Translations under genes and position numbers: made by a program
Notes under the pieces: generated by a model
Seen by the model: the letters and a program-made list of their open reading frames with translations, nothing else
Told to the model about the DNA's origin: nothing
Database searches by the model: none
In this document: piece after piece, positions 1-64,000 of the stretch
Layout: each line of letters starts with the position of its first letter
Numbering within the stretch: position 1 is the first letter of the stretch
Source: Corylus avellana
Taxonomy: Eukaryota; Streptophyta; Magnoliopsida; Fagales; Betulaceae
Direction of reading: 5' to 3'
Length of the DNA: 64,000 nucleotides
Assembly: GCF_901000735.1 (NCBI RefSeq)
Contig: NC_081545.1
Location: 17,492,758-17,556,757, forward strand

Positions 1-1064
1 ACCTAAGCAGGGTAGGGTCTTAACATGAGTTTTAATCTCTCTGACTAGCGAAGTGTGAATACTAGTCCAAGGAGGAGGATGATTTAGTAAACGGTCAAAC
101 AAAGGCTTGCAATGTTTTCTCAGGTCTTTGTAGAAATCTGCAATGTAATTTAAAGAACCTAAGAATCTCTGGAGTTGGTTTTGTCAATGATAAGATCAGG
201 AAATTTATCAGCGAATTGAATAACCCTATCAATGGGTCTAATCTGACCTTCCGAAATATCAAAACCAAGGAATATAATTTTGGTTTGGAAAAGCTTGATC
301 TTTTTAGCAGAGACAACAAGTCCATTGTGTTTGACTATTTCTAGAAACGAATTCAAATGTTTCCAGTGTTCATCAATAGATTTTGAATAAATCAAAACCT
401 CATCAATGTAAACGATGGTAAAATGATTGAAAATATCGTTCATAATGTTTTGGAATTCACTAGGAGCATTCTTCAGACCGAAAGGCATGACATTTCACTC
501 ATAATGCCCAAAAGGAGTAGCAAAAGGAGTCTTATACCTATCCTTGTCATTAATCTAGATTTGCCAAAATCCTAACTTCATATCGAACTTAGAAAAGACT
601 AGAGCCTCACTAATGCGAATAACTAAGGCCATCCTATTAGGGATGAGATACCTGATCCATTCTAGCACATCATTGAGCGGTTTGTAATTAATTACTAGTC
701 TAGGAGTTCCCCTTTCAACTTCAACATTTTTCATAACATAAAAGGCGGCACCAGACCAAGGAGACTTGCTCTTGCGAATGATACCTTTAACAAGTAAATC
801 AACAATTTCTTTTTGGCAAAAATCTAAAGTTTCAGCATTCATTTGAATGGGCCTGGCTTTAGTGGGAATTTTATTTTCAAAAAAGTCTTTAATATATGGT
901 AAAGAAGCAATGTGCTTTTTCCTATGCCAAAAGGCAGTAGGAAGTTCAAAGCAAATGAGATCGATGATCAAAGTATTGAAAGCCATAATCTTAGATTGTA
1001 GTAATTTATCAGAAAGCTGTTCAGCAATCTTTTTGTATTTAACTCCTTGTTTCAAAAAATTCAA
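1..1064 (-). pseudogene. endogenous caulimovirid reverse transcriptase remnant
   Basis: This is a decayed reverse transcriptase domain of a Caulimoviridae-like polyprotein, read from 1064 downward and cut by the window edge before RNase H. The fingers region contains LVINYKPLNDVLEW (about 690-640) and the palm contains MPFGLKNAPSEFQ (about 488-450). The active-site motif reads YIDE where YIDD is expected, so the second catalytic aspartate is changed. A TAG (near 555) and a TGA in place of a conserved Trp (near 505) interrupt the frame, and a frameshift near 170 moves the distal part to another frame. The FADKFPD segment after the palm is typical of caulimovirids rather than Ty3/Gypsy. It lies directly downstream of the protease remnant, in the expected order. 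It is certainly non-functional; the family call is fairly sure, the genus is not determined. Confidence 0.8.
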
Positions 1065-1074
1065 ATGCTTAGTT

Positions 1075-1542
1075 TTAGTAGAGATAATATTTTAAGGGAC
1101 TAACATCAATTTCAAATTTGGAAGCAAAATAGAATTTCACTTCAATGCCCATTTTAATGGTTGAAACTCCAATTTTATCAACAGTGAAAGGATAAAGCAT
1201 GGCAATGAAGGGAAGGCCAAGAATAACTTTTTCAAACATATTTTTAACAAGGACAACAGGAGTATCAAAACAAACATTGTTCTGGCAAACATGAACATTA
1301 TTCAATTCATACTTAATTTGTAAATGGCTTCCACTACCAGAATTTAATTTATCAGTGGATTTTTCAACATATTTGCTAGGTACTAACCCTTCTTGAATAC
1401 AATTCAAATCAGCACCAGAATCAATCAAAGCAAAGACATCAAGAGTATAATCGGGAGCAACAATGATATTAACTTTAGAATACCATTTAGGTGGAACAAC
1501 CTTGTTAATAAGACTGACAATCTTGACTTTATTGGAAATCAT
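1075..1542 (-). pseudogene. caulimovirid aspartic protease domain remnant
   Basis: About 155 codons encode a retropepsin-type aspartic protease that would process the viral polyprotein. The active-site motif ALIDSGADLNCI sits about 40 residues in, and ILGLPFIAMLYPF about 110 residues in matches the family's second conserved block. The reading frame is open here but is separated from the upstream coiled-coil part (1632-1835) and the downstream reverse transcriptase by frame changes, although in the intact family all are one polyprotein. The position between the coat region and RT matches Caulimoviridae. It is a relic. Confidence 0.75.
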
Positions 1543-1631
1543 TTTATTGCTCGATTCTGCTTCATCAGAGTGCTCGGATTGTTTATCCTCTTCAGAATTG
1601 TTATCGTGAAAACAATCTTGAAGTTTTAATA

Positions 1632-2144
1632 TTAAAAGTTGTTGTTTAAATCGTTATTATCCGTTTTAACGGAGTGCAAGTCATTTTTTAAATCAATGAT
1701 TTCTTTCTTGATATTACTAACCTCATGTTGCAAATCTGAGATAGTAATCTTTTTGGATTTTTGTTTAGAAAATCGTTCCAAAGTTTCATCAAGAGAGATT
1801 TTTGCATTGTTAGTTTTATTAGCATTTTTAATCATCGTATTCCTAAGTTTTTTAAGGTAATCTTCTTTTAATTTAGGATTTTCAATTCTTGAAATTAAAG
1901 TGATTATGAAATTTTCTTGTTCTTCAATTTTTGTTCAAGTTTTGACATTTTTGCAACAAAAATCATTACAACCAATTTTGAAATCATTGTTAGAGAATTC
2001 ACTAGCAGAATGGTAATCGGAGTCACTTGAGGTTGTTAAAAATTCACTGTCAGATGAATCAGAAGAATTAACGGATTGCAAAATTCTAAAAAGATTTTCT
2101 TTTCCGTTGTCATCAATTTTTAAAGCATTAATTTCTTTTTTCAA
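1632..2144 (-). pseudogene. caulimovirid polyprotein linker: acidic Ser-rich and coiled-coil parts
   Basis: Two short open stretches follow the zinc knuckle. Positions 2144-1935 encode an acidic, serine-rich segment (SSDSDSEF-like) ending in a small Cys-rich patch. Positions 1835-1632 encode a Lys/Asp/Asn-rich segment with heptad-like Leu/Ile spacing, likely coiled coil. They are in different frames with about 100 noncoding bases between them, so at least one frameshift separates them. The order (coat, knuckle, acidic, coiled coil, protease) supports assignment to one ancient polyprotein. No function can be assigned to each piece. Confidence 0.55.
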
Positions 2145-2521
2145 TTTCTTGGGCGCTTCTGGACATTTGTCAGTAAAATGTCCAGGTTTTCCTCAATTAA
2201 AACATTTTCCTTTGGAAAAATATTTATCGAATTTGGAGGTATTCTTTTTAGGTTTTTTAGCAGAAAATTTTTTAACGGGTTTATTAATTCTTTTCTTGTA
2301 ACTATTGTAATATGGAACATGTCTCTTCTTGAAAACTCTATTGGGTTTCTTTCTATTTCTCCGAGAGGGAGCCATAGGAGGTAACCCAAATTGTTCGCAA
2401 AAATTACCCATTCCATATTTAGCTTTTTTAGTATTCTTCAATTGTGGTCTTACCATTTTTTGGTCAATGCACATTTTTATGCCAAGTTTTTTAACGGTAG
2501 AAAACAAATCACCATAAGTTA
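2141..2521 (-). pseudogene. caulimovirid coat-protein C-terminus and broken zinc knuckle
   Basis: Read from about 2521 downward, this encodes a strongly basic Lys/Arg-rich region followed by a nucleic-acid-binding CCHC knuckle, as in caulimovirid coat proteins. The knuckle spacing C-x2-C-x4-H-x4-C is recognisable around 2205-2160, but the second cysteine codon has become TGA (2193-2195), which terminates the frame exactly inside the finger. The sequence downstream (GHFTDKCPEAPKK) is still readable in the same frame. Homology appears to stop near 2521, where the CACTA sequence begins. The relic cannot make a functional coat protein. Confidence 0.7.
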
Positions 2522-2574
2522 AGAATATTAAACCCTTAGTTGTGAGTTATAATGAATGTAATTCCAAATTGCAG

Positions 2575-3107
2575 GATGCACATGGATGCGCTTAGGCGAG
2601 CATGCAGTAGGGGGCGAACTATGGACGATCAGTTGGAAACCCAACATTTTGAGCATTTTTGCGATTGGTACCATGACTATGTAAGACTAATGTCATGTAT
2701 ACCTATTAATGTATGAAATATTTTCTTCTCATTCCTATCTCCTCACCACACTAACTATGTGTCTTCCATTGTAATCGCAAGTCGATCGATTAGCCAATCG
2801 ACATATGAAGGAAATGGGTGACAAAATGGTAACGCATTGTAGAGGGCTGATGCAGACAACAGTACAATATAATAGATATGTGGTTTACGGCAAGTTGTTT
2901 TGCACTCTTGCACATGATGTTGGAAAGAGGACTTAGAACAACGACGTGTACGTGCTGACTGTTGATGGTGAAACATACTATGGGAAGTTAACTCAAATAA
3001 TTGAGGTGGAGTATTACAATAGGACTAAGTATGTTATGTTCAAGTTTGATTGGGCGGACAACACAAGGGATAGGGGATACAAGGTGGACGAGTATGGCTT
3101 AATGTAG
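2575..3107 (+). pseudogene. CACTA transposon TnpD-like exons with DUF4216 domain
   Basis: Plus-strand exons of an En/Spm (CACTA) transposase gene. A first exon at 2575-2680, preceded by a TTGCAG acceptor and ended by a GTAAGA donor, encodes DALRRACSRGRTMDDQ and ends DWYHDYV, matching the segment before DUF4216 in plant CACTA proteins. After an intron (from 2681) the frame 2805-3107 encodes the DUF4216 domain, including YYGKLTQIIEVEYY and KFDWADNTRDRGYK-VDEYG. One in-frame TAG at 2934-2936 stands where this family usually has Gln. The domain is cut at 3103-3107 by a family-A LTR. The rest of the transposase is missing. Confidence 0.75.
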
Positions 3108-4383
3108 TCACAAATATCTACCTAATTTAATAGGCAAATAATTGTATGTTTTACCCGCAAGTGCACGAGGTCAACATAGTACTATAGGGTGCAAGTACGG
3201 GGTCATTCCCACGAGGATTGGTAAATTATGTTTAGAAGTAATTTCTTATTTAGATAAAACTTAATTGTCACAATTGAGTTAAAATAAATAAATAAAATAA
3301 AAGATAAACTAAAACTAAAAAAGATTAGGATTTTGATATCCACCACTAATCATACTAATTAAGATAACAATATGCCAATGCACCAATTATACCAGTATAA
3401 TTAATGTTTGCTAACCTAAGGGCATGGGTGTATAGTAAGTTGTTCTTTAAGAAAGCATAAATCTATGGAAATCGACAAACACATGAGGCCTAGGGCATGG
3501 GTGTATACTCCCGGTTCCCCATGTTGATTAACCCAAGAATCCAGCATGGATATCTTTTATTACTCTTATTAAACTTAGGACTCGGTCATCCAAATTGATT
3601 TAAGTAACTAGTCCATACTACATGCATATGTTGATCAGGCACACACATATGAGGAATACAAGATAACAGGAATTAATCAAGTTAAATACGCCAAAATATA
3701 ATTGTAGCAAATGCGCCAATATTGCAATCATAAATAGATATGATTAGGGCTTCAATCTAGTCCGAAATAAAATATAAACTACATAATAAAGATAAAAGGT
3801 GGAAGAGAAGAAAACCCAAACTCCTTTTGATCTAGCCTTTAGTTCCTTTCCAGAGCTTGTGTCTCTTTTCTCCACACTTATTCCTAGAGGCTAAGAGGTC
3901 TATTTATAGGCTTTAGAAGTCCTTGTTACATTAGTAAACCTAGGAAATTCGTAGGGTTTTACTCCTATTACAAGTGGGAGTTGGAAAACCCTAATATGGA
4001 AATACTAGCAGTCTGGCCGCACACTTGATGTGTCTCCTACACATGGGTGCGATCGATCGCGACCCGTGTGCTCTCGATCACACGAATGCGATTGAGCCTC
4101 TTTTGCTGTGCGCTTGATCGCATATGGCCGATTCCCTGCTTGTCCTCTCTAGTAGTGCGCTCGATCGCAGGGAATTTGCGATCGATCGCACTATTAGGGG
4201 CTCCAACTTTTCTCAATTTCTCTCTTTGAGCTCAAATCTTCCAGATTTACTTCATTTTCTTCCAAAAGCCTATAAAAGCATGGAAACACACAAAAAGGAA
4301 CTAAAATAACACCAATTAACAATATTAAGGAATTAACATACATAAGTTTAAGGGCTAAAATATCGATATTTTGGCACTTAACA
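3103..4383 (-). mobile_element. family-A LTR (A1), 3' LTR of a truncated element
   Basis: A 1281-bp LTR in minus orientation runs from TGTAGTCACAAATATC (3' end of the LTR) to GGCACTTAACA at 4383 (LTR start TGTTAAGTGCC). A TATA box (TATAAATAGACC on the minus strand) lies at about 3900-3910 and a cluster of GATCGA boxes at 4040-4190, upstream of it. In the hairpin array (about 3415-3530) a deletion has fused the 5' half of hairpin 2 with the 3' half of hairpin 4, leaving two copies of the loop motif. The polypurine tract adjoins the high-coordinate side, so this is a 3' LTR. It splits the CACTA remnant. Confidence 0.8.
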
Positions 4384-4485
4384 CACCCCCAAACTTACAT
4401 ATTGCTAGTCCCCTAGCAATACAAAACTAAAAACAAATGACAAACAGAAAATAAAAAGATAATTTTTCATTTTTTAACTTATGCA
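4384..4485 (-). mobile_element. polypurine tract and 3' internal end of the A1 element
   Basis: On the minus strand this reads CTAGCAATATGTAAGTTTGG then GGGTG directly before the LTR, the same polypurine tract found at every family-A 3' LTR in the window. Only about 100 bases of internal sequence remain before CACTA-like sequence resumes near 4490, so the element was truncated. Confidence 0.65.
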
Positions 4486-4489
4486 GAAG

Positions 4490-5750
4490 CACTTCCACAT
4501 CGCTCCCTAGTGTGAAATCGATGAAGTAAAACGGGATGCAATCAGAGACAAAGGCCTTAAGCTGAAGCAGTGGAGACACAAATTAAAAATGGCACTCAAA
4601 ATTCGGTTTGGCGATACTCCAGCGATCGTGAGGGGGAGACTCGGGCAAAACGTCCAAAAGTACTACCCTGTGGACTTGGACATATTATTTGAGAAATGGT
4701 GCGATCACACTAAGCAAGTAGGTTACTAGTTTTATTAATTGGAATTGTGTTAGGGCTCACATATTAATAATGTAAATTGTGTTGGAAAATGTAGAGCGTA
4801 TGAAAGGCTTGTGAATGAAAAATAAAATGCTACACTGCATCGGCTCTAAAAGCTTGGCCAGGGTGACCCATGAGGAGGTATGTGTGTCATCTACCCCATA
4901 TATATATATATATAAAAAGATTTTAATATATATCTAAAAATATGTTTATGGTGTTTGTTTTTATAGACCGTAAGAGAGGGCATGGCTCCAACACGAGAGC
5001 GAAACTTCATCAAGACCCACAAAAAAAGAAAGATGGGAGGTATCCAACTCAAGAAGTCGAGGAGAGAATTGTGTGCTACTTACATCGTACCTTGATTATT
5101 TTGTGTGTATTAACTTATTTAGGATTAACACTTAGATAATGCACCAACTTTTTAATTTAACCTACAGGAGAAGATGATGGAGCTACTGCCAACCGATTCT
5201 GCAGCAATGTCGAGCGTGACCATAGGGACGGTACAGTGGGCATTGAACGATGTGTATACCCAGGTGTTTGCAAATAAGCGTGAATATGCTGGCCGTGTTT
5301 GAGGGGCTAGACCAAGGATTTTACTAGTGCGCGGCACCATCCACTCGTATTATACACCGTTCATATCATGGTCATAAAACCCTGGAAACTCGATGGTCTC
5401 ACAAATGGTTGAAAGCATACTTGAAGCTGAAAGGGAACAGCACAGGGCACAGCTGGTTGCACAAAAAGAACAAATGGAAGCGCAGATGGTTGCAGAGTTG
5501 GTTGCACAGATGGTTGCACAACAAGAGGAGATTTCTGCGCATATGGCAGCTTAGCTGGCAATGAAAGATGCTTAGATGGTAGTAAAAGATGCCATGTATG
5601 AGGCCCGTTTTCCCCAGCTTAAGGCCATGATGCAGCAAGGTAGCTCCGCGCCTGAGGTGACTCAACTTAGGACTCCGCCAGACACAGATTCCCCAGTCTG
5701 TGGGATTGTGAGATCCTCATTAGGGAGTGGATCAGGTAACAATATATTCT
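4490..5750 (+). pseudogene. CACTA transposon Transposase_24-like gene remnant
   Basis: Several exons match the plant Ptta/En-Spm Transposase_24 (PF03004) pattern. Exon near 4555-4720 encodes LKQWRHKLKMALKIRFGD and ends FEKWCDHTKQ before a splice-like GTAGG. Exon near 4796-4875 encodes NKMLHCIGSKSLARVTHEE before a GTATG donor. Exon near 4967-5085 encodes PTRERNFIKTHKK, then shifts frame in an A-run before KDGRYPTQEVEER. Exon near 5168-5350 encodes NDVYTQVFANKREYAGRV. A final Gln/Met-rich coiled-coil exon follows (5395-5735). Stop codons occur in several exons (for example TGA near 5300, TAG near 5553). With the DUF4216 exons upstream this makes one CACTA element carrying both usual genes, now dead. 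Confidence 0.7.
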
Positions 5751-7314
5751 TTTTGTTTTTGTTTTTGTTTTGTTAACACGATTATCTTCCATGTCGATCA
5801 TTTTAACGGGTAGTAATTGATAATCACATTTTTTGCATATCTTTCTGCCACATATGCATGTGTATAACACATTTGCAACGTAATATGTGTAGAGGACTTA
5901 AGAGTAGAAGCTGACAACGCTGATCAAACTTTGTTGGTCTTTGTGATGTTTTGGGTTATTGGTTATTTATGTAATTTAAGGCCGAACTGTAGAGCTTTTA
6001 TTTGTTTGTGGCTTTCATATGATCGTAGTTAACTCTTGTTGAGTCTGTTAAGCTGGTTTACTTTTGGATCGGGTGTTCTTAGTGTTGATCAGATTAGTTT
6101 TGAGTCTTATGTTGGTGTTTTGTTAAACAAATTTTTATTTGGTTGAAGTAGATGTAGTTGGATTTATGGATTAGAGGTGAGATAACTACTTCTTTATGTT
6201 GGATATGATAAACAAATTTTGATTATGATCTATGTTTTAGTCTATGGAGCTATGTTGGTATTGGAACTGTTTGTTTTTTTGGTTTATAAGAAAAAGAGGG
6301 GAAAGAAAGTAATGAGTTTCATGATTTATGTTGTTTGTTTCCTACAAATGTAATAGTTGGGTTAGGTAAGCTGCATGGAGTATCTATGTTTTGTAGGGCC
6401 GTTATAGCAAAAACACTAATATAGAAATTCTATAATTTCTTCTCTTCTTTACCTTTTTTGAGAAAGTATGTTGTACAGAAGGGATCACTAATGTTTTGTA
6501 TACAAATTTAATTGACACACACATGTTCTAATGTACATCTAGATGTGGATTGTGGAAACTATTGAATGCAGAATATTATTTGGATTATTCTGTTAGAATA
6601 TTTTGTCTGAATTATATTGGTCTTGGGTTCTCAAGACAAGACACTACATGCTTTGCATATTTAATCGTACTGATAGTTGTGTATTGATTGGTCTAAAGTA
6701 GGTGATATGTTCACAAATTGTGGATGTAACTCTTTTCATATAGTAGTGATATGATGCAAAAAGAGAAGGTCAAGTTTTTCATTTAAGTATACACTGTGAC
6801 ATCCATGGTTGCTAAGAATTTTGTTCATAACATGAATAATGGTTTATAGTAGAAATATCATAGGTCAGTGGGAGAAAACTCAAGAATGATGATTTGCATG
6901 TTTATTAAAGGAAGAATGTGTTGCTATTCCTAATATATTTTACTAAGGCTAATAACATCTTTGGAGTTAGTAAAGTATGAGAGCTAATGAATTAGCATGG
7001 TGCTGATTGTGTTTATTTTATCATTTGCACGTAGAGCGGAGATGTCAGGTGATGGAAATGGTGTTGACTAAGATTGAGCAAGTGTTTTGCTGTTTTACTA
7101 AATCCTTGCATATTTAAAATGTTTTGTTGATGTATAGTTGGATCTATTTGTGATATTCATTGATAGTTATTTAATTTGATGAATCGATGGATGGTTAATG
7201 TAGTTGTAGTTGATGTAGTTAAATCAGGTGCGACAACTCTTCAAATTTGGGTTTAACGCCTCGAGAAATTCAAAAATTAAATATGGGGAGCGAAATTTTT
7301 TTTTTGTTTAATTA
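5751..7314 (+). other. noncoding 3' part of the CACTA remnant, no gene seen
   Basis: After the coiled-coil exon comes T-rich intron-like or 3' UTR-like sequence without a supportable coding frame. It probably belongs to the CACTA element because its subterminal repeats follow directly. Nothing else is recognisable. Confidence 0.4.
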
Positions 7315-7580
7315 AACATTTTGGGGACGTGTTAGATTGTGACACGTCACCAAATTAGTGAAGTGTCATCCAAGTGACACGTCACCAAAATTTGTGATTA
7401 GTGACCATGTAAATTTGATACATCACCAAATTGGTGACGTGTTCAATCTAGCATGTCTCCAAACTATAGTGACGTGGGGGATTTGACACGTCACCAAAAC
7501 TTTAGTAACATGTGGAATTTACCTCGTCACTAATTAGTGACGTGTCAACATTCCACATGTTATTAAAGCCCAATTGTGAC
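7315..7580. repeat. CACTA subterminal repeat array
   Basis: A cluster of direct and inverted copies of GTGACACGTCACCAAA occurs here: 7339-7354, 7374-7389, an inverted pair around 7421-7443 (CACCAAATTGGTG), then further copies around 7468-7496 and 7524-7548. Dense short repeats in both orientations near the end of a CACTA element are the known transposase-binding subterminal region. The array marks the 3' side of the remnant whose exons lie upstream. A terminal TAGTG candidate is near 7632 but I cannot prove the boundary. Confidence 0.6.
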
Positions 7581-7639
7581 ACCATTTTTTTTTTTTTTTT
7601 TGGGACCTGCCACACACATCACTAAACTTTAGTGACTTA

Positions 7640-9700
7640 TAAAGCTTGCAACTTATAAGTCAAGTAACGTGTTGTTCGTATAAAGCTAGCAACTTATAAA
7701 GAGCCTTGCAACTTAAAAGAACCTTGTAACATATAAAGCTTGTTGTTCATAGTCGTAAATGGAATTGGGAATTCCATCTAGACTATAACATGTTAAACCT
7801 CAAGTGACTTATCTTGGTAATGAGAAGTAAGGAGGCTTCAGCTTAATATGTTTGGGTACATGCAAGGTTATGCTATATACTGAACAAAACCATATGAGTC
7901 ATCAATTGTAAAATACTATTATAACAATTGATGTATGTGCACGATATCTTAAACATTTTACTCTAAATCTTGAGAAGTAAGTGAACTCAGATGTGAAATG
8001 ATGATTACTTTGATGTATCATAGAGTGCGACCAATCAGCAGTCAATAGAGCTCAATACATTGGGTAATGACATCTAACACTGTGGGAACATGAACTTCAA
8101 TAAGGAATCCAAATTTTTTGTTAGTGAATAAAAAGATAAGGAATATTCCCCTAGCTTTAGATTTAATGGGAAAGATTATCCTAAAAGTTGAGGCCCGAGT
8201 GTTTTCAGTAGTTACACTGAAAACTTGTAAATGTACGAGGTGAGATTTAATCTCACAAAGGTACATAGGGATAATCATGACTTTAAATTAGTGACTTAGG
8301 GAAAGAGGTTGTGAACAAAGTGACAGTTATGAAAGACTTTGGTTCAACTACGGAATGATTCCATGGAAGGGTAAAAATGTAATAAGCACATCATAAGGAT
8401 TGATTGATTAAATAAAAAATAATCATTAGAGAGTAGTCACAATTCTTTAGTGGAATTAATTGAGATTAAGTAGTGTCGTATGATATGATCTCGAGAGATA
8501 TATTCATAGGCCTATTAAGCTAATGATATTTTACCTTAGGTCCCTCTTTGAACTGATATAAATTGACTAAGAAAATATATTGTTCGTCAAGTATTTATTT
8601 ATTTATTGGGATATTTTATTTAATAAAACATGGGCCAAAAGATTTAATCTTGTTGGTTAATTGGAGAAAGGAATTAAATAGAAGCATTGGGCTTATGATT
8701 TAATTCCTACAAGCTAATGAATTAAAATAAGCCTTGGGCTTGCCTTTTTAATTCATTGGGCTTGTTAAAAGACTATGGGCCACATGGAATTAATTCCAAA
8801 GGGCTAAAGTTATTCAAAGGAGTATTGGGCTTGACGATAAAACCCAAGCCCAAGTGTTTTAAGTGAAGTGGAAGTGGGCTCGGGCTAGAAGCCCTAGTCT
8901 AGACTCATGGGGAGAATTGGCCGTGTACCACACAAGGGCATGGGAGTCAATTCCTCCCTTGGTCGTGTGGTATGATAAGCATCCCAGTCCCACTTTGTTT
9001 AGAACTCTGTCTTCTCCATGGCACCTAGTACCATAAATAGAGGAGCACGTGAAGGCATAATTTACACCTTTGGCTTGGAGCTTGTCACTTTTATGAGAGA
9101 CAAAAACACAAACTCACTCTTCCCTAGAGTTGATACACGACCACCTTGGGAATTTTGATTCCTAGTTTATGCTTTCTTGTTCTTCTCTTGGTCTTGAGTA
9201 AAACATTGTGAGCCCACACTCACAGTCATCAAAGAGAAGGTCCTATGGAGAAATATTTAAACCATTTGATGGAAAATCTTAAAATTCTTGATGTGAGATC
9301 AACTGTTCATGAAATCAGTGGAGAACATAAAGATGTTCTTGAAGTTCACAAAGAACACGAAGAACGCGATGAAGGCAAGATGAGTTTGGATGAATATATG
9401 AAGTTTGCAAGCGTGTTGCAACTTCAACTATTCATTCCAACAATGTCAGAAGAATCGAAGGACACTTCTATGATCTCATGCCTAGGAGAGGCCGAATCAA
9501 CATGTAAGTAATTATAACTTATATGTTTGCTGAAGATCTAAATGTGTTTATCTTGATGGAAAAAGGTCTTGGGGATCCTTTTAATCTGCTGCGTATAAAA
9601 GAAATTTTTTGAAGTTTACCTTCTCAAATATACACATAGATCCCAACACCTAGTGCACGAAGCTCCCAGGTTGGGGATCGGCGAAGCATAGTCCTAGGAG
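7640..9700 (+). mobile_element. unresolved LTR-like promoter-bearing sequence
   Basis: This stretch has LTR character rather than gene character: a CATAAATAGAGG TATA-like box near 9030, an inverted repeat just before it (ACCACACAAGGG with CCCTTGGTCGTGTGGT, about 8916-8972), and a late segment with CTGCTGCGT and GATCCCAACA like the U5 end of some copia LTRs. I could not find both termini or a target-site duplication, so the family and limits are open. Confidence 0.3.
9245..9511 (+). CDS. hypothetical 88-residue acidic protein, possibly spurious
   Basis: An open frame starting ATGGAGAAATATTTAAACC encodes an 88-residue, Glu/His/Lys-rich, probably helical protein. I recognise no domain. It begins about 215 bp after the TATA-like box of the surrounding LTR-like sequence and has no recognisable partner. 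It could be the start of a lost element ORF or chance; there is no independent support. Confidence 0.2.
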   Translation: MEKYLNHLMENLKILDVRSTVHEISGEHKDVLEVHKEHEERDEGKMSLDEYMKFASVLQLQLFIPTMSEESKDTSMISCLGEAESTCK

Positions 9701-9879
9701 GACTAGATGATCCCGTTCTTAGGGTCATATCTCAGACTTCTTTTGTAGTTGTGTTGTATATATTGGTTACATTGTAAGTCCACCTTGGTGGTGGCAGTTT
9801 TATATGTATGTGGATGTCTTTCTTTTGACTTATTTATTGTCTTTCGTGTGTTTCCTTTTATCAAGCTTTCTTTTATCAA

Positions 9880-9975
9880 AATTTTCCATTGTTTTAAAAA
9901 CCTCCCTGCAAGGACGACTTTAATTCTCAAAAACCACAAAATTTCGAGAATGAAATTTTAATAAAGGGAGGAGAG
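9880..9975 (+). mobile_element. chromovirus 3' internal end with polypurine tract
   Basis: The sequence TTCGAGAATGAAATTTT followed by AAAGGGAGGAGAG resembles the end of a Del/Tekay-type polyprotein, where the last codons run into the polypurine tract. It is immediately followed at 9976 by an LTR start of the TGTAATACCCCG type. The rest of the internal region upstream is not recognisable. Confidence 0.45.
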
Positions 9976-12482
9976 TATAATACCCCGACAAATCACCAAT
10001 TTTAAAAGACTAACAATTTACTAAGTAGTGACAAAGCATTTTCCTAAAACACGGTTTTATAATGCAAAAACCTAAACCCCTTATTAGTAACCCCAACCTC
10101 TTGAGGTTTTCTGAACAAAACCAAAACCTATACTCCTTGCCTGGACGCTCGCTACAGGGACCACCCGAATGTTCACCTTTAACCTTAGTGCAGGCATTTG
10201 CTAGGAGGACCACCACAAGCGTTCGTTGACTAGTCTTTGGGACATTGGGTAATACCCAAACGTACGCTTGAACCCTTTGATCCACTGACACTCTGAAAAG
10301 TAATTTTAAGCCATTCTCCACCTTTTCAGAGAAGGGCACACCTCCACCCCCTATAAAAACCCCTTTCTTCAATCCTCAGCCTCTGTCAACCCTAGAAAAC
10401 CCAAATCCTAGTTTGAGGAGTGGCTTGGAGTGAGAAGGAGGAGATCTTGGTGGTTTTGCTATCTTCTAATTTAACTTCTTGCCCAAACATCTAGCATTTT
10501 ATGTTGTACTTCTTATTTTGTGTCCATACGAGTTTTAAAGATGCCCTGACAAGATCCTGTACCTATTTTCTTACAAAGACCAAGAATGTTTTTAAAAAAG
10601 CTTTAAAGTCACCTTTGATTTCTTAAGTTTGTATGTTAGCATGTTTTTGTTATGTTACATGTGTACATTAGGAGCCTAGGATGAGATGTACCACACTCTA
10701 GAAGCATAAAACCATGTTTGGGCCTTTTGGCCAAGATTTTTCACTCTTTGGCCGAATGTTCGCCCACAGGGCCAAGCATTTGCCTAGAGAGCAAGACATA
10801 CGCCCAGTAACCTAAATATGCGAGCTTAGGGTTTCGATGGCCCCTTTCGTAAGATAGAACTTATTGTGCCACTCGGAGAGTTCTCTAGTACTGCATATAA
10901 TGATGTGTCATATTTCATTATAGCAAGGATTTGTGATGTTGCAGGACTCGAGCGAGTGCACAAGGTAAGTAAACACTTACGATTGCTTTCCTTAAAATGT
11001 GTGATATGTCAACTGACTGAGCACGCATATGATACGAGCATGCCTAGTTTTGCGTAACTTGGTAACTCCCTTAATAACTAGTTGATAAGATACATCGTAT
11101 GACATAGTACACCAGTACATGCGATATAATGGCCATGGGCTTATTGTATAAACTGGGTTCTATGGTCAAATGTGTGCAGATGTGATATATTGGTCTTGGA
11201 TCCAATGGTTATTTCATGACCGACGCAGCCTTAACTAGAGGGTCAGTACATAATATACATCATTAGTAGCGTTGGCCACCCGAGGTCGGACTCGGTCGAG
11301 CTACTGGTGTTATGGACGGTGGTGTACAATGGTTGGGGCACCAACATTGTATTACAGGTCCCTCGGGACAACGCCAACCCTGCTGAGAAAGGGTAATATC
11401 TCAAGTAGACCATATATGATAGTTATGACCGATTAAAGCATTAGTTTTCTGCTTTAAAACTCTTAGGTGATTGTCGCTGGAAGTACACCCCTTTCTTTAA
11501 ATGAAACTATACTTTTATGGTGTATTAACAAAGACAACACATTATTTCAAACCTTTGTCAAACTACACGTTTATTTTTGCTCAATAATAATTGGCTCATG
11601 TCGTACCCAATTGTGAGGTTTACTTACTAAGTCTTTAGACTTACGTGGTTATTACATCCTGCGGGGAACCTCTTTCTAGGAAGAGGAGAATGGCGAGGTT
11701 GCCGCTACGAATTTATCTAAGACTAAAATATTCTTGATGACGTCAGGTTTGATCAGATTACTATTTCTATTAGTTGCTCCATGTCTATCTTTCGAGGATA
11801 ATGTATGCTTGATTATTAGAGTTCTCAAATTTATTTCACCTTCCAATGCATTAACTCTGATTATGCTAAGAGGGGTGGTTTCTCAGTTAGCTACCAGTTA
11901 GCTATATTGGGATAATTGCCAGTAACCCTACCAAACTAGTTAATGCCATGTTTGTGAGCGTTACAACTATGCATGGCTTTTGTCAGGCATTTGGTCAATG
12001 TTTAGTTGTCCAAAACTGGTCAGCAAACATTCGATACTTATGGGCAAATGTTCGGTTGTGCTTTTGGACTTATGCCTGAAAATCTTGTCTGTACATTCCT
12101 AACATAGTGTTAGCAAACATTTGGTCCTAGCACAGTGTTCAGTAAAATAGCCATAACTTTTGCTACGGGTCTCGGAATTGCGTGTGTGACTCCATTCTGG
12201 AAAGTTCTTTCCGAGACAAAATTCATGGTATCTGTCCCAATATTTTTGAGCTCCTTCTTGGGATTCTAAAATATAAGATTTACATCTTAAGACGGTGTTT
12301 CCAATGCTTTCTCGTCCTTTAGGAATTGTTGCTTAACCTTCACACCATAATTGATCCCACACTCGTTGGTTACTATGTATAAGTTGATTCTTCAGTACTA
12401 CAAGCATTGGTACCTCTATTGAATGTTCGGTAACAGTAAAGTCTTAAAAATTCCAAGGTCTTCCACTTTATTAAATGAGAAC
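9976..12482 (+). mobile_element. chromovirus-type LTR (family C), 5' portion
   Basis: The LTR begins TATAATACCCCGACAAAT (expected TGTAATACCCCG), has a TATA box CCCTATAAAAACCCC near 10350, and a TTACTTACTAAGTC block near 11620 that is common in long chromovirus LTRs. Degenerate words AACATTCGG and GCATTTGG recur at 10745-10800 and 11980-12140. It is interrupted at 12483 by element B1; its likely 3' end (TTTTCGGGGTATTACA) is at 18501-18516. Without B1 the LTR would be about 2.55 kb, close to the 2.35-kb solo LTR at 56548-58894. Confidence 0.55.
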
Positions 12483-13902
12483 TGTTAAGTGCCAAATATT
12501 GCATATTGGGACTCCTTTATTTTCATTAGTTAATCCTTTAGCTGTGTCGTTATTTAATGTTTTGTTTTGGTTTTGTGTTTTTAGTATTTTATAGGTTATT
12601 GAAAAAAAACTACAGCTTTAAAGGGAAAAATGCAAAGTTTGGAAGAGAGCATAATTTGAGAAGACCTAGATGATGTGGTTAAGTTTAACCAAATCCAAGA
12701 AAAGGTTAAATCGGATTAAGGATTAGATTGTATTAAAGTTCAAATTGGATAAAATTTCGGATTGCATTCAAATTCAGATTCTGCAAACGTCTCAGTATTT
12801 TGACCATAACTTTCCTCTCAAAGATCGGATTGAGGTGATTCAAGTGGCATTGCAAAGCTAACTCAAAATACTTTAGTTCATTGTGAAGTAGGAGTTTCCT
12901 AATTCGGATGGTTACTATGCCAAAATTGCCCCGCAATTAAAGAACACAAATCTGGATGAATCCTATTCCGATTTCAGACTTCTATTTTGACTGGGAGACA
13001 GACCTCCAAATTATCTAGGTTTAATAGGGGTTCTAGGACTCCCCTAAGCCATCAATAGACTTCTTTGCATTCAGGAAAATATATACAATTCCAGAAACTA
13101 GTTTTGTGATACAATTTTGGAGACAGAATGTAATCCCCAGCTTTTCTTTTAGTTTAGTTTTTCTTTAGTTTATGTTTTATTTTTATGTAGAGCTAATTCC
13201 CAACTAAGGTTGAGGATGAAGCCTCACCGATGAAGAACATCAATACTTTCATATTAGTCTTTATTTATCTGATTTTATTGGGTTTAATAGTTCAATTGTT
13301 TTACTTCTTTTCAATGTGTGGAGTGATTCTTGGATATCTTTTGTGATTCAAGGATACACTTGATGATTTAAAATAATTTCACATAATTGATTGCTTGATT
13401 TTATTTGCCTAAATAATTGGATATCCCTTGTGATTTGTTCTACGAATACATTTAGTGTTTCAATTAAGATTGGATATCTTTTGTGATTTACGGATACATC
13501 TGATGACTTAATTGATATTGGATTCCTCTTGTGATTTGTGCAGTGAATGGATACATGGGATGGTTTTGATTTGTTTGAAGCATAGTAAAACATATCTAAG
13601 ATTTTAATTGTTAGAACTTTAGATTAATATTGATAAACATAGAAGTATGATGTTATGATTTGGTGAGTATGAATTCCCAAACCTTAATCTTTTATCTCTT
13701 AGTTTATTTTAATTAGTTTATGTTTGTCTCTTAATTTCAAAAATCAAAATTCAAAACTCTTTTGGAACTAGGTTAGGATTTAATTATATTAGATTTAAAT
13801 TGCTCTATAAAAAATACAATTCTCTGTGGGTTCGACCTCGCACTTTCAATCCATTAAACTACAATCGATTCATGCACTTGCGAGTTAAATAAATTTGCAC
13901 AA
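12483..13902 (+). mobile_element. B1 5' LTR (family B)
   Basis: A 1.42-kb LTR starts TGTTAAGTGCCAAATATTGC and ends AAATAAATTTGCAC, four bases short of the usual GCACAACA end. Its TATA box is destroyed: the 3' LTR reads CCTATAAATAGAC near 17605, but here the sequence is CCATCAATAGAC near 13050. Four units of GGATATC..TTGTGATT..GGATACA lie at about 13330-13560 in the leader part. B1 is old, judging from its divergence from its own 3' LTR. Confidence 0.85.
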
Positions 13903-13907
13903 GTTTT

Positions 13908-13925
13908 TGGTGCCGTTGCCGGGGA
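13908..13925 (+). other. B1 primer-binding site (tRNA-Asp)
   Basis: TGGTGCCGTTGCCGGGGA differs at one base from TGGCGCCGTTGCCGGGGA, the complement of the plant tRNA-Asp 3' end used by Athila-type elements. It lies six bases after the LTR end. Confidence 0.85.
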
Positions 13926-14445
13926 ATTGCTTAATTTTTGAAACCAATTTATTTCTAAATTAGTTTTATTGTTCTACTAGTTATAATTAGGATTTTATTT
14001 TTCTGCAATTTGTTCTGTTTTATTCCTGTTACTAATAAATAAAAAAAAAGATTTTTCTAGTTGTTTTTTGTTTTGTTTTTTTTTTTGGCTTGTTTTACAG
14101 TTCTTCCGCAGCACCGTCCACACACCCTTGCTAGTGTGATTGATCACAGCCTTGCTATGATAGAGTGCACTCGGGGCCAAGACAGCAAGCTCAAGCGTAC
14201 CTACGCTCGTTAACTACAGCATCTTCACTCAAGTGCGATTGAGCACACTTACAACAAAGGCAGTAATTGTAGGAATTCCGTAGATCTTTGCCAAAAATTT
14301 ATTTTTAGTCCTTTTTGTGAGTTTTTAAATTTTAATTTTATTTGTTTAGGTAGTTAGTCGTTTTTTTTTATTAGTTTATTTTATTTAAAAAAAATGGTTA
14401 ATGTTTTATGTGGGATATTTGCATGCAAAAACTTGAGGGGGAAGC
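13926..14445 (+). other. B1 untranslated leader
   Basis: The region between PBS and ORF is A/T-rich with no coding frame. Positions about 14100-14260 contain degraded versions of the GATCGAG/GTGCAC words (GTGATTGATCACAG, GTGCGATTGAGCACAC) that are much better preserved in family-A leaders and U3 regions. Confidence 0.55.
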
Positions 14446-15675
14446 ATGAATTTTCATTTTAATGATTTTAATGCCTCTCCTAGTTATAGGACACCAGCTC
14501 CTACCAAGTACCCTAAAAATGTTTTCCCACATAAGCCTTGTTCATACTGCTCCAATCCTTATCATCATTATAGTGATTGTCCATCATAGGAACAAGTTTC
14601 TAATTTTTCATATGAGCAAATGAACACCAGTTTCTCCAATCCAGGGTTTGATTCAAATTTCAATTATTACAACCCAGACTGGAGCAACCAATCTGATTTC
14701 TCAGGATCAACTCAGGCTACAGGAATTTATGCTCACCAATTTGATGAAGTGCACCATTCAGAATATCCGTAGTTTGATCATCAAGCTCAACCTCCTGTTT
14801 ATCAATCCATTACTCAAATGCCACAGCCTACACCACAATCATCATTGGAATACATGATGAAAACATTAATAGAAAAAGTCAATGAGTCCAACTCCCAAGC
14901 TATACAAGTGCTCAAGAATTCCAACTCTCGAGCTATACAAAAGCTAAAAGGTTTTACCAATTAAGTTGTACAGGAGCTGAGGAATTCAAACATGGCTAAT
15001 GGTAGAGACATACAAGAACTTAAGTTGGCCATGACCAAGGTAGAAAGATAGATCGGTCATCTAGTTGCTGACTTCAACAGAATGGAGGAAGAAGAGCATC
15101 AAAGTCAGCGAATGGCTGAAAGGCACTACATAATTGATGAGGATGATTCCGAAAATTCTTATCATGAGCATGGTCAAGTCACCATCACACTTGAGAGTGA
15201 GGAAATTGTGGATAACAAAGAGGAGGAAGAGAAAGAGGAGCAAGTTGAGCACCATGAGAATAGTGAGTCCCCAACGGATCCTAATCTGCCCAATGACATG
15301 GAAGTCCTGCCTGAATCATTGTCCCTCTTGAGACACATCAAGAGCCTAAAGCTTCATCGCCTGAATGTCTCAAAGAGCCATCTTATGTCAAGATATTCAA
15401 GGACTTGTGCACACAAACACACAAATCTAGGAACCACTATCCTAAGAAAAGCATTTGAAGCAAGCAATTCTACATAAGATGGTGAAATATCCTTCCAGAG
15501 GAGTATGAAGTTTTCAAGAAGAAGGGATGGAAGGGATTGGTTGGACATCCGCATGATAGGGGGAAGCGCTATAAAGTTTTCTCCTCCAGTTTATTTTCTG
15601 CACTTCACTCCACAAATTCTTTCTTTCCTTTTTCATTATATTGCATTTCTTTTTATTTGTTTTTGTTTCTAACAG
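14446..15675 (+). pseudogene. B1 Gag-derived ORF (nucleocapsid and C-terminal part only)
   Basis: The frame opens with ATG at 14446 and encodes a CCHC zinc knuckle CSYCSNPYHHYSDC near residue 32. A segment typical of the Athila/Tat Gag region after the knuckle follows (YNPDWSNQSDF), then a coiled coil with IQELK repeats ending QIGHLVADFNRMEEEE, and an acidic tail. No capsid (Retrotrans_gag) domain precedes the knuckle, and no protease, RT or integrase follows. In-frame stops occur at 14587-14589, 14770-14772 and at least twice more, and the tail shifts frame near 15330. The B2 copy shows the more intact form of the same ORF. It probably served, when intact, as an RNA-binding Gag derivative; that role is inference. 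Confidence 0.7.
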
Positions 15676-17036
15676 CAATTAATCTTTTGCTGTTTTGTTT
15701 CTGTGAAAAAAATATTGCTGTTAGTTTTTGTTGACAGGTGTTTTGGTGTTTAAGCTTGGAGGATGCCCTAGCCTTGGTCACACTCAGATTTCCTTACTTC
15801 TGGTAATGTATTTCTATACTACACATTGAGGGCAATGTGTAATTCAAGTTTGGGGGTATGGAAAAAACACTTTGTTTGTTTACTTTTGTTCTTATTTATT
15901 ATTTTTGTTCTTGTTTGTTTATTTTTATTTGTCTTTTTGCATTTAAAAAATTTTTGAAAAAAAAAAAAATTGTTCTATGTTTTTGTCAAGATTGAGTTAA
16001 ACTGTGACTATGGTTTGCATTTAATTGGATTGCTTAAAGGGTTGAACACATTATTATGTCATTAGGAGTTTGAGTCCCTTGACTTATTTTTTGGTAAAAG
16101 AGATTTCACTTGTTTTGAGATAAATGTTTATAAGCACATTAGTATGTTTTCTGTGAGGTATGATGTTTGAGCCTAAGCTTGTTCTCTTTGAGATTGGTTG
16201 GATGACCTATTGATGAATAACCATTGGCTTGTAAGATATATATATAAAAAAGAAAAATAAATAAATAAAAAAGAGAAGGAAAAAGAAAAGAAAGATCATG
16301 TTGAGTTTTCCGCTAAGTAACCGGACCTCTTGCCTCATTAAGCATTGAGTGTTCATGTCAAAAGGTGTAAAATTCAATGTTGATTTAATATATGGCTAGT
16401 CTGGCTTCGTAGCCTTTTTGACTTAAGTTACTAAGCCCTTAGGGATGTTCTACATCTAATGCCCTAAAGTCACCTGGCTTGGGAGTGATTGGCCTAACAC
16501 TTGTTACATGAGTTACTTAGAAAGCTTAAGAGAGTTAGACATTGCAGAGCCTGTAAAAAAAAAAAAAATGCATATCTTGCCTTGGTTGTTTCATTTAGTA
16601 GGGATTCTTACAAATTTTATGGAGCTTGTCCTGAGTTTAAGCTGAAAACTTCATGATTGTATGTTAATTACACTTTACACTTTTCAAAATATATGAGGTC
16701 TCAATTGTCCAATTATGAGTGATTTGATTTTAGATTTCCTTTTGACTGTGATGATGGTGTTTGTCTTTTTAAGTTTGCTCATAAATAAGAACCATGGTTT
16801 ATGTGAAACTTCTTTCTTGTTAACAACATAGTGCTACAATGTTTGTGGGTATCATTCTTGTTAAGTCTTCACGAGACTTTACTCATCCACTAGGGATGCC
16901 TAGGGGTTTAAAAGGCTTGTTGCATATGCTAAATACAATCGTCTCTCCCATGAAAGAGGATTTATGTTTCTTGCTTTCATTTTATTTGTCGTTTTGTTTT
17001 GCTAAGGAACTAGCAAAATGTAAGTTTGGGGGTGTT
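15676..17036 (+). other. B1 conserved noncoding 3' region and polypurine tract
   Basis: No coding frame is shared with other copies. A perfect hairpin ACACATTG-AGGG-CAATGTGT at 15821-15840 is followed at 15846-15861 by the purine-rich box AAGTTTGGGGGTATGG. A block at 16330-16560 (GTAGCCTTTTTGACTTAAG, CTTGGGAGTGATTGG) recurs in all family A, B and D copies in the window, followed by a poly-A run at 16556-16568. The terminal polypurine tract AAGTTTGGGGGTG is at 17022-17034, directly before the 3' LTR. Confidence 0.7.
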
Positions 17037-18437
17037 TGATAAGTGCCAAATATTGCATATTGGGACCCCTTTATTTGCATTAGTTAATCCTTTGGCTATG
17101 TTGTTATTTAATGTTTTGTGTTAGTTTTGTATTTTTCGTATTTTGTAGGTCATTGAAGAAAAACTACAGCTTTAAAGGGAAAAATGAAAAGTTTGGAAGA
17201 GAGCATAATTTGAGAAGACCTAAATGATGTGGTTAAGTTTAACCAAATCTAAGAAAAGGTTAAATCGGATAAAGGATCAAATTGGATTAAAGTTCATATT
17301 GGATAAAATTTTGGATTGGATTCAAATTCAGATTCTGCAAATGTCTCAGTATTTTGACCATAACTTTCCACTCAAATATCGAATTGAAGTAATTTAAGTG
17401 GCATTGGAAAGCTAACTCAAAATAATACAGTTCATTGTGAAATAGAATTTTCCTAATTCCGACGGTTACTATGCCAAAATGGTCCCGTAATTAAAGGACA
17501 CAAATCTGGACGAATCCTATTTCGATTGCAGACTTCTATTTTGACTGGGAGACAGACCTCCGAATTATCTAGGTTTAATAGGGCTTCTAGGACTTTCCGA
17601 GGCCTATAAATAGACTTCTTTGCATTCAAGAAAAGATATTGAATCCTAGAGAGCAAAATTCTACAGTTTTTCTCTTTTTAGTTTAGGTTTTCTTTAGATT
17701 TATGTTTTATTTTTATGTAGAGATAAATTTCCAACTAAGATTGGGGATGAAGCCTTACCGATGAAGAACATCGATACTTTCATGTAAGTCTTTGTTTATC
17801 TGATTTTATTGGGTTTAATATTTCAATTGTTTACTTCATTTCAATCTGTGGAGTGATTCTTGGATATCTTTTGTGATTCAAGGATACACTTGATGGTTTA
17901 AGATAATTTCACATAATTGATTGCTTGATTTTATTTGCCTAAATAATTGGATATCCCTTGTGATTTGTTCTACGGATACATTTAGTGTTTCAATTAAGAT
18001 TTGATATCTTTCGTGATTTACGGATATATCTGATGATTTAATTGATAATGGATTCCTCTTGTGATTTGTGCAATGAATGGATACATGGGATTGTTTTGAT
18101 TAGTTGTTTGAAGCATAGTAAAACATATCTAAAATTTTAATTATGAGGACTTTAGATTAATATTGATAAACATAGAAGTATGATGTTATGATTCGGTGAG
18201 TGTGAATTTTCAAACCTTAGTCTTTTATCTCTTAGTTTATTTTAATTAGTTTATGTTTGTCTTTTAATTTCAAAAATCAAAATTTAAAACCCTTTTGGAA
18301 CTAGGTTAGGATTTAATTAGATTAGATTTAAATTGCTCTTTCAAAAATATAAGTCTCTGTGGGTTTGACCTCACACTTGCAATCCATTAAACTACAATCG
18401 ATTCATGCACTTGCGAGTTAAATAAATTTGCACAACA
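17037..18437 (+). mobile_element. B1 3' LTR (family B)
   Basis: Runs from TGATAAGTGCCAAATATTGC to TTTGCACAACA. The TATA box TATAAATAGAC is near 17605 and four GGATATC..GGATACA units lie at about 17855-18090. No 5-bp duplication matches the flank of the 5' LTR, and the sequence right after it repeats the LTR/PBS junction (next entry). Confidence 0.85.
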
Positions 18438-18470
18438 AGTTTTTAAGAAGTTTTTGGTGCCCCCTAGCAT
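18438..18470 (+). other. second partial PBS junction after the B1 3' LTR
   Basis: AGTTTTTAAG is followed by AAGTTTTTGGTGCC, which is the start of an internal region (LTR-to-PBS junction) and should not follow a 3' LTR. It ends abruptly at CCCTAGC. This fits a tandem LTR arrangement left by unequal recombination or a second truncated unit. Confidence 0.55.
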
Positions 18471-18516
18471 CATAATTAAAGTGTACTTAACCCTAATTTA
18501 TTTTCGGGGTATTACA
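18471..18516 (+). mobile_element. probable 3' terminus of the interrupted family-C LTR
   Basis: The sequence TTATTTTCGGGGTATTACA is the complementary-type terminus of a TGTAATACCCCGA LTR. It is the likely distal end of the LTR that starts at 9976. Confidence 0.45.
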
Positions 18517-18837
18517 GTAATAGTACACCGAACATTTGCACCATAGTATTGAACATTTGGTAACATTATGAAAGCAATTTTAACCTATTCTCCACCTTTG
18601 CCGAAGCCAACACACCCCTTACTCCTATAAATACCCTCCCCTTCGCCCCTAAACCTACCTTACACCAGAAACACTAAACCTTGAGTGAGAGGTGATTTTT
18701 AAGAGAGAAGGAGAAGGTTCTAGGGCGGTTTGCTATCTCAAAGGTAAACTCTTGTCCATTCACCTACCTTTCGTGATATTCTTATTGTTTTTATGTTTCT
18801 TGTAAGTTTTAAAGATGCTATGATGGGGGTGTTATTG
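18517..18837 (+). mobile_element. second family-C LTR fragment (promoter part)
   Basis: The segment is homologous to 10290-10560: both contain TTCTCCACCTTT, a TATA box (CTCCTATAAATACCC here, near 18620), GGTTTGCTATCT and GTTTTAAAGATGC. It is a separate, truncated copy of the same LTR promoter region and stops near 18837. Confidence 0.5.
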
Positions 18838-18950
18838 TCAAAATACTGAGACGTATACAGAATATGGAATTTAATCAAGTCCGAGTTTAAATCCAATTAA
18901 AGAAATTCCGATTTAATCATTTCCTTGATTTGACTAAACTTAGGCTCTGT
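18838..18950 (-). mobile_element. family-B LTR fragment
   Basis: GTCAAAATACTGAGACGTAT and the following degenerate GATTTAAT words match the U3 part of the B2 LTRs (for example around 34032-34140). The fragment is only about 113 bp and is cut on both sides. Confidence 0.5.
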
Positions 18951-20464
18951 TTGTTTTGGTGTAAAATTATTTTTTGAAATTGATTTTCGTAATTTACAGT
19001 GTTTGGTGCGATGTAAAATGATGGTCAAAGTGAAATCATTTTCCGTTGACCAAAAAATCTTTCATTAACCACTGTAAATTGGTTTCCAATATTAAAATCG
19101 TAAACCAGTTTCCCCACTCACCCTCATGCTCAACCTGATGCCCGACTTTTCTATTTTTTTGTTCCCTCATGTAACTCTTCCCTCACATAGCCATGCTAAC
19201 CCAATCAAGAGCTTCTCCCTCCCTCAGCTAACACAAATTGGAGAGAATCTCGTCTCTTTGATTGATTTCAAGATCTCTTCTCTCTCGGCTGATCTCTTCT
19301 CTCTTCAACTTCTACATCTCAAGATCTATCTTTTGGCATTTGTATCTGAGGTACTTTCGTCTTTCTTGAGATTTGCGTTTTTTGGTGGTTTGAATCTCTG
19401 TTTTGATGGAAAAGAACATTGGCTTGATAAACAAATTTCATCTTTTTTGGGATTTTGAGTTGTGGGTTCCTTTGCTTGCTAGAATTGGGGCTGGATCTTG
19501 CTTTGTTGTGTGTTCACGAATTTTAACAGAACATGCCACAAGAAATTCCACTAGAGGAGTACATTCTCATGTGAGGGGCAAAATTTAGATGTATTTTGTT
19601 CTGTGCTCTATTGGGTTGGATTTGAGAAAATTTAGAATGAAGACTGTCCTAACGGCTATGCAGCTTCCCAATGCTTCATGGGGCGACATTGATATTTTTT
19701 TAGGTTATGATTGGATAATCAACATTTTAGCCTAGTTTTAGAGCTCAGACATAACCCATGATTACTTTTCTCTGCCAAAATATCTATGAGAGAAAATGAA
19801 AAACTGCAAAATTATCTGTTTTGTTCTGCCTAAATTCATTGGAAGTCATCTTCTTTGTTCTGCCTAGTTAGAGCCAACTGCTCTACTTCCCTGAATTCAT
19901 TGCATTTTGCAAGACAAAAGGAAAAAATATAGGTTAAATTAATTAGCTTTTCCTAGAGTAAATCATGATATCCCTTATTTATGGGTTAATAGTAACTAGC
20001 CAAGGAAAGCTATGGACAAAAAGTGGGTTTGTAATTGTGTATTATTGCCTTGATTCAAGTGTCTCTTTCAAGGTTTTTGTTATTAAAAGTGTATATATGA
20101 GGTGAGGTTGAGAATGTGGGATAGGAAAATGTAGCAGTGTTCATGCATCAAATACCTTCTTCTGACAAACATGTCAAGGTTTAAAAGTGTATATATTAGG
20201 TGTTTAAGGTTGCTTTATGTTACCTAACCTTGCTTAGCATTGGCGTGAGAGATATCAAGGTTTTGGGCACTTATTTATATTATGAGTGAGCCGGGGTTGT
20301 TAGAGAGAAAGAGACATAAGACTGAGAAGAGGCTATGTCTCTGTTTTGTGGGGCTTGATCTTGAAGGAAAGAAGTTGAGGGAGTAGAGAAAAGGGCAAAA
20401 GAAAATGAAATAATTTTAAAACAATTATATAAGATTGGTGTGTTCTTGGCTTTGTCACCACATG
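18951..20464. other. unidentified insertion, no supportable gene
   Basis: The block starts GGCTCTGTTTGTTTTGGTGT, similar in style to termini of common plant TIR transposons, and contains a CT-rich 5'UTR-like stretch (19200-19330). I could not find a matching inverted terminus near 20464 or a domain in any frame. Open frames at 19126-19458 and 19403-19588 look accidental. Confidence 0.3.
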
Positions 20465-20993
20465 AAGAATTTGAGATGCTTACAAATTGAAAACCCCAAA
20501 ATTGAAAGCTCCGAAGGCTAGGAAAACCCTAAACTTTCTTCTCTACTCTAAAATTTCTTACTCTATGGCCTCTCTAATTTTTTCTGGTGTTTTTCCTATT
20601 TATAGGGTTTTTCTAAGGTTTTTCTAGGGTTTTAACCTAAAAAACGGCGGAAGTCTAAAAAGTGGTCCATCTGGACGGGACTGTTGACCCTCCGAACGCA
20701 TGCTATCTCCCGCGTCCGCTCGATTGCACAATGCATTGGCTCGAGTGCACCACCCTCCGGATGGGACTTTCCACCCTCCAAACGGGCGCTTGACTGTTTG
20801 GGCTTGGTGACTTTTCCCTTGGTGATTTTTCTTCCAAACTTTGCATTTTTCGCATTAATTCTGTAACTTTCCCTTAGCAGCCTGCAAAACACTAAAACCA
20901 CCAAACTAGCACAAGACACCAGATTGTAATACATCTAAAGGATTAACAAATGCAAATTAAGGGGCTCAAATATGCACTATTTGGCACTCATCA
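20465..20993 (-). mobile_element. LTR of family E (3' LTR of the D1 element), truncated
   Basis: Minus-strand LTR starting TGATGAGTGCCAAATAGTGC at 20993, with a TATA box (CCCTATAAATAGG on the minus strand) near 20600. Upstream of the TATA box it carries CCCATCCGGAGGGTGG and words like GTGCAATCGAGCGGAC. It resembles the family-B LTR at its start but differs elsewhere. Its distal half is missing beyond about 20465. Confidence 0.65.
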
Positions 20994-22237
20994 AACACCC
21001 CAAACTTACATTTTCCTAGTCCCTTAGCAATACAAAACCAAAAATAAACTGAAAGCAAGAAACATAAATCCTATTTCGTGGGAGAGACGATTGCATTTAG
21101 CATATGCAGCAAGCCTTTTAAACCCCTAGGCATCCCTAGTGGACGAGTCAAGTCTCGTGAGGGTTTAATAGAAATGATACCCACAAACATTGTCAACACT
21201 ATGTTACTGAAAGGAATGAAGTTTCACACAAACAGTGGTTCTTATTCATGAACAAACTTAAAAAGACAAACTCCATCTTCAAAATCTTTAGGACATCCAA
21301 AATCAAATCACTTATAAATGGACAATTGAGACATCATATGTTTTGAGAGTGAAATTAGCATACAATCACTAGGCTACAATTAATCTGAAGACAAATGGCT
21401 TAGAACCTCAAAATTCGTAGGAATCCTTATCAGATGAAACAACCAAGGCAAGATATGCATTTTTTTTATTTTTTTTATTTTTGTCTTTGTGTAGGCTATT
21501 CAATGCTTCGCACCATTAAGCTTTTTAATTGACCCATGTAACGAGTGTTATGCCAGTGACTCCCAAACCAGATGGCTTTTGGACAATAGATGTAAACATC
21601 CCTAAAGGCTTATTAATTCAAGTCAAAAAAACCTATGAAGCCAAGCTAGCCATACCATCAATCAACCTGAACTACACACATTTTTACGCGAACACTCAAT
21701 GCTTAATGAGGCAAGAGGTTTGGTTACTCAGTGAAAAACTCAAAATGATCTCTCTCTTTTCTTCTATCTTTTATTTATTTCTTTTTTCTTTTTTTCTTCT
21801 TGTAAGCCAAGGTTATTCATCAATAAGTCATCCAACAAATCTTAAGATAAACATGATCAAGCTCAAATTTTATACCTCACAGTCTCTTGTTTTGCCCAAA
21901 AATAAATCAAAGGACTTAGATTCCAAATGACATGATGATGTGTTCAACACTTTAAGCAAGCCAATGAAATGCAAACCACAGTTACAGCTTAACTTATACT
22001 TAACAACACAATAGCATAGCACAAACCCTTTATTTTGTTTTTTTTTTTTTTTTTTTTTTTTTTTGAAAGAAATTGGAAGAAACGATAAAAAGATAACAAG
22101 AAACAAACAATAAAAAGATAATAAAAAGTGGACAGCAGTGTCTTTCCATACCCCTAAACCTGAATCACACATTGTCCTCAATGTGGGTAGAAATACAATA
22201 CCGGGAGGTGAAGAAAACCGGAGACTGCAGATGAGGA
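20994..22237 (-). other. D1 conserved noncoding 3' region
   Basis: In minus orientation this runs from the integrase stop to the LTR. It holds the CACATTGAGGACAATGTG hairpin (22167-22184), the adjacent purine box, the shared block near 21540-21720 (a poly-T/A run lies at about 21459-21480), and the polypurine tract next to 20993. The 133-codon frame at 21529-21930 is not preserved in other copies of this region, so I treat the region as noncoding. Confidence 0.6.
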
Positions 22238-23503
22238 TTAGTTTAGATAAGTTTGGTCCTCCAAGGGCATTTCTTCAATCTCTGTGATCTTCAATTCCAA
22301 GAACAGTTTCAATCACTGACCAATTACCTTGAAAGTATTTCCATTCTTGGGATCTTCGATCTCAATGGCTCCAAGAGTGGAAATAGTACGTACTATGAAA
22401 GATCCAGTCCATCGAGATTTCAGCTTGTCTGGTAACAGATGCAGCCGTGAATTATACAGGAGAACTTTCTTACCAACTTCAAAAGATCTTCTAAAAATGT
22501 TTTGGTCATGGGCCTTCGTCATCTAAGCTTTGTACAGTTTGGCACAGTCATACGCATCATTTCTCAAATCCTCTAATTCATTGAGTTGGAGCTTCCTTTG
22601 AGTACTAGGCTTGGTCAGATTGAAGTTCAGCTGCTTAATTACCCAATATGCTCGATGATTCAATTCAATAGGAAGATGACACACCTTGCCATACACAAGT
22701 CGATAGGGAGACATGCCAATTGAGGTCTTGAAAGTTGTCTGGTACGCCCACAGTGCATCATTAAGTTGCAGAGACTAATCTTTTCTTGTTGGGTTTACCA
22801 TCTTCTTCAGTATCCTCTTGATTTCCCTCTTTGATATCTCGACTTGACCACTTGTCTGAGGGTGGTAGGGAGTTACAACTTTATGGGTAATACCATATTT
22901 CTTCATTAGTTGCTCAAAAAATCTATTGCAAAAGTGCTTTCCCCCATCACTAATTATGGCATGTGGTGTCCCAAAATCATGCAAACACGTTGTCTTTCAA
23001 AAATTGAAGCACAACCTTATGATCATTGGTTTTGCAAGCAATGGCATCCACCCACTTAGAAATGTAGTCTACAACCACAAGGATGTAGAGGTACCCATAA
23101 GAGTTCGGGACAGGTCCCATGAAGTCGATGCCCCAAACATCAACAAGCTCCACAATCAAAATCGAGTTCAACGGCATCATATTCCTCCTTCCAATACTTC
23201 CTAATTTCTGTCATCTCTCACAAGCTGAACAGTAGGCATGTGCAGCACGAAAAAGGGAGGGCGAATAGAATCCACATTGAAAAATCTATACGGTTGACTT
23301 TTTCGAACTGAAGTGTCCTCCACATGCATGATCATGGCAAAAGGAGATGACATTTTGTTGGTCACTCTCAGGAATACATCTCCGTATGATTTGATCTGGG
23401 GAGTATTTGAACAAATAGAGGTCGTCCCAAAAGAAGTACTTCACCTCAGCCAAAAATTTTGATCTATCTCGCTCGGTCCAATGTGAGGGCATCTGATCAG
23501 TGA
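22238..23503 (-). pseudogene. D1 Ty3/Gypsy (Athila/Tat-like) integrase remnant
   Basis: Read downward from 23503, the frame fragments encode the N-terminal zinc-binding part ([14 protein letters not shown], about 23330), the catalytic core with [27 protein letters not shown] and [11 protein letters not shown], and the C-terminal part with [15 protein letters not shown] and RSFEVGKKVLLYNS, ending at a TAA at 22238-22240. The core keeps the DD35E residues. Stops and frameshifts (near 23190, 22980, 22770 and 22523) split it. Reverse transcriptase and RNase H are absent: the module starts abruptly at 23503 beside the 3' region of D2. The KACHLP-type motif marks the Athila/Tat branch. Confidence 0.8.
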
Positions 23504-23903
23504 CAATGCAAACCACAGTTATTGCTTAACTTATAATTAACAACATAGCACAAACCTTTTTTTTTTTCTGTGGAAAGAAATTGAAATAAATGATAAAAAT
23601 ATAACAAGAAACAAACAAATAAAAGATAACAAAAAATGGACAGCAGTGTCTTTCCATACCCCCAAACTTTAATCACACATTGTCCTGAATGTGGGTAGAA
23701 ATACAAGACTGGGAGGAGAAGAAAACCGAAGAATGTAGAGAGAATGTCCCCCAAACTTACTCATAGAAACACTTGTCCTGTACATGACAACAACAAGAAA
23801 ACAAAAATAAAATCAAATGACAAGAAATAAAAGGAAAGAGGGCTTGCCTCCCATAAGCACTAAGTTTAGCGTTTTCAGTCAGACTCTCCACAGCAAATGA
23901 GGA
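23504..23903 (-). other. D2 truncated 3' region
   Basis: It contains the post-pol motif (GCTAAACTTAGTGCTTATGG on the minus strand, 23842-23884), the CACATTCAGGACAATGTG hairpin (23675-23692) and its purine box. It is cut at 23504-23512, in mid-region, where D1 integrase sequence begins. It also provides an uninterrupted version of the B2 insertion site (GTACATGACAACAAC at 23780). Confidence 0.6.
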
Positions 23904-25107
23904 TTAGTTTAGATATCTTGGGTCCTTCAAGGGCATTTCTTCAATCTCTGTGATCTTCAATTCCAAGAACGGTTTCAAACGTTGACCATTTACCTTGAAA
24001 GTATTTCCATTCTTGGGATCCTCTATCTCAATGCTCCATGAGTGGAAACTATATGAACTATGAATAGTCTAGTCCATCAAGATTTGAGCTTGTCTGGGAA
24101 CAGATGCAACCGTCAATTATACAGGAGGACTTTCTAACCAACTTCAAAAGATCTTCTCAAAATGTTTTGGTTGTGGGCCATCTTCATCTAAGCTTTGTAC
24201 AGCTTGGGACAATCATACGCATCATTGCTAAAATCCTCTAATTCATTGAGTTGGAGCTTCCTTTCAGTACCAGGCTTGGTGAGATTAAAGTTCAGCTGCT
24301 TGATAGCCCAATATGCTCGATGCTTCAATTCCATAGGAAGATGACACGCCTTGTCATACACAAGTCGATAGGGAGACATGCCAATCGAGGTCTTGAAAGT
24401 TGTCTGGTACGCCCACAGTGCACCATTAAGTCGCAAAGATTAATCTTTTCTAGTTAGGTTTACCGTCTTCCCCAGTATCCTCTTGATTTCCCTGATTGAT
24501 ACCTCGACTTGACCATTTGTCTGTGGGTGGAAGGGAGTTGCAACTTTATGGGTAATATGATATTTCTTCATGAGTTGCTAAAAAAATTTATTGCAAAAGT
24601 GCTTCCCCACATCACTAATTATGGCACGTGGTGTCCCAAAACATGCAAACACATTGTCTTTCAAAAATTGAAGCACAACCCTATGATCATTGGTTTTGCA
24701 AGCAAATGCCTCCACCCACTTAGAAACGTAGTCAACAACCACAAGGATGTAGAGGTACCCATAAGAGTTTGGGAAAGGTCCTATGAAGTCGATGCCCCAA
24801 ACATCAAAAAGCTCCACAATCAAAATTGGGTTCAATGGCATCATATTCCTCCTTCCATACTTCCTATGTTCTAGCATCTCTCACAAGCTGAACAGTAGGC
24901 TTGTGTGTCATGGAAAAGGGAGGGCCAATAGAATCCACATTGAAAAATCTGTGCGGCTGACTTTTTCAAACTGAATTGTCCACCACATGCATGATCATGG
25001 CTAAAGGAGATGACATTTTGTTGGTCACTCTCAGGAATACATCTCAGTATGATTTGATTTGAGCAGTATTTGAACAAATAGGGGTTGTCCCAAAAGAAGT
25101 ACTTCAC
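23904..25107 (-). pseudogene. D2 Athila/Tat-like integrase remnant
   Basis: Reading down from 25107 the sequence encodes FFWDNPYLFKYCSNQ, the HHCC zinc-binding region ending YCSACERC, the core [16 protein letters not shown] and [11 protein letters not shown] (Gly after the catalytic Asp changed to Val), then [20 protein letters not shown] and the C-terminal part to 23904. Stops or frameshifts occur near 24870, 24570, 24440 and 24187. It is truncated at 25107 by the family-A LTR A2. Confidence 0.8.
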
Positions 25108-26191
25108 TGTTGTGCCAAATATTACCTAAATTAATAAATAATGTTTAATACGTTTTAACTCTCATGTGCACAAGATCAAAATAATAGTATAGTGCGGCAA
25201 GTACAAGATCGATCCCACGAGGATTGTTGATTTTGTTGTAGAATTTAATTAAAATATCAAACTTGTTACGAGATTGATATTATGAAAAAGGAAATAAAAG
25301 GATATAAAGATAAAGTAAAGGTAGGGCTTTGATATCCATCACTAATTATGCTCAACTAATATAACAATATGCCAATGATCCAATCATATTATGAATACTT
25401 AATGTTTGTCAACCTAAGGGCATGAGTGTATACTCCTTAAGCTATTGATTTTTCTAAGCAATGAGTTAGGGATGGGTGTATACTCTAACTCTTTTCTTTC
25501 TCAAAGGATTTATCATGGGTGTATACTAAGTTGTTCTTTAAGAAAGCATAAATCTATGAAAATCGACAAACACACGGAACCTAGGGCGGGTGTATACTCC
25601 CGGTTTTTCATGTTGATTAACCCAAGAATCCGGTATGGATTTATTTTGTTACTCTTATTAAACCCAGGACTCGGTTTAATAAGTAATCATATTAAGTCCT
25701 AGTCGAAATTGGAATAGGATTCATCCAGAATTGCGTTCTTATCTTGTAGGGTGATTTTAGCATAGCGGCGCTCCGAATTAGGAAAATGTTATTTCACAGA
25801 GATTTCTAGCATTTTGAGTTATCTTTCCAATGCCACTTGAATCATCTCACTCGAATATTTGAGCCGAAAGTTATGGTCAAAATACCAAGACATGTGCATA
25901 ATCCAATTTTGAATCCAATCCGATTTTGACTCTAATTTGAGAAATTATGATTTAATCCTTTCTTTTATTTGATTAAACTTAACCATGATTGGCTAAGCTC
26001 AACCATATCTTCTAGGTCTTCCCAATTTTCCTTGTAAGCTTGGAACTTTTCTGAAAACGCTTTCATTTATCCCAAAAACCTATAAAACAAAGAAAATACA
26101 AAAAGAAAGTAAAATAGCACAAACTAACAATACTAAGGAATTAACACATATAAGTTTAAGGGCTAAAATATGAATATTTTGGCACTTAATA
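25108..26191 (-). mobile_element. mosaic A/B LTR (A2), 3' LTR of element A7
   Basis: From 25108 to about 25690 the sequence is family A and includes all four loop-motif copies of the hairpin array (25405-25625). From about 25690 to 26030 it matches the family-B U3 (GGAATAGGATTCATCC, GTTATGGTCAAAATACC). From about 26040 to 26191 it returns to the family-A U3 start. The recombination removed the family-A TATA box, transcription start and GATCGA cluster; I see no replacement TATA box. The LTR starts TATTAAGTGCC next to the polypurine tract. Confidence 0.75.
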
Positions 26192-26736
26192 CACCCCCAG
26201 ACTTACATATTGCTAGTCCCTTAGCAGTATGAAACTAAAAACAAAATGGAAAAATTAAAAACAAAAAGGTAAATCCATCTTTTGTGGGATGTACGATTGC
26301 ATTTAGTATATGCAACAAGCCTTTTAAACCCCTAGGAATTTCCTAGAGGACGAGTGAAGTCTCATGAGGGTTTTCTAGGAATGTTACTCACAAACATTAT
26401 GCAAGAGTCCATGTTATCCAAAAATTAAGGTATTACTCAAAACCATGATTTTGATTCATTAGCAAGCTTAAAAAGATGAACTCCATCTTCACAATGAACT
26501 GGAATCTCAAAGTTCCATTACTTACAAAGGACATGCTAAAACATCACAAGTTTGAAAATAGTGTAAAGTGAACTAGCACAAAATTATGAAGCTTCCAAGT
26601 ATTTCCAATGTGCAATGTCTTCATATCTCAAAGTTCATTGAAATCCCTATTAGAATGAACAATGATGGCATATTTTTCTCTCTTTTTTTTATTTTTTTTG
26701 GTCAGGTTGTGTAATGTTTGGTTCCCTTAAGCTTTC
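26192..26736 (-). other. A7 3' noncoding region, LTR-proximal part
   Basis: Polypurine tract AAGTCTGGGGGTG at the LTR edge followed (in increasing coordinates) by the shared noncoding region, including the poly-T/A run near 26684-26700. It is interrupted at 26737 by solo LTR A3 and continues at 28080. Confidence 0.65.
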
Positions 26737-28074
26737 TATTAAGTGCTAAAATATTCATATTTTTAGCCCTTAACTTACATGCGTTAATCCTTTACTTTTG
26801 TTTAATTTATGTCATTTTAGTTCTTTTATGTGTTTTCTTGTTTTTATAGGTCCTTAGAAAAAAAATAAGCAATCTCAGAAGTTTTGGACTCAAAACAGCT
26901 ATTTTGGGAAAATTGGAGGCTCTGGTAGTGCGTTCGATCGTAGAGGAGCTGCGATCGAGCGCATTACAGGCAAAGACAATGAAGCATAAGGCACTTGTGA
27001 TCGAGCGTCCAGCACAACAGGATCGATCGCAGTCCTGCAATCGATCGCACACGGGCTGCGATCGAGTGCACCCGTGTGTGATGAGCAAGTCAACCGCCAG
27101 CCTTGATATGGAAAGTGCAATTTCTAGGGTTTTGTAACTTTGTACAAACTAGGGCTCAAACCCTATGATTTTTTAGGTTTCTAGAGTATTCCTAAGGCTT
27201 ATAAATGGACCCTTAAACCTCTAGAATAGACACAATTCCCAATGAGAAGAATTGGAGCTCTTCTAGTTCAAGTTTTGGGCTTATTCCTTTCATTTCTTTT
27301 TATTTTATGAAGATGTTTAACATCAAACTTATGTGTAACTAATTTATTTAGTAGGGCTAGATTGAAGCCCTACTTATGTTTTGTTAATATTCAATATTGG
27401 CGCATTTGTGATGATCATGTTGTGATATTTAACTTGATTAATTCCTGCTTTCATGAATTCCTCATATGTGTGTTCCTTATCAACATATGCATGTGGTATG
27501 GACTAGTTAGTTAAATCAATTTGGATGACCGAGTTCTGGGTTTAATAAAAGTAACAAAAGATATCCACATCGGATTCTTCAGTTAATCAACATGGGGAAC
27601 CAGGAGTATACACCCATGCCCTCGGCCTCATGTGTTTGTCGATTTTCACAGAATTATGCTTTCTTAACGAACAACTTAGTATACACCATGCTAAATCCTT
27701 TAAGAAAGAAAAGAGTTAGAGTATACACTCATGCCTAACTCGTTGTTTAGGGAAATCAATAGCTTAAGGAGTATACACCCGTGCCCTTAGGTTGACAAAC
27801 ATTAGATATACATAACATGATCAAAACATTGGCATATTGTTATATTATCGAAATATAATTAGTGGTGGATATCAAAGCCCTACCTTTTTATTATTATCAA
27901 ATCAAAAATCAATCTTTGTTTTGTTTTACTTAAGGAATTTATTTTAAGCAAAATAGCAATCGTCGTGGGAATGACCCCGTACTTGCATCATTTACTACTA
28001 TGTTGACCTTGTGCACTTGCGGGTAAAACATACAATTATTTGCCTATTAATTTAGGTACATATTTGTAACAACA
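26737..28074 (+). mobile_element. solo LTR A3 (family A), TSD CTTTC
   Basis: A complete 1338-bp LTR, TATTAAGTGC to GTAACAACA, is flanked by the 5-bp duplication CTTTC (26732-26736 and 28075-28079). It has the GATCGA-box cluster (about 26925-27080), TATA box TATAAATGGACC (27200) and the hairpin array (27590-27800). The flanking sequence rejoins exactly into the shared 3' region (AAGCTTTCTAATTGA), proving insertion followed by LTR-LTR recombination. The 5' terminus is TA instead of TG. Confidence 0.9.
27590..27800 (+). promoter_or_regulatory. family-A hairpin array in transcribed LTR (A3 copy)
   Basis: Four copies of AGTATACACCCATGC-like sequence lie at 27605, 27678, 27720 and 27770. Each is enclosed by a different inverted repeat: CATGGGG with CCTCATG-type, CTTTCTTAA(A)G with CTTTAAGAAAG plus TTAG with CTAA, GAGTTAG with CTAACTC, and CTTAAGG with CCTTAGG. 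The array lies about 400-600 bp after the TATA box, so it would be in the 5' leader of the RNA. Folding is inferred from base complementarity only. Confidence 0.6.
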
Positions 28075-28299
28075 CTTTCTAATTGATCCATGTAACGAGT
28101 GTTAAGTCAATGACTCCCAAACCAGATGGTTTTAGGCCATTAGGTGCAGAGACACCCCTAGGACTTACTAACTCGAGTCAAAAAGGTTACGAAACCAAAC
28201 TAATCATGACATCAATCAAATCAATCACCTTTTGACGTGAACACTCAATACTTTGAGGCAAGAGGTTCAGTTACTCAGTGAAAAGCTTATCAATGATTA

Positions 28300-28339
<40 letters not shown>

Positions 28340-28964
28340 TTGTATCACATATATATATGCCAAAGTATCCATCTAATATATCATCCAATTTCACCCAAGA
28401 CATAGAAACACACACATCAGACTTCATGTCATACCCCACAAATTATGTGCTAATGTGCTTGTGTATGATCAAATCAAACATGTGAATTCTCAACTGTCCT
28501 AAGCAAGTAACCAAATTGAAAAACTCAATTATCAGATCATGTCTTCAAAATTTTAAGCTCATCAATGAAATCAAATCATAATTTTTAAAGTCAACCAAAA
28601 TTTTAAGACAAACATGAACATGCATATATATATATATATATATTCACAACAACCTAAAATAAAACTAGAATTTTTTTTTTCTTTTCATAACAACAAAACT
28701 GGGACAAAGTGTTTGTAAATTCTCTCCCATACCCCCAAACTTAAATTACACATTGTTCCCAATGTGTCTATAACATGGAAAAAATTTACCCAGGATATGA
28801 ACGAAATTGTCTGGAATAACATGGCTCATAGCACACCCCCAAACTTGAACTGAAGCACACTTGTCCCTGCAAAACAAAATACTAAAATAACAACGGATAA
28901 CGAAAAGAATTAAAAATAAAAATAAAATAAAAACAAATAAACAAGGAAATAAAAAGGATATGTT
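28075..28964 (-). other. A7 3' noncoding region, ORF-proximal part
   Basis: It resumes after A3 with the shared block (28080-28270), an (ATT)n tract, a TA repeat (28625-28643), the ACACATTG-GGAA-CAATGTGT hairpin (28748-28767) and purine box. A second purine box of the AAGTTTGGGGGTGTG type lies at about 28833-28850. Confidence 0.6.
28297..28340. repeat. (ATT)n microsatellite
   Basis: An uninterrupted run of about 14 ATT units lies in the A7 3' region, where other copies have only T-rich or AT-rich low-complexity sequence. Confidence 0.9.
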
Positions 28965-29010
28965 GTGGGGTGCCTCTCATGAGCGTTAAGTTTAACGTCT
29001 TCAGCCAGAC
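28965..29010 (-). other. conserved post-ORF motif (A7 copy)
   Basis: On the minus strand this reads GTCTGGCTGAAGACG, then TTAAACTTAACGCTCATG, then AGAGGCACCCCACA. Nearly the same block follows the last ORF in A5, A6, D2, D3 and D4. It is noncoding and of unknown role; the proximity to the ORF end is constant. Confidence 0.65.
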
Positions 29011-29125
29011 TTTGGTACTTTAAACTTGAAGCACCAATCTTTCCTTCTCTTGCACCAATCTTTCCTTCTCTTGCACCAAAGGGAATGAATCTTTTCTGCT
29101 GCAAGGTGATTCCAAATGTCTATAG

Positions 29126-30419
29126 ATTAGGGAGGACCACTTTGAGTTTTCTTAAACAGTTTCTCATCCGGTGGGGAATCATGAACTGGAATAAAGTAGG
29201 AAGAATAGTAAGGGAGCTTCTCCATCTTGATGTCCTCAATTTGCTCATGTGGTAGCTCTAACAGACTTCTCTCCTGGCCTCTTGGTGTTTTTTGAATAAG
29301 AGCTAATGTTGAAAAAAATTTAGTGCTCTCTTCTTTTTCTTGATGTGGCTCCTATGGAACCTCGGTTTGCTCCTCCTTTCCCTTTTCCACTTGATTTTCA
29401 ACCACCTCTTCATTCCTCAATGAGTCAGCTTGCTCATGATAGTAGGTGCACTCTTCCTCCATGTAGTGCTCATTAGGATTGGTCACCAATTGATTTTGGC
29501 GCTCTTCTTCTTCTTCTTTAAGTATGTCTAATATTTGCTTGAGGTGAGCCTCCATCCTTTCAAATGATTGCATGCGAGAGTTCTCCATCCTTTTAAGTGA
29601 TCGATTTCTTTCCTTCATTTGGCTAAGAAAAGCTAATATTATTTCTTCTAAGCTGGCATGCGCTTCTTCTAAGGCAGACCTTTTTGGAGGAGATGGTTCT
29701 TCTTTGTATTGTTGAGGCCAATCGATTGGAGATAGCCCCTCGTCATGATAATGTTGAGACCAATTGATGGGAGATGGCTCCTCTTCATGAGCTTCTATCT
29801 TGAAAATGGATTGCTGCAAACTGGGGTTAAGACAAGAATAGGAGTGATCATAGAACTGTGGAGATGGCTCTTCTTCATGATAGCTGATACTCTCTTCCTT
29901 AATATAGTGTCCATGAGGAGTGGTAACTGACTGACTTTGGCGCTCTTCCTTTTTGAGAAAATTTGTTCATTGTGTACAATGGGCCTCCGTCCTTTCAACT
30001 GATTTCAAATGAGAGTTCCTCATCTCCTTAATTGCTGAACTGATCAGAGCTAATGTATCTTCAGAAAACTCAAGAGGAGGTGGTTTAGCTTGATATTGCT
30101 GTTGTGGAGCTGATTGAGAGGAATATGCATGATCATAGAATTGCTGATATGAGTGATGTTGTAGTCCATGAGATTGTGGAGGATGAATTTTGGGAGCTTG
30201 GACTTGCCATGAGAGATTGGACTGTTGGCTGCATGATGGGTTGTAGGAATCAAAATAGCGGTCATACCCCAATCTAGAGAAAGATGTGTTCATGTGCCCA
30301 TAAAATTTGTTAGAAGTTTGTCTCATTGTAGGACATTCTCTAAGATGGTGAGAAGGGTCATGGCAACATGAACATGGTCTACGGGGTGTCGGAATGCTAC
30401 CCCACATGTGTGAAAACAA
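29126..30419 (-). pseudogene. A7 Gag-derived ORF
   Basis: The frame read down from 30419 begins MFSHMWGSIPTP and encodes a CCHC knuckle CSCCHDPSHHLREC at about residue 17. A Gln/Tyr/Ser/Pro-rich linker follows, then a Glu-rich coiled coil and an acidic tail ending DEKLFKKTQSGPP. One frame is kept throughout, broken by a TGA near 29967 and a TAG near 29352. A module (ERQxQxV-TxPxxHY-xxEE) occurs twice, around 29930-29890 and 29505-29455, so this copy has an internal duplication absent from A6. No capsid domain and no pol are present. By family this is the RNA-binding C-terminal part of Gag. Confidence 0.7.
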
Positions 30420-30758
30420 AAATAGTAAAAGGTTAAAATAAAAACAAAATTAAAAATAAAACTTACAAAGATGCAGACTCAATCGACCCTGCATGAAAAG
30501 AAAAGAAAAAAAAATCAGATCTATAATTAGTGCAGTAGCTGTGCTGCTTTCTAGATGTGCGATTGATCGCATTGTGAGGTGCACTCGATTGCACTGGTGC
30601 GCTCGATCGTCCTGGTTGGGCGCTCGAGCGCACCTCTAGAGGCAAAACAGGAACTGCGGAAAAAACTAGAAAAACAGAAAAATTTAAAACAAAAATAAAT
30701 TAAAAGAAAAAAAATTCCAAACAAAATCAAACAATCCCTGGCAACGGCGCCAAAAACT
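30420..30758 (-). other. A7 leader with GATCGA cluster and PBS
   Basis: The primer-binding site is at 30735-30752; read on the minus strand it is TGGCGCCGTTGCCAGGGA, one mismatch from tRNA-Asp. The leader contains, at 30555-30640, words such as GTGCGCTCGAGCGCCC and GTGCGATTGATCGCA forming a GC-rich patch in otherwise AT-rich DNA. Confidence 0.75.
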
Positions 30759-31287
30759 TGTTGTGCCAAATATTACCTAAATCAATAGATAATATTTAGT
30801 ACGTTTTAACTCGCAAGTACACAAAATCAAAATAATAGTATAGTGCAGCAAGTACGAGATCAATCCCACAAGGATTGTTGATTTTGCTGTAGAATTTAAT
30901 CAAAATATCAAACTTGTCACGAGATTGATATTATGAAAGAGGAAATAAAAAGATATAAAGATAAAGTAAAGGTAGGGCTTTGATATCCACCACTAATTAT
31001 GCTCAACTAATATAGCAATATGCCAATGATCCAATCATATTATGAATACCTAATGTTTGCCAACCTAAGGGCATGGATGTATACTCCTTAAGCTATTGAT
31101 TTTCCTAAGCAACGAGTTAGGTATGGGTGTATACTCTAACTCTTTTCTTTCTCAAAGGATTTAGCATGGGTGTATACTAAGTTGTTCTTTAAGAAAGCAT
31201 AAATCTATGAAAATCGACAAACATATGGAACCTAGGGCATGGGTGTATGCTCCCGGTTTTCCATGTTGATTAACCCAAGAATCCGAT
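30759..31287 (-). mobile_element. A7 5' LTR, truncated by an inverted junction
   Basis: Starts next to the PBS as TGTTGTGCCAAATATTACC and carries the complete hairpin array (31060-31280), but the U3 and TATA box are missing. At 31287/31288 it is joined to plus-oriented 3'-region sequence of another family-A element. Confidence 0.75.
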
Positions 31288-31584
31288 GTGGATTTCATCT
31301 TTTTAAGTTTGCTAATGAATAAAAATCATGATCTTGAAGTGATACTTTAATTTTGGGGATAACATGAACTGTACATGATGTTTGTGGGTAACATTCTTGA
31401 AAAACCCTTATGAGACTTCACTCGTCCTCTAGGGAATTCCTAGGGGTTTAAAAGGCTTCTTGCATACGTTAAATACAATCGTACATCCCACGAAAGATGG
31501 ATTTATCTTTTTGTTTTCTGCTTTTCCATTTAGTCTTTAGTTTTGTATCGCTAAGGGACTACCAATATGTAAGTTTCGGGGTGT
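31288..31584 (+). other. 3' region remnant of element A9
   Basis: Plus-strand 3' noncoding sequence (TTTTTAAGTTTGCTAATGAA, CCTAGGGGTTTAAAAGGCTT) ends in the polypurine tract AAGTTTCGGGGTG just before an LTR start. The body of the element is gone. Confidence 0.65.
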
Positions 31585-32856
31585 GTTAAGTGCCAAAATA
31601 TTCATATTTTAGCCTTTAACTTACATGTTTTAATCCTTTAGTTTTGGTTAATTTATGCCATTTAAGTTCTTTTATATGTTTTCGTTGTTTTTGTAGGTCC
31701 TCAGAAGAAAAGGAAGCAATCTTAGAAGCTTCGGACTTAAGGAGCAATTTTGAAGAATATTGGAGGCTCTGGTAGTGCGATCGATCGCAGGGGAGCTGCG
31801 ATCGAGCGCACTACAGGCAAAGACCACGAAGCGCAAGGCACCCGCGATCGCGCACCTGTGCGTGATGAGCAAGTTAGTCGCCAGCCTTGATATGGAAAGT
31901 GCAATTTCTAGGGTTTTGTAACTTAAGCAAACTAGGGCTCAAACCCTACAATTTTTAGGGTTTCTAGAGTATTCCTAAGGCTTATAAATAGACCCTTAAA
32001 CCTCTAGAACAGACAATATTTCCAAGGAAAAGAATTGGAGCTCTTCAAGTTCAAGTTTCGGGATTATTCTTTTCCGTTCTTTTTATTTTATGAAGATGTT
32101 TAACATCACACTTATGTGTAACTAATTTACTTAGTAGGGCTACGTTGAAGCCTTAGTTATGTTTAGCTAATATTTAATATTGGCACCTTTGTGATGATCA
32201 TTTTGTGATGTTTAACTTGATTAATTCCTGCTTTCATGAATTCCTCATATGTGTGTGCCTGATCAACATATGCATGTGGTATGGACTAGTTAGTTAAATC
32301 AATTTGGATGACCAATTCCTAGGTTTAATAAAAGTAACAAAAGAAATCCACACCGGATTCTTGGGTTAATCAACATGGGGAACCAGGAGTATACACCCAT
32401 GCCCTAGGCCTCATGTGTTTGTCAATTTCTACAGAATTATGCTTTCTTAAAGAACAACTTAGTATACACCCATGCTAAATCCTTTAAGAAAGAAAAGAGT
32501 TAAAGTATACACCCATGCCTAACTCATTGCTTAGGGAAATCTATAGCTTAAGGAGTATACACTCATGCCCTTAGGTTGTCAAGCATTAGATATACATAAC
32601 ATGAGCAAAATATTAGCATATTATTATATTATCTAAATATAATTAGTGGTGGATATTAAAGCCCTACCTTTTTATTATTATCAACTCAATTTCAATCATT
32701 GTTTTATTTTACTTAAGGAATTTATTTTAAGCAAAATTTAGCAATTCTCGGGGAATGACACCGTACTTGCATCATATACTACTATGTTAACCTTGTGCAC
32801 TTGCGGGTAAAATGTACAATTATTTGCCTATTAATTTAGGTAGATATTTGAACAAT
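31585..32856 (+). mobile_element. family-A LTR (A9)
   Basis: LTR from TGTTAAGTGCCAAAATATTC, with a compact GATCGA cluster (31775-31860), TATA box TATAAATAGACCC (31983) and a full hairpin array (32370-32580). Hairpin 2 here has a perfect 11-bp outer stem, CTTTCTTAAAG with CTTTAAGAAAG. The last bases (TTTGAACAATAGACAACAG) are disrupted where it meets the D3 3' region. Confidence 0.8.
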
Positions 32857-32999
32857 AGACAACAGTGTCTTTCCAAACCCCCAAACTTGAATTGTTCTGA
32901 ATGTGGGTAGAAATACAATACTGGGAGGAGAAGAAAACCGAAGAATGTAGAGAGAATGTCCTCCAAACTTACTCATATAAACACATGTCCTAAACATGA
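32857..32999 (-). other. D3 3' region, distal fragment with B2 target copy
   Basis: Contains the purine box CCAAACCCCCAAACTT and GGGTAGAAATACAATACTGG shared with D1, D2 and D4; the hairpin is partly deleted (only CTGAATGTGG remains). It ends with CATGA, the left copy of the B2 target duplication. Confidence 0.65.
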
Positions 33000-34338
33000 T
33001 GTTGTGCAAATTTATTTAACTCGCAAGTGCACGAATCGATTGTAGTTTACTGGATTGCAAGTGCGAGGTCGATCCCACAGAGAATTGTATTTTTGAGAGA
33101 GCAATTTATATCTAAACTAATTAAATCCTAATCTAGTTCCAAAAGGGTTTTGATTTTTGAGTTTTGAAAATTAAAGGATAAACATAAACTAAATAAAATA
33201 AGTAAATCTAAGAATAAAGGTACTAAGGTTTGGGAATTCACACTCACCAAATCATAACAACATACTTTATGTTCATCAATATTAATCCGAAGTTCTCACA
33301 AATTAAATCATAGATATGTTTTACTATGCTTCAAAGAATTAATCAAAACCATCCCATGTATCCATTCATTGACCAAATCACAAAAGGAATCCAAATTCAA
33401 TTGAAACACCAGATGTATCCGTAGAACAAATCACAAGGGATATCCAATTTTTATGAGTTAAAAGCCAAGCAATCAATCATATGAAATTATCTCAAATCAT
33501 CAAATGTATCCTTGAATCACAAGAGATATCCAAGAATCACTCCATACAATTGATTAGAAGTAAAACAATTGAAATATAAAACCCAATAAAATCAGAATAA
33601 TAAAAACTTACATAAAAGTATTGATGTTCTTCATCGGTGAGGCTTCATCCCCAACCTTAGTTGGGAATTTAGCTCCACATAAAAATAAAATCTAAACCTA
33701 AACCTAAACCTAAAGAAAAACTAAACAAAAGAATTTTGCTCTCTGGGATTGTGTATATTTTGTTGAATGCAAAGAAGTCTATTTATAAGCTTAGGGAAGT
33801 CCTAGAAGCCCAAGTAAACTTAGATAATTCGGAGGTCTGTCTCCCAGTCAAAATAGAAGTCTGAAATCGGAATAGGATTCGTCCAGATTTGTGTCCTTTA
33901 ATTGTGGGGCCATTTTGACATAGTAACTGTACGAATTACGAAAATCCTATTTCACAACAAATTGTAGTATTTTGAGCTAGCTTTCCAATGCCGTTTGAAT
34001 CACTTCAATCCGATATTTGAACGGAGAGTTATGGTCAAAATACTAAGATATGTGCAGAATCTGAATTTGAATCCGATCCAAAATCTTATTCAATCTGAAC
34101 TTGAATCTGATTTAACCTTTTCTTGGATTTGGTTAGACTTAACCACACAATCTAGGTCTTCTCAAAGTATGCTTTCTTCCAAACTTCGCATTTTTCCCTT
34201 TAAAGCTGCAGTTTTTCTTCAATGACCTACAAAACACTAAAAACACAAAACTAACACAAAATATTAAATAACGACACAGCTAAAGGATTAACTAATGTAA
34301 ATAAAGGGGTCCAAATATGCAATATTTGGCACTTATCA
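33000..34338 (-). mobile_element. B2 3' LTR
   Basis: 1339 bp, TGATAAGTGCC to GCACAACA on the minus strand. TATA box TTATAAATAGAC near 33780-33790, an imperfect telomere-like (TTTAGG) triplet near 33692-33716, and three GGATATC/GGATTCC..TTGTGATT..GGATACA units at about 33330-33550. Confidence 0.9.
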
Positions 34339-35693
34339 AACACCTCCAAACTTACATTTTGCTAGTCCCTTAGCAAAACAAAACAAAAAATAAAATGAAA
34401 GCAAGAAACATAAATCCTCTTTCGTGGGAGAGACGATTGCATTTAGCATATGCAACAAGCCTTTTAAACCCCTAGGCATCCCTAGTGGACGAGTGAAGTC
34501 TCGTGAGGGCTTAACAGGAATGATACCCACAAACATTGTGCACTATGTTGTTAACAAGAAAGAAGTTTCACATAAACCATGGTTCTTATTCATGAGCAAA
34601 CTTAAAAAGACAAACACCATCATAACAGTCAAAAGGAAATCCAAAATCAAATTACTCATAAATGGACAATTGAGACCTCATATGTTCTAAAAAGTGTAAA
34701 GTGTAATTAGCATACAATCATGAAGCTTTCTGCTTAAACTCAAGACAAGTTCCATAAAATTTGAAAGAATCCCTAACAAATGAAACAACCGAGGCAAGAT
34801 ATGCATTTTTTTTTTTTTTTTTAATAGGCTTTGCAATGTCTAACTCCCTTAAGCTTTCTAATTGACTCATGTAACAAGTGTTAGGCCAATGACTCCCAAG
34901 TCAGGTGGCTTTAGGGCACTAGATGTAGAACATCTCTAAGGGCTTATTAACTTAAGTCAAAAAGGCTACGAAGTCAGATTAGCCATATCATAAATCAACA
35001 CTGAACTTCACACCTTTTGACGCGAACACTCAATGCTTAACGAGGCAAGAGGTCCGGTTACTCAGTGAAAAACTCAACATGATCTTTATTTTCTTTTTCC
35101 TTCTCTTTTTTATTTATTTTTCTTCTTTTTTTTTTTTTTATATATATATCTTGCAAGCCAATGGTTATTCATCAATAGGTCATCCAACAAATCTCAAAGA
35201 GAACAAGCTTAAGCTCAAACATCATACCTCACAGAAAACATGTTAATGTGCTCATAAAAATTTATTTCAAAACAAGTGAAATCTCTTTTACCCAAAAATA
35301 AGTCAAAGGACTCAAACTTCTAATGACATAATGATGATGTTCAACCCTTTAAGCAAGCTAATGAAATGCAAATCACAGTTATAGTTTAACTCAAACTTGA
35401 CAACAACATAGCACAATTTTTTTTTTTTTTTTCACAAATTTTTTAACACAAAATGACAAATAAAAATAAACAAATAAAAACAAAAATAAATAGACAAAGT
35501 GTTTTTCCATACCCCCAAACTTGAATTACACATTGCCCTCAATGTGTAGTATAGAAATACATTACCGGAAATAAAGAAATCTGAGTGTGAACAAGGCTAG
35601 GGCGTCCCCCAAACTTAAACACCAAAACACCTGTCAATAAAAACTAACAGCAATATTTTTTTCATAGAAACAATATCAAAAGATTAATTGCTG
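34339..35693 (-). other. B2 conserved noncoding 3' region
   Basis: From the polypurine tract at the LTR edge to the ORF stop. It has the hairpin ACACATTG-AGGG-CAATGTGT (35528-35547, minus strand), the purine box (35508-35522), the shared block (34860-35080) and poly-T/A runs near 34806-34822 and 35410-35430. No coding frame is conserved. Confidence 0.7.
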
Positions 35694-36995
35694 TTAGAAA
35701 CAAAAACAAATAAAATTAACATGTAATGAAAAAGGAAAGAAAGAATTTTTGGAGTGAAGTGCAGAAAATAAACTGGAGGAGAAAACTTTACAGTGCTTCC
35801 CCCTATCATGCGGATGTCCAACTAATCCCTTCCACCCCTTCTTCTTCAAAACTTCATACCCCTCTGGAAGGATGTTTCGCCATCTTATGTAGAATTTCTT
35901 GCTTCGAAGGATCTTTTTAGGAAAGTGGTTCCTAGATTTGTGTGCTTGTGTGCACAAGTCCTTGAGTATCTTGATATAAGATGGCTCTTTGAGACATTTA
36001 GGCAATGAAGCTTTGGGCTCTTGATATGTCTCAAGAGGTACAATGATGCAGGCAGGAGCTTCAGTACTCACTTCCATGTCATTGGGCAGATTAGGATCCA
36101 TTGGGGGCTCACTATTCTCATGGTGTTCAACTTGCTCAAGATGCTCAACTTGCTCATCTTTCTCTTCCTCCTCTTTGTTATCCACAATTTCCTCACTCTC
36201 AAGTGTGATGGTGACTTGGGCATGCTCATGATAAGAATTTTCGGAATCATCCTCATCCATCATGTAGTGCCTTTCAGCCATCAGCTGACTTTGAAGCTCT
36301 TCTTCCTCTATTCTGTTGAAGTCAGCAACTAGATGACCGATCTGTCCTTCTATCTTGGTCATGGCCTGCTTAAGTTCTTGTATGTCTCTACCATTAGCCA
36401 TGTTGGAATTCTTCATCTCCTGTACGGCTTGATTGGTGAAACCTTTTAGCTCTTGTATATCTTGGGAATTGCTCAGGGTAGTATTCTTCATATCTTGCTT
36501 TATCTCTTTCATGTTCTTATCCATTGATTGCATGAATGCTTTCATCGTGTCTTCTAGTGATGACTGTGGTGCAGGCACTTGAGTGGTAGACTGATAAATA
36601 GGAGGTTGAGCTTGATGATCGAACTGTGGATATTCTGAATGATGCAATTCATCAAATTGGTGAGCATAATTTCCTGTAGCCTGAGCTGATCCTGAGAAAT
36701 CATATTGGTTGCTCCAGTCCGGATTATAACAATTGAAATTTGAATCAAACCCCGGGCTAGAGAAACTGGTGTTCATTTGTTCATATGAAAAGTTAGTTCT
36801 AGCTGCTCTGATTTGATCTAATTTGTCCTATAAGTCGTTGAGCTCAGTTCGCAAATCTGGACAATTGTTCTCCTCATGATAAGGATTGAAACCAAATGAA
36901 CATGGTTTATTTGGGTAAAAATTTTGAGGGTAGTTGGTAGGAGCTGGTGTCCTACAACTAGGAGATGCATTAAAATCATTAAAATGAAAATTCAT
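35694..36995 (-). pseudogene. B2 Gag-derived ORF, nearly intact
   Basis: 434 codons from ATG at 36995 to a stop at 35694, broken by a single TAG at 36828-36830 (codon 56). The knuckle reads CSFGFNPYHEENNC: the second Cys is Gly, so zinc binding is probably lost. After it come a Tyr/Asn/Gln-rich linker (YNPDWSNQYDF), a long coiled coil with MKEIKQDM and IQELKQAM repeats, QIGHLVADFNRIEEEE and an acidic tail (EEEEKDEQVEH). The region from codon 74 (36776) is one open frame of 360 residues. No capsid domain precedes the knuckle. Preservation of the C-terminal frame in a young element suggests it was under selection or simply recent. Confidence 0.75.
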
Positions 36996-37446
36996 GCTTC
37001 CCCTCACTTTTTAGCATGCAGATATCCCACATAAAACATTAACCAATATATATATTTTATTTTATTTTAATTTTTTTTTTAAATAAAATAAACTAAAATA
37101 ACAACTAACACAACAAAAAAAAAATGAAAACTAAAATTCAAAAACTCACAAAAAGGACCAAAAATAAATTTTTGGCAAAGATCTACGGAACTGCTGCTTT
37201 TGCTATGAGTGCGCTTGATCGCGCTGATGTGCGGAAGGTGCTGCGGCAGAACTGTAAAACAAGCCAAACAAAACAAAAAACAACAAGAACAATCTTTTTT
37301 TTTTTTTTTTTATTAGTAACACGAATAAAACAAAACAAATTGCAGAAAAATAAAATCCTAATTATAACTAGTAGAAGAATAAAACTAATTTAGAAATAAA
37401 TTGGTTTCAAAAATTGAACAATTCCCCGGCAACGGCGCCAAAAACT
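36996..37446 (-). other. B2 leader and tRNA-Asp PBS
   Basis: The primer-binding site at 37423-37440 is an exact TGGCGCCGTTGCCGGGGA on the minus strand. The leader is A/T-rich with homopolymer runs; a weak GCGATCAAGCGCACTC word remains at about 37210. Confidence 0.85.
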
Positions 37447-38783
37447 TGTTGTGCAAATTTATTTAACTCGCAAGTGCACGAATCGATTGTAGTTTAATGG
37501 ATTGCAAGTGCGAGGTCGATCCCACAGAGAATTGTATTTTTGAAAGAGCAATTTATATCTAAACTAATTAAATCCTAATCTAGTTCCAAAAGGGTTTTGA
37601 TTTTTGAGTTTTGAAAATTAAAGGATAAACATAAACTAAATAAAATAAGTAAATCTAAGGATAAAGGTACTAAGGTTTGGGAATTCACACTCACCAAATC
37701 ATAACAACATACTTTATGTTCATCAATATTAATCCGAAGTTCTCACAAATTAAATCATAGATATGTTTTACTATACTTCAAAGAATTAATCAAAACCATC
37801 CCATGTATCCATTCATTGACCAAATCACAAAAGGAATCCAAATTAAATTGAAACACCAGATGTATCCGTAGAACAAATCACAAGGGATATCCAATTTTTA
37901 TGAGTTAAAAGCCAAGCAATCAATCATATGAAATTATCTCAAATCATCAAATGTATCCTTGAATCACAAGAGATATCCAAGAATCACTCCATACAATTGA
38001 TTAGAAGTAAAACAATTGAAATATAAAACCCAATAAAATCAGAATAATAAAAACTTACATAAAAGTATTGATGTTCTTCATCGGTGAGGCTTCATCCCCA
38101 ACCTTAGTTGGGAATTTAGCTCCACATAAAAATAAAATCTAAACCTAAACCTAAACCTAAAGAAAAACTAAACAAAAGAATTTTGCTCTCTGGGATTGTG
38201 TATATTTTCTTGAATGCAAAGAAGTCTATTTATAAGCTTAGGGAAGTCCTAGAAGCCCAAGTAAACCTAGATAATTCGGAGGTCTGTCTCCCAGTCAAAA
38301 TAGAAGTCTGAAATCGGAATAGGATTCGTCCAGATTTGTGTCCTTTAATTGCGGGGCGATTTTGACATAGTAACTGTACGAATTACGAAAATCCTATTTT
38401 AATAAATTGTAGTATTTTGAGCTAGCTTTCCAATGCCGTTTGAATCACTTCAATCCGATATTTGAACGGAGAGTTATGGTCAAAATACTAAGATATGTGC
38501 AGAATCTGAATTTGAATCCGATCCAAAATCTTTTTCAATCTGAACTTGAATCTGATTTAACCTTTTCTTGGATTTGGTTAGACTTAACCACACAATCTAA
38601 GTCTTCTCAAAGTATGCTTTCTTCCAAACTTCACATTTTTCCCTTTAAAGCTGCAGTTTTTCTTCAATGACCTACAAAACACTAAAAACACAAAACTAAC
38701 ACAAAATATTAAATAACGACACAGCTAAAGGATTAACTAGTGTAAATAAAGGGGTCCAAATATGCAATATTTGGCACTTATCA
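37447..38783 (-). mobile_element. B2 5' LTR
   Basis: 1337 bp, same organisation as the 3' LTR, with TATA box near 38225-38236 and hairpin-type units at 37780-37990. It ends at the right target duplication CATGA (38784-38788). Confidence 0.9.
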
Positions 38784-38904
38784 CATGACAACAACAAGAA
38801 AACAAAAATAAAATCAAATGACAAAAAATAAAAGGAAAGAGGGGTTGCCTCCCACAAGTGCTAAGCTTAGCGTTTTCAGCCAGACTCTCCACAGTAGATG
38901 AGGA
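38784..38904 (-). other. D3 3' region, proximal part with post-ORF motif
   Basis: Continues the D3 3' region on the other side of B2. The conserved motif is at 38843-38885 (minus strand: GCTAAGCTTAGCACTTGTGG, with GGAGGCAACCCC). Confidence 0.65.
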
Positions 38905-40164
38905 TTAGTTTAGATAAGTTGGGTTCTCCCCGGGCATTTCTTCAATCTCTGCTATCTTCAATTCCAAGAACGGTTTAAAACCTTGACCATTTACCTTGAA
39001 AGTATTTCTATTCTTGGATCCTCTATCTCAATGGCTCCATGTGTGGAAACTGTATGAACTATGAATGGTCTACTCCATCGAGATTTGAGCTTGTCTGGGA
39101 ACAGATGCATCCATGAATTATACAGGAGGACTTTTTGACCAACTTCAAAAGATCTTCTCAAAATGTTTTGGTTGTGGGCCATCTTCATCTACTCTTTGTA
39201 CAGCTTGGCTCAGTCATACGCATCATTTCTCAAATCCTCTAATTCATTGAGTTGGAGCTTCCTTTGAGTACCAGGCTTGGTGAGATTAAAGTCCAGCTGC
39301 TTGATAGCCCAATATGCTCGATGCTTTAATTCCATAGGAAGATGACACGCTTTGCCATACACAAGTCGATAGGGAGACATGCCAATCGGGGTCTTGATAG
39401 TTGTCTAGTATGCCCACAGTGCATCATTAAGTCGCAGAGACTAATCTCTTCTTGTTAGGTTTACCGTCTTCTCCAATATCCTCTTGATTTCCCTGTTTGA
39501 TATCTCGACTTGACCACTTGTCAGAGGGTGGTAGGGAGTTGCAACTTTATGGGTAATACGATATTTCTTCATGAGTTGCTCAAAAAATCTATTACAAAAG
39601 TGCTTCCCCCCATCATTAATTATGGCACGTGGTGTCCCAAAACGTGCAAACACGTTGTCTTTCAGAAATTGAAGCACAACCCTATGATCATTGGTTTTGC
39701 AAGCAATGGCCTCCACCCACTTAGAAACATAGTCAACAACCACAAGGATGTAGAGGTACCCATAAGAGTTTGGGAAAGGTCCCATGAAGTCGATGCCCCA
39801 AACATCAAAAAGCACCACATTCAAAATCAGGTTCAACGGCATCATAATCCTCTTTCCAATACTTCCTAATTTCTGGCATCTCTCACAAGCTGAACAGTAG
39901 GCATGCGCATCACGAAAAATGGAGGGCCAATAGAATCCACATTTTTAAATTTGTGTGGTCGAGTTTTTCGAACAGAAGTGTCCTCCACATCCATAATCAT
40001 GGCAAAAGTCGATGACATTTTGTTGGTCACTCTCTGGAATACGTCTCCGTATGATTTGATCTGGGAAGTATTTGAACAAATAGGGATCATCCCAAAAGTA
40101 CTTCACCTCAGCGAAAATTTTTGATCTATCTTGCGTAGTCCAATGTGAGGGCATCTAATCAATG
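38905..40164 (-). pseudogene. D3 Athila/Tat-like integrase remnant
   Basis: From 40164 downward: TTQDRSKIFAEVKYFWDD, the zinc-binding region, a catalytic core with [29 protein letters not shown] and [11 protein letters not shown] (the spacing of the last Asp and Glu is 35 residues), and the C-terminal part with the RSFEVGQKVLLYNS motif. The core frame (39845-39441) is open for 134 codons. Frameshifts lie near 39860, 39440 and 39190. The module starts at 40164 beside the truncated D4 3' region, within two bases of the D1 breakpoint. Confidence 0.8.
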
Positions 40165-40565
40165 ACAAGGCAAAATTCGTAGGAATCCTTATCAGATGAA
40201 ACAACCAAGTTAAGATATGCATTTTTTTTTCTCTCTTTGTGTAGGCCATGCAATGCTTAGAACCATTAAGCTTTCTAATTGATCCATGTAACGAGTGTTA
40301 GGCCAGTGACTCCCAAACTAAATGGCTTTAGGGCACTAGATATAAACATCAATAAGGGCTTATTAACTCAAGTCAAAAAGGCTACGAAGCCAAGCTAGCC
40401 ATACCATCAATCAAACTGAACTTTAGACATTTTTATGCGAACACTCAATGCTTAATGAGCCAATAGGTCCGATTAGTTTGTGAAAAACTCAAAATGATCT
40501 CTCTCTTTTCTTCTCTCTTATTTATTTATTTATTTATTTTATTTTTTCTTTCTTCTTCTCGTAAG
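40165..40565 (-). other. D4 3' region, distal part
   Basis: The shared noncoding region up to the A4 insertion; truncated at 40165 by D3. Ends with GTAAG, the left duplication of A4. It includes a TTTA microsatellite (about 40524-40545). Confidence 0.6.
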
Positions 40566-41861
40566 TATTAAGTTCTAAAATATTCATATTTTTAGCTCTT
40601 AACTTACATGTATTAATCCTTTAATTTTGGTTAATTCATGCCATTTTAGTTCCTTTATGTGTTTTCCTTGTTTTTGTAGGTTTTCTAAAGAAAATGAAGT
40701 AAATCTAGAAGATTTGGGCTCAAAGAAAGAAAATGGGAAAAGTTGGAGCCTCTGACAATGCGATCCATCGCAAGCTCCCTACGATCAAGCGCACTACCAG
40801 AGAAGACAAAGCATGAGGCGACCATGTGCGATCGAGTGCACAACAGAAGAGGTTCGATCGCAGATGTGCGATCGAGCGCACATGGGTTACGATCAAGTGC
40901 ACCCGTGCGCAGGAGAATTCTAGAAGTTACAAACAGACTCCCTTTCCTTCCATATTAGGGTTTTCCAATTCCCACTTATAATAGGAATAAAAGCCTACGA
41001 ATTTCCTAGGTTTATTACTGTAACAAGGACTTCTAAAGCCCTATAAATAGACCTCTAAACCTTGACAATTAGGGGGAGACAACTTTAGGGAGAGGAACTG
41101 GAGGCTACTTCTAGGTGCGGTTTTCGGTTCTTTATTTACCTTTTCTCTTAATTATGTGTAACTAACTCTTAAGGAGGGCTAGATTGAAGCCCTAATTATG
41201 TTTATTTAATATTTCAATATTGGCACCTTTGTGATAATCATATTGTGTTGCTTAACTTGATTAATTCCTGTTTTCTTGAATTCCTCATATGTATGTGACT
41301 GGCCCAATTAAATCAATTTAGATGACCGAGTCCTGGGTTTAATAAGAGTAACAAAAGAAATTCAGACCAGATTCTTGGGCTAATCAACATGGAAAACCGG
41401 GAGTATACACCCATGCCCTATGTTCCGTGTGTTTGCCGATTTCCATAGATTTATGCTTTCTTAAAGAACAACTTAATATACACCCATGCTAAATCCTTTG
41501 AGAAAAAAAAAAAGAGTTAGGGAAATCAATAGCTTAAGGAGTATACACCCATGCCCTTAGGTTGACAAACATTAGGTATTCATAATATGATTGGATCATT
41601 TGCATATTGTTATATTAGTTGAGCATAATTAGTGGTGGATATCAAAGCCCTACCTTTACTTTATCTTTATATATTTTTATTTCTTTTTCATAATATCAAT
41701 TTCGTGACAACTTGATATTTTTAATCAATTCTAAACAAAATCAACAATCTTCGAGGGATCGATCTCGTACTTGCTGCATTATACTATCGTTTGATCTTGT
41801 GCACTTGCGAGTAAAACGTACTAAATATTATCTATTAATTTAGGTAGTATTTAGCACAACA
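40566..41861 (+). mobile_element. solo LTR A4 (family A), TSD GTAAG
   Basis: 1296 bp, TATTAAGTTC to GCACAACA, flanked by GTAAG (40561-40565, 41862-41866). GATCGA cluster at 40757-40915, TATA box TATAAATAGACC at 41042, loop-motif copies for hairpins 1, 2 and 4 at about 41401, 41474 and 41538; hairpin 3 was deleted between TTAG repeats. The target rejoins into the D4 3' region (CTCGTAAGCCAAGG). Confidence 0.9.
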
Positions 41862-42439
41862 GTAAGCCAAGGTTATTCATCAATAAGTCGTCCAACAAAT
41901 CTCAAGATAAACATGATTAAGCTCAAATTTTATACCTCACTGTCTCTTGTTTTGCCCAAAAATAAATCACAGGACTTAGATTCCTAATGACATGTTGACG
42001 TGTTCTATACTTTAAGCAAGCCAATGAAATGCAAACCACGGTTATAGCTTAACTTATACTTAACAACAACATAGCACAAGCCCTTTATTTATTTATTTAT
42101 TTTGTGGAAAGAAATTGAAATAAACGATAAAAAGATAACAAGAAACAAACAAATAAAGGATAACAAAAAAATGGATAGCAGTGTCTTTCCATACCTCCAA
42201 ACTTGAATCACACATTGTCCTCAATGTGGGAAGAAATACAATACTGGGAGGAGAAGAAGACTGTAAGAATGCAAAGAGAATGTCCCCCAAACCAACTCAT
42301 AGAAACGCTTGTCTTGAACATGACAACAACAAGAAAACAAAAATAAAATTAAATGACAAAAAATAAAAGGAAAGAGAGGTTGCCTCTCACAAGATCTAAG
42401 TTTAGCGTTTTCAGCCAGACTCTCCACAGCAGATGAAGA
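41862..42439 (-). other. D4 3' region, proximal part
   Basis: Holds the hairpin CACATTGAGGACAATGTG (42210-42228), the purine box, an intact B2-type target site (AACATGACAACAAC near 42318) and the post-ORF motif (42378-42420), which begins about 20 bases after the pol stop. Confidence 0.65.
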
Positions 42440-43913
42440 TTAGTTCAGATAAGTTGGGTCTTCCAAGGGCATTTCTTCAATCTCTGTGATCTTCAATTCC
42501 AAGAACGGTTTCAAACGTTGACCATTTACCTTGAAAGTATTTCCATTCTTGGGATCCTTTATCTCAATGGCTCCATGAGTGGAAACAGTACAAACTATGA
42601 ATGGTCCAGTCCATTGAGATCTGAGCTTGTCTAGGAATAGATGTAGCCATGAATTATACAGGAGGAGTTTTTGACCAACTTCAAAAGATCTTCTTAAAGT
42701 GTTTTGGTTGTAGGCCTTCTTCATCTAAGCTTTGTACAGCTTGGCACAGTCATATGCATCATTTCTCAAATCCTCTAATTCATTGAGTTGGAGCTTCCTC
42801 TGAGTTCCAGGCTTGGTGAGATTGAAGTTCAGCTGCTTGATAGCCCAATATGCTCGATGCTTCAATTCCATAGGAAGATGACACGCCTTGCCATACACAA
42901 GTCGATAGGGAGACATGCCAATGGGGGTCTTGAAAGTTGTCTGGTACACCCACAGTGCATCATTAAGTTGCAGAGACTAATATTTTCTTGTTGTGTTTAT
43001 CGTCTTCTCCAGTATCCTCTTGATTTCCTTGTTTGATATCTCGACTTGACCACTTGTCTGAGGGTGGTAGGGAGTTGCAACTTTATGGGTAATACGATAT
43101 TTCTTCATGAGTTGCTCAAAAAATCTATTGCAAAAGTGCTTCCCCCAATAACTAATTATGGCACATGGTGTCCCAAAATGTGCAAACACGTTGTCTTTCA
43201 AAAATTGAAGCACAACCCTATGATCATTGGTTTTGTAAGCAATGGTCTCCACCCACATAGGAACATAGTCAACAGCCATAATGATGTAGAGGTACCCATA
43301 AGAGTTTGGGAAAGGTCTCGTGAAGTCGATGCCCCATACATCAAAAAGCTCAACAATCAAAATCGGGTTCAATGGCATCATATTCCTCCTTCCAATACTT
43401 CCCAATTTCTGGCATCTCTCACAAGCTGAACAGTAGGTATGCGATGGAGGGCCAATAGAATCCACATTGAAAAATCTGTGCTGTCGACTTTTTCGAACTA
43501 AAGTGTCCTCCACATGGATGATCATCGCAAATGGAGATGACATTTTGATGGTCACTCTCAGGAATACATCTCCGCATGATTTGATTTGGGTGGTATTTGA
43601 ACAAATAGAGGTCATCCCAAAAGAACTACTTCACCTCAGGCAAAAATTTTGATCTATCTTGCTTGGTCCAATGTGAGGGCATTTGATCAGTGACAAAGTA
43701 GTTCACAATGTCTACAAACCATGGTGCAGGATTATGGGAGATGTGCATCAGTTGTTCATCAGGGAAAATCTTAGCAATGGACATAGCAACTTCATTGAAG
43801 TAGCTACCACATTCTCGGAACCCTTTTTGTCCAGGATTTCAAGTTCAAATTCTTGCAGCAAGAGAATCCACCAGTTGAGATGAGGTTTTGCATCTTTTTT
43901 GGACAAAAGATAC
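42440..43913 (-). pseudogene. D4 RNase H end and integrase remnant
   Basis: The most complete pol piece. From 43913 it encodes the end of RNase H ([21 protein letters not shown]), a linker, the integrase zinc-binding region, core ([27 protein letters not shown] in which the catalytic Asp codon has become Tyr, [11 protein letters not shown]) and C-terminal part [29 protein letters not shown], ending TYLN-stop at 42440. It shows what D1 and D3 lack upstream. Changes in the DD35E triad and frame breaks near 43615, 42975 and 42725 make it inactive. The RNase H side is cut by LTR A8. Confidence 0.8.
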
Positions 43914-45175
43914 TGTTGTGCAAATACCCACTTAAATTAATAGGCAAATATTTGGTACGTTTTACTAACAAATGCACAAGTTCAAAACGATAGTATAACA
44001 GGCAAATACGAGACCATTCCCACGAGGATTGGTAAATTATACTTAGAATTGATTTCCTATTTAATAACAGATTGTCACGAATAGAATTGAAATAAAGGAT
44101 AGACTAAGACTAACAAGGATTAGGGTTTTGATATCTACCACTAATCAGACTAATTAAGATAACAATACGCCAATATTCCAATCATATGGTATATTCAATG
44201 CTTGTCAACCTAAGGGCATGGTATCTACTCATTTAAGTTGTAGATCTCTATAAGCATTGAATTAGGCATAGTATCTACTCTAATTCTTTTCTTCCCTAAA
44301 GAATTTAGCATGGTACCTACTAAGTTGTTATTTACGGAAGCATAAATCTATGGAAATCAACAAACACATGAAGCCCCGCATGGTATCTACTCCTAGTTTC
44401 CCTTGTTGATTAAGCCAAGAACCTGTAATGAGGTTCTTTTGTCACTTTATTAAGTCCAAGACTCGGGTATCTAAATTTACTTAATTAACAAATCCATACC
44501 ATATGCATATGAGGAATTCAATAAACCAGAAACTAATCGATTAAAATACCAAAATATGTTTGAAACAAAGATGTAATTGAAATCCCAAGAAGACTCATTA
44601 GGGCTTCAATCTAGCCCTAACTAAAATATAAACTACATAACAAAATAAAAGATGGAAGAGAAGAAAAACCCAAACTTTTCTTGATCTAGCCTTCAGTTCC
44701 TTTCCAAAGCTTGTGACTTTTTCTCCAGACTTTTTCCTAGAGGCTTAACGGTCTATTTATAAGCTTATGAAAGACCAAGAAACCCTAGAAACCCTAATGG
44801 AATCATAGGTTAGTCTACTAAGCCAACTAGTAGATTGGAAACCTAAACTGAGGTGGAAAAGGACACTTTCGCATATGGGCCACGTGAGTGTGCTCGATCG
44901 CACGAGTCTGCTTGATATGTGATCGAGCGCTAGTGCGCTTGATCCTAGCTGTGTTGTACTCCAGCCTAGATTGGCTGCGATCGATCCGATGGCTTCCAAC
45001 TTTTTCCCAATTTGTCTTTTAAGTCTGAAACTTGCCAGAAACACTTGCTATTCTTCAAAAACCCTAAAAATATAAGAAAACACAGAAAGGAAGCAAAACA
45101 TCAAATAATAACAAAACTAAGAGCTTAAAATATGTATATTAAGAGGCTAAAATATGTATAGTTTAGCACTTATCA
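43914..45175 (-). mobile_element. family-A LTR (A8), divergent subfamily
   Basis: 1262 bp, TGATAAGTGCT to TTTGCACAACA on the minus strand. It has a TATA box near 44752-44762 and a GATCGA cluster near 44880-44990. In the hairpin array (44200-44410) all four loops are of the AGTAGATACCATGC form rather than AGTATACACCCATGC. The adjacent polypurine side is at 45176, so it is a 3' LTR. Confidence 0.8.
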
Positions 45176-46403
45176 GATCCCCAAAATTACATATTGCTAG
45201 TCCCTTAGCAATACAAAACTAAAAATAAATGAAAAACATAAAAGCAGTAAAGATAAATCCTTCTTTTGTGGGATGTACGATTGCATTTAGTATATGTAAC
45301 AAGCCTTTTAAACCCCTAGGCATCCCTAGCAGGACAAGTGAAGTCTTGTGAGGGTTTAACAAAAATGTTACCCACAAACATTCATGCGCAGTTCATGTCA
45401 TCCTCAAAATTAAAGTATCACTCAAAATCATGATTTTCATTCATTAGCAAGCTTAAAAAGATAAACTACATCTTCAAAATGAATTGGAATTCCGAAGTCT
45501 AATCAGTTATAAAAGACAAGCTATGGCATCACAAGTTCAATTTAGTGTAAAGTGAACTAACACATAACTATGGGGCTTCCAAATTATTTCCAATGTGCAA
45601 TGACTCAATGCCTCAAAGTTCATTGGGACTCCCATCGGAATGAATAACCAAGGCATAACTTTCTTTTCATTTCAGGCTCTATAATGCTTAGTTCCCTTGA
45701 GCTTCCCAATTGACCCATGTAACGAGTGTTTAACTAATGACTCCCAAACCAGATGGCTTTAGGGCATTAGGTGTAAAAGCACACCCCTAAGGACTTACTA
45801 GCTCGAGTTAAAAAGGCTACGAAACCAAACTAGCCATAACATAACCAAATCAAAATTTTCACCTTTTGACGTGAACACTCAATGCTTAATGGGGCAAGAG
45901 GTCTAGTTACTTAGCAAAAATCTCACAATGTTCAATTTTTTTTCTTTTTCTTTTTCTATTTTTATAAATATATGCCCAAGTATCCATCCAATAAGTCACC
46001 GAGTTTCACCCAATACATTGAAACATACACAATAAGATTAACATGTCATACTCCACAAATTAAGTGCTAATGTGCTTGTGGCAATTTAAAATCAAAACAA
46101 GTGAATTCTTAATTGCCAAAGGTAAGTAACCAGACTTATAAATTCTGTCATTAGATCATGTGTTCAAAATTTAAACTCAGCAATGAAATTCAAATCACAG
46201 TTTCTACATAAACCAAAATGCGCTTTCTAATTGACCCATGTAATGAGTGTTTAGCTAATGACTCCCAAACCAGATGGCTTTAGGGCATTCGGTGTAAAGG
46301 CACACCCCTAAGGACTTACTAGCTCGAGTCAAAAAGGCTACAAAACCGAAATAGTTATGACATTAACCAAATCAAAATTTTTACCTTTTGACGTGAATAC
46401 TCA
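45176..46403 (-). other. 3' region of the A8 element with internal duplication
   Basis: The shared noncoding region from polypurine tract outward. A block of about 180 bp (AATTGACCCATGTAACGAG to CCTTTTGACGTGAA) occurs twice, at about 45705-45870 and 46225-46397, so two copies of the 3' region are joined near 46220. It ends at 46403 where the A6 5' LTR starts. Confidence 0.6.
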
Positions 46404-47823
46404 TGTGCTAAAATATTCATATTTTAGCCCCGTAATTTACACTTGTTAATTTCTTAATTTTATTATTTTGTGCTATTTTATTTCCTTTTTTTGTTTTCTA
46501 TGTTTTTGTAGGTCATGGAAGAAAAGGAAGCAATTTAGGAAAGTCGAGCATAATGGGCAATTTGGAAAAAAAGCTAGAAGTTTGGGATCAAGGTCAAGCA
46601 TCCCAGCGCAGTGCGATCAAGCACACTACACCTAGGCTCGAGCGCACCAAAGCTCGAGCACCCAAGCCAAGGAGCGAGCGTAGGCTTGTGCTCGCACACA
46701 CAAGAAGCTGGCTCAAGCATTTCAACGCTCGAGCGCTCAACACCAGAGATCGATCACAGGTGTGCCATCGAGCGCACCAACCCTACTATCGAGCAAACTC
46801 ATGCGCTGGAGAAAAATAAAGACACACGGCCAGACTCCTCCCCAAATTAGGTTTTCCTAATCCATTTTGGACTAGGAAAGTTAGACCTCCGATTTTACTA
46901 GGTTCACTAGGGTTTCTAGGGTTTTCCTAAGCTTATAAATAGACCTCTAAGTCTCACAAATTCCACATACAATTCCAGAGACAATTTTCAGGGAGGAGAA
47001 TTTGGAGGCTACTTCCAGGAGTTGTTTTCGATTTTTTCTTTTCCCTTTATTTTTAATTATGTGTAACTAACTCTTTAGTTAGGGGCTAGATTGAAGCTCT
47101 AATCATGTCTTTTTAGAATTTCAATATTGGCGCCTTTGCTACAATCATATTTTGATATATTTAAATTGATTATTTCTTGCTTGATTGAATTCCTCATATG
47201 AATGTGCCTAATCAACATATGCATGTGGTATGGATTAGTTATTTAAGTCAATTTGAATGACCGAGTCGTGGGCTTAATAGAGTGACAAGGAATCTCGTCA
47301 ATGGGGTTCTTAGATTAATCAACATGGAGAACCGGGAGTAGACATCCATGCCCTAGGCTCCATGTGTTTGTTGATTTTCACAAATATATGCTTTCTTAAA
47401 GAACAACTTAGTAGACACAGATGCTAAATCCTTTGAGAAAGAAAAGAATTAGAGTAGACACCCATGCCTAATTCGTTGCTTAGGGAGATCCATAGCTTAA
47501 GGAGTATACACCCATGCATTTAGGTTGGCAAACATTATATACACCGGTATGATTGGCACATTGGCATATTGTTATCTTAATTAGTCTAATTAGTGGTGGA
47601 TATTCAATCCCGAATGCTTCTATTAATCTTTATCTCTTTTCATAATATCAATTTCGTGACAATTTTGATAGTTAATTTAGAAAATCAATTCTAAGCAAAA
47701 TCAACAATCCTCGTGGGAATGATCTCGTATTTGCTGCACTATACTATCGTTTGATCATGGGCACTTGCGAGTTAAAACATACCAAATATTCGCCCATTAA
47801 TTTAGGTAGTATTTGGCACAAGA
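46404..47823 (+). mobile_element. A6 5' LTR (family A, long U3 variant)
   Basis: About 1.42 kb starting TGTGCTAAAATATTC (the TTAAG of other copies is missing) and ending GGCACAAGA. The U3 has a long GC-rich cluster (46605-46805) rich in GCTCGAGCGC and GATCGATC words, then TATA box TATAAATAGACC (46934). Three of four loops in the hairpin array (47320-47530) are TAGACA type, the fourth is TATACA. Confidence 0.75.
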
Positions 47824-47829
47824 AGTTTT

Positions 47830-47847
47830 TGGCGCCGTTGCCCGGGA
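47830..47847 (+). other. A6 primer-binding site (tRNA-Asp)
   Basis: TGGCGCCGTTGCCCGGGA differs at one base from the tRNA-Asp complement. Confidence 0.85.
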
Positions 47848-48190
47848 TTGATTAATTTTGTTTGGAATTTTTTTCCCTTAGTTTATTTTTCTTTTTAATT
47901 TAGTTTTCTGTTTTCTGGTTTTCGCAACTTCTTTGTTGTCTACGGAGGTGCGCTAGAGCACCCATCTAGGGTGATCGACCGCACTAGTGAGATTGAGTGC
48001 ACTAGCCAGTGCAATCGATTGCACATCCGGACAGCAGCACAAAAACTATTTTAATTACGGATCTGATTTTTTTCTTTCCATGCAGGGTCATTCAAGTCTG
48101 CGTGCATGTAAGTTTTTATTTTTAATTTTGATTTTATTTTCCTTTTGATCTTAACTTCTTTCTGTAATTTTATTATTTTTGTTTTCACTC
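47848..48190 (+). other. A6 leader with GATCGA cluster
   Basis: Noncoding leader. Positions 47945-48030 hold GTGCGCTAGAGCACCC, GATCGACCGCAC and GTGCAATCGATTGCAC words, matching the leaders of A5 and A7. Confidence 0.6.
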
Positions 48191-49169
48191 ATGCGGGGAG
48201 CCATTCCGACACCCTATGGACTATGTTCATATTGCCATAATCTTTTTCATCATGTTAGAGATTGTCCTTCAAAAAAGACAATTTTTTGATTATTCTTATG
48301 GGCATATGAACACATCGTTCTCTATACCGGAGAACGACAGCTATCCTGATTCCTATAACCTATCATGGAGCCAACAATCTAATCTCTCGTGGCAAGCTCA
48401 AGCTCCTGGAAATCATGCTCTACCATTTCATGAACTACACCAGCAATCATATCCGCAACTTTATGGTCAATCATATTCATGTCTTAGCCTCAGTCTACTG
48501 TTGCAATCCATTTTCAAGATAGAAGCTCATGAAGAGGAACCACCCCCCATCGATTGGCCTCAACAATACCAAGAAGAACGACCTCCTCTTGAGATTTATG
48601 AAAATTTGTTAGCTATGATCAGATTGGCGACCAATAATACACTGCAAGCAATTGAGTGGATGGCCCACCTCAACCAAAGAGCCGGTACCCTCAAAGAAGA
48701 AGAAGAGTGTCAAAGTCAGTCGGTGGCAAATCCTAATGAATACTACATGGAGGATTAGTGCACTTATTATCATGAGCAAGCTATCACCACATTGAGGAGT
48801 GAAGAAGTGGTTGAAGATCAAGTGGATGCGCCTGGAGTTGAGCAGAAGGAGGAGCAAATTAAGGTCCTACAAGAACCACATCAGGAAAAAGAAGAGAGCA
48901 TTGAGTCTTCTTCAACATCAGCTCTTATACTCGAAGTACCAAAAGGCCAGGAGAGTAGTCTATTAGGGATATCAAATGAGCAAATTGAGGACATCAAGAT
49001 AGATAAACTCCCTAAGTATTCTCCTCATATTATTCCAGTTCATGATTACCTTCTGGATGAGAAACTGTTTGAGAAGACTCATAGTGGTCCACCCCGATCT
49101 ACAAACAATTGGAATTACCTTTCTGTAGGTAAAATTCACTCCCTTTGGTCCAAGAGAAGAAAAGACTAG
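48191..49169 (+). pseudogene. A6 Gag-derived ORF
   Basis: Starts MRGAIPTPYGL with knuckle CSYCHNLFHHVRDC, shifts frame near 48290, then continues GHMNTSFSIPENDSYPDSY through a Gln/Tyr/Pro linker, a coiled coil and an acidic tail with EQIEDIKIDKLP, ending 49169. There is a TAG at 48756-48758. It matches the A7 ORF without the internal duplication. No capsid, protease or RT. Confidence 0.7.
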
Positions 49170-49406
49170 TGCTTCAAGTTTAAACTTAAGGGTCAGAAAG
49201 CACTAAGTGCTTCATGGATGAGGATTCTATTGGCTTGGCGGATCCCATATATTTTGACTAAATGAATCAGCTTTATAGGTTCAAGATAGGCCCTATGCAC
49301 TTGAGTCCTTCATCAGGTCAGGGTCCATGATCTCTATCCAGGTTTATCCTCTCCATTGTTGTTCCATGTTCATTCTTTGGTTATATTTTTTACAGCAATG
49401 TGTTGC
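49170..49406 (+). other. A6 sequence between ORF and A5 insertion
   Basis: The post-ORF motif expected here is only partly recognisable (AAGCACTAAGTGCTTCATGG). The rest matches no other copy in the window. Ends with GTTGC, the left duplication of A5. Confidence 0.4.
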
Positions 49407-50695
49407 TATTAAGTGCTAAAATATTCATATTTTTAGCCCTTAACTTACATGTGTTAATCCTTTAGTTTTAGTTAATATATGCCATTTTAGCTCTATTATG
49501 TGTTTTCCTTGTTTTTGTAGGTCATTGGAAGAAAAAGAAGCAATCTCTGAAGTTTCGGACTTAAAAGAGCTATTTCGAGAATATTGGAGGCTCTTGTACG
49601 GTGATCAATTGTAGGGGAGTTGCCATCGAGCGCACTACAGCCGAAGATCACTAGCGCAAGGGACCTGCAACCGAGCACCCAGCACAACAGGATCGATCGC
49701 AGGATTGATCGCACATGGGCTGCGATCTAGTGCACATGTGTGTGATGGGCAAGTCAGCCACTAGCCTTGATATGGAAAGTGCAATTTCTAGGGTTTTGTA
49801 ACTTAGTGGGAACTAGGGCTCAAACCTTATAATTTTTAGGGTTTCTAGAGTATTCCTAAGGCCTATAAATAGACCCTTAAACCTCTAAAATAGACACACA
49901 AATTCCAAGGAGAAGAATTGGAGCTCTTCAAGTTCAAGTATCGGGTTTATTCTTTTCCTTTCTTTCTTTTTATTTTATGAAGATGTTTAACATCAAACTT
50001 ATGTGTAACTAATTTATTTAGTAGGGCTAGATTGAAGCCCTAGTTATGTTTAGTTAATATTCAATATTGGTGCCTTTGTGATGATCATGTTGTGATATTT
50101 AACTTGATTAATTCTTGCTTTCATGAATTCCTCATATGTGTGTGCCTGATCAACATATGCATGTGGTATAGACTAGTTAGTTAAATCAATTTGGATGACC
50201 GAGTTCTGCGTTTAACAAAAGTAACAAAAGAAATCCACACTGGGTTCTTGGGTTAATCAACATGGAGAACCGGGAGTAGACACCCATGTCCTAGGCCTCA
50301 TTTGTTTGTCGATTTCCACACAATTATGCTTTCTTAAAGAACAACTTAGTAGACACCCATGCTAAATCCTTTAAGAAAGAAAAGAATTAGAGTAGCATCC
50401 ATGCCCTTAGGTTGACAAACATTAGATATACATAACATGATCAAAGCATTGGCATATTGATATATTATCTGAATATAATTAGTGGTGGATATCAAAGCCC
50501 TACCTTTTTACCATTATCAAATCAAAATTCAATCTTGTTTTATTTTACTTTTGGAATTTATTTTAAGCAAAATTTAGCAATCTTCTTGAGAATGACCCCA
50601 TACTTGCACCCTATACTAGTATGTTGAGCTCGTGCATTTGCGGGTAAAATATACAATTATTTGCCTATTAATTTAGGTAGATATTTGTAACAACA
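49407..50695 (+). mobile_element. A5 5' LTR
   Basis: Starts TATTAAGTGC and ends GTAACAACA; GATCGA cluster near 49590-49735, TATA box TATAAATAGACCC (49864). In the array (50255-50420) a deletion joined hairpin 3 to hairpin 4, leaving three loops of the TAGACACCC type or its remnant. Confidence 0.85.
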
Positions 50696-51095
50696 AGTTT
50701 TTGGCGCTAGGGATTGTGGTAAATTTTCTTTAGAATTATTTTCCTTTAGTTGTGTTATTTTAATTTTCAATTTTAAATTTCGTTTTTTTTCCTTTAATTT
50801 ATTTTTGTTTTAAATTTTTCAGTTTTTCTAGTTTTCTCTCCAGTTCCTGTTTTACCTCTGGAGGTGCGCTCGAGCGCCCAACCAGGGCGATCGAGCGCAC
50901 CAGTGCGGTTGAGTGCACCTCATGGTGCGATCGATCGCACATCCAAAGAGCAGCACAGTTATTGCACTAATTATAGATCTGATTTTTTTGATTTCATGCA
51001 GGGTCATTCGAGTCTACATATTAGTAAGTTTTCTTTTTAAATTTTGCTTTTATTTTCCCTTTTAATTCTAACTTTTTGTTATTTTATTTTCATAC
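50696..51095 (+). other. A5 leader, degenerate PBS and GATCGA cluster
   Basis: After AAGTTTTTGGCGC the PBS is broken by a deletion (GCTAGGGATTG follows), so tRNA-Asp pairing is poor. Positions 50863-50944 contain GTGCGCTCGAGCGCCC, GGCGATCGAGCGCACC, and the perfect 16-nt palindrome GTGCGATCGATCGCAC (50926-50941). Confidence 0.7.
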
Positions 51096-52141
51096 ATGTG
51101 GGGAGGCATTCCGACACCCCATGGACCATGTTCATTATGCCATGACCCTTATCACCATGTTAGAAAATGTCCTTCAATAAGACAAATTTCTAACAAAATT
51201 TTTGGGCATAAGAACACATCGTTCTCTAGACCGGGGACCGACCACTATTTTGATTCCTATACCCCGTCATGGAGCCAATAGTCTAGTCTTTTGTGGCAAG
51301 CTCAAGCTCCTGGAATTCAAGCATCACAACTTCATGAAGAGGAGCCATCTCCATAGTTCTATGGTCAATCATATTCATGTCTAAGTCCCAGTCTGAGGCA
51401 ATCCATTTTCAAGATAATAGCTCATGAAGAGGAACCATCTCCCATATATGACTATTCATATTCCTCTCCACCTCAACAATACCAAGAAGAGCCACCTCCG
51501 AAGAAGAATTATGCGTTAGAAGAAGCGCATGCTAGTTTAGAAGAAACTGTTGAGTAGAGTTTTGTGAGCCAAGTCTTGAAGATCCTTTGGGAGAGTGCTT
51601 TGATGAATTTGGAAGTGACCTAGACCTCGACAAGCTACTTGAGTATACTGAGACTTCTAATAAACCAAGTCTTGAGGATCCATTGAATGAGAGTTTTGAT
51701 CAACTTGAATTTGACCTGGATCTTGACAAGTTCCTCAAGCAAGCTGAGATGTTTAGTGAGCCAAGTCTGGAGGATCCGTTGCAAGAGCACTTTGCTCAAT
51801 ATGAATTTGATCTAGACCTTGACATGATACATGAGCAAGCTGAGGCCTTATTGGATTCCACTCCTGAGAACAACAAGGTGGAAGAAGAAGATGAGCAAAC
51901 TGAGGTTCTAGAAGAGCTACATCGGGAAAAGGATGAGAGCACTGAGACTTCTTCAACATCAGCTCCTATTCCCAAATTACTAAGAATCCAAGAGAGAAGT
52001 CTATTGGGGCTATGTGATGAGCAAATTGAGGACATCAAGATAGATGAATTCCCTGAGTATTATCCAATTCATGATTCCCTCCCGGATGAGAAATTGTTGG
52101 AGAAAACTCAAAGTGGTCTTCCCCGATCTATAGACACTTGA
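51096..52141 (+). pseudogene. A5 Gag-derived ORF with 96-bp tandem repeats
   Basis: Begins MWGGIPTPHGP with knuckle CSLCHDPYHHVRKC, stops at 51279-51281, and continues in other frames to an open stretch 51587-52141 (184 codons). This distal part contains a 32-residue unit (core EFDLDLDKFLKQAE, PSLEDPL) repeated three times, then an acidic tail with EQIEDIKIDEFPEYYP. The repeat units are not present in A6, A7 or the B copies. Frameshifts make the whole ORF a pseudogene, but the repeat part is still open. Confidence 0.7.
51569..51856 (+). repeat. three 96-bp tandem repeats inside the A5 ORF
   Basis: Units begin with CCAAGTCTTGA-like sequence at 51569, 51665 and 51761, exactly 96 bp apart, so the reading frame is preserved. 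The units differ from each other by many substitutions, so the expansion is not very recent. Confidence 0.85.
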
Positions 52142-53684
52142 AAGGCCCTTGCAACAGAAAAGATTCATCCCCTTTGGTGCAAGAGAAGAAAAGAATGGTG
52201 CTTCAACTTTAAAGTGCCACAGTCTGGCTGAAGGTGTTAAACTTAGCGCTCATGGGAGGTACCCCACATCATATCCTTTTTATTTTGTTTGTTTGTTTTA
52301 TTTTTATTTTATTTCATTTTGTTTTATTTTTATTTTGTTTTTGTTTTCCTTTGTTACTTTAAAGTTTTGCAGGGACAAGTGTGCTTCAATTCAAGTTTGG
52401 GGGTGTGCTATGAGCCATACTATTCCAAACAGTTCATCCATCTCCAGGGTAAATTCTTTCCGTGTTATAGACAGATTGGGGACAATGTGTAATTTAAGTT
52501 TGGGGGTATGGGAGACACTCTACACACACTTTGTTCCAGTTCTATTTTATTTTTATTTTATTGTATATGAAAAAAAAATAAGAAAAGAAAAAAAAATCAT
52601 ATGCATGTTCATGTTTGCCTTAAAATTTTGGTTGATCTTAAAAATTGTGATTTGATTTCATTGGTGAGCTTAAAATTTTGATCACATGATCTGATAATTG
52701 AGTTTTTCAGTTTGGTTACTTGCTTAGGACAGTTGAGAATTCACATGTTTGATTTGATCTTACACAAACACATTAGCACATAATTTGTGGGGTATGATAT
52801 GAAAGTCTGATATGTGTGTTTCTATGTCTTGGGTGAAACTGGATGACTTATTAGATGGATACTTTGGCATATAAATATGTGATAAAAAAAATGATCATTG
52901 ATAAGCTTTTCACTAAGTAACTGGACCTCTTGCCTCAAAGCATTGAGTGTTCGCGTCAAAAGGTGAAAATTTTTGATTGATTGATGTCATGGTTAGTTTG
53001 GTTTTATAGCCTTTTTGACTCGAGTTAGTAAGTCATACGGGTGTCTCTGCACCTAATGCCCTAAAACCATTTGGTTTGGGAGTCATTGACTTAACACTCG
53101 TTATATGGGTCAATTAGAAAGCTTAAGGGAACCAAACATTGCACAACCTGACCCAAAAAAAAAAAAAAAAAAAAAAGGAGCGAAGAAGAAAGAAGAAGAA
53201 AAAGAAATATGCCATTGTTGTTCATTCTAATAGGGAGTTCAATGAACTTTGAGATGTGGAGACATTGCACATTAGAAATACTTGGAAGCCTCATAATTTT
53301 GTGCTAGTTCACTTTACATTGTTTTCAAACTTGTGATGTTTTAGCATGTCCTTTGTAAGTAATTGAACTTTGAGATTCCAATTCATTGTGAAGATGGAGT
53401 TCATCTTTTTAAGCTTGCTAATAAATGAAAATTATGACCTTGAAGTGATACTTTAATTTTTGGAATAACATGAACTGTGCATGATGTTTGTGGGTAACAT
53501 TCCTTGAAAACCCTCACAAGACTTCATTCGTCCTCTAGGGAATTCCTAGGGGTTTAAAAGGCTTGTTGCATACGCTAAATACAATTGTACATCCCATGAA
53601 AGATGGATTTATCTTTTTCTGTTTTTCCATTTAGTCTTTAGTTTTGTATTGCTAAGGGACTAGCAATATGTAAGTTTGGGGGTG
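52142..53684 (+). other. A5 conserved noncoding 3' region
   Basis: Post-ORF motif at 52222-52268 (TCTGGCTGAAGGTG, TAAACTTAGCGCTCATGG). Purine box 1 AAGTTTGGGGGTGTG near 52394, hairpin half ATTG-GGGA-CAATGTGT at 52475-52490 with purine box 2 AAGTTTGGGGGTATGG near 52496, the shared block at 52890-53120 with its poly-A run (53154-53176), and the terminal polypurine tract at 53671-53684. The 168-codon frame beginning 52149 is Phe/Tyr-rich read-through of T-rich sequence and is not kept elsewhere. Confidence 0.7.
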
Positions 53685-55000
53685 TGTTAAGTGCTAAAGT
53701 ATTCATATTTTTAGCCCTTAACTTACATGTGTTAATCTTTTAGTTTTAGTTAATATATGTCATTTTAGTTCTTTTATATGTTTTTCTTATTTTTGTAGGT
53801 CATTGGAAGAAAAAGAAGCAATCTCAGAAGTTTCGGACTTAAAAGAGCTATTTTGAGAATATTGGAGGCTTTGGTAGTGCGATCGATCGCACTATAGGTG
53901 AAGATCACGAGCGCAAGGTACCTGCGATCGAGCGCCAAGCACAATAGGATCGATCGCATACCTACGATCGATCGCACACGGGCTGCAATCGAGCACACCC
54001 ATGTGTGATGGGCAAGTCAGCAGCCAGCCTTGATTTGGAAAGTGCAATTTCTAGGGTTTTGTAACTCAGTGCGAACTAGGGCTCAAACCCTACGATTTTT
54101 AGGGCTTCTAGAGTATTTCTAAGGCCTATAAATATACCCTTAAACCTTTAGAATAGACACACAAATTCCAAAGAGAAGTATTCGAGCTCTTCAAGTTCAA
54201 GTTTCGGGTTTATTCTTTTCCTTTCTTTCTTTTTATATTATGAAGATGTTTAACATCAAACTTATGTGTAACTAATTTATTTAGATTGAAGCCCTATTTA
54301 TGTTTAGTTAATATTCAATATTGGCGCCTTTGTGATGATCATGTTGTGATATTTAACTTGATTAATTCCTGCTTTCATGAATTCTTCATATGTGTGTGCC
54401 TGATCAACATATGCATGTGGTATGGACTAGTTAGTTAAATCAATTTGGATGACCGAGTCCTAGGTTTAACAATAGTAACAAAAGAAATCCTCACCGGGTT
54501 CTTAGGTTAATCAACGTAAGGAACCAGGAGTAGACACCCATGTCCTAGGCCTCATGTGTTTGTCGATTTCCACAGAATTTTGCTTTCTTAAAGAACAACT
54601 TAGTAGACACTCATGCTAAATCCTTTAAGAAAGAAAAGAATTAGAGTAGACACCCATGCCTAATTCATTGCTTAGGGAAATCAATAGCTTAAGGAGTAGA
54701 CATCCATGCCCTTAGGTTGACAAACATTAGATATACATAATATGATCAAAGCATTGGCATATTGATATATTATTTGAATATAATTAGTGGTGGATATCAA
54801 AGCCCTACCTTTTTATCATTATCAAATCAAAATTTAATCTTGTTTTGTTTTACTTTTGGAATTTATTTTGAGCAAAATTTAGCAATCCTCATGGGAATGA
54901 CCCCGTACTTGCACCCTATACTACTATGTTGACCTCGTGCACTTGCAGGTAAAACATACAATTATTTGCCTATTAATTTAGGTAAATATTTGTAACAACA
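53685..55000 (+). mobile_element. A5 3' LTR
   Basis: 1316 bp, TGTTAAGTGC to GTAACAACA. GATCGA cluster 53878-53998 with two adjacent palindromes GCGATCGATCGC and CGATCGATCGCAC, TATA box near 54127, and all four hairpin-array loops (54505-54725) of the TAGACACCC form, including the stem pair GAATTAG with CTAATTC. Confidence 0.88.
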
Positions 55001-55005
55001 GTTGC

Positions 55006-55639
55006 ACTTGACTGGTATTTGGTTGGAGTGTCATCTAGTTGTTTTTGTTTTATTTTGTTAATTTTTAAATTTGTTTGCTATTTTCCTTTAATTTGTCAAT
55101 CTTTGTTTTAATCTGTTGCTTATGTTTCTGTTCTGCACAGGCCTACGATCGAGCTCACCCCAAGTAAGCTCCAGAGCAGCTTCCCAACACTTACACTCAC
55201 ACACTTGCACGAGTACAATAAAGCGAACCTTGCTTTGTGCTCGAGCACATTCCCGCTCGTGCGCCCCTACGTGAGTGAGGGCATCCATGCTCACACACAC
55301 CCTCTACACGATTGCGATCGAGCGCACTCGAACAGAGGCGCACATGACTTGTTTTTAGGCCGCTATGCCCATCCCCCACTTCATTTCCCCCTTGCGCCGT
55401 GAACACCCCAGCCTATCCTCTGCACTTATAACACTATCCACCATAGCACTAGTGCCGCTCATCACCACTCACCGACCACCTTTGCACCACCGCACATACC
55501 CCTACACTCCATCACCATCCCTTCATCTATATTTTTCCTTTTCTTTTCCCATTATCACCTTAACACATTTTTACGTCTCTTCCCCATTTTCCCCCACTTT
55601 TCTCTATTTTGACACGCACAACCTATAGCTATAGGCGTT
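55006..55639 (+). other. leader-like sequence upstream of the PF20167-like ORF
   Basis: Begins as T-rich leader sequence, then a GC-rich patch (55140-55340) with CGATCGAGCTCACC and GCGATCGAGCGCACTC words, then a C/T/A-rich stretch with no clear frame. It resembles an element leader although a Gag-like ORF already lies upstream at 48191, suggesting that A6 is a composite. Confidence 0.45.
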
Positions 55640-58600
55640 GTGTTGTCCTTTGTGGTTGGTTTGCTTGTTTTACAAGGGCTTGGAGCCATTTTTAAAATGG
55701 TTTTACACCACTTGGTTTTGGGAGTGCACACCACCTATTCGACGAAAGGCTTGAACCAATTTGCACAATGCCTAGTGCACGAGCTTAGTCTTCTCGGTCC
55801 TCCAGAACTCAAGCCACCTCCCCCCCAACCCACTTTTAAAAAGAGGGAGCTCATGTTGGAGACCTCCTTTGCAATTGAGGATGACTTCACAAATTTTGAA
55901 TCTACTCAATGGGCAGTTGAATAGTTCAAGCTAGTCACCTCCAAAGCCTACAAAAGCCTGGTTCTGTCATTCTATGAAAACCTCACATTCGACTACAACT
56001 GGCCAGGCGTCCTCTCATAATCTGTTAAAGGAAACAACATTGAGATAACTGCTGAAGACATTGCAGCTGCCCTAAAATGCCATCATGAGCACCCTCTAGA
56101 CTAAGATCAGTTTGAAGAGGAACCCCTTATGCTCACCATTGCAGATATAATTGGAGATATATGTGGGGGACAATATGCTAACGATCACTGCAATGCAAGC
56201 GGCAAGGCCAAGATGCCTCCATAACTATGGCTTGTGGATTTTATCCTGCATCGGTATGCATTTCCCTAGGGACACAAAACTCTTTCTCAAAGCACTCTAC
56301 ACCTTTTATAAAGGCTATTAGTGCTCCATTCCATATATCATCTGGAGCCAGCTGCACAAGTTCTGGGAAGGGGTACATTTACGAGGAGCTGCCACTACCA
56401 ATTCATGGGGAAAACCTTTTCCTTTTCTCCTCACTTATATCCTTCGGAAAAAGGGCATTAAGGGTACTTCACCGAATGGACTTATCACCAAGCACCCGCA
56501 ATTTGGCAGAATTCAGTGGAATCAAAGTTACTCTCATATGCCACGAGTGTAACGCCCCAAATTCTAGAGGTAGAGTGATTGGGAGCAATTGTAACATATT
56601 CTTATAAAAAAAAGAAATTTCCTAATATAAGATCACCACAGAATCATAACTTCACATAATACTATAATCTCTCATTATAAAATCACAAACACATAATGTG
56701 CTAGTATTCAATAATCTCATAAGCAATAAAGTTACACCATCTATGTTTATCCAAAGCTATCTAGTCTATAGAATGGAGTCCCAGACACTTCTACTGCTAG
56801 TCCATAAAGCAGCGATAGGATATTTAACAACTAAGAGGCCCACCGGTGCCCATGTCTTCAATACTACAATATATAAAGCAATCTGAAAAAGATGTATAAG
56901 GAGAAGGGGTGAGTTTGACAACTCAGTAAGTAGCCACAACACCAAGATGCTATAAAACATGCTATGCAGATTTCTATGTCAAAATCTCTATCATGCACAA
57001 TAATAATTTATGCAGATTAACATAATTAACAAAATAAGCATGATAGTTGCAAAATGAGTAAGCACTTCCTTTTACTTTTCTTCCAAATAATTGTTTTACC
57101 CTTTGACCTGACACCAAAAATTTACCGCGAGCGGAGCACATTGGCTTGTCTCGAAGGACCTATATGCTCATACTGTCGTCACAGGGGAGAGCTACCAGGT
57201 TGGGAACTTCCCTAGGTGAAGGCCACATGGCCGGTAGCATACACATTCTTAAAAAATGACATATGAATGAATAAAACTTGTCATTAAAATATGGAAGGAA
57301 GTGCAATTGAAAATCATGTAAGTGGATTCTTTATAAAATCCCCAATATTTTTCCAAAGATTTATAATAAAATTTGTTGGGGTTTTTGGTGTTGTGTCCCC
57401 TTACCTGGCATTGCATGTCCTTAATTTGATTCTACATTCAACTCACAATTCCTACAACGGAGGTAAAAAGTACCTTAGTCATCAATTCATTTATCCTTGG
57501 CCAAAAACATTATAGTGACATCAACCCTACCATGCTTGATTTATATGCCTCACATTGAATTCTAATAATCAACTCCACTATGGCCTTAATTTAACCAATT
57601 GCTTTACACTAAAACACCAAGGTTATAATATTCTTATTACTATAGAATCATCAAGAAGTTTATCAAGACATACTATTACTCTCCTCCTAAGCTATTTAAT
57701 TTTGCAACTTACTCCCAATATCAAAAGCTTAGAAACATTTACAACAATCACTCTAATTATCATAAGACGTATTAGCATCTAAACCCAATAAGCACCAACT
57801 TCTATGGATCCCATAATAATTTATGGTCAATTAACACTCTAACTATAATTAACCCCTCCAAAAAGCAATTCAAGTGTTCATACACTAAAAGCCCCAATAT
57901 AATTTTAGGAATTTGGCTTCATACTAAAAATACCATAAAAGATATAAAAGTATTACCTTGGAGAGTAAGCTCTCCTTAAATACCTACTTTGTGTGGGAGT
58001 GATACCTTAAATGTTTGCCACATGCACTCATCACCACAAGACAAGTGTCCAGGAATGTCTCAAGAGAATGACACCTAAGAACCCCAGGTGTCCACCAAGA
58101 AAGCATGCTATATAACACCTGCAGCTTTAGGTGTCAACCAAGCAACTTAAACTTGGTCCCCAAGTAACTTATCAAGCAAGGCCATGTGTCATCTTGAGCT
58201 TGATGACTTGTCAAGCTTAAAAAAAATCTCCTCATGCATGTACATTAGAACGTAGTTATAAAAATCTACAATTAATCCTCAATGAACTTAAACCTTTTGA
58301 CTACCACATATCCAAAAATCGTGGTTTACAAACATCATTAACCCATCCAATTAATTTCCTAAGTCGCAGGTACTTCAACTACTCGACAACTTGACCAATT
58401 AAACTTGAAAAAATCATAACTCTTTCACTTTAACTCCAAATGACACGAAATTTGGCTTGAAATTTTTCTCATTCAAATAGCAACATATCCAAAAATCATA
58501 GCAATCCATAAATATTTGGTACCTCACAAGTCCCTCGAAATCCTATGCCTTTGTTTGACTGAAATACCTGTTTTGACAGTTGCATCTTCTAAAAATCATA

Positions 58601-59219
58601 ACTCCTTCTACAAGCGTCCAAAAATCATGAAACCACTTTTAAAATCTTTCCTTCTCATCATTCTATAAATTCTTAAAACAGTTTTATTTAAAGTTACTCA
58701 TTGAATTTTTGGCGTCCAAAACAATGTGACTTTTCTTTCAATAACCCACTAAAATTCTAACTAGCAATTTTCCATCATCTTTCACATTAAGTCTATTTAA
58801 CTAACTCCATATAAATCTTAATAAAATTGCAAATCCTCCTTATCCTTGATATTAAGATCACCTTTATTCTAGGAATAGATTTTGGGGTATTACAACGGGT
58901 ACCTCGAGCACCAGCAGCCGAAGTAGAGAAGGGTGAGGAAGAACCTATGGACATGGATGAGAATGTAGCTGAGCAAGCAAAGGAGGAAGAGGAGACCATC
59001 ACCATCGGCATTTCACAATATCAATTCAGCTGTGATGAGTTTTCATTCCTCCGGTACGAGCTAGCTGATCAAAGAAGAGAAGCTCGGGAGGACAAGGTCT
59101 TAGCTGCCCAAAGATTAGCAAAGCGAGGAGATTTGATATAGAAGCAAGAAGAACTGATTCGGTCCATTCTAGACCGATTGCCACCACCCTCAAGGGCATC
59201 TTCTTCTGGACAACAGTGA
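55640..59219 (+). pseudogene. plant retroelement ORF with PF20167-like domain, split by a solo LTR
   Basis: Coding starts about 55640. After residue 90 it encodes FYENLTFDYNWPGVL and NNIEITAEDIAAALKC, the pattern of the 'putative plant transposon protein' domain (PF20167) found in Athila-like elements, continuing to HKFWEGVHLRG. In-frame stops occur at 55922, 56018 and several later positions, and a one-base insertion in a C run near 56264 shifts the frame. A 2347-bp solo LTR plus 5-bp duplication (2352 bp, divisible by three) interrupts it; beyond 58895 the same frame resumes with an acidic Glu-rich part and a helical tail (ELADQRREAREDKV) to about 59215. The function of this domain is not established. 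Confidence 0.65.
56548..58894 (-). mobile_element. solo chromovirus-type LTR, TSD ACGAG/ACGGG
   Basis: 2347 bp from TGTAACGCCCCAAATTCTAG to TTTTGGGGTATTACA, flanked by ACGAG (56543-56547) and ACGGG (58895-58899), one mismatch. The block GACAACTCAGTAAGTAGCC near 56917 is the reverse complement of the TTACTTACT block in LTR C, so the LTR is probably on the minus strand. No internal region remains, so it arose by LTR-LTR recombination. Confidence 0.85.
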
Positions 59220-59541
59220 GGGGAGGACCATATTCTGGCTGAAGACGTTAAACTTAGCACTCATGGGAGGCACCCCACAGCATATCCTTTTTATTTCTTT
59301 ATTTGTTTTTCATTTTATTTTTATTTCTTTTTCTTTTCCGTTGTTATGTTAGTGTTTTGTTTATCAAGGACAAGTGTGCTTGCATTCAAGTTTAGGGGTA
59401 TGCTATTGAGCCATACCTATTCCAGCTAAGTTTTCTCATCTCCCTCATATGATCTTTCCTTTGTATATACACATTGAGGGCAACGTGTAATTTAAGTTTA
59501 GGGCTATGGGAGACACTTACACACACGTTGTCCCATTTTTG

Positions 59542-59572
<31 letters not shown>

Positions 59573-60664
59573 GCATATTCATGTTTGTCTTAAAATTTTG
59601 GTTGATTTGAAAAAAAAAAATTTGTGATTTGATTTTCATTGGTGAGCTTAAAATTTAGAACACATGATCTAATGATAAAGTTTTTAAGTTTGGTTACTTG
59701 CTTTAGGCATTTGAGAATTCACCTGTTTGATCTGATCTGACACAAGCACATTAGCGCATAATTTGTGAGGTATGACATGAGAGTCTAATGTGTATGTTTC
59801 TATGTCTTGGATGAAATTAGATTACTTGTTGGTTGGATACTTTGACATAAATTATATATATAAAAAAATAATAATATGATCATTGATAAGCTTTTCATTA
59901 AGTAACTAGACCTCTTGCCTCATTAAACAATGAGTGCTCATAACAAAAGGTGAAGAATTTTGATTTTGTTAATGTCATCGTTAGTTTGGTTTTCTACCCT
60001 TTTTTACTTGAGTTAGTAAGTCCTTAGAGGTGTCTTTCCACCTAATGCCCTAAAACCACCTGGTTTGGGAGTCATTGACTTAACACTCGTTATATGGGTC
60101 AATTAAAAAGCTTAAGAGAACCAAACATTGCACAGCCTGGCTAAAAAGAAAAAAAAAAAAAAAAAAAAAAAAAGGAAAGGAAAGTTATGCCATAGTTATT
60201 CATTCTGATGGGGATTTTAGTAAACTTTGAGATATTGAGACATTACACATTAGAAATAATTTGAAGCTTTATATTTATGTGCTAGTTCACTTTTACACTA
60301 TTTCGAACTTGTGATGCCTTAGCCTGTCTTTTGTAACTAATTAGACTTTTAAATTTCAATTCATTGCGAAGATGGAGTTCATCTTTTTAAGTTTGCTAAT
60401 GAGTGAAAATAATGGTTTTGAGTGATATTTCAATTTTTGGATAACGTGAACTGTGCATAATGTTTATGGGTAACATTCCTGGAAAACCCTCACGAGACTT
60501 CACTCGTCCTCTAGGGAATGCCTAGGGGTTTAAAAGGCTTGTTCTATACGCTAAATGCAATTGTACATCCCAAGAAAGATGGATTTATCTTTTTGTTTTT
60601 TGTTTTTCATTTTGTTTTTAGTTTCGTATTGCTAAGGGACTAGTAATATGTAAGTTTTAGGGTG
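59220..60664 (+). other. A6 conserved noncoding 3' region
   Basis: Post-ORF motif at 59233-59279, purine box AAGTTTAGGGGTATG near 59389, hairpin ACACATTG-AGGG-CAACGTGT (59469-59488, one mismatch) with purine box near 59494, an AAAT microsatellite (59538-59570), the shared block (59885-60125) with a poly-A run (60146-60173), and a decayed polypurine tract AAGTTTTAGGGTG at 60652-60664. Confidence 0.65.
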
Positions 60665-62086
60665 TGTTATGTACTAAAATATTTTAGCCCCTTAATTTAC
60701 ACTTGTTAATTTCTTAGTTTTGTTATTTTGTGCTATTTTATTTCATTTTTATGTTTTCTATGTTTTCATAAGTCATGGAAGAAAATGAAGCAATTCTGGA
60801 AAGTTGAGCATAAAGGGCAATTTGGGAAAAAGCTGAAAGTTTTGAATCAAGGTCAAGCATCCAAGCGCAGTGCAATCGAGCGCACTGTAGCCCTAGGTTC
60901 AACTGCACCAGCGCTCGAGCGCCTAAGCCAAGGAGCGAGCGCAGGCTTGCGCTCACATGCACAAGAAGCTGGCTCAAGTGTTTTAGTGCTTGAACGCCCA
61001 ACACTAGAGATCGATCGCAGGTGTACGATCGAGCGTACCACCCCTGCGATCGAGCGCACTCATGCGTTGGAGAAAAATAAAGGCACGCGGCCAGACTTCT
61101 TCTCCCTAAATAAGGTTTTCCTATTCCTTTTTGGACTAGGAAAGTTAGACCTCCGATTTCACTAGGTCTACTAGGGTTTCTTGGGTTTTCCTAAGCCTAT
61201 AAATAGACCTCTAAGCCTCACAAATTTCATATACAACTCAAGAGACAATTTCCAGGGAGGAGAATTTGGAGGCTACTTTCAAGAGTCGTTTTCGGTTCTT
61301 TCTTTTCCCTTTATTTTTAATTATGTGTAACTAACTCTTTAGTTAAGGGCTAGATTGAAGCCCTAATCATGTCTTTTTAGGATTTCAATATTGGCACCTT
61401 TGCTACAATCATATTTTGATATATTTAAATTGATTATTTCTTGCTTAATTGAATTCCTCATATGAATGTGTCTGATCAACATATGCATGTGGTATGGATT
61501 AGATATTAAGTCAATTTGGATGACCGAGTCCTAGACTTAATAGAGTGACAAGGAATCTCATCATTGGGGTTCTTGGATTAATCAACATGGAGAACCGGGA
61601 GTAGACACCCATACCCTAGGCTTCATGTGTTTGTCGCTTTTCACAAATTTATGTTTTTTTAAAAAACAACTTAGTAGACACCCATGCTAAATCCTTTGAG
61701 AAAGAAAAGAATTAGAGTAGACACTCATGCCTAATTCGTTGCTTAGGGAGATCCATAGCTTAAGGAGTATACACCCATGCCCTTAAGTTGTCAAACATTA
61801 AATATACCGGTATGATTGGCGCATTGGCATATTGTTATCTTAATTAGTTTGATTAGTGGTGGATATCGAATCCCTAATGCTTCCGTTAATCTTTACCTCT
61901 TTTCATAATATCAATTTCGTGACAATCTTGATATTTAATTTAGAAAATCAATTCTACGCAAAATCAACAATCCTCATGGGAATGATCTCTAATTTGCTGC
62001 ACTATACTATCGTTTGATCTTGTACACTTGCAAGTTAAAACATACCGAATATTTGCCTATTAATTTAGGTAGTATTTGGCACAACA
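60665..62086 (+). mobile_element. A6 3' LTR
   Basis: 1422 bp, TGTTATGTAC to GGCACAACA. Long GC-rich U3 cluster (60860-61070), TATA box near 61198-61206, hairpin array 61580-61800 with TAGACA loops in hairpins 1-3 and TATACA in hairpin 4, as in the 5' LTR. No target duplication matches the flank of 46404. Confidence 0.8.
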
Positions 62087-62330
62087 GTTTACAGCGTCCA
62101 CATTTAAAAGTAGACGCTAATGATATGTCAACAATGTCGTTTTAATGGTTGACGCTGAAAATAATTTATTTTTAATTCTTTTATTTTCATTATCCTGATC
62201 GAGGATCATCAGCATCCTTTTTGATGGTTAACACTGATAATTGTCAATTTTCAATTTTATTTTTTTAATTTTTATTATGTTGATGGAGGGCTAATAGCGT
62301 CCACCAGGAGTGGACGTTTGATGTGGTCTT
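62087..62330. repeat. CACTA-like subterminal repeat fragment
   Basis: Inverted words AGCGTCCAC / GTAGACGCT (62094-62122) and AGCGTCCACCAGGAGTGGACG (62296-62316, as two halves) plus GTTGACGCTGA resemble the subterminal repeats of a second CACTA family, different from those at 7315-7580. No terminus or transposase is present. Confidence 0.4.
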
Positions 62331-62695
62331 TTCGTTGTGCAAAAATTATCAATAATAAATTACCACTCGCAATAAAACAAATCCTTGTAGGATATGGCTA
62401 TATTGAGGTTGTCGAACCTTCAAGGATTGTAATGATGTTGTTATTAAGCTTTTCAGGATTAATTCTAACATGATGCAAAAGATGATTGTTTTGTTTTTGT
62501 TTGAAAACTAATTGCATAAAAGTAAAAGTAAGATAAATTACAATGGAGAAAAGAATATGGGGTTGACTTCACTACTAACCGCATAACAATGGTCAATCAT
62601 AAATTCACAAGGGATATTTATTCTATGCATGATAAGCCTCATGTCACTTGAATAGTCAAGAAAATACCATTATTAATAAATAAGTGTAAATATAT
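62331..62695 (-). mobile_element. fragment of another LTR (U5 side)
   Basis: Starts TTGTGCAAAAATTATC and contains CCACTCGCAATAAAACAAAT and GACTTCACTACTAACC, parallel in order to the U5 side of the A and B LTRs but not alignable in detail. It is cut by the next LTR. Confidence 0.3.
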
Positions 62696-62918
62696 TGTTA
62701 AATATATTGCAGAGGGAAGAACGAAAGAGAGAAGAGAGGGAGAGCGGAAGCATATAATAGACTACATCTCTTCTATATTATATTGATATATATTGTGAAG
62801 AACTATAGAGACCTCTATTTATAGAGAGACTATGAGTGACAAGCCCTAAACTAATTAAGGTAGGGAATAAACCCTAATAGAAAAGACAATAAATCCTAGA
62901 GTATAAAATATTCTAACA
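62696..62918 (-). mobile_element. short LTR of copia type with PPT
   Basis: On the minus strand: TGTTAGAATATTTTATAC at 62918, TATA box CTATAAATAGAGG near 62815-62825, and the end ATATTTAACA at 62696, giving a 223-bp LTR with TGTTA/TAACA ends. It is preceded (62919-62935) by the polypurine tract GAGTTTGAGGGGGGA, so it is a 3' LTR. Confidence 0.65.
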
Positions 62919-64000
62919 TCCCCCCTCAAACTCAAGGTGTAAGCTTGAGTTTTGGAAAAAGAAAGGGAATTTTTTTTTTTTGGTTCGCCGGAGTAAAGGC
63001 CAGAGAGTGGCAACCGAAGGCGGAGGACGGTAGATGTTGGTTGCCGATGGTGGTTGCTAGTGGTAGTGAATGATTTGGGCCTTGAACTGGGCTTGAGACT
63101 TGGGCTGGAGGCTTATTGAATAAATCTTGATGGATTTAATTGTTGGTGGTGGGCCAGTTTGATTGGGCCAAAATTGGCCAAAATCCATGGACCATTGAAT
63201 ATGGTCTGACCCGAAAAGAAGTGACCCTGGTCTAACCCGATGAACCAAGGTGGCTGCTTTGGATCGGGTTGTATGAATTGACCCGTATGGCTTATTCGGT
63301 TGAACCGGGTTTAACCCATCGAATCGGGTTGACTATTTGGACCAATTTGAGAGTGGGCCGGCTTGGGCAGTTGGGCTGAAAGTGATTTTGGACCCGTTTT
63401 AAACGTGATGACCAGTTTTGAAACCGGTTTTGGACCGTGTTGGAGACAAGGGCTGACGTGGACCACTGAAAGGTTGACACATGGCAGAAGGAAAAGGATG
63501 TAGCGTCTGGCACATGAGGTGCACGCGCCTCACCTGCGACTTCTGCTTTGGCGCATGAAGCCCACGCATAAGATGCTTTGCCGACGCATGGAGGCCTGTG
63601 GAGGCTCCGTTGGATGATTTTCGGATGGCTCCAGGATGCCCAATGGCAGATCTATTGAATGGTTTGAAAACCAGACTGATCCACCAGACGTGACGGCGCA
63701 TGGCGGAGGTTGGAATTTCGGCAACTTCTCTAGGAGGCATGTGTGGTCGTGTGCATGGTTGGAAAAGGCTCAAATTGCACAAATCCACCGATCTGGGCCC
63801 AAGACACCCCTTATGGTGGTTGGTTGGCTGAGAGGCGTAACGGTGGTAGCGCATAGAGAAACTGTCGGTGGGCGCGTGCCGAGGCTGTTCGTGACAAGTC
63901 TTCCATAGATCAGGTAGATCTATGCCTTGAAAGCTTCATTCTAGGATTACTTTTCTAGATTGCGCTGCAATGAAGGTGTGGAAGAGATTGATAGCAACGA
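62919..64000 (-). mobile_element. internal sequence of the short-LTR element, no recognisable coding
   Basis: Upstream (minus strand) of the polypurine tract the sequence is GC-richer (repeated GGGTTGAACCGG-like and GGCGCATG words, 63230-63700) and contains no reverse transcriptase, RNase H or integrase. An open frame at 63854-63399 has no family features. This is either a non-autonomous element body or captured sequence; the window ends inside it. Confidence 0.35.

Follow-up and report, generated by a model that had tools for sequence, protein, structure and literature searches.

The window, a stretch of 64 kb of plant DNA, contains nested LTR retrotransposons. One family of these, family A, has LTRs of about 1.3 kb, and three of its insertions are flanked by 5-bp target-site duplications (CTTTC, GTAAG and GTTGC, read by eye). 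The solo LTR at 26737-28074 (+), delimited by self-comparison and by reading of the flanks, carries the array described below and is bracketed by direct repeats of CTTTC at 26732-26736 and 28075-28079. Its sequence contains a TATA box (TATAAAT, 27200-27206, +) and AATAAA, a candidate poly(A) signal (27544-27549, +). A primer binding site, TGGCGCCGTTGCC, is located just 3' of the LTR ends at 47821 and 30759. We take it to be the complement of tRNA-Asp, and the primer binding site of family-A elements is presumably of the Athila type. Judged from sequence features, the carrier of the array is an Athila-like Ty3/gypsy LTR retrotransposon. Scans for tRNAs and Rfam families gave no match in the 64-kb window, and no family of Rfam 15 reached its gathering score there.

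Frames of family A are present at 29352-30449 (-), 48168-48758 (+) and 51554-52141 (+). One kind resembles the nucleocapsid end of Gag; the other is acidic and contains SLEDPL repeats. A CX2CX4HX4C knuckle was identified in the nucleocapsid-like frame at 29352-30449 (-). Neither kind of frame had a match in Pfam, and both recur in the elements fetched from the genome.

Between the TATA box and the primer binding site, that is, in the putative leader, family-A LTRs carry an array of four hairpins (H1 to H4) with a shared loop. In the solo LTR the array spans 27591-27800, about 390-590 nt 3' of the TATA box at 27200. H1 (27591-27632, +) presents the loop as an exact match at 27605-27619; H2 (27659-27708, +) has a loop of 14 nt here, one base short (27678-27691); the loops of H3 (27713-27741, +) at 27720-27734 and of H4 (27761-27793, +) at 27770-27784 each show one mismatch. 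Two possible long-range helices were noted. The arms of P0 are GTTTGTC (27634-27640, +) and GACAAAC (27794-27800, +), and those of P1 are GATTTTC (27641-27647, +) and GGAAATC (27751-27757, +). The initial annotation had described one loop sequence in four separate hairpins of this LTR, and all four were recovered, at 27605, 27678, 27720 and 27770; with up to two mismatches allowed, the loop pattern has 32 matches in the window versus a mean of 0.06 in 100 shuffles. If AATAAA at 27544-27549 acts as the poly(A) signal, the array would sit at the start of U5, and such a position, with transcription probably starting 5' of the array, is what we infer. In a scan of 90 loci for upstream motifs, H1 was found in 86, which form the denominator of the following counts. 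TATAAA occurs 330-440 nt 5' of H1 in 68 of them, and in 53 AATAAA or AATAAG precedes H1 by at most 90 nt. The primer binding site (up to three differences) lies behind the array in 20, the other 66 being counted together, whether solo, 3' or cut copies.

An array in 11 LTR copies of the window had been proposed. All 11 copies were found, but only eight hold all four hairpins, and hairpins have been lost in the other three. On the forward strand, complete arrays are located at 32374-32584 (LTR 31584 to about 32853; loops at 32388, 32461, 32504 and 32554), at 47323-47533 in a 5' LTR ending at about 47819, behind which the primer binding site lies at 47830-47842, at 54515-54725 in the 3' LTR 53685-55000, with four G-type loops, and at 61586-61796 in an LTR ending at about 62085, with loops of types G, G, G and T. 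On the reverse strand they are located at 25404-25612 (LTR piece 25675-25106), at 31055-31265 (LTR piece 31303-30759, then a primer binding site) and at 44200-44405. The reduced arrays are those at 41388-41570 (+), in a solo LTR from 40566 to about 41860, where H3 is deleted; at 50261-50416 (+), in an LTR from about 49405 to 50695, where H3 and H4 are fused by a deletion between loops; and at 3406-3523 (-), which is cut down to H1 and a hybrid of H2 and H4. Seven of the eight complete arrays have the 15-nt loop AGTAKACACYCATGC (K = T or G), and the eighth, the 44-kb copy, shows a 14-nt variant, of the AGTAGATACCATGC kind, in each of its four hairpins; its H1 stem is decayed and the H1 pairing largely broken. 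Across copies the loop is not constant: there are T, G and 14-nt types, and one subfamily in the genome has divergent loops.

The structure used for counting was modelled on the 27-kb copy. All helices are present in the fold of that copy itself, which is therefore not independent. A helix was scored as present in a minimum free energy (MFE) fold from three quarters of its pairs. In the MFE folds of the 11 window copies, H1 was present in 6, the outer stem of H2 in 8, H3 in 8, H4 in 8, P0 in 4 and P1 in 5 (at least 6 of its 7 pairs). The loop tips often fold on themselves in these MFE folds, with a bulged A and the pairs G-C, U·G and A-U. The tip comprises the bulged A (missing from H2), a short helix of G-U-A and the loop ACACYC, for which loop position 5 and the almost invariant A12 form the closing pair. 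RNAalifold, applied to the window set, returned H1, H2 and H3, but put a longer P0 in the place of P1 and H4, and its covariation term was slightly unfavourable. In the 32- and 47-kb copies, H1 is replaced by pairing between a CATGGG-type sequence and the CCCATG or CCATG within the loop.

The perfect 11-bp stem reported for H2 was verified at 32442-32452/32482-32492. The stems had also been said to share no sequence, which is true for the most part but too strong, since TTAG..CTAA forms the end of both the inner H2 stem and the H3 stem. When arms were swapped between hairpins in eight copies (22-nt arms), every 3' arm preferred the 5' arm of the same hairpin, although H4 offered a 5' arm that paired equally well with the 3' arm of H1 (-8.3 in both cases), and with 10-nt arms the cross-pairs H4/H1 (-5.7) and H2/H4 (-6.3) rivaled the own pairs.

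The loop pattern AGTAKACACYCATGC occurs 5588 times in the 370-Mb host genome (12 contigs), compared with once for its reversed control. Searches with the exact loop AGTATACACCCATGC gave 2834 matches, and those with the stem of H4 around any insert of 11-17 nt gave 1759; the reversed loop and the control for the stem gave 0 each. Viral and GTDB genome collections gave no match to the loop-stem or the two-loop pattern. An alignment of 68 arrays, A3, was built from the 8 of 11 window arrays in which no hairpin is lost, and from 60 of 70 fetched loci. The ten loci left out of A3 (L025, L030, L033, L037, L038, L042, L057, L058, L060 and L076) had a changed number of hairpins, a missing or odd start, or were near copies; L039 was trimmed. 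H4 is uninformative in the 60 fetched loci, because its stem served as the search pattern. A second sample consists of 20 hand-picked loci with at least two loop matches among the matches listed, which were found by the loops alone; it contains the near copies L089/L092, L091/L093 and L097/L098. All fetched loci are on contig C1, among the matches listed.

The array is conserved. Between LTR subfamilies its identity is mostly 0.84-0.94, versus 0.65-0.77 for the remaining LTR; the identity of the array in the 44-kb copy is only 0.71-0.82. Whole hairpins have been gained or lost by exchange at the shared loops, as in the deletions at 3406-3523 and 50261-50416 and in L037 and L038, and in the duplication in L025 which produced five hairpins. 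In L042 and L076, an unrelated-looking stretch is found in place of the sequence 5' of H2, and the array begins at H2.

Pairing is kept in 92.7% of 703 cells in the 11 window copies and likewise in 92.7% of 4810 cells in the 68 arrays, where slid structures reach 28-52%. In the window copies, double-changed cells numbered 14, compared with 6.7 after shuffling (2 of 500 shuffles), and double-changed pairs (5 versus 3.8) and pair types (29 versus 31.4) were not raised. The 68 arrays had 96 double-changed cells, compared with 42.2 (sd 5.6) after shuffling (0 of 500), and a covariation score of 0.142 versus 0.121 (0 of 500). Neither the double-changed pairs (15 versus 12.6, 77 of 500) nor the pair types (74 versus 73.0, 189 of 500) exceeded the shuffles in this set, so that the search for covariation supports the hairpins by two measures but not by the other two. 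The clearest compensations are in pairs 19:50 and 20:49 of H1 (GC in 37 and AU in 22 arrays, with double changes in 22 of 68; GC in 44 and AU in 12, with double changes in 12 of 68), 89:134 of H2 (UA in 54 and CG in 11 of 68) and 148:173, the third pair of H3 (AU in 38 and GC in 27 of 68). In the 20 arrays found by their loops, 0.90-0.98 of the cells of each helix are paired, versus 0.39-0.51 when the structure is slid by one or two columns; in H4, 214 of 239 cells are paired.

The two long-range helices, P0 (GTTTGTC/GACAAAC) and P1 (GATTTYC/GGAAATC), may gather H2 to H4, which is stated tentatively. In the 68 arrays, P0 is paired in 96.6% of cells with zero double changes, and P1 in 91.4% with few double changes, in three pairs. 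The best pair of P1, 69:203, is CG in 33, UG in 11 and UA in 5 arrays and unpaired in 19, and tree comparisons gave 3.1 versus 1.8.

Folding is stronger on the sense strand than on the antisense strand, which points to RNA. On the sense strand, eight of the 11 window copies fold below all of 200 shuffles (z -3.0 to -5.8). The antisense strands of the same eight gave z of +0.2 to -2.3. No copy of the 11 was below all shuffles on the antisense strand, and three copies were weakly significant there (z -2.0 to -2.3, 5-6 of 200 shuffles). Sense folding was not significant in the 44-kb copy (z -0.79) or in the two copies with large deletions. In some LTRs, windows in the U3 fold equally strongly (z to -4.7); strong folding alone is therefore not special to the array. 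In 547 stem cells, G·U was counted 56 times versus 15 for A·C, a gap that is smaller by pair, where 18 of 56 pairs have any G·U state and 14 any A·C state. With the compensatory changes in the 68 arrays, the sense-strand folding of eight of the 11 copies, the 20 arrays found by their loops and the joint loop changes reported below, the multi-copy RNA recognition signal proposed in the initial annotation gains support.

The four loops change in concert. Position 5 of the loops reads TTTT in 23 of the 68 arrays and GGGG in 22; 12 arrays mix T and G, and 11 have other letters or gaps. Concordance at this position within arrays is 0.83, versus 0.45 expected (largest of 2000 shuffles 0.54), and in the 20 further arrays 0.97 versus 0.52 (largest shuffle 0.69). 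Among 217 full-length loops, position 5 is G in 107, T in 105 and A in 5, and stands opposite A12 as U-A in 103 and as G·A in 106. In a phi2 scan of the array with up to 500 nt upstream and up to 300 nt downstream, in which 59 of the 68 arrays could be labelled with a loop type, the four loop positions reached 0.75-0.87 and the two columns of the H3 pair 148:173 reached 0.81 and 0.76. The next column had 0.47, which is also the maximum of the 599 flank columns (2 at 0.3 or above), and the non-loop columns of the array other than the H3 pair stay at or below 0.21. Also in the second set the third pair of H3 is A-T in 8 of 8 G-type arrays and G-C in 9 of 12 T-type arrays. Loop position 5 and one base pair of H3 thus change together repeatedly, and the columns between them do not follow. 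This concerted change across four loops and one H3 base pair is the new observation of this study. An exchange of the whole array as one block was considered and rejected as the source of the joint loop changes, since the stem columns of H1 and H2 around loops 1 and 2 ignore the loop type.

The loop positions underwent 12-17 changes on a tree built from the LTR sequence that flanks the array. Independent comparisons on the tree were concordant for loop pairs in 5.9-6.5 cases, versus 0-1.0 opposite, with a median sign-test p of 0.03 for four loop pairs among those listed; the best base pairs gave similar values (4.0-7.0 versus 0). Linkage was also seen at column pairs which are neither base-paired nor in loops: column 78 with 89 and 134 (r2 0.64-0.65), 19 and 50 with 133 (0.45-0.46) and 76 with 235 (1.00). 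Several of 20 hand-picked control comparisons on the tree reached 4-5 versus 0-1. Shared ancestry as a source of linkage is not fully removed. A third loop type, of 14 nt and of the GATACCATGC kind, occupies all four hairpins of the 44-kb copy. In one subfamily (L011, L055, L066 and L072) the stems are kept and the loops are divergent; the rule of concerted loops can therefore be lost.

Elements with and without gag-like sequence have the array in common. The sequence downstream was inspected for 15 of the 20 arrays with a primer binding site (L021, L023, L057, L076 and L092 were omitted). Four of these 15 LTRs lead into gag-like sequence (L099, L102, L106 and L107), nine into an element with a nucleocapsid-like fragment without a match to the gag piece, eight of the nine having the acidic frame too, and two into neither. 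One of the four gag matches, L099 (from L013), is itself the source of the gag query; its gag piece had no Pfam match. L107 matches both the gag piece and the acidic frame, and L106 has Retrotrans_gag (PF03732, E 5.3e-17) plus a weak protease match. Six further pieces of 701 bases gave no match.

In our interpretation, the array would form an RNA domain of about 210 nt that acts in cis and belongs to the 5' leader of an Athila-like Ty3/gypsy element. The four hairpins would present the same tip, the closing pair being U-A in T-type and G·A in G-type arrays, and the two weaker long-range helices might bring H2, H3 and H4 together in a single branched unit. All four tips would be read simultaneously by one trans-acting factor; a change in one loop would then pay only if the other three follow. 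The factor would most likely be Gag, which through its nucleocapsid part would select the genomic RNA for the particle. A single multivalent protein reader and a function in packaging are conclusions drawn from the pattern, and a multivalent recognition element in the leader, most likely read by Gag for packaging, is the reading we prefer, with a confidence just short of even. Elements without gag should retain what they need in cis, so that packaging, priming or export fit better than control of the translation of the element's own gag. In addition, the two loop alleles, closed by U-A and by G·A, could be recognition classes read by two versions of one factor. A switch of class would then change all four loops and the H3 pair together and would set which helper mobilises the element. 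This extension is speculative, and we consider it rather doubtful.

The main rival reading is nuclear export, for which some retroviruses have response elements in their LTR or leader. A Rev-like or host export factor might accordingly read the array, with several identical sites in the transcribed LTR, and let unspliced RNA leave the nucleus; Cer1 of C. elegans is reported to require a protein for the export of its genomic RNA (PMC10309623). Retention of the array in gag-less elements suits export and packaging alike, and we judge export to be unlikely. The palindrome GUAUAC in the T-type loops suggests that the loops of two RNAs could kiss in a dimer linkage, and Ty3 RNA has been reported to dimerise by short 5' palindromes (PMC11381356). 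On the sequence of the loops, however, a kissing-loop dimer fits the T type only, as the G-type GUAGAC, present in 107 of 217 full-length loops, is not self-complementary, and dimer linkage is accordingly improbable. About equally improbable is a control of translation by short upstream frames, by which every loop would present an AUG. ATG is indeed present in 63, 67, 57 and 49 of 68 loops 1 to 4, and the frames have 2 codons in 56 of 63 first loops, 16 codons in 50 of 67 second loops and 19 codons in 43 of 57 third loops. However, the ATG is missing from loop 4 in 19 of 68 arrays and from loop 3 in 11 of 68, and the frame lengths result from the conserved stems.

The loops might also be under no selection at all, if the array is an old tandem repeat in which template switching from loop to loop during reverse transcription keeps the loops alike. 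The deletions located at loops (3406-3523, 50261-50416, L037 and L038) and the five-hairpin duplication of L025 are in line with such switching, and the 12 of 68 arrays which mix T and G loops could be its intermediates. Conversion within a 15-nt loop leaves the compensatory stem changes unexplained, however, as it does the H3 base pair which changes with the loop type, and little probability is given to this account. A transcription or chromatin factor which binds the inverted repeats and the core as DNA would agree with the place of the array among the most conserved parts of the LTR, but neither the stronger folding of the sense strand nor the excess of G·U (56) over A·C (15) is expected of a DNA site, which makes this very improbable. 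Finally, all four loops could be driven to change jointly if host small RNAs match the shared loop and the element escapes from them, and centromeric ATHILA elements are reported to yield small RNAs in an Arabidopsis mutant (PMC10418216). The original likeness of the loops and the retention of the stems would remain unexplained, and we regard such an escape as the least probable of the explanations considered.

The preferred reading, recognition of the array by Gag for packaging, has parallels in known systems. In the packaging regions of alpha- and gammaretroviruses, more than one leader hairpin carries a GACG tetraloop. These tetraloops are reported to play a part in the packaging of RNA and possibly to assist dimerisation (PMC516450). 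The loop shared there has 4 nt, whereas here a 15-nt tip is borne by four hairpins, lies in the LTR and changes in concert. Several stem-loops with a common loop motif are also described for hepatitis B virus, satellite tobacco necrosis virus and others (PMC6281560, PMC7612645). Such dispersed packaging signals are short motifs found genome-wide, whereas the four sites here are clustered and nearly identical; for STNV-1, the dispersed signals are reported to be without discernible significance for packaging in vivo (PMC6475782). In plants, BARE2 is reported to make no Gag of its own, to be packaged and to have conserved dimerisation and packaging signals (PMC3735527). BARE1/BARE2 and RLG_Cereba/RLG_Quinta are described as partner elements which share cis sequences (PMC3735527, PMC11302176). 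The available excerpts of these descriptions mention neither a hairpin array nor a four-hairpin loop type, and RLG_Quinta is said there to contribute GAG (PMC11302176), unlike most elements here. Among the matches listed in the literature, as far as their excerpts extend, such an array in Athila-like elements was not found.

As a candidate recognition element the array is compact, and a single genome supplies thousands of natural variants of it. If a multivalent RNA-protein code exists, the joint change of four loops would be its trace in the genome, and such a code could explain how gag-less elements stay tied to their helpers, or switch them.

A second LTR family, B, is located at 12483-13902, 17037-18444, 33000-34338 (-) and 37440-38783 (-). 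At a similar place its LTRs contain 3-4 units of GGATATCYYTTGTGATT..GGATACAT. This repeat was considered as a second case and rejected, as its folding is no better than that of shuffles (z -0.8 to -1.4, 4 copies). In the solo family-A LTR, positions 26930-27090 of the U3 are full of CGATCGATCGCA-like palindromes, and LTR windows covering that part fold strongly too. The frames at 555-1653 (-) include a match to aspartyl protease (PF00077) and a stretch that resembles reverse transcriptase but has no match in Pfam; they are presumably a fragment of an endogenous pararetrovirus.
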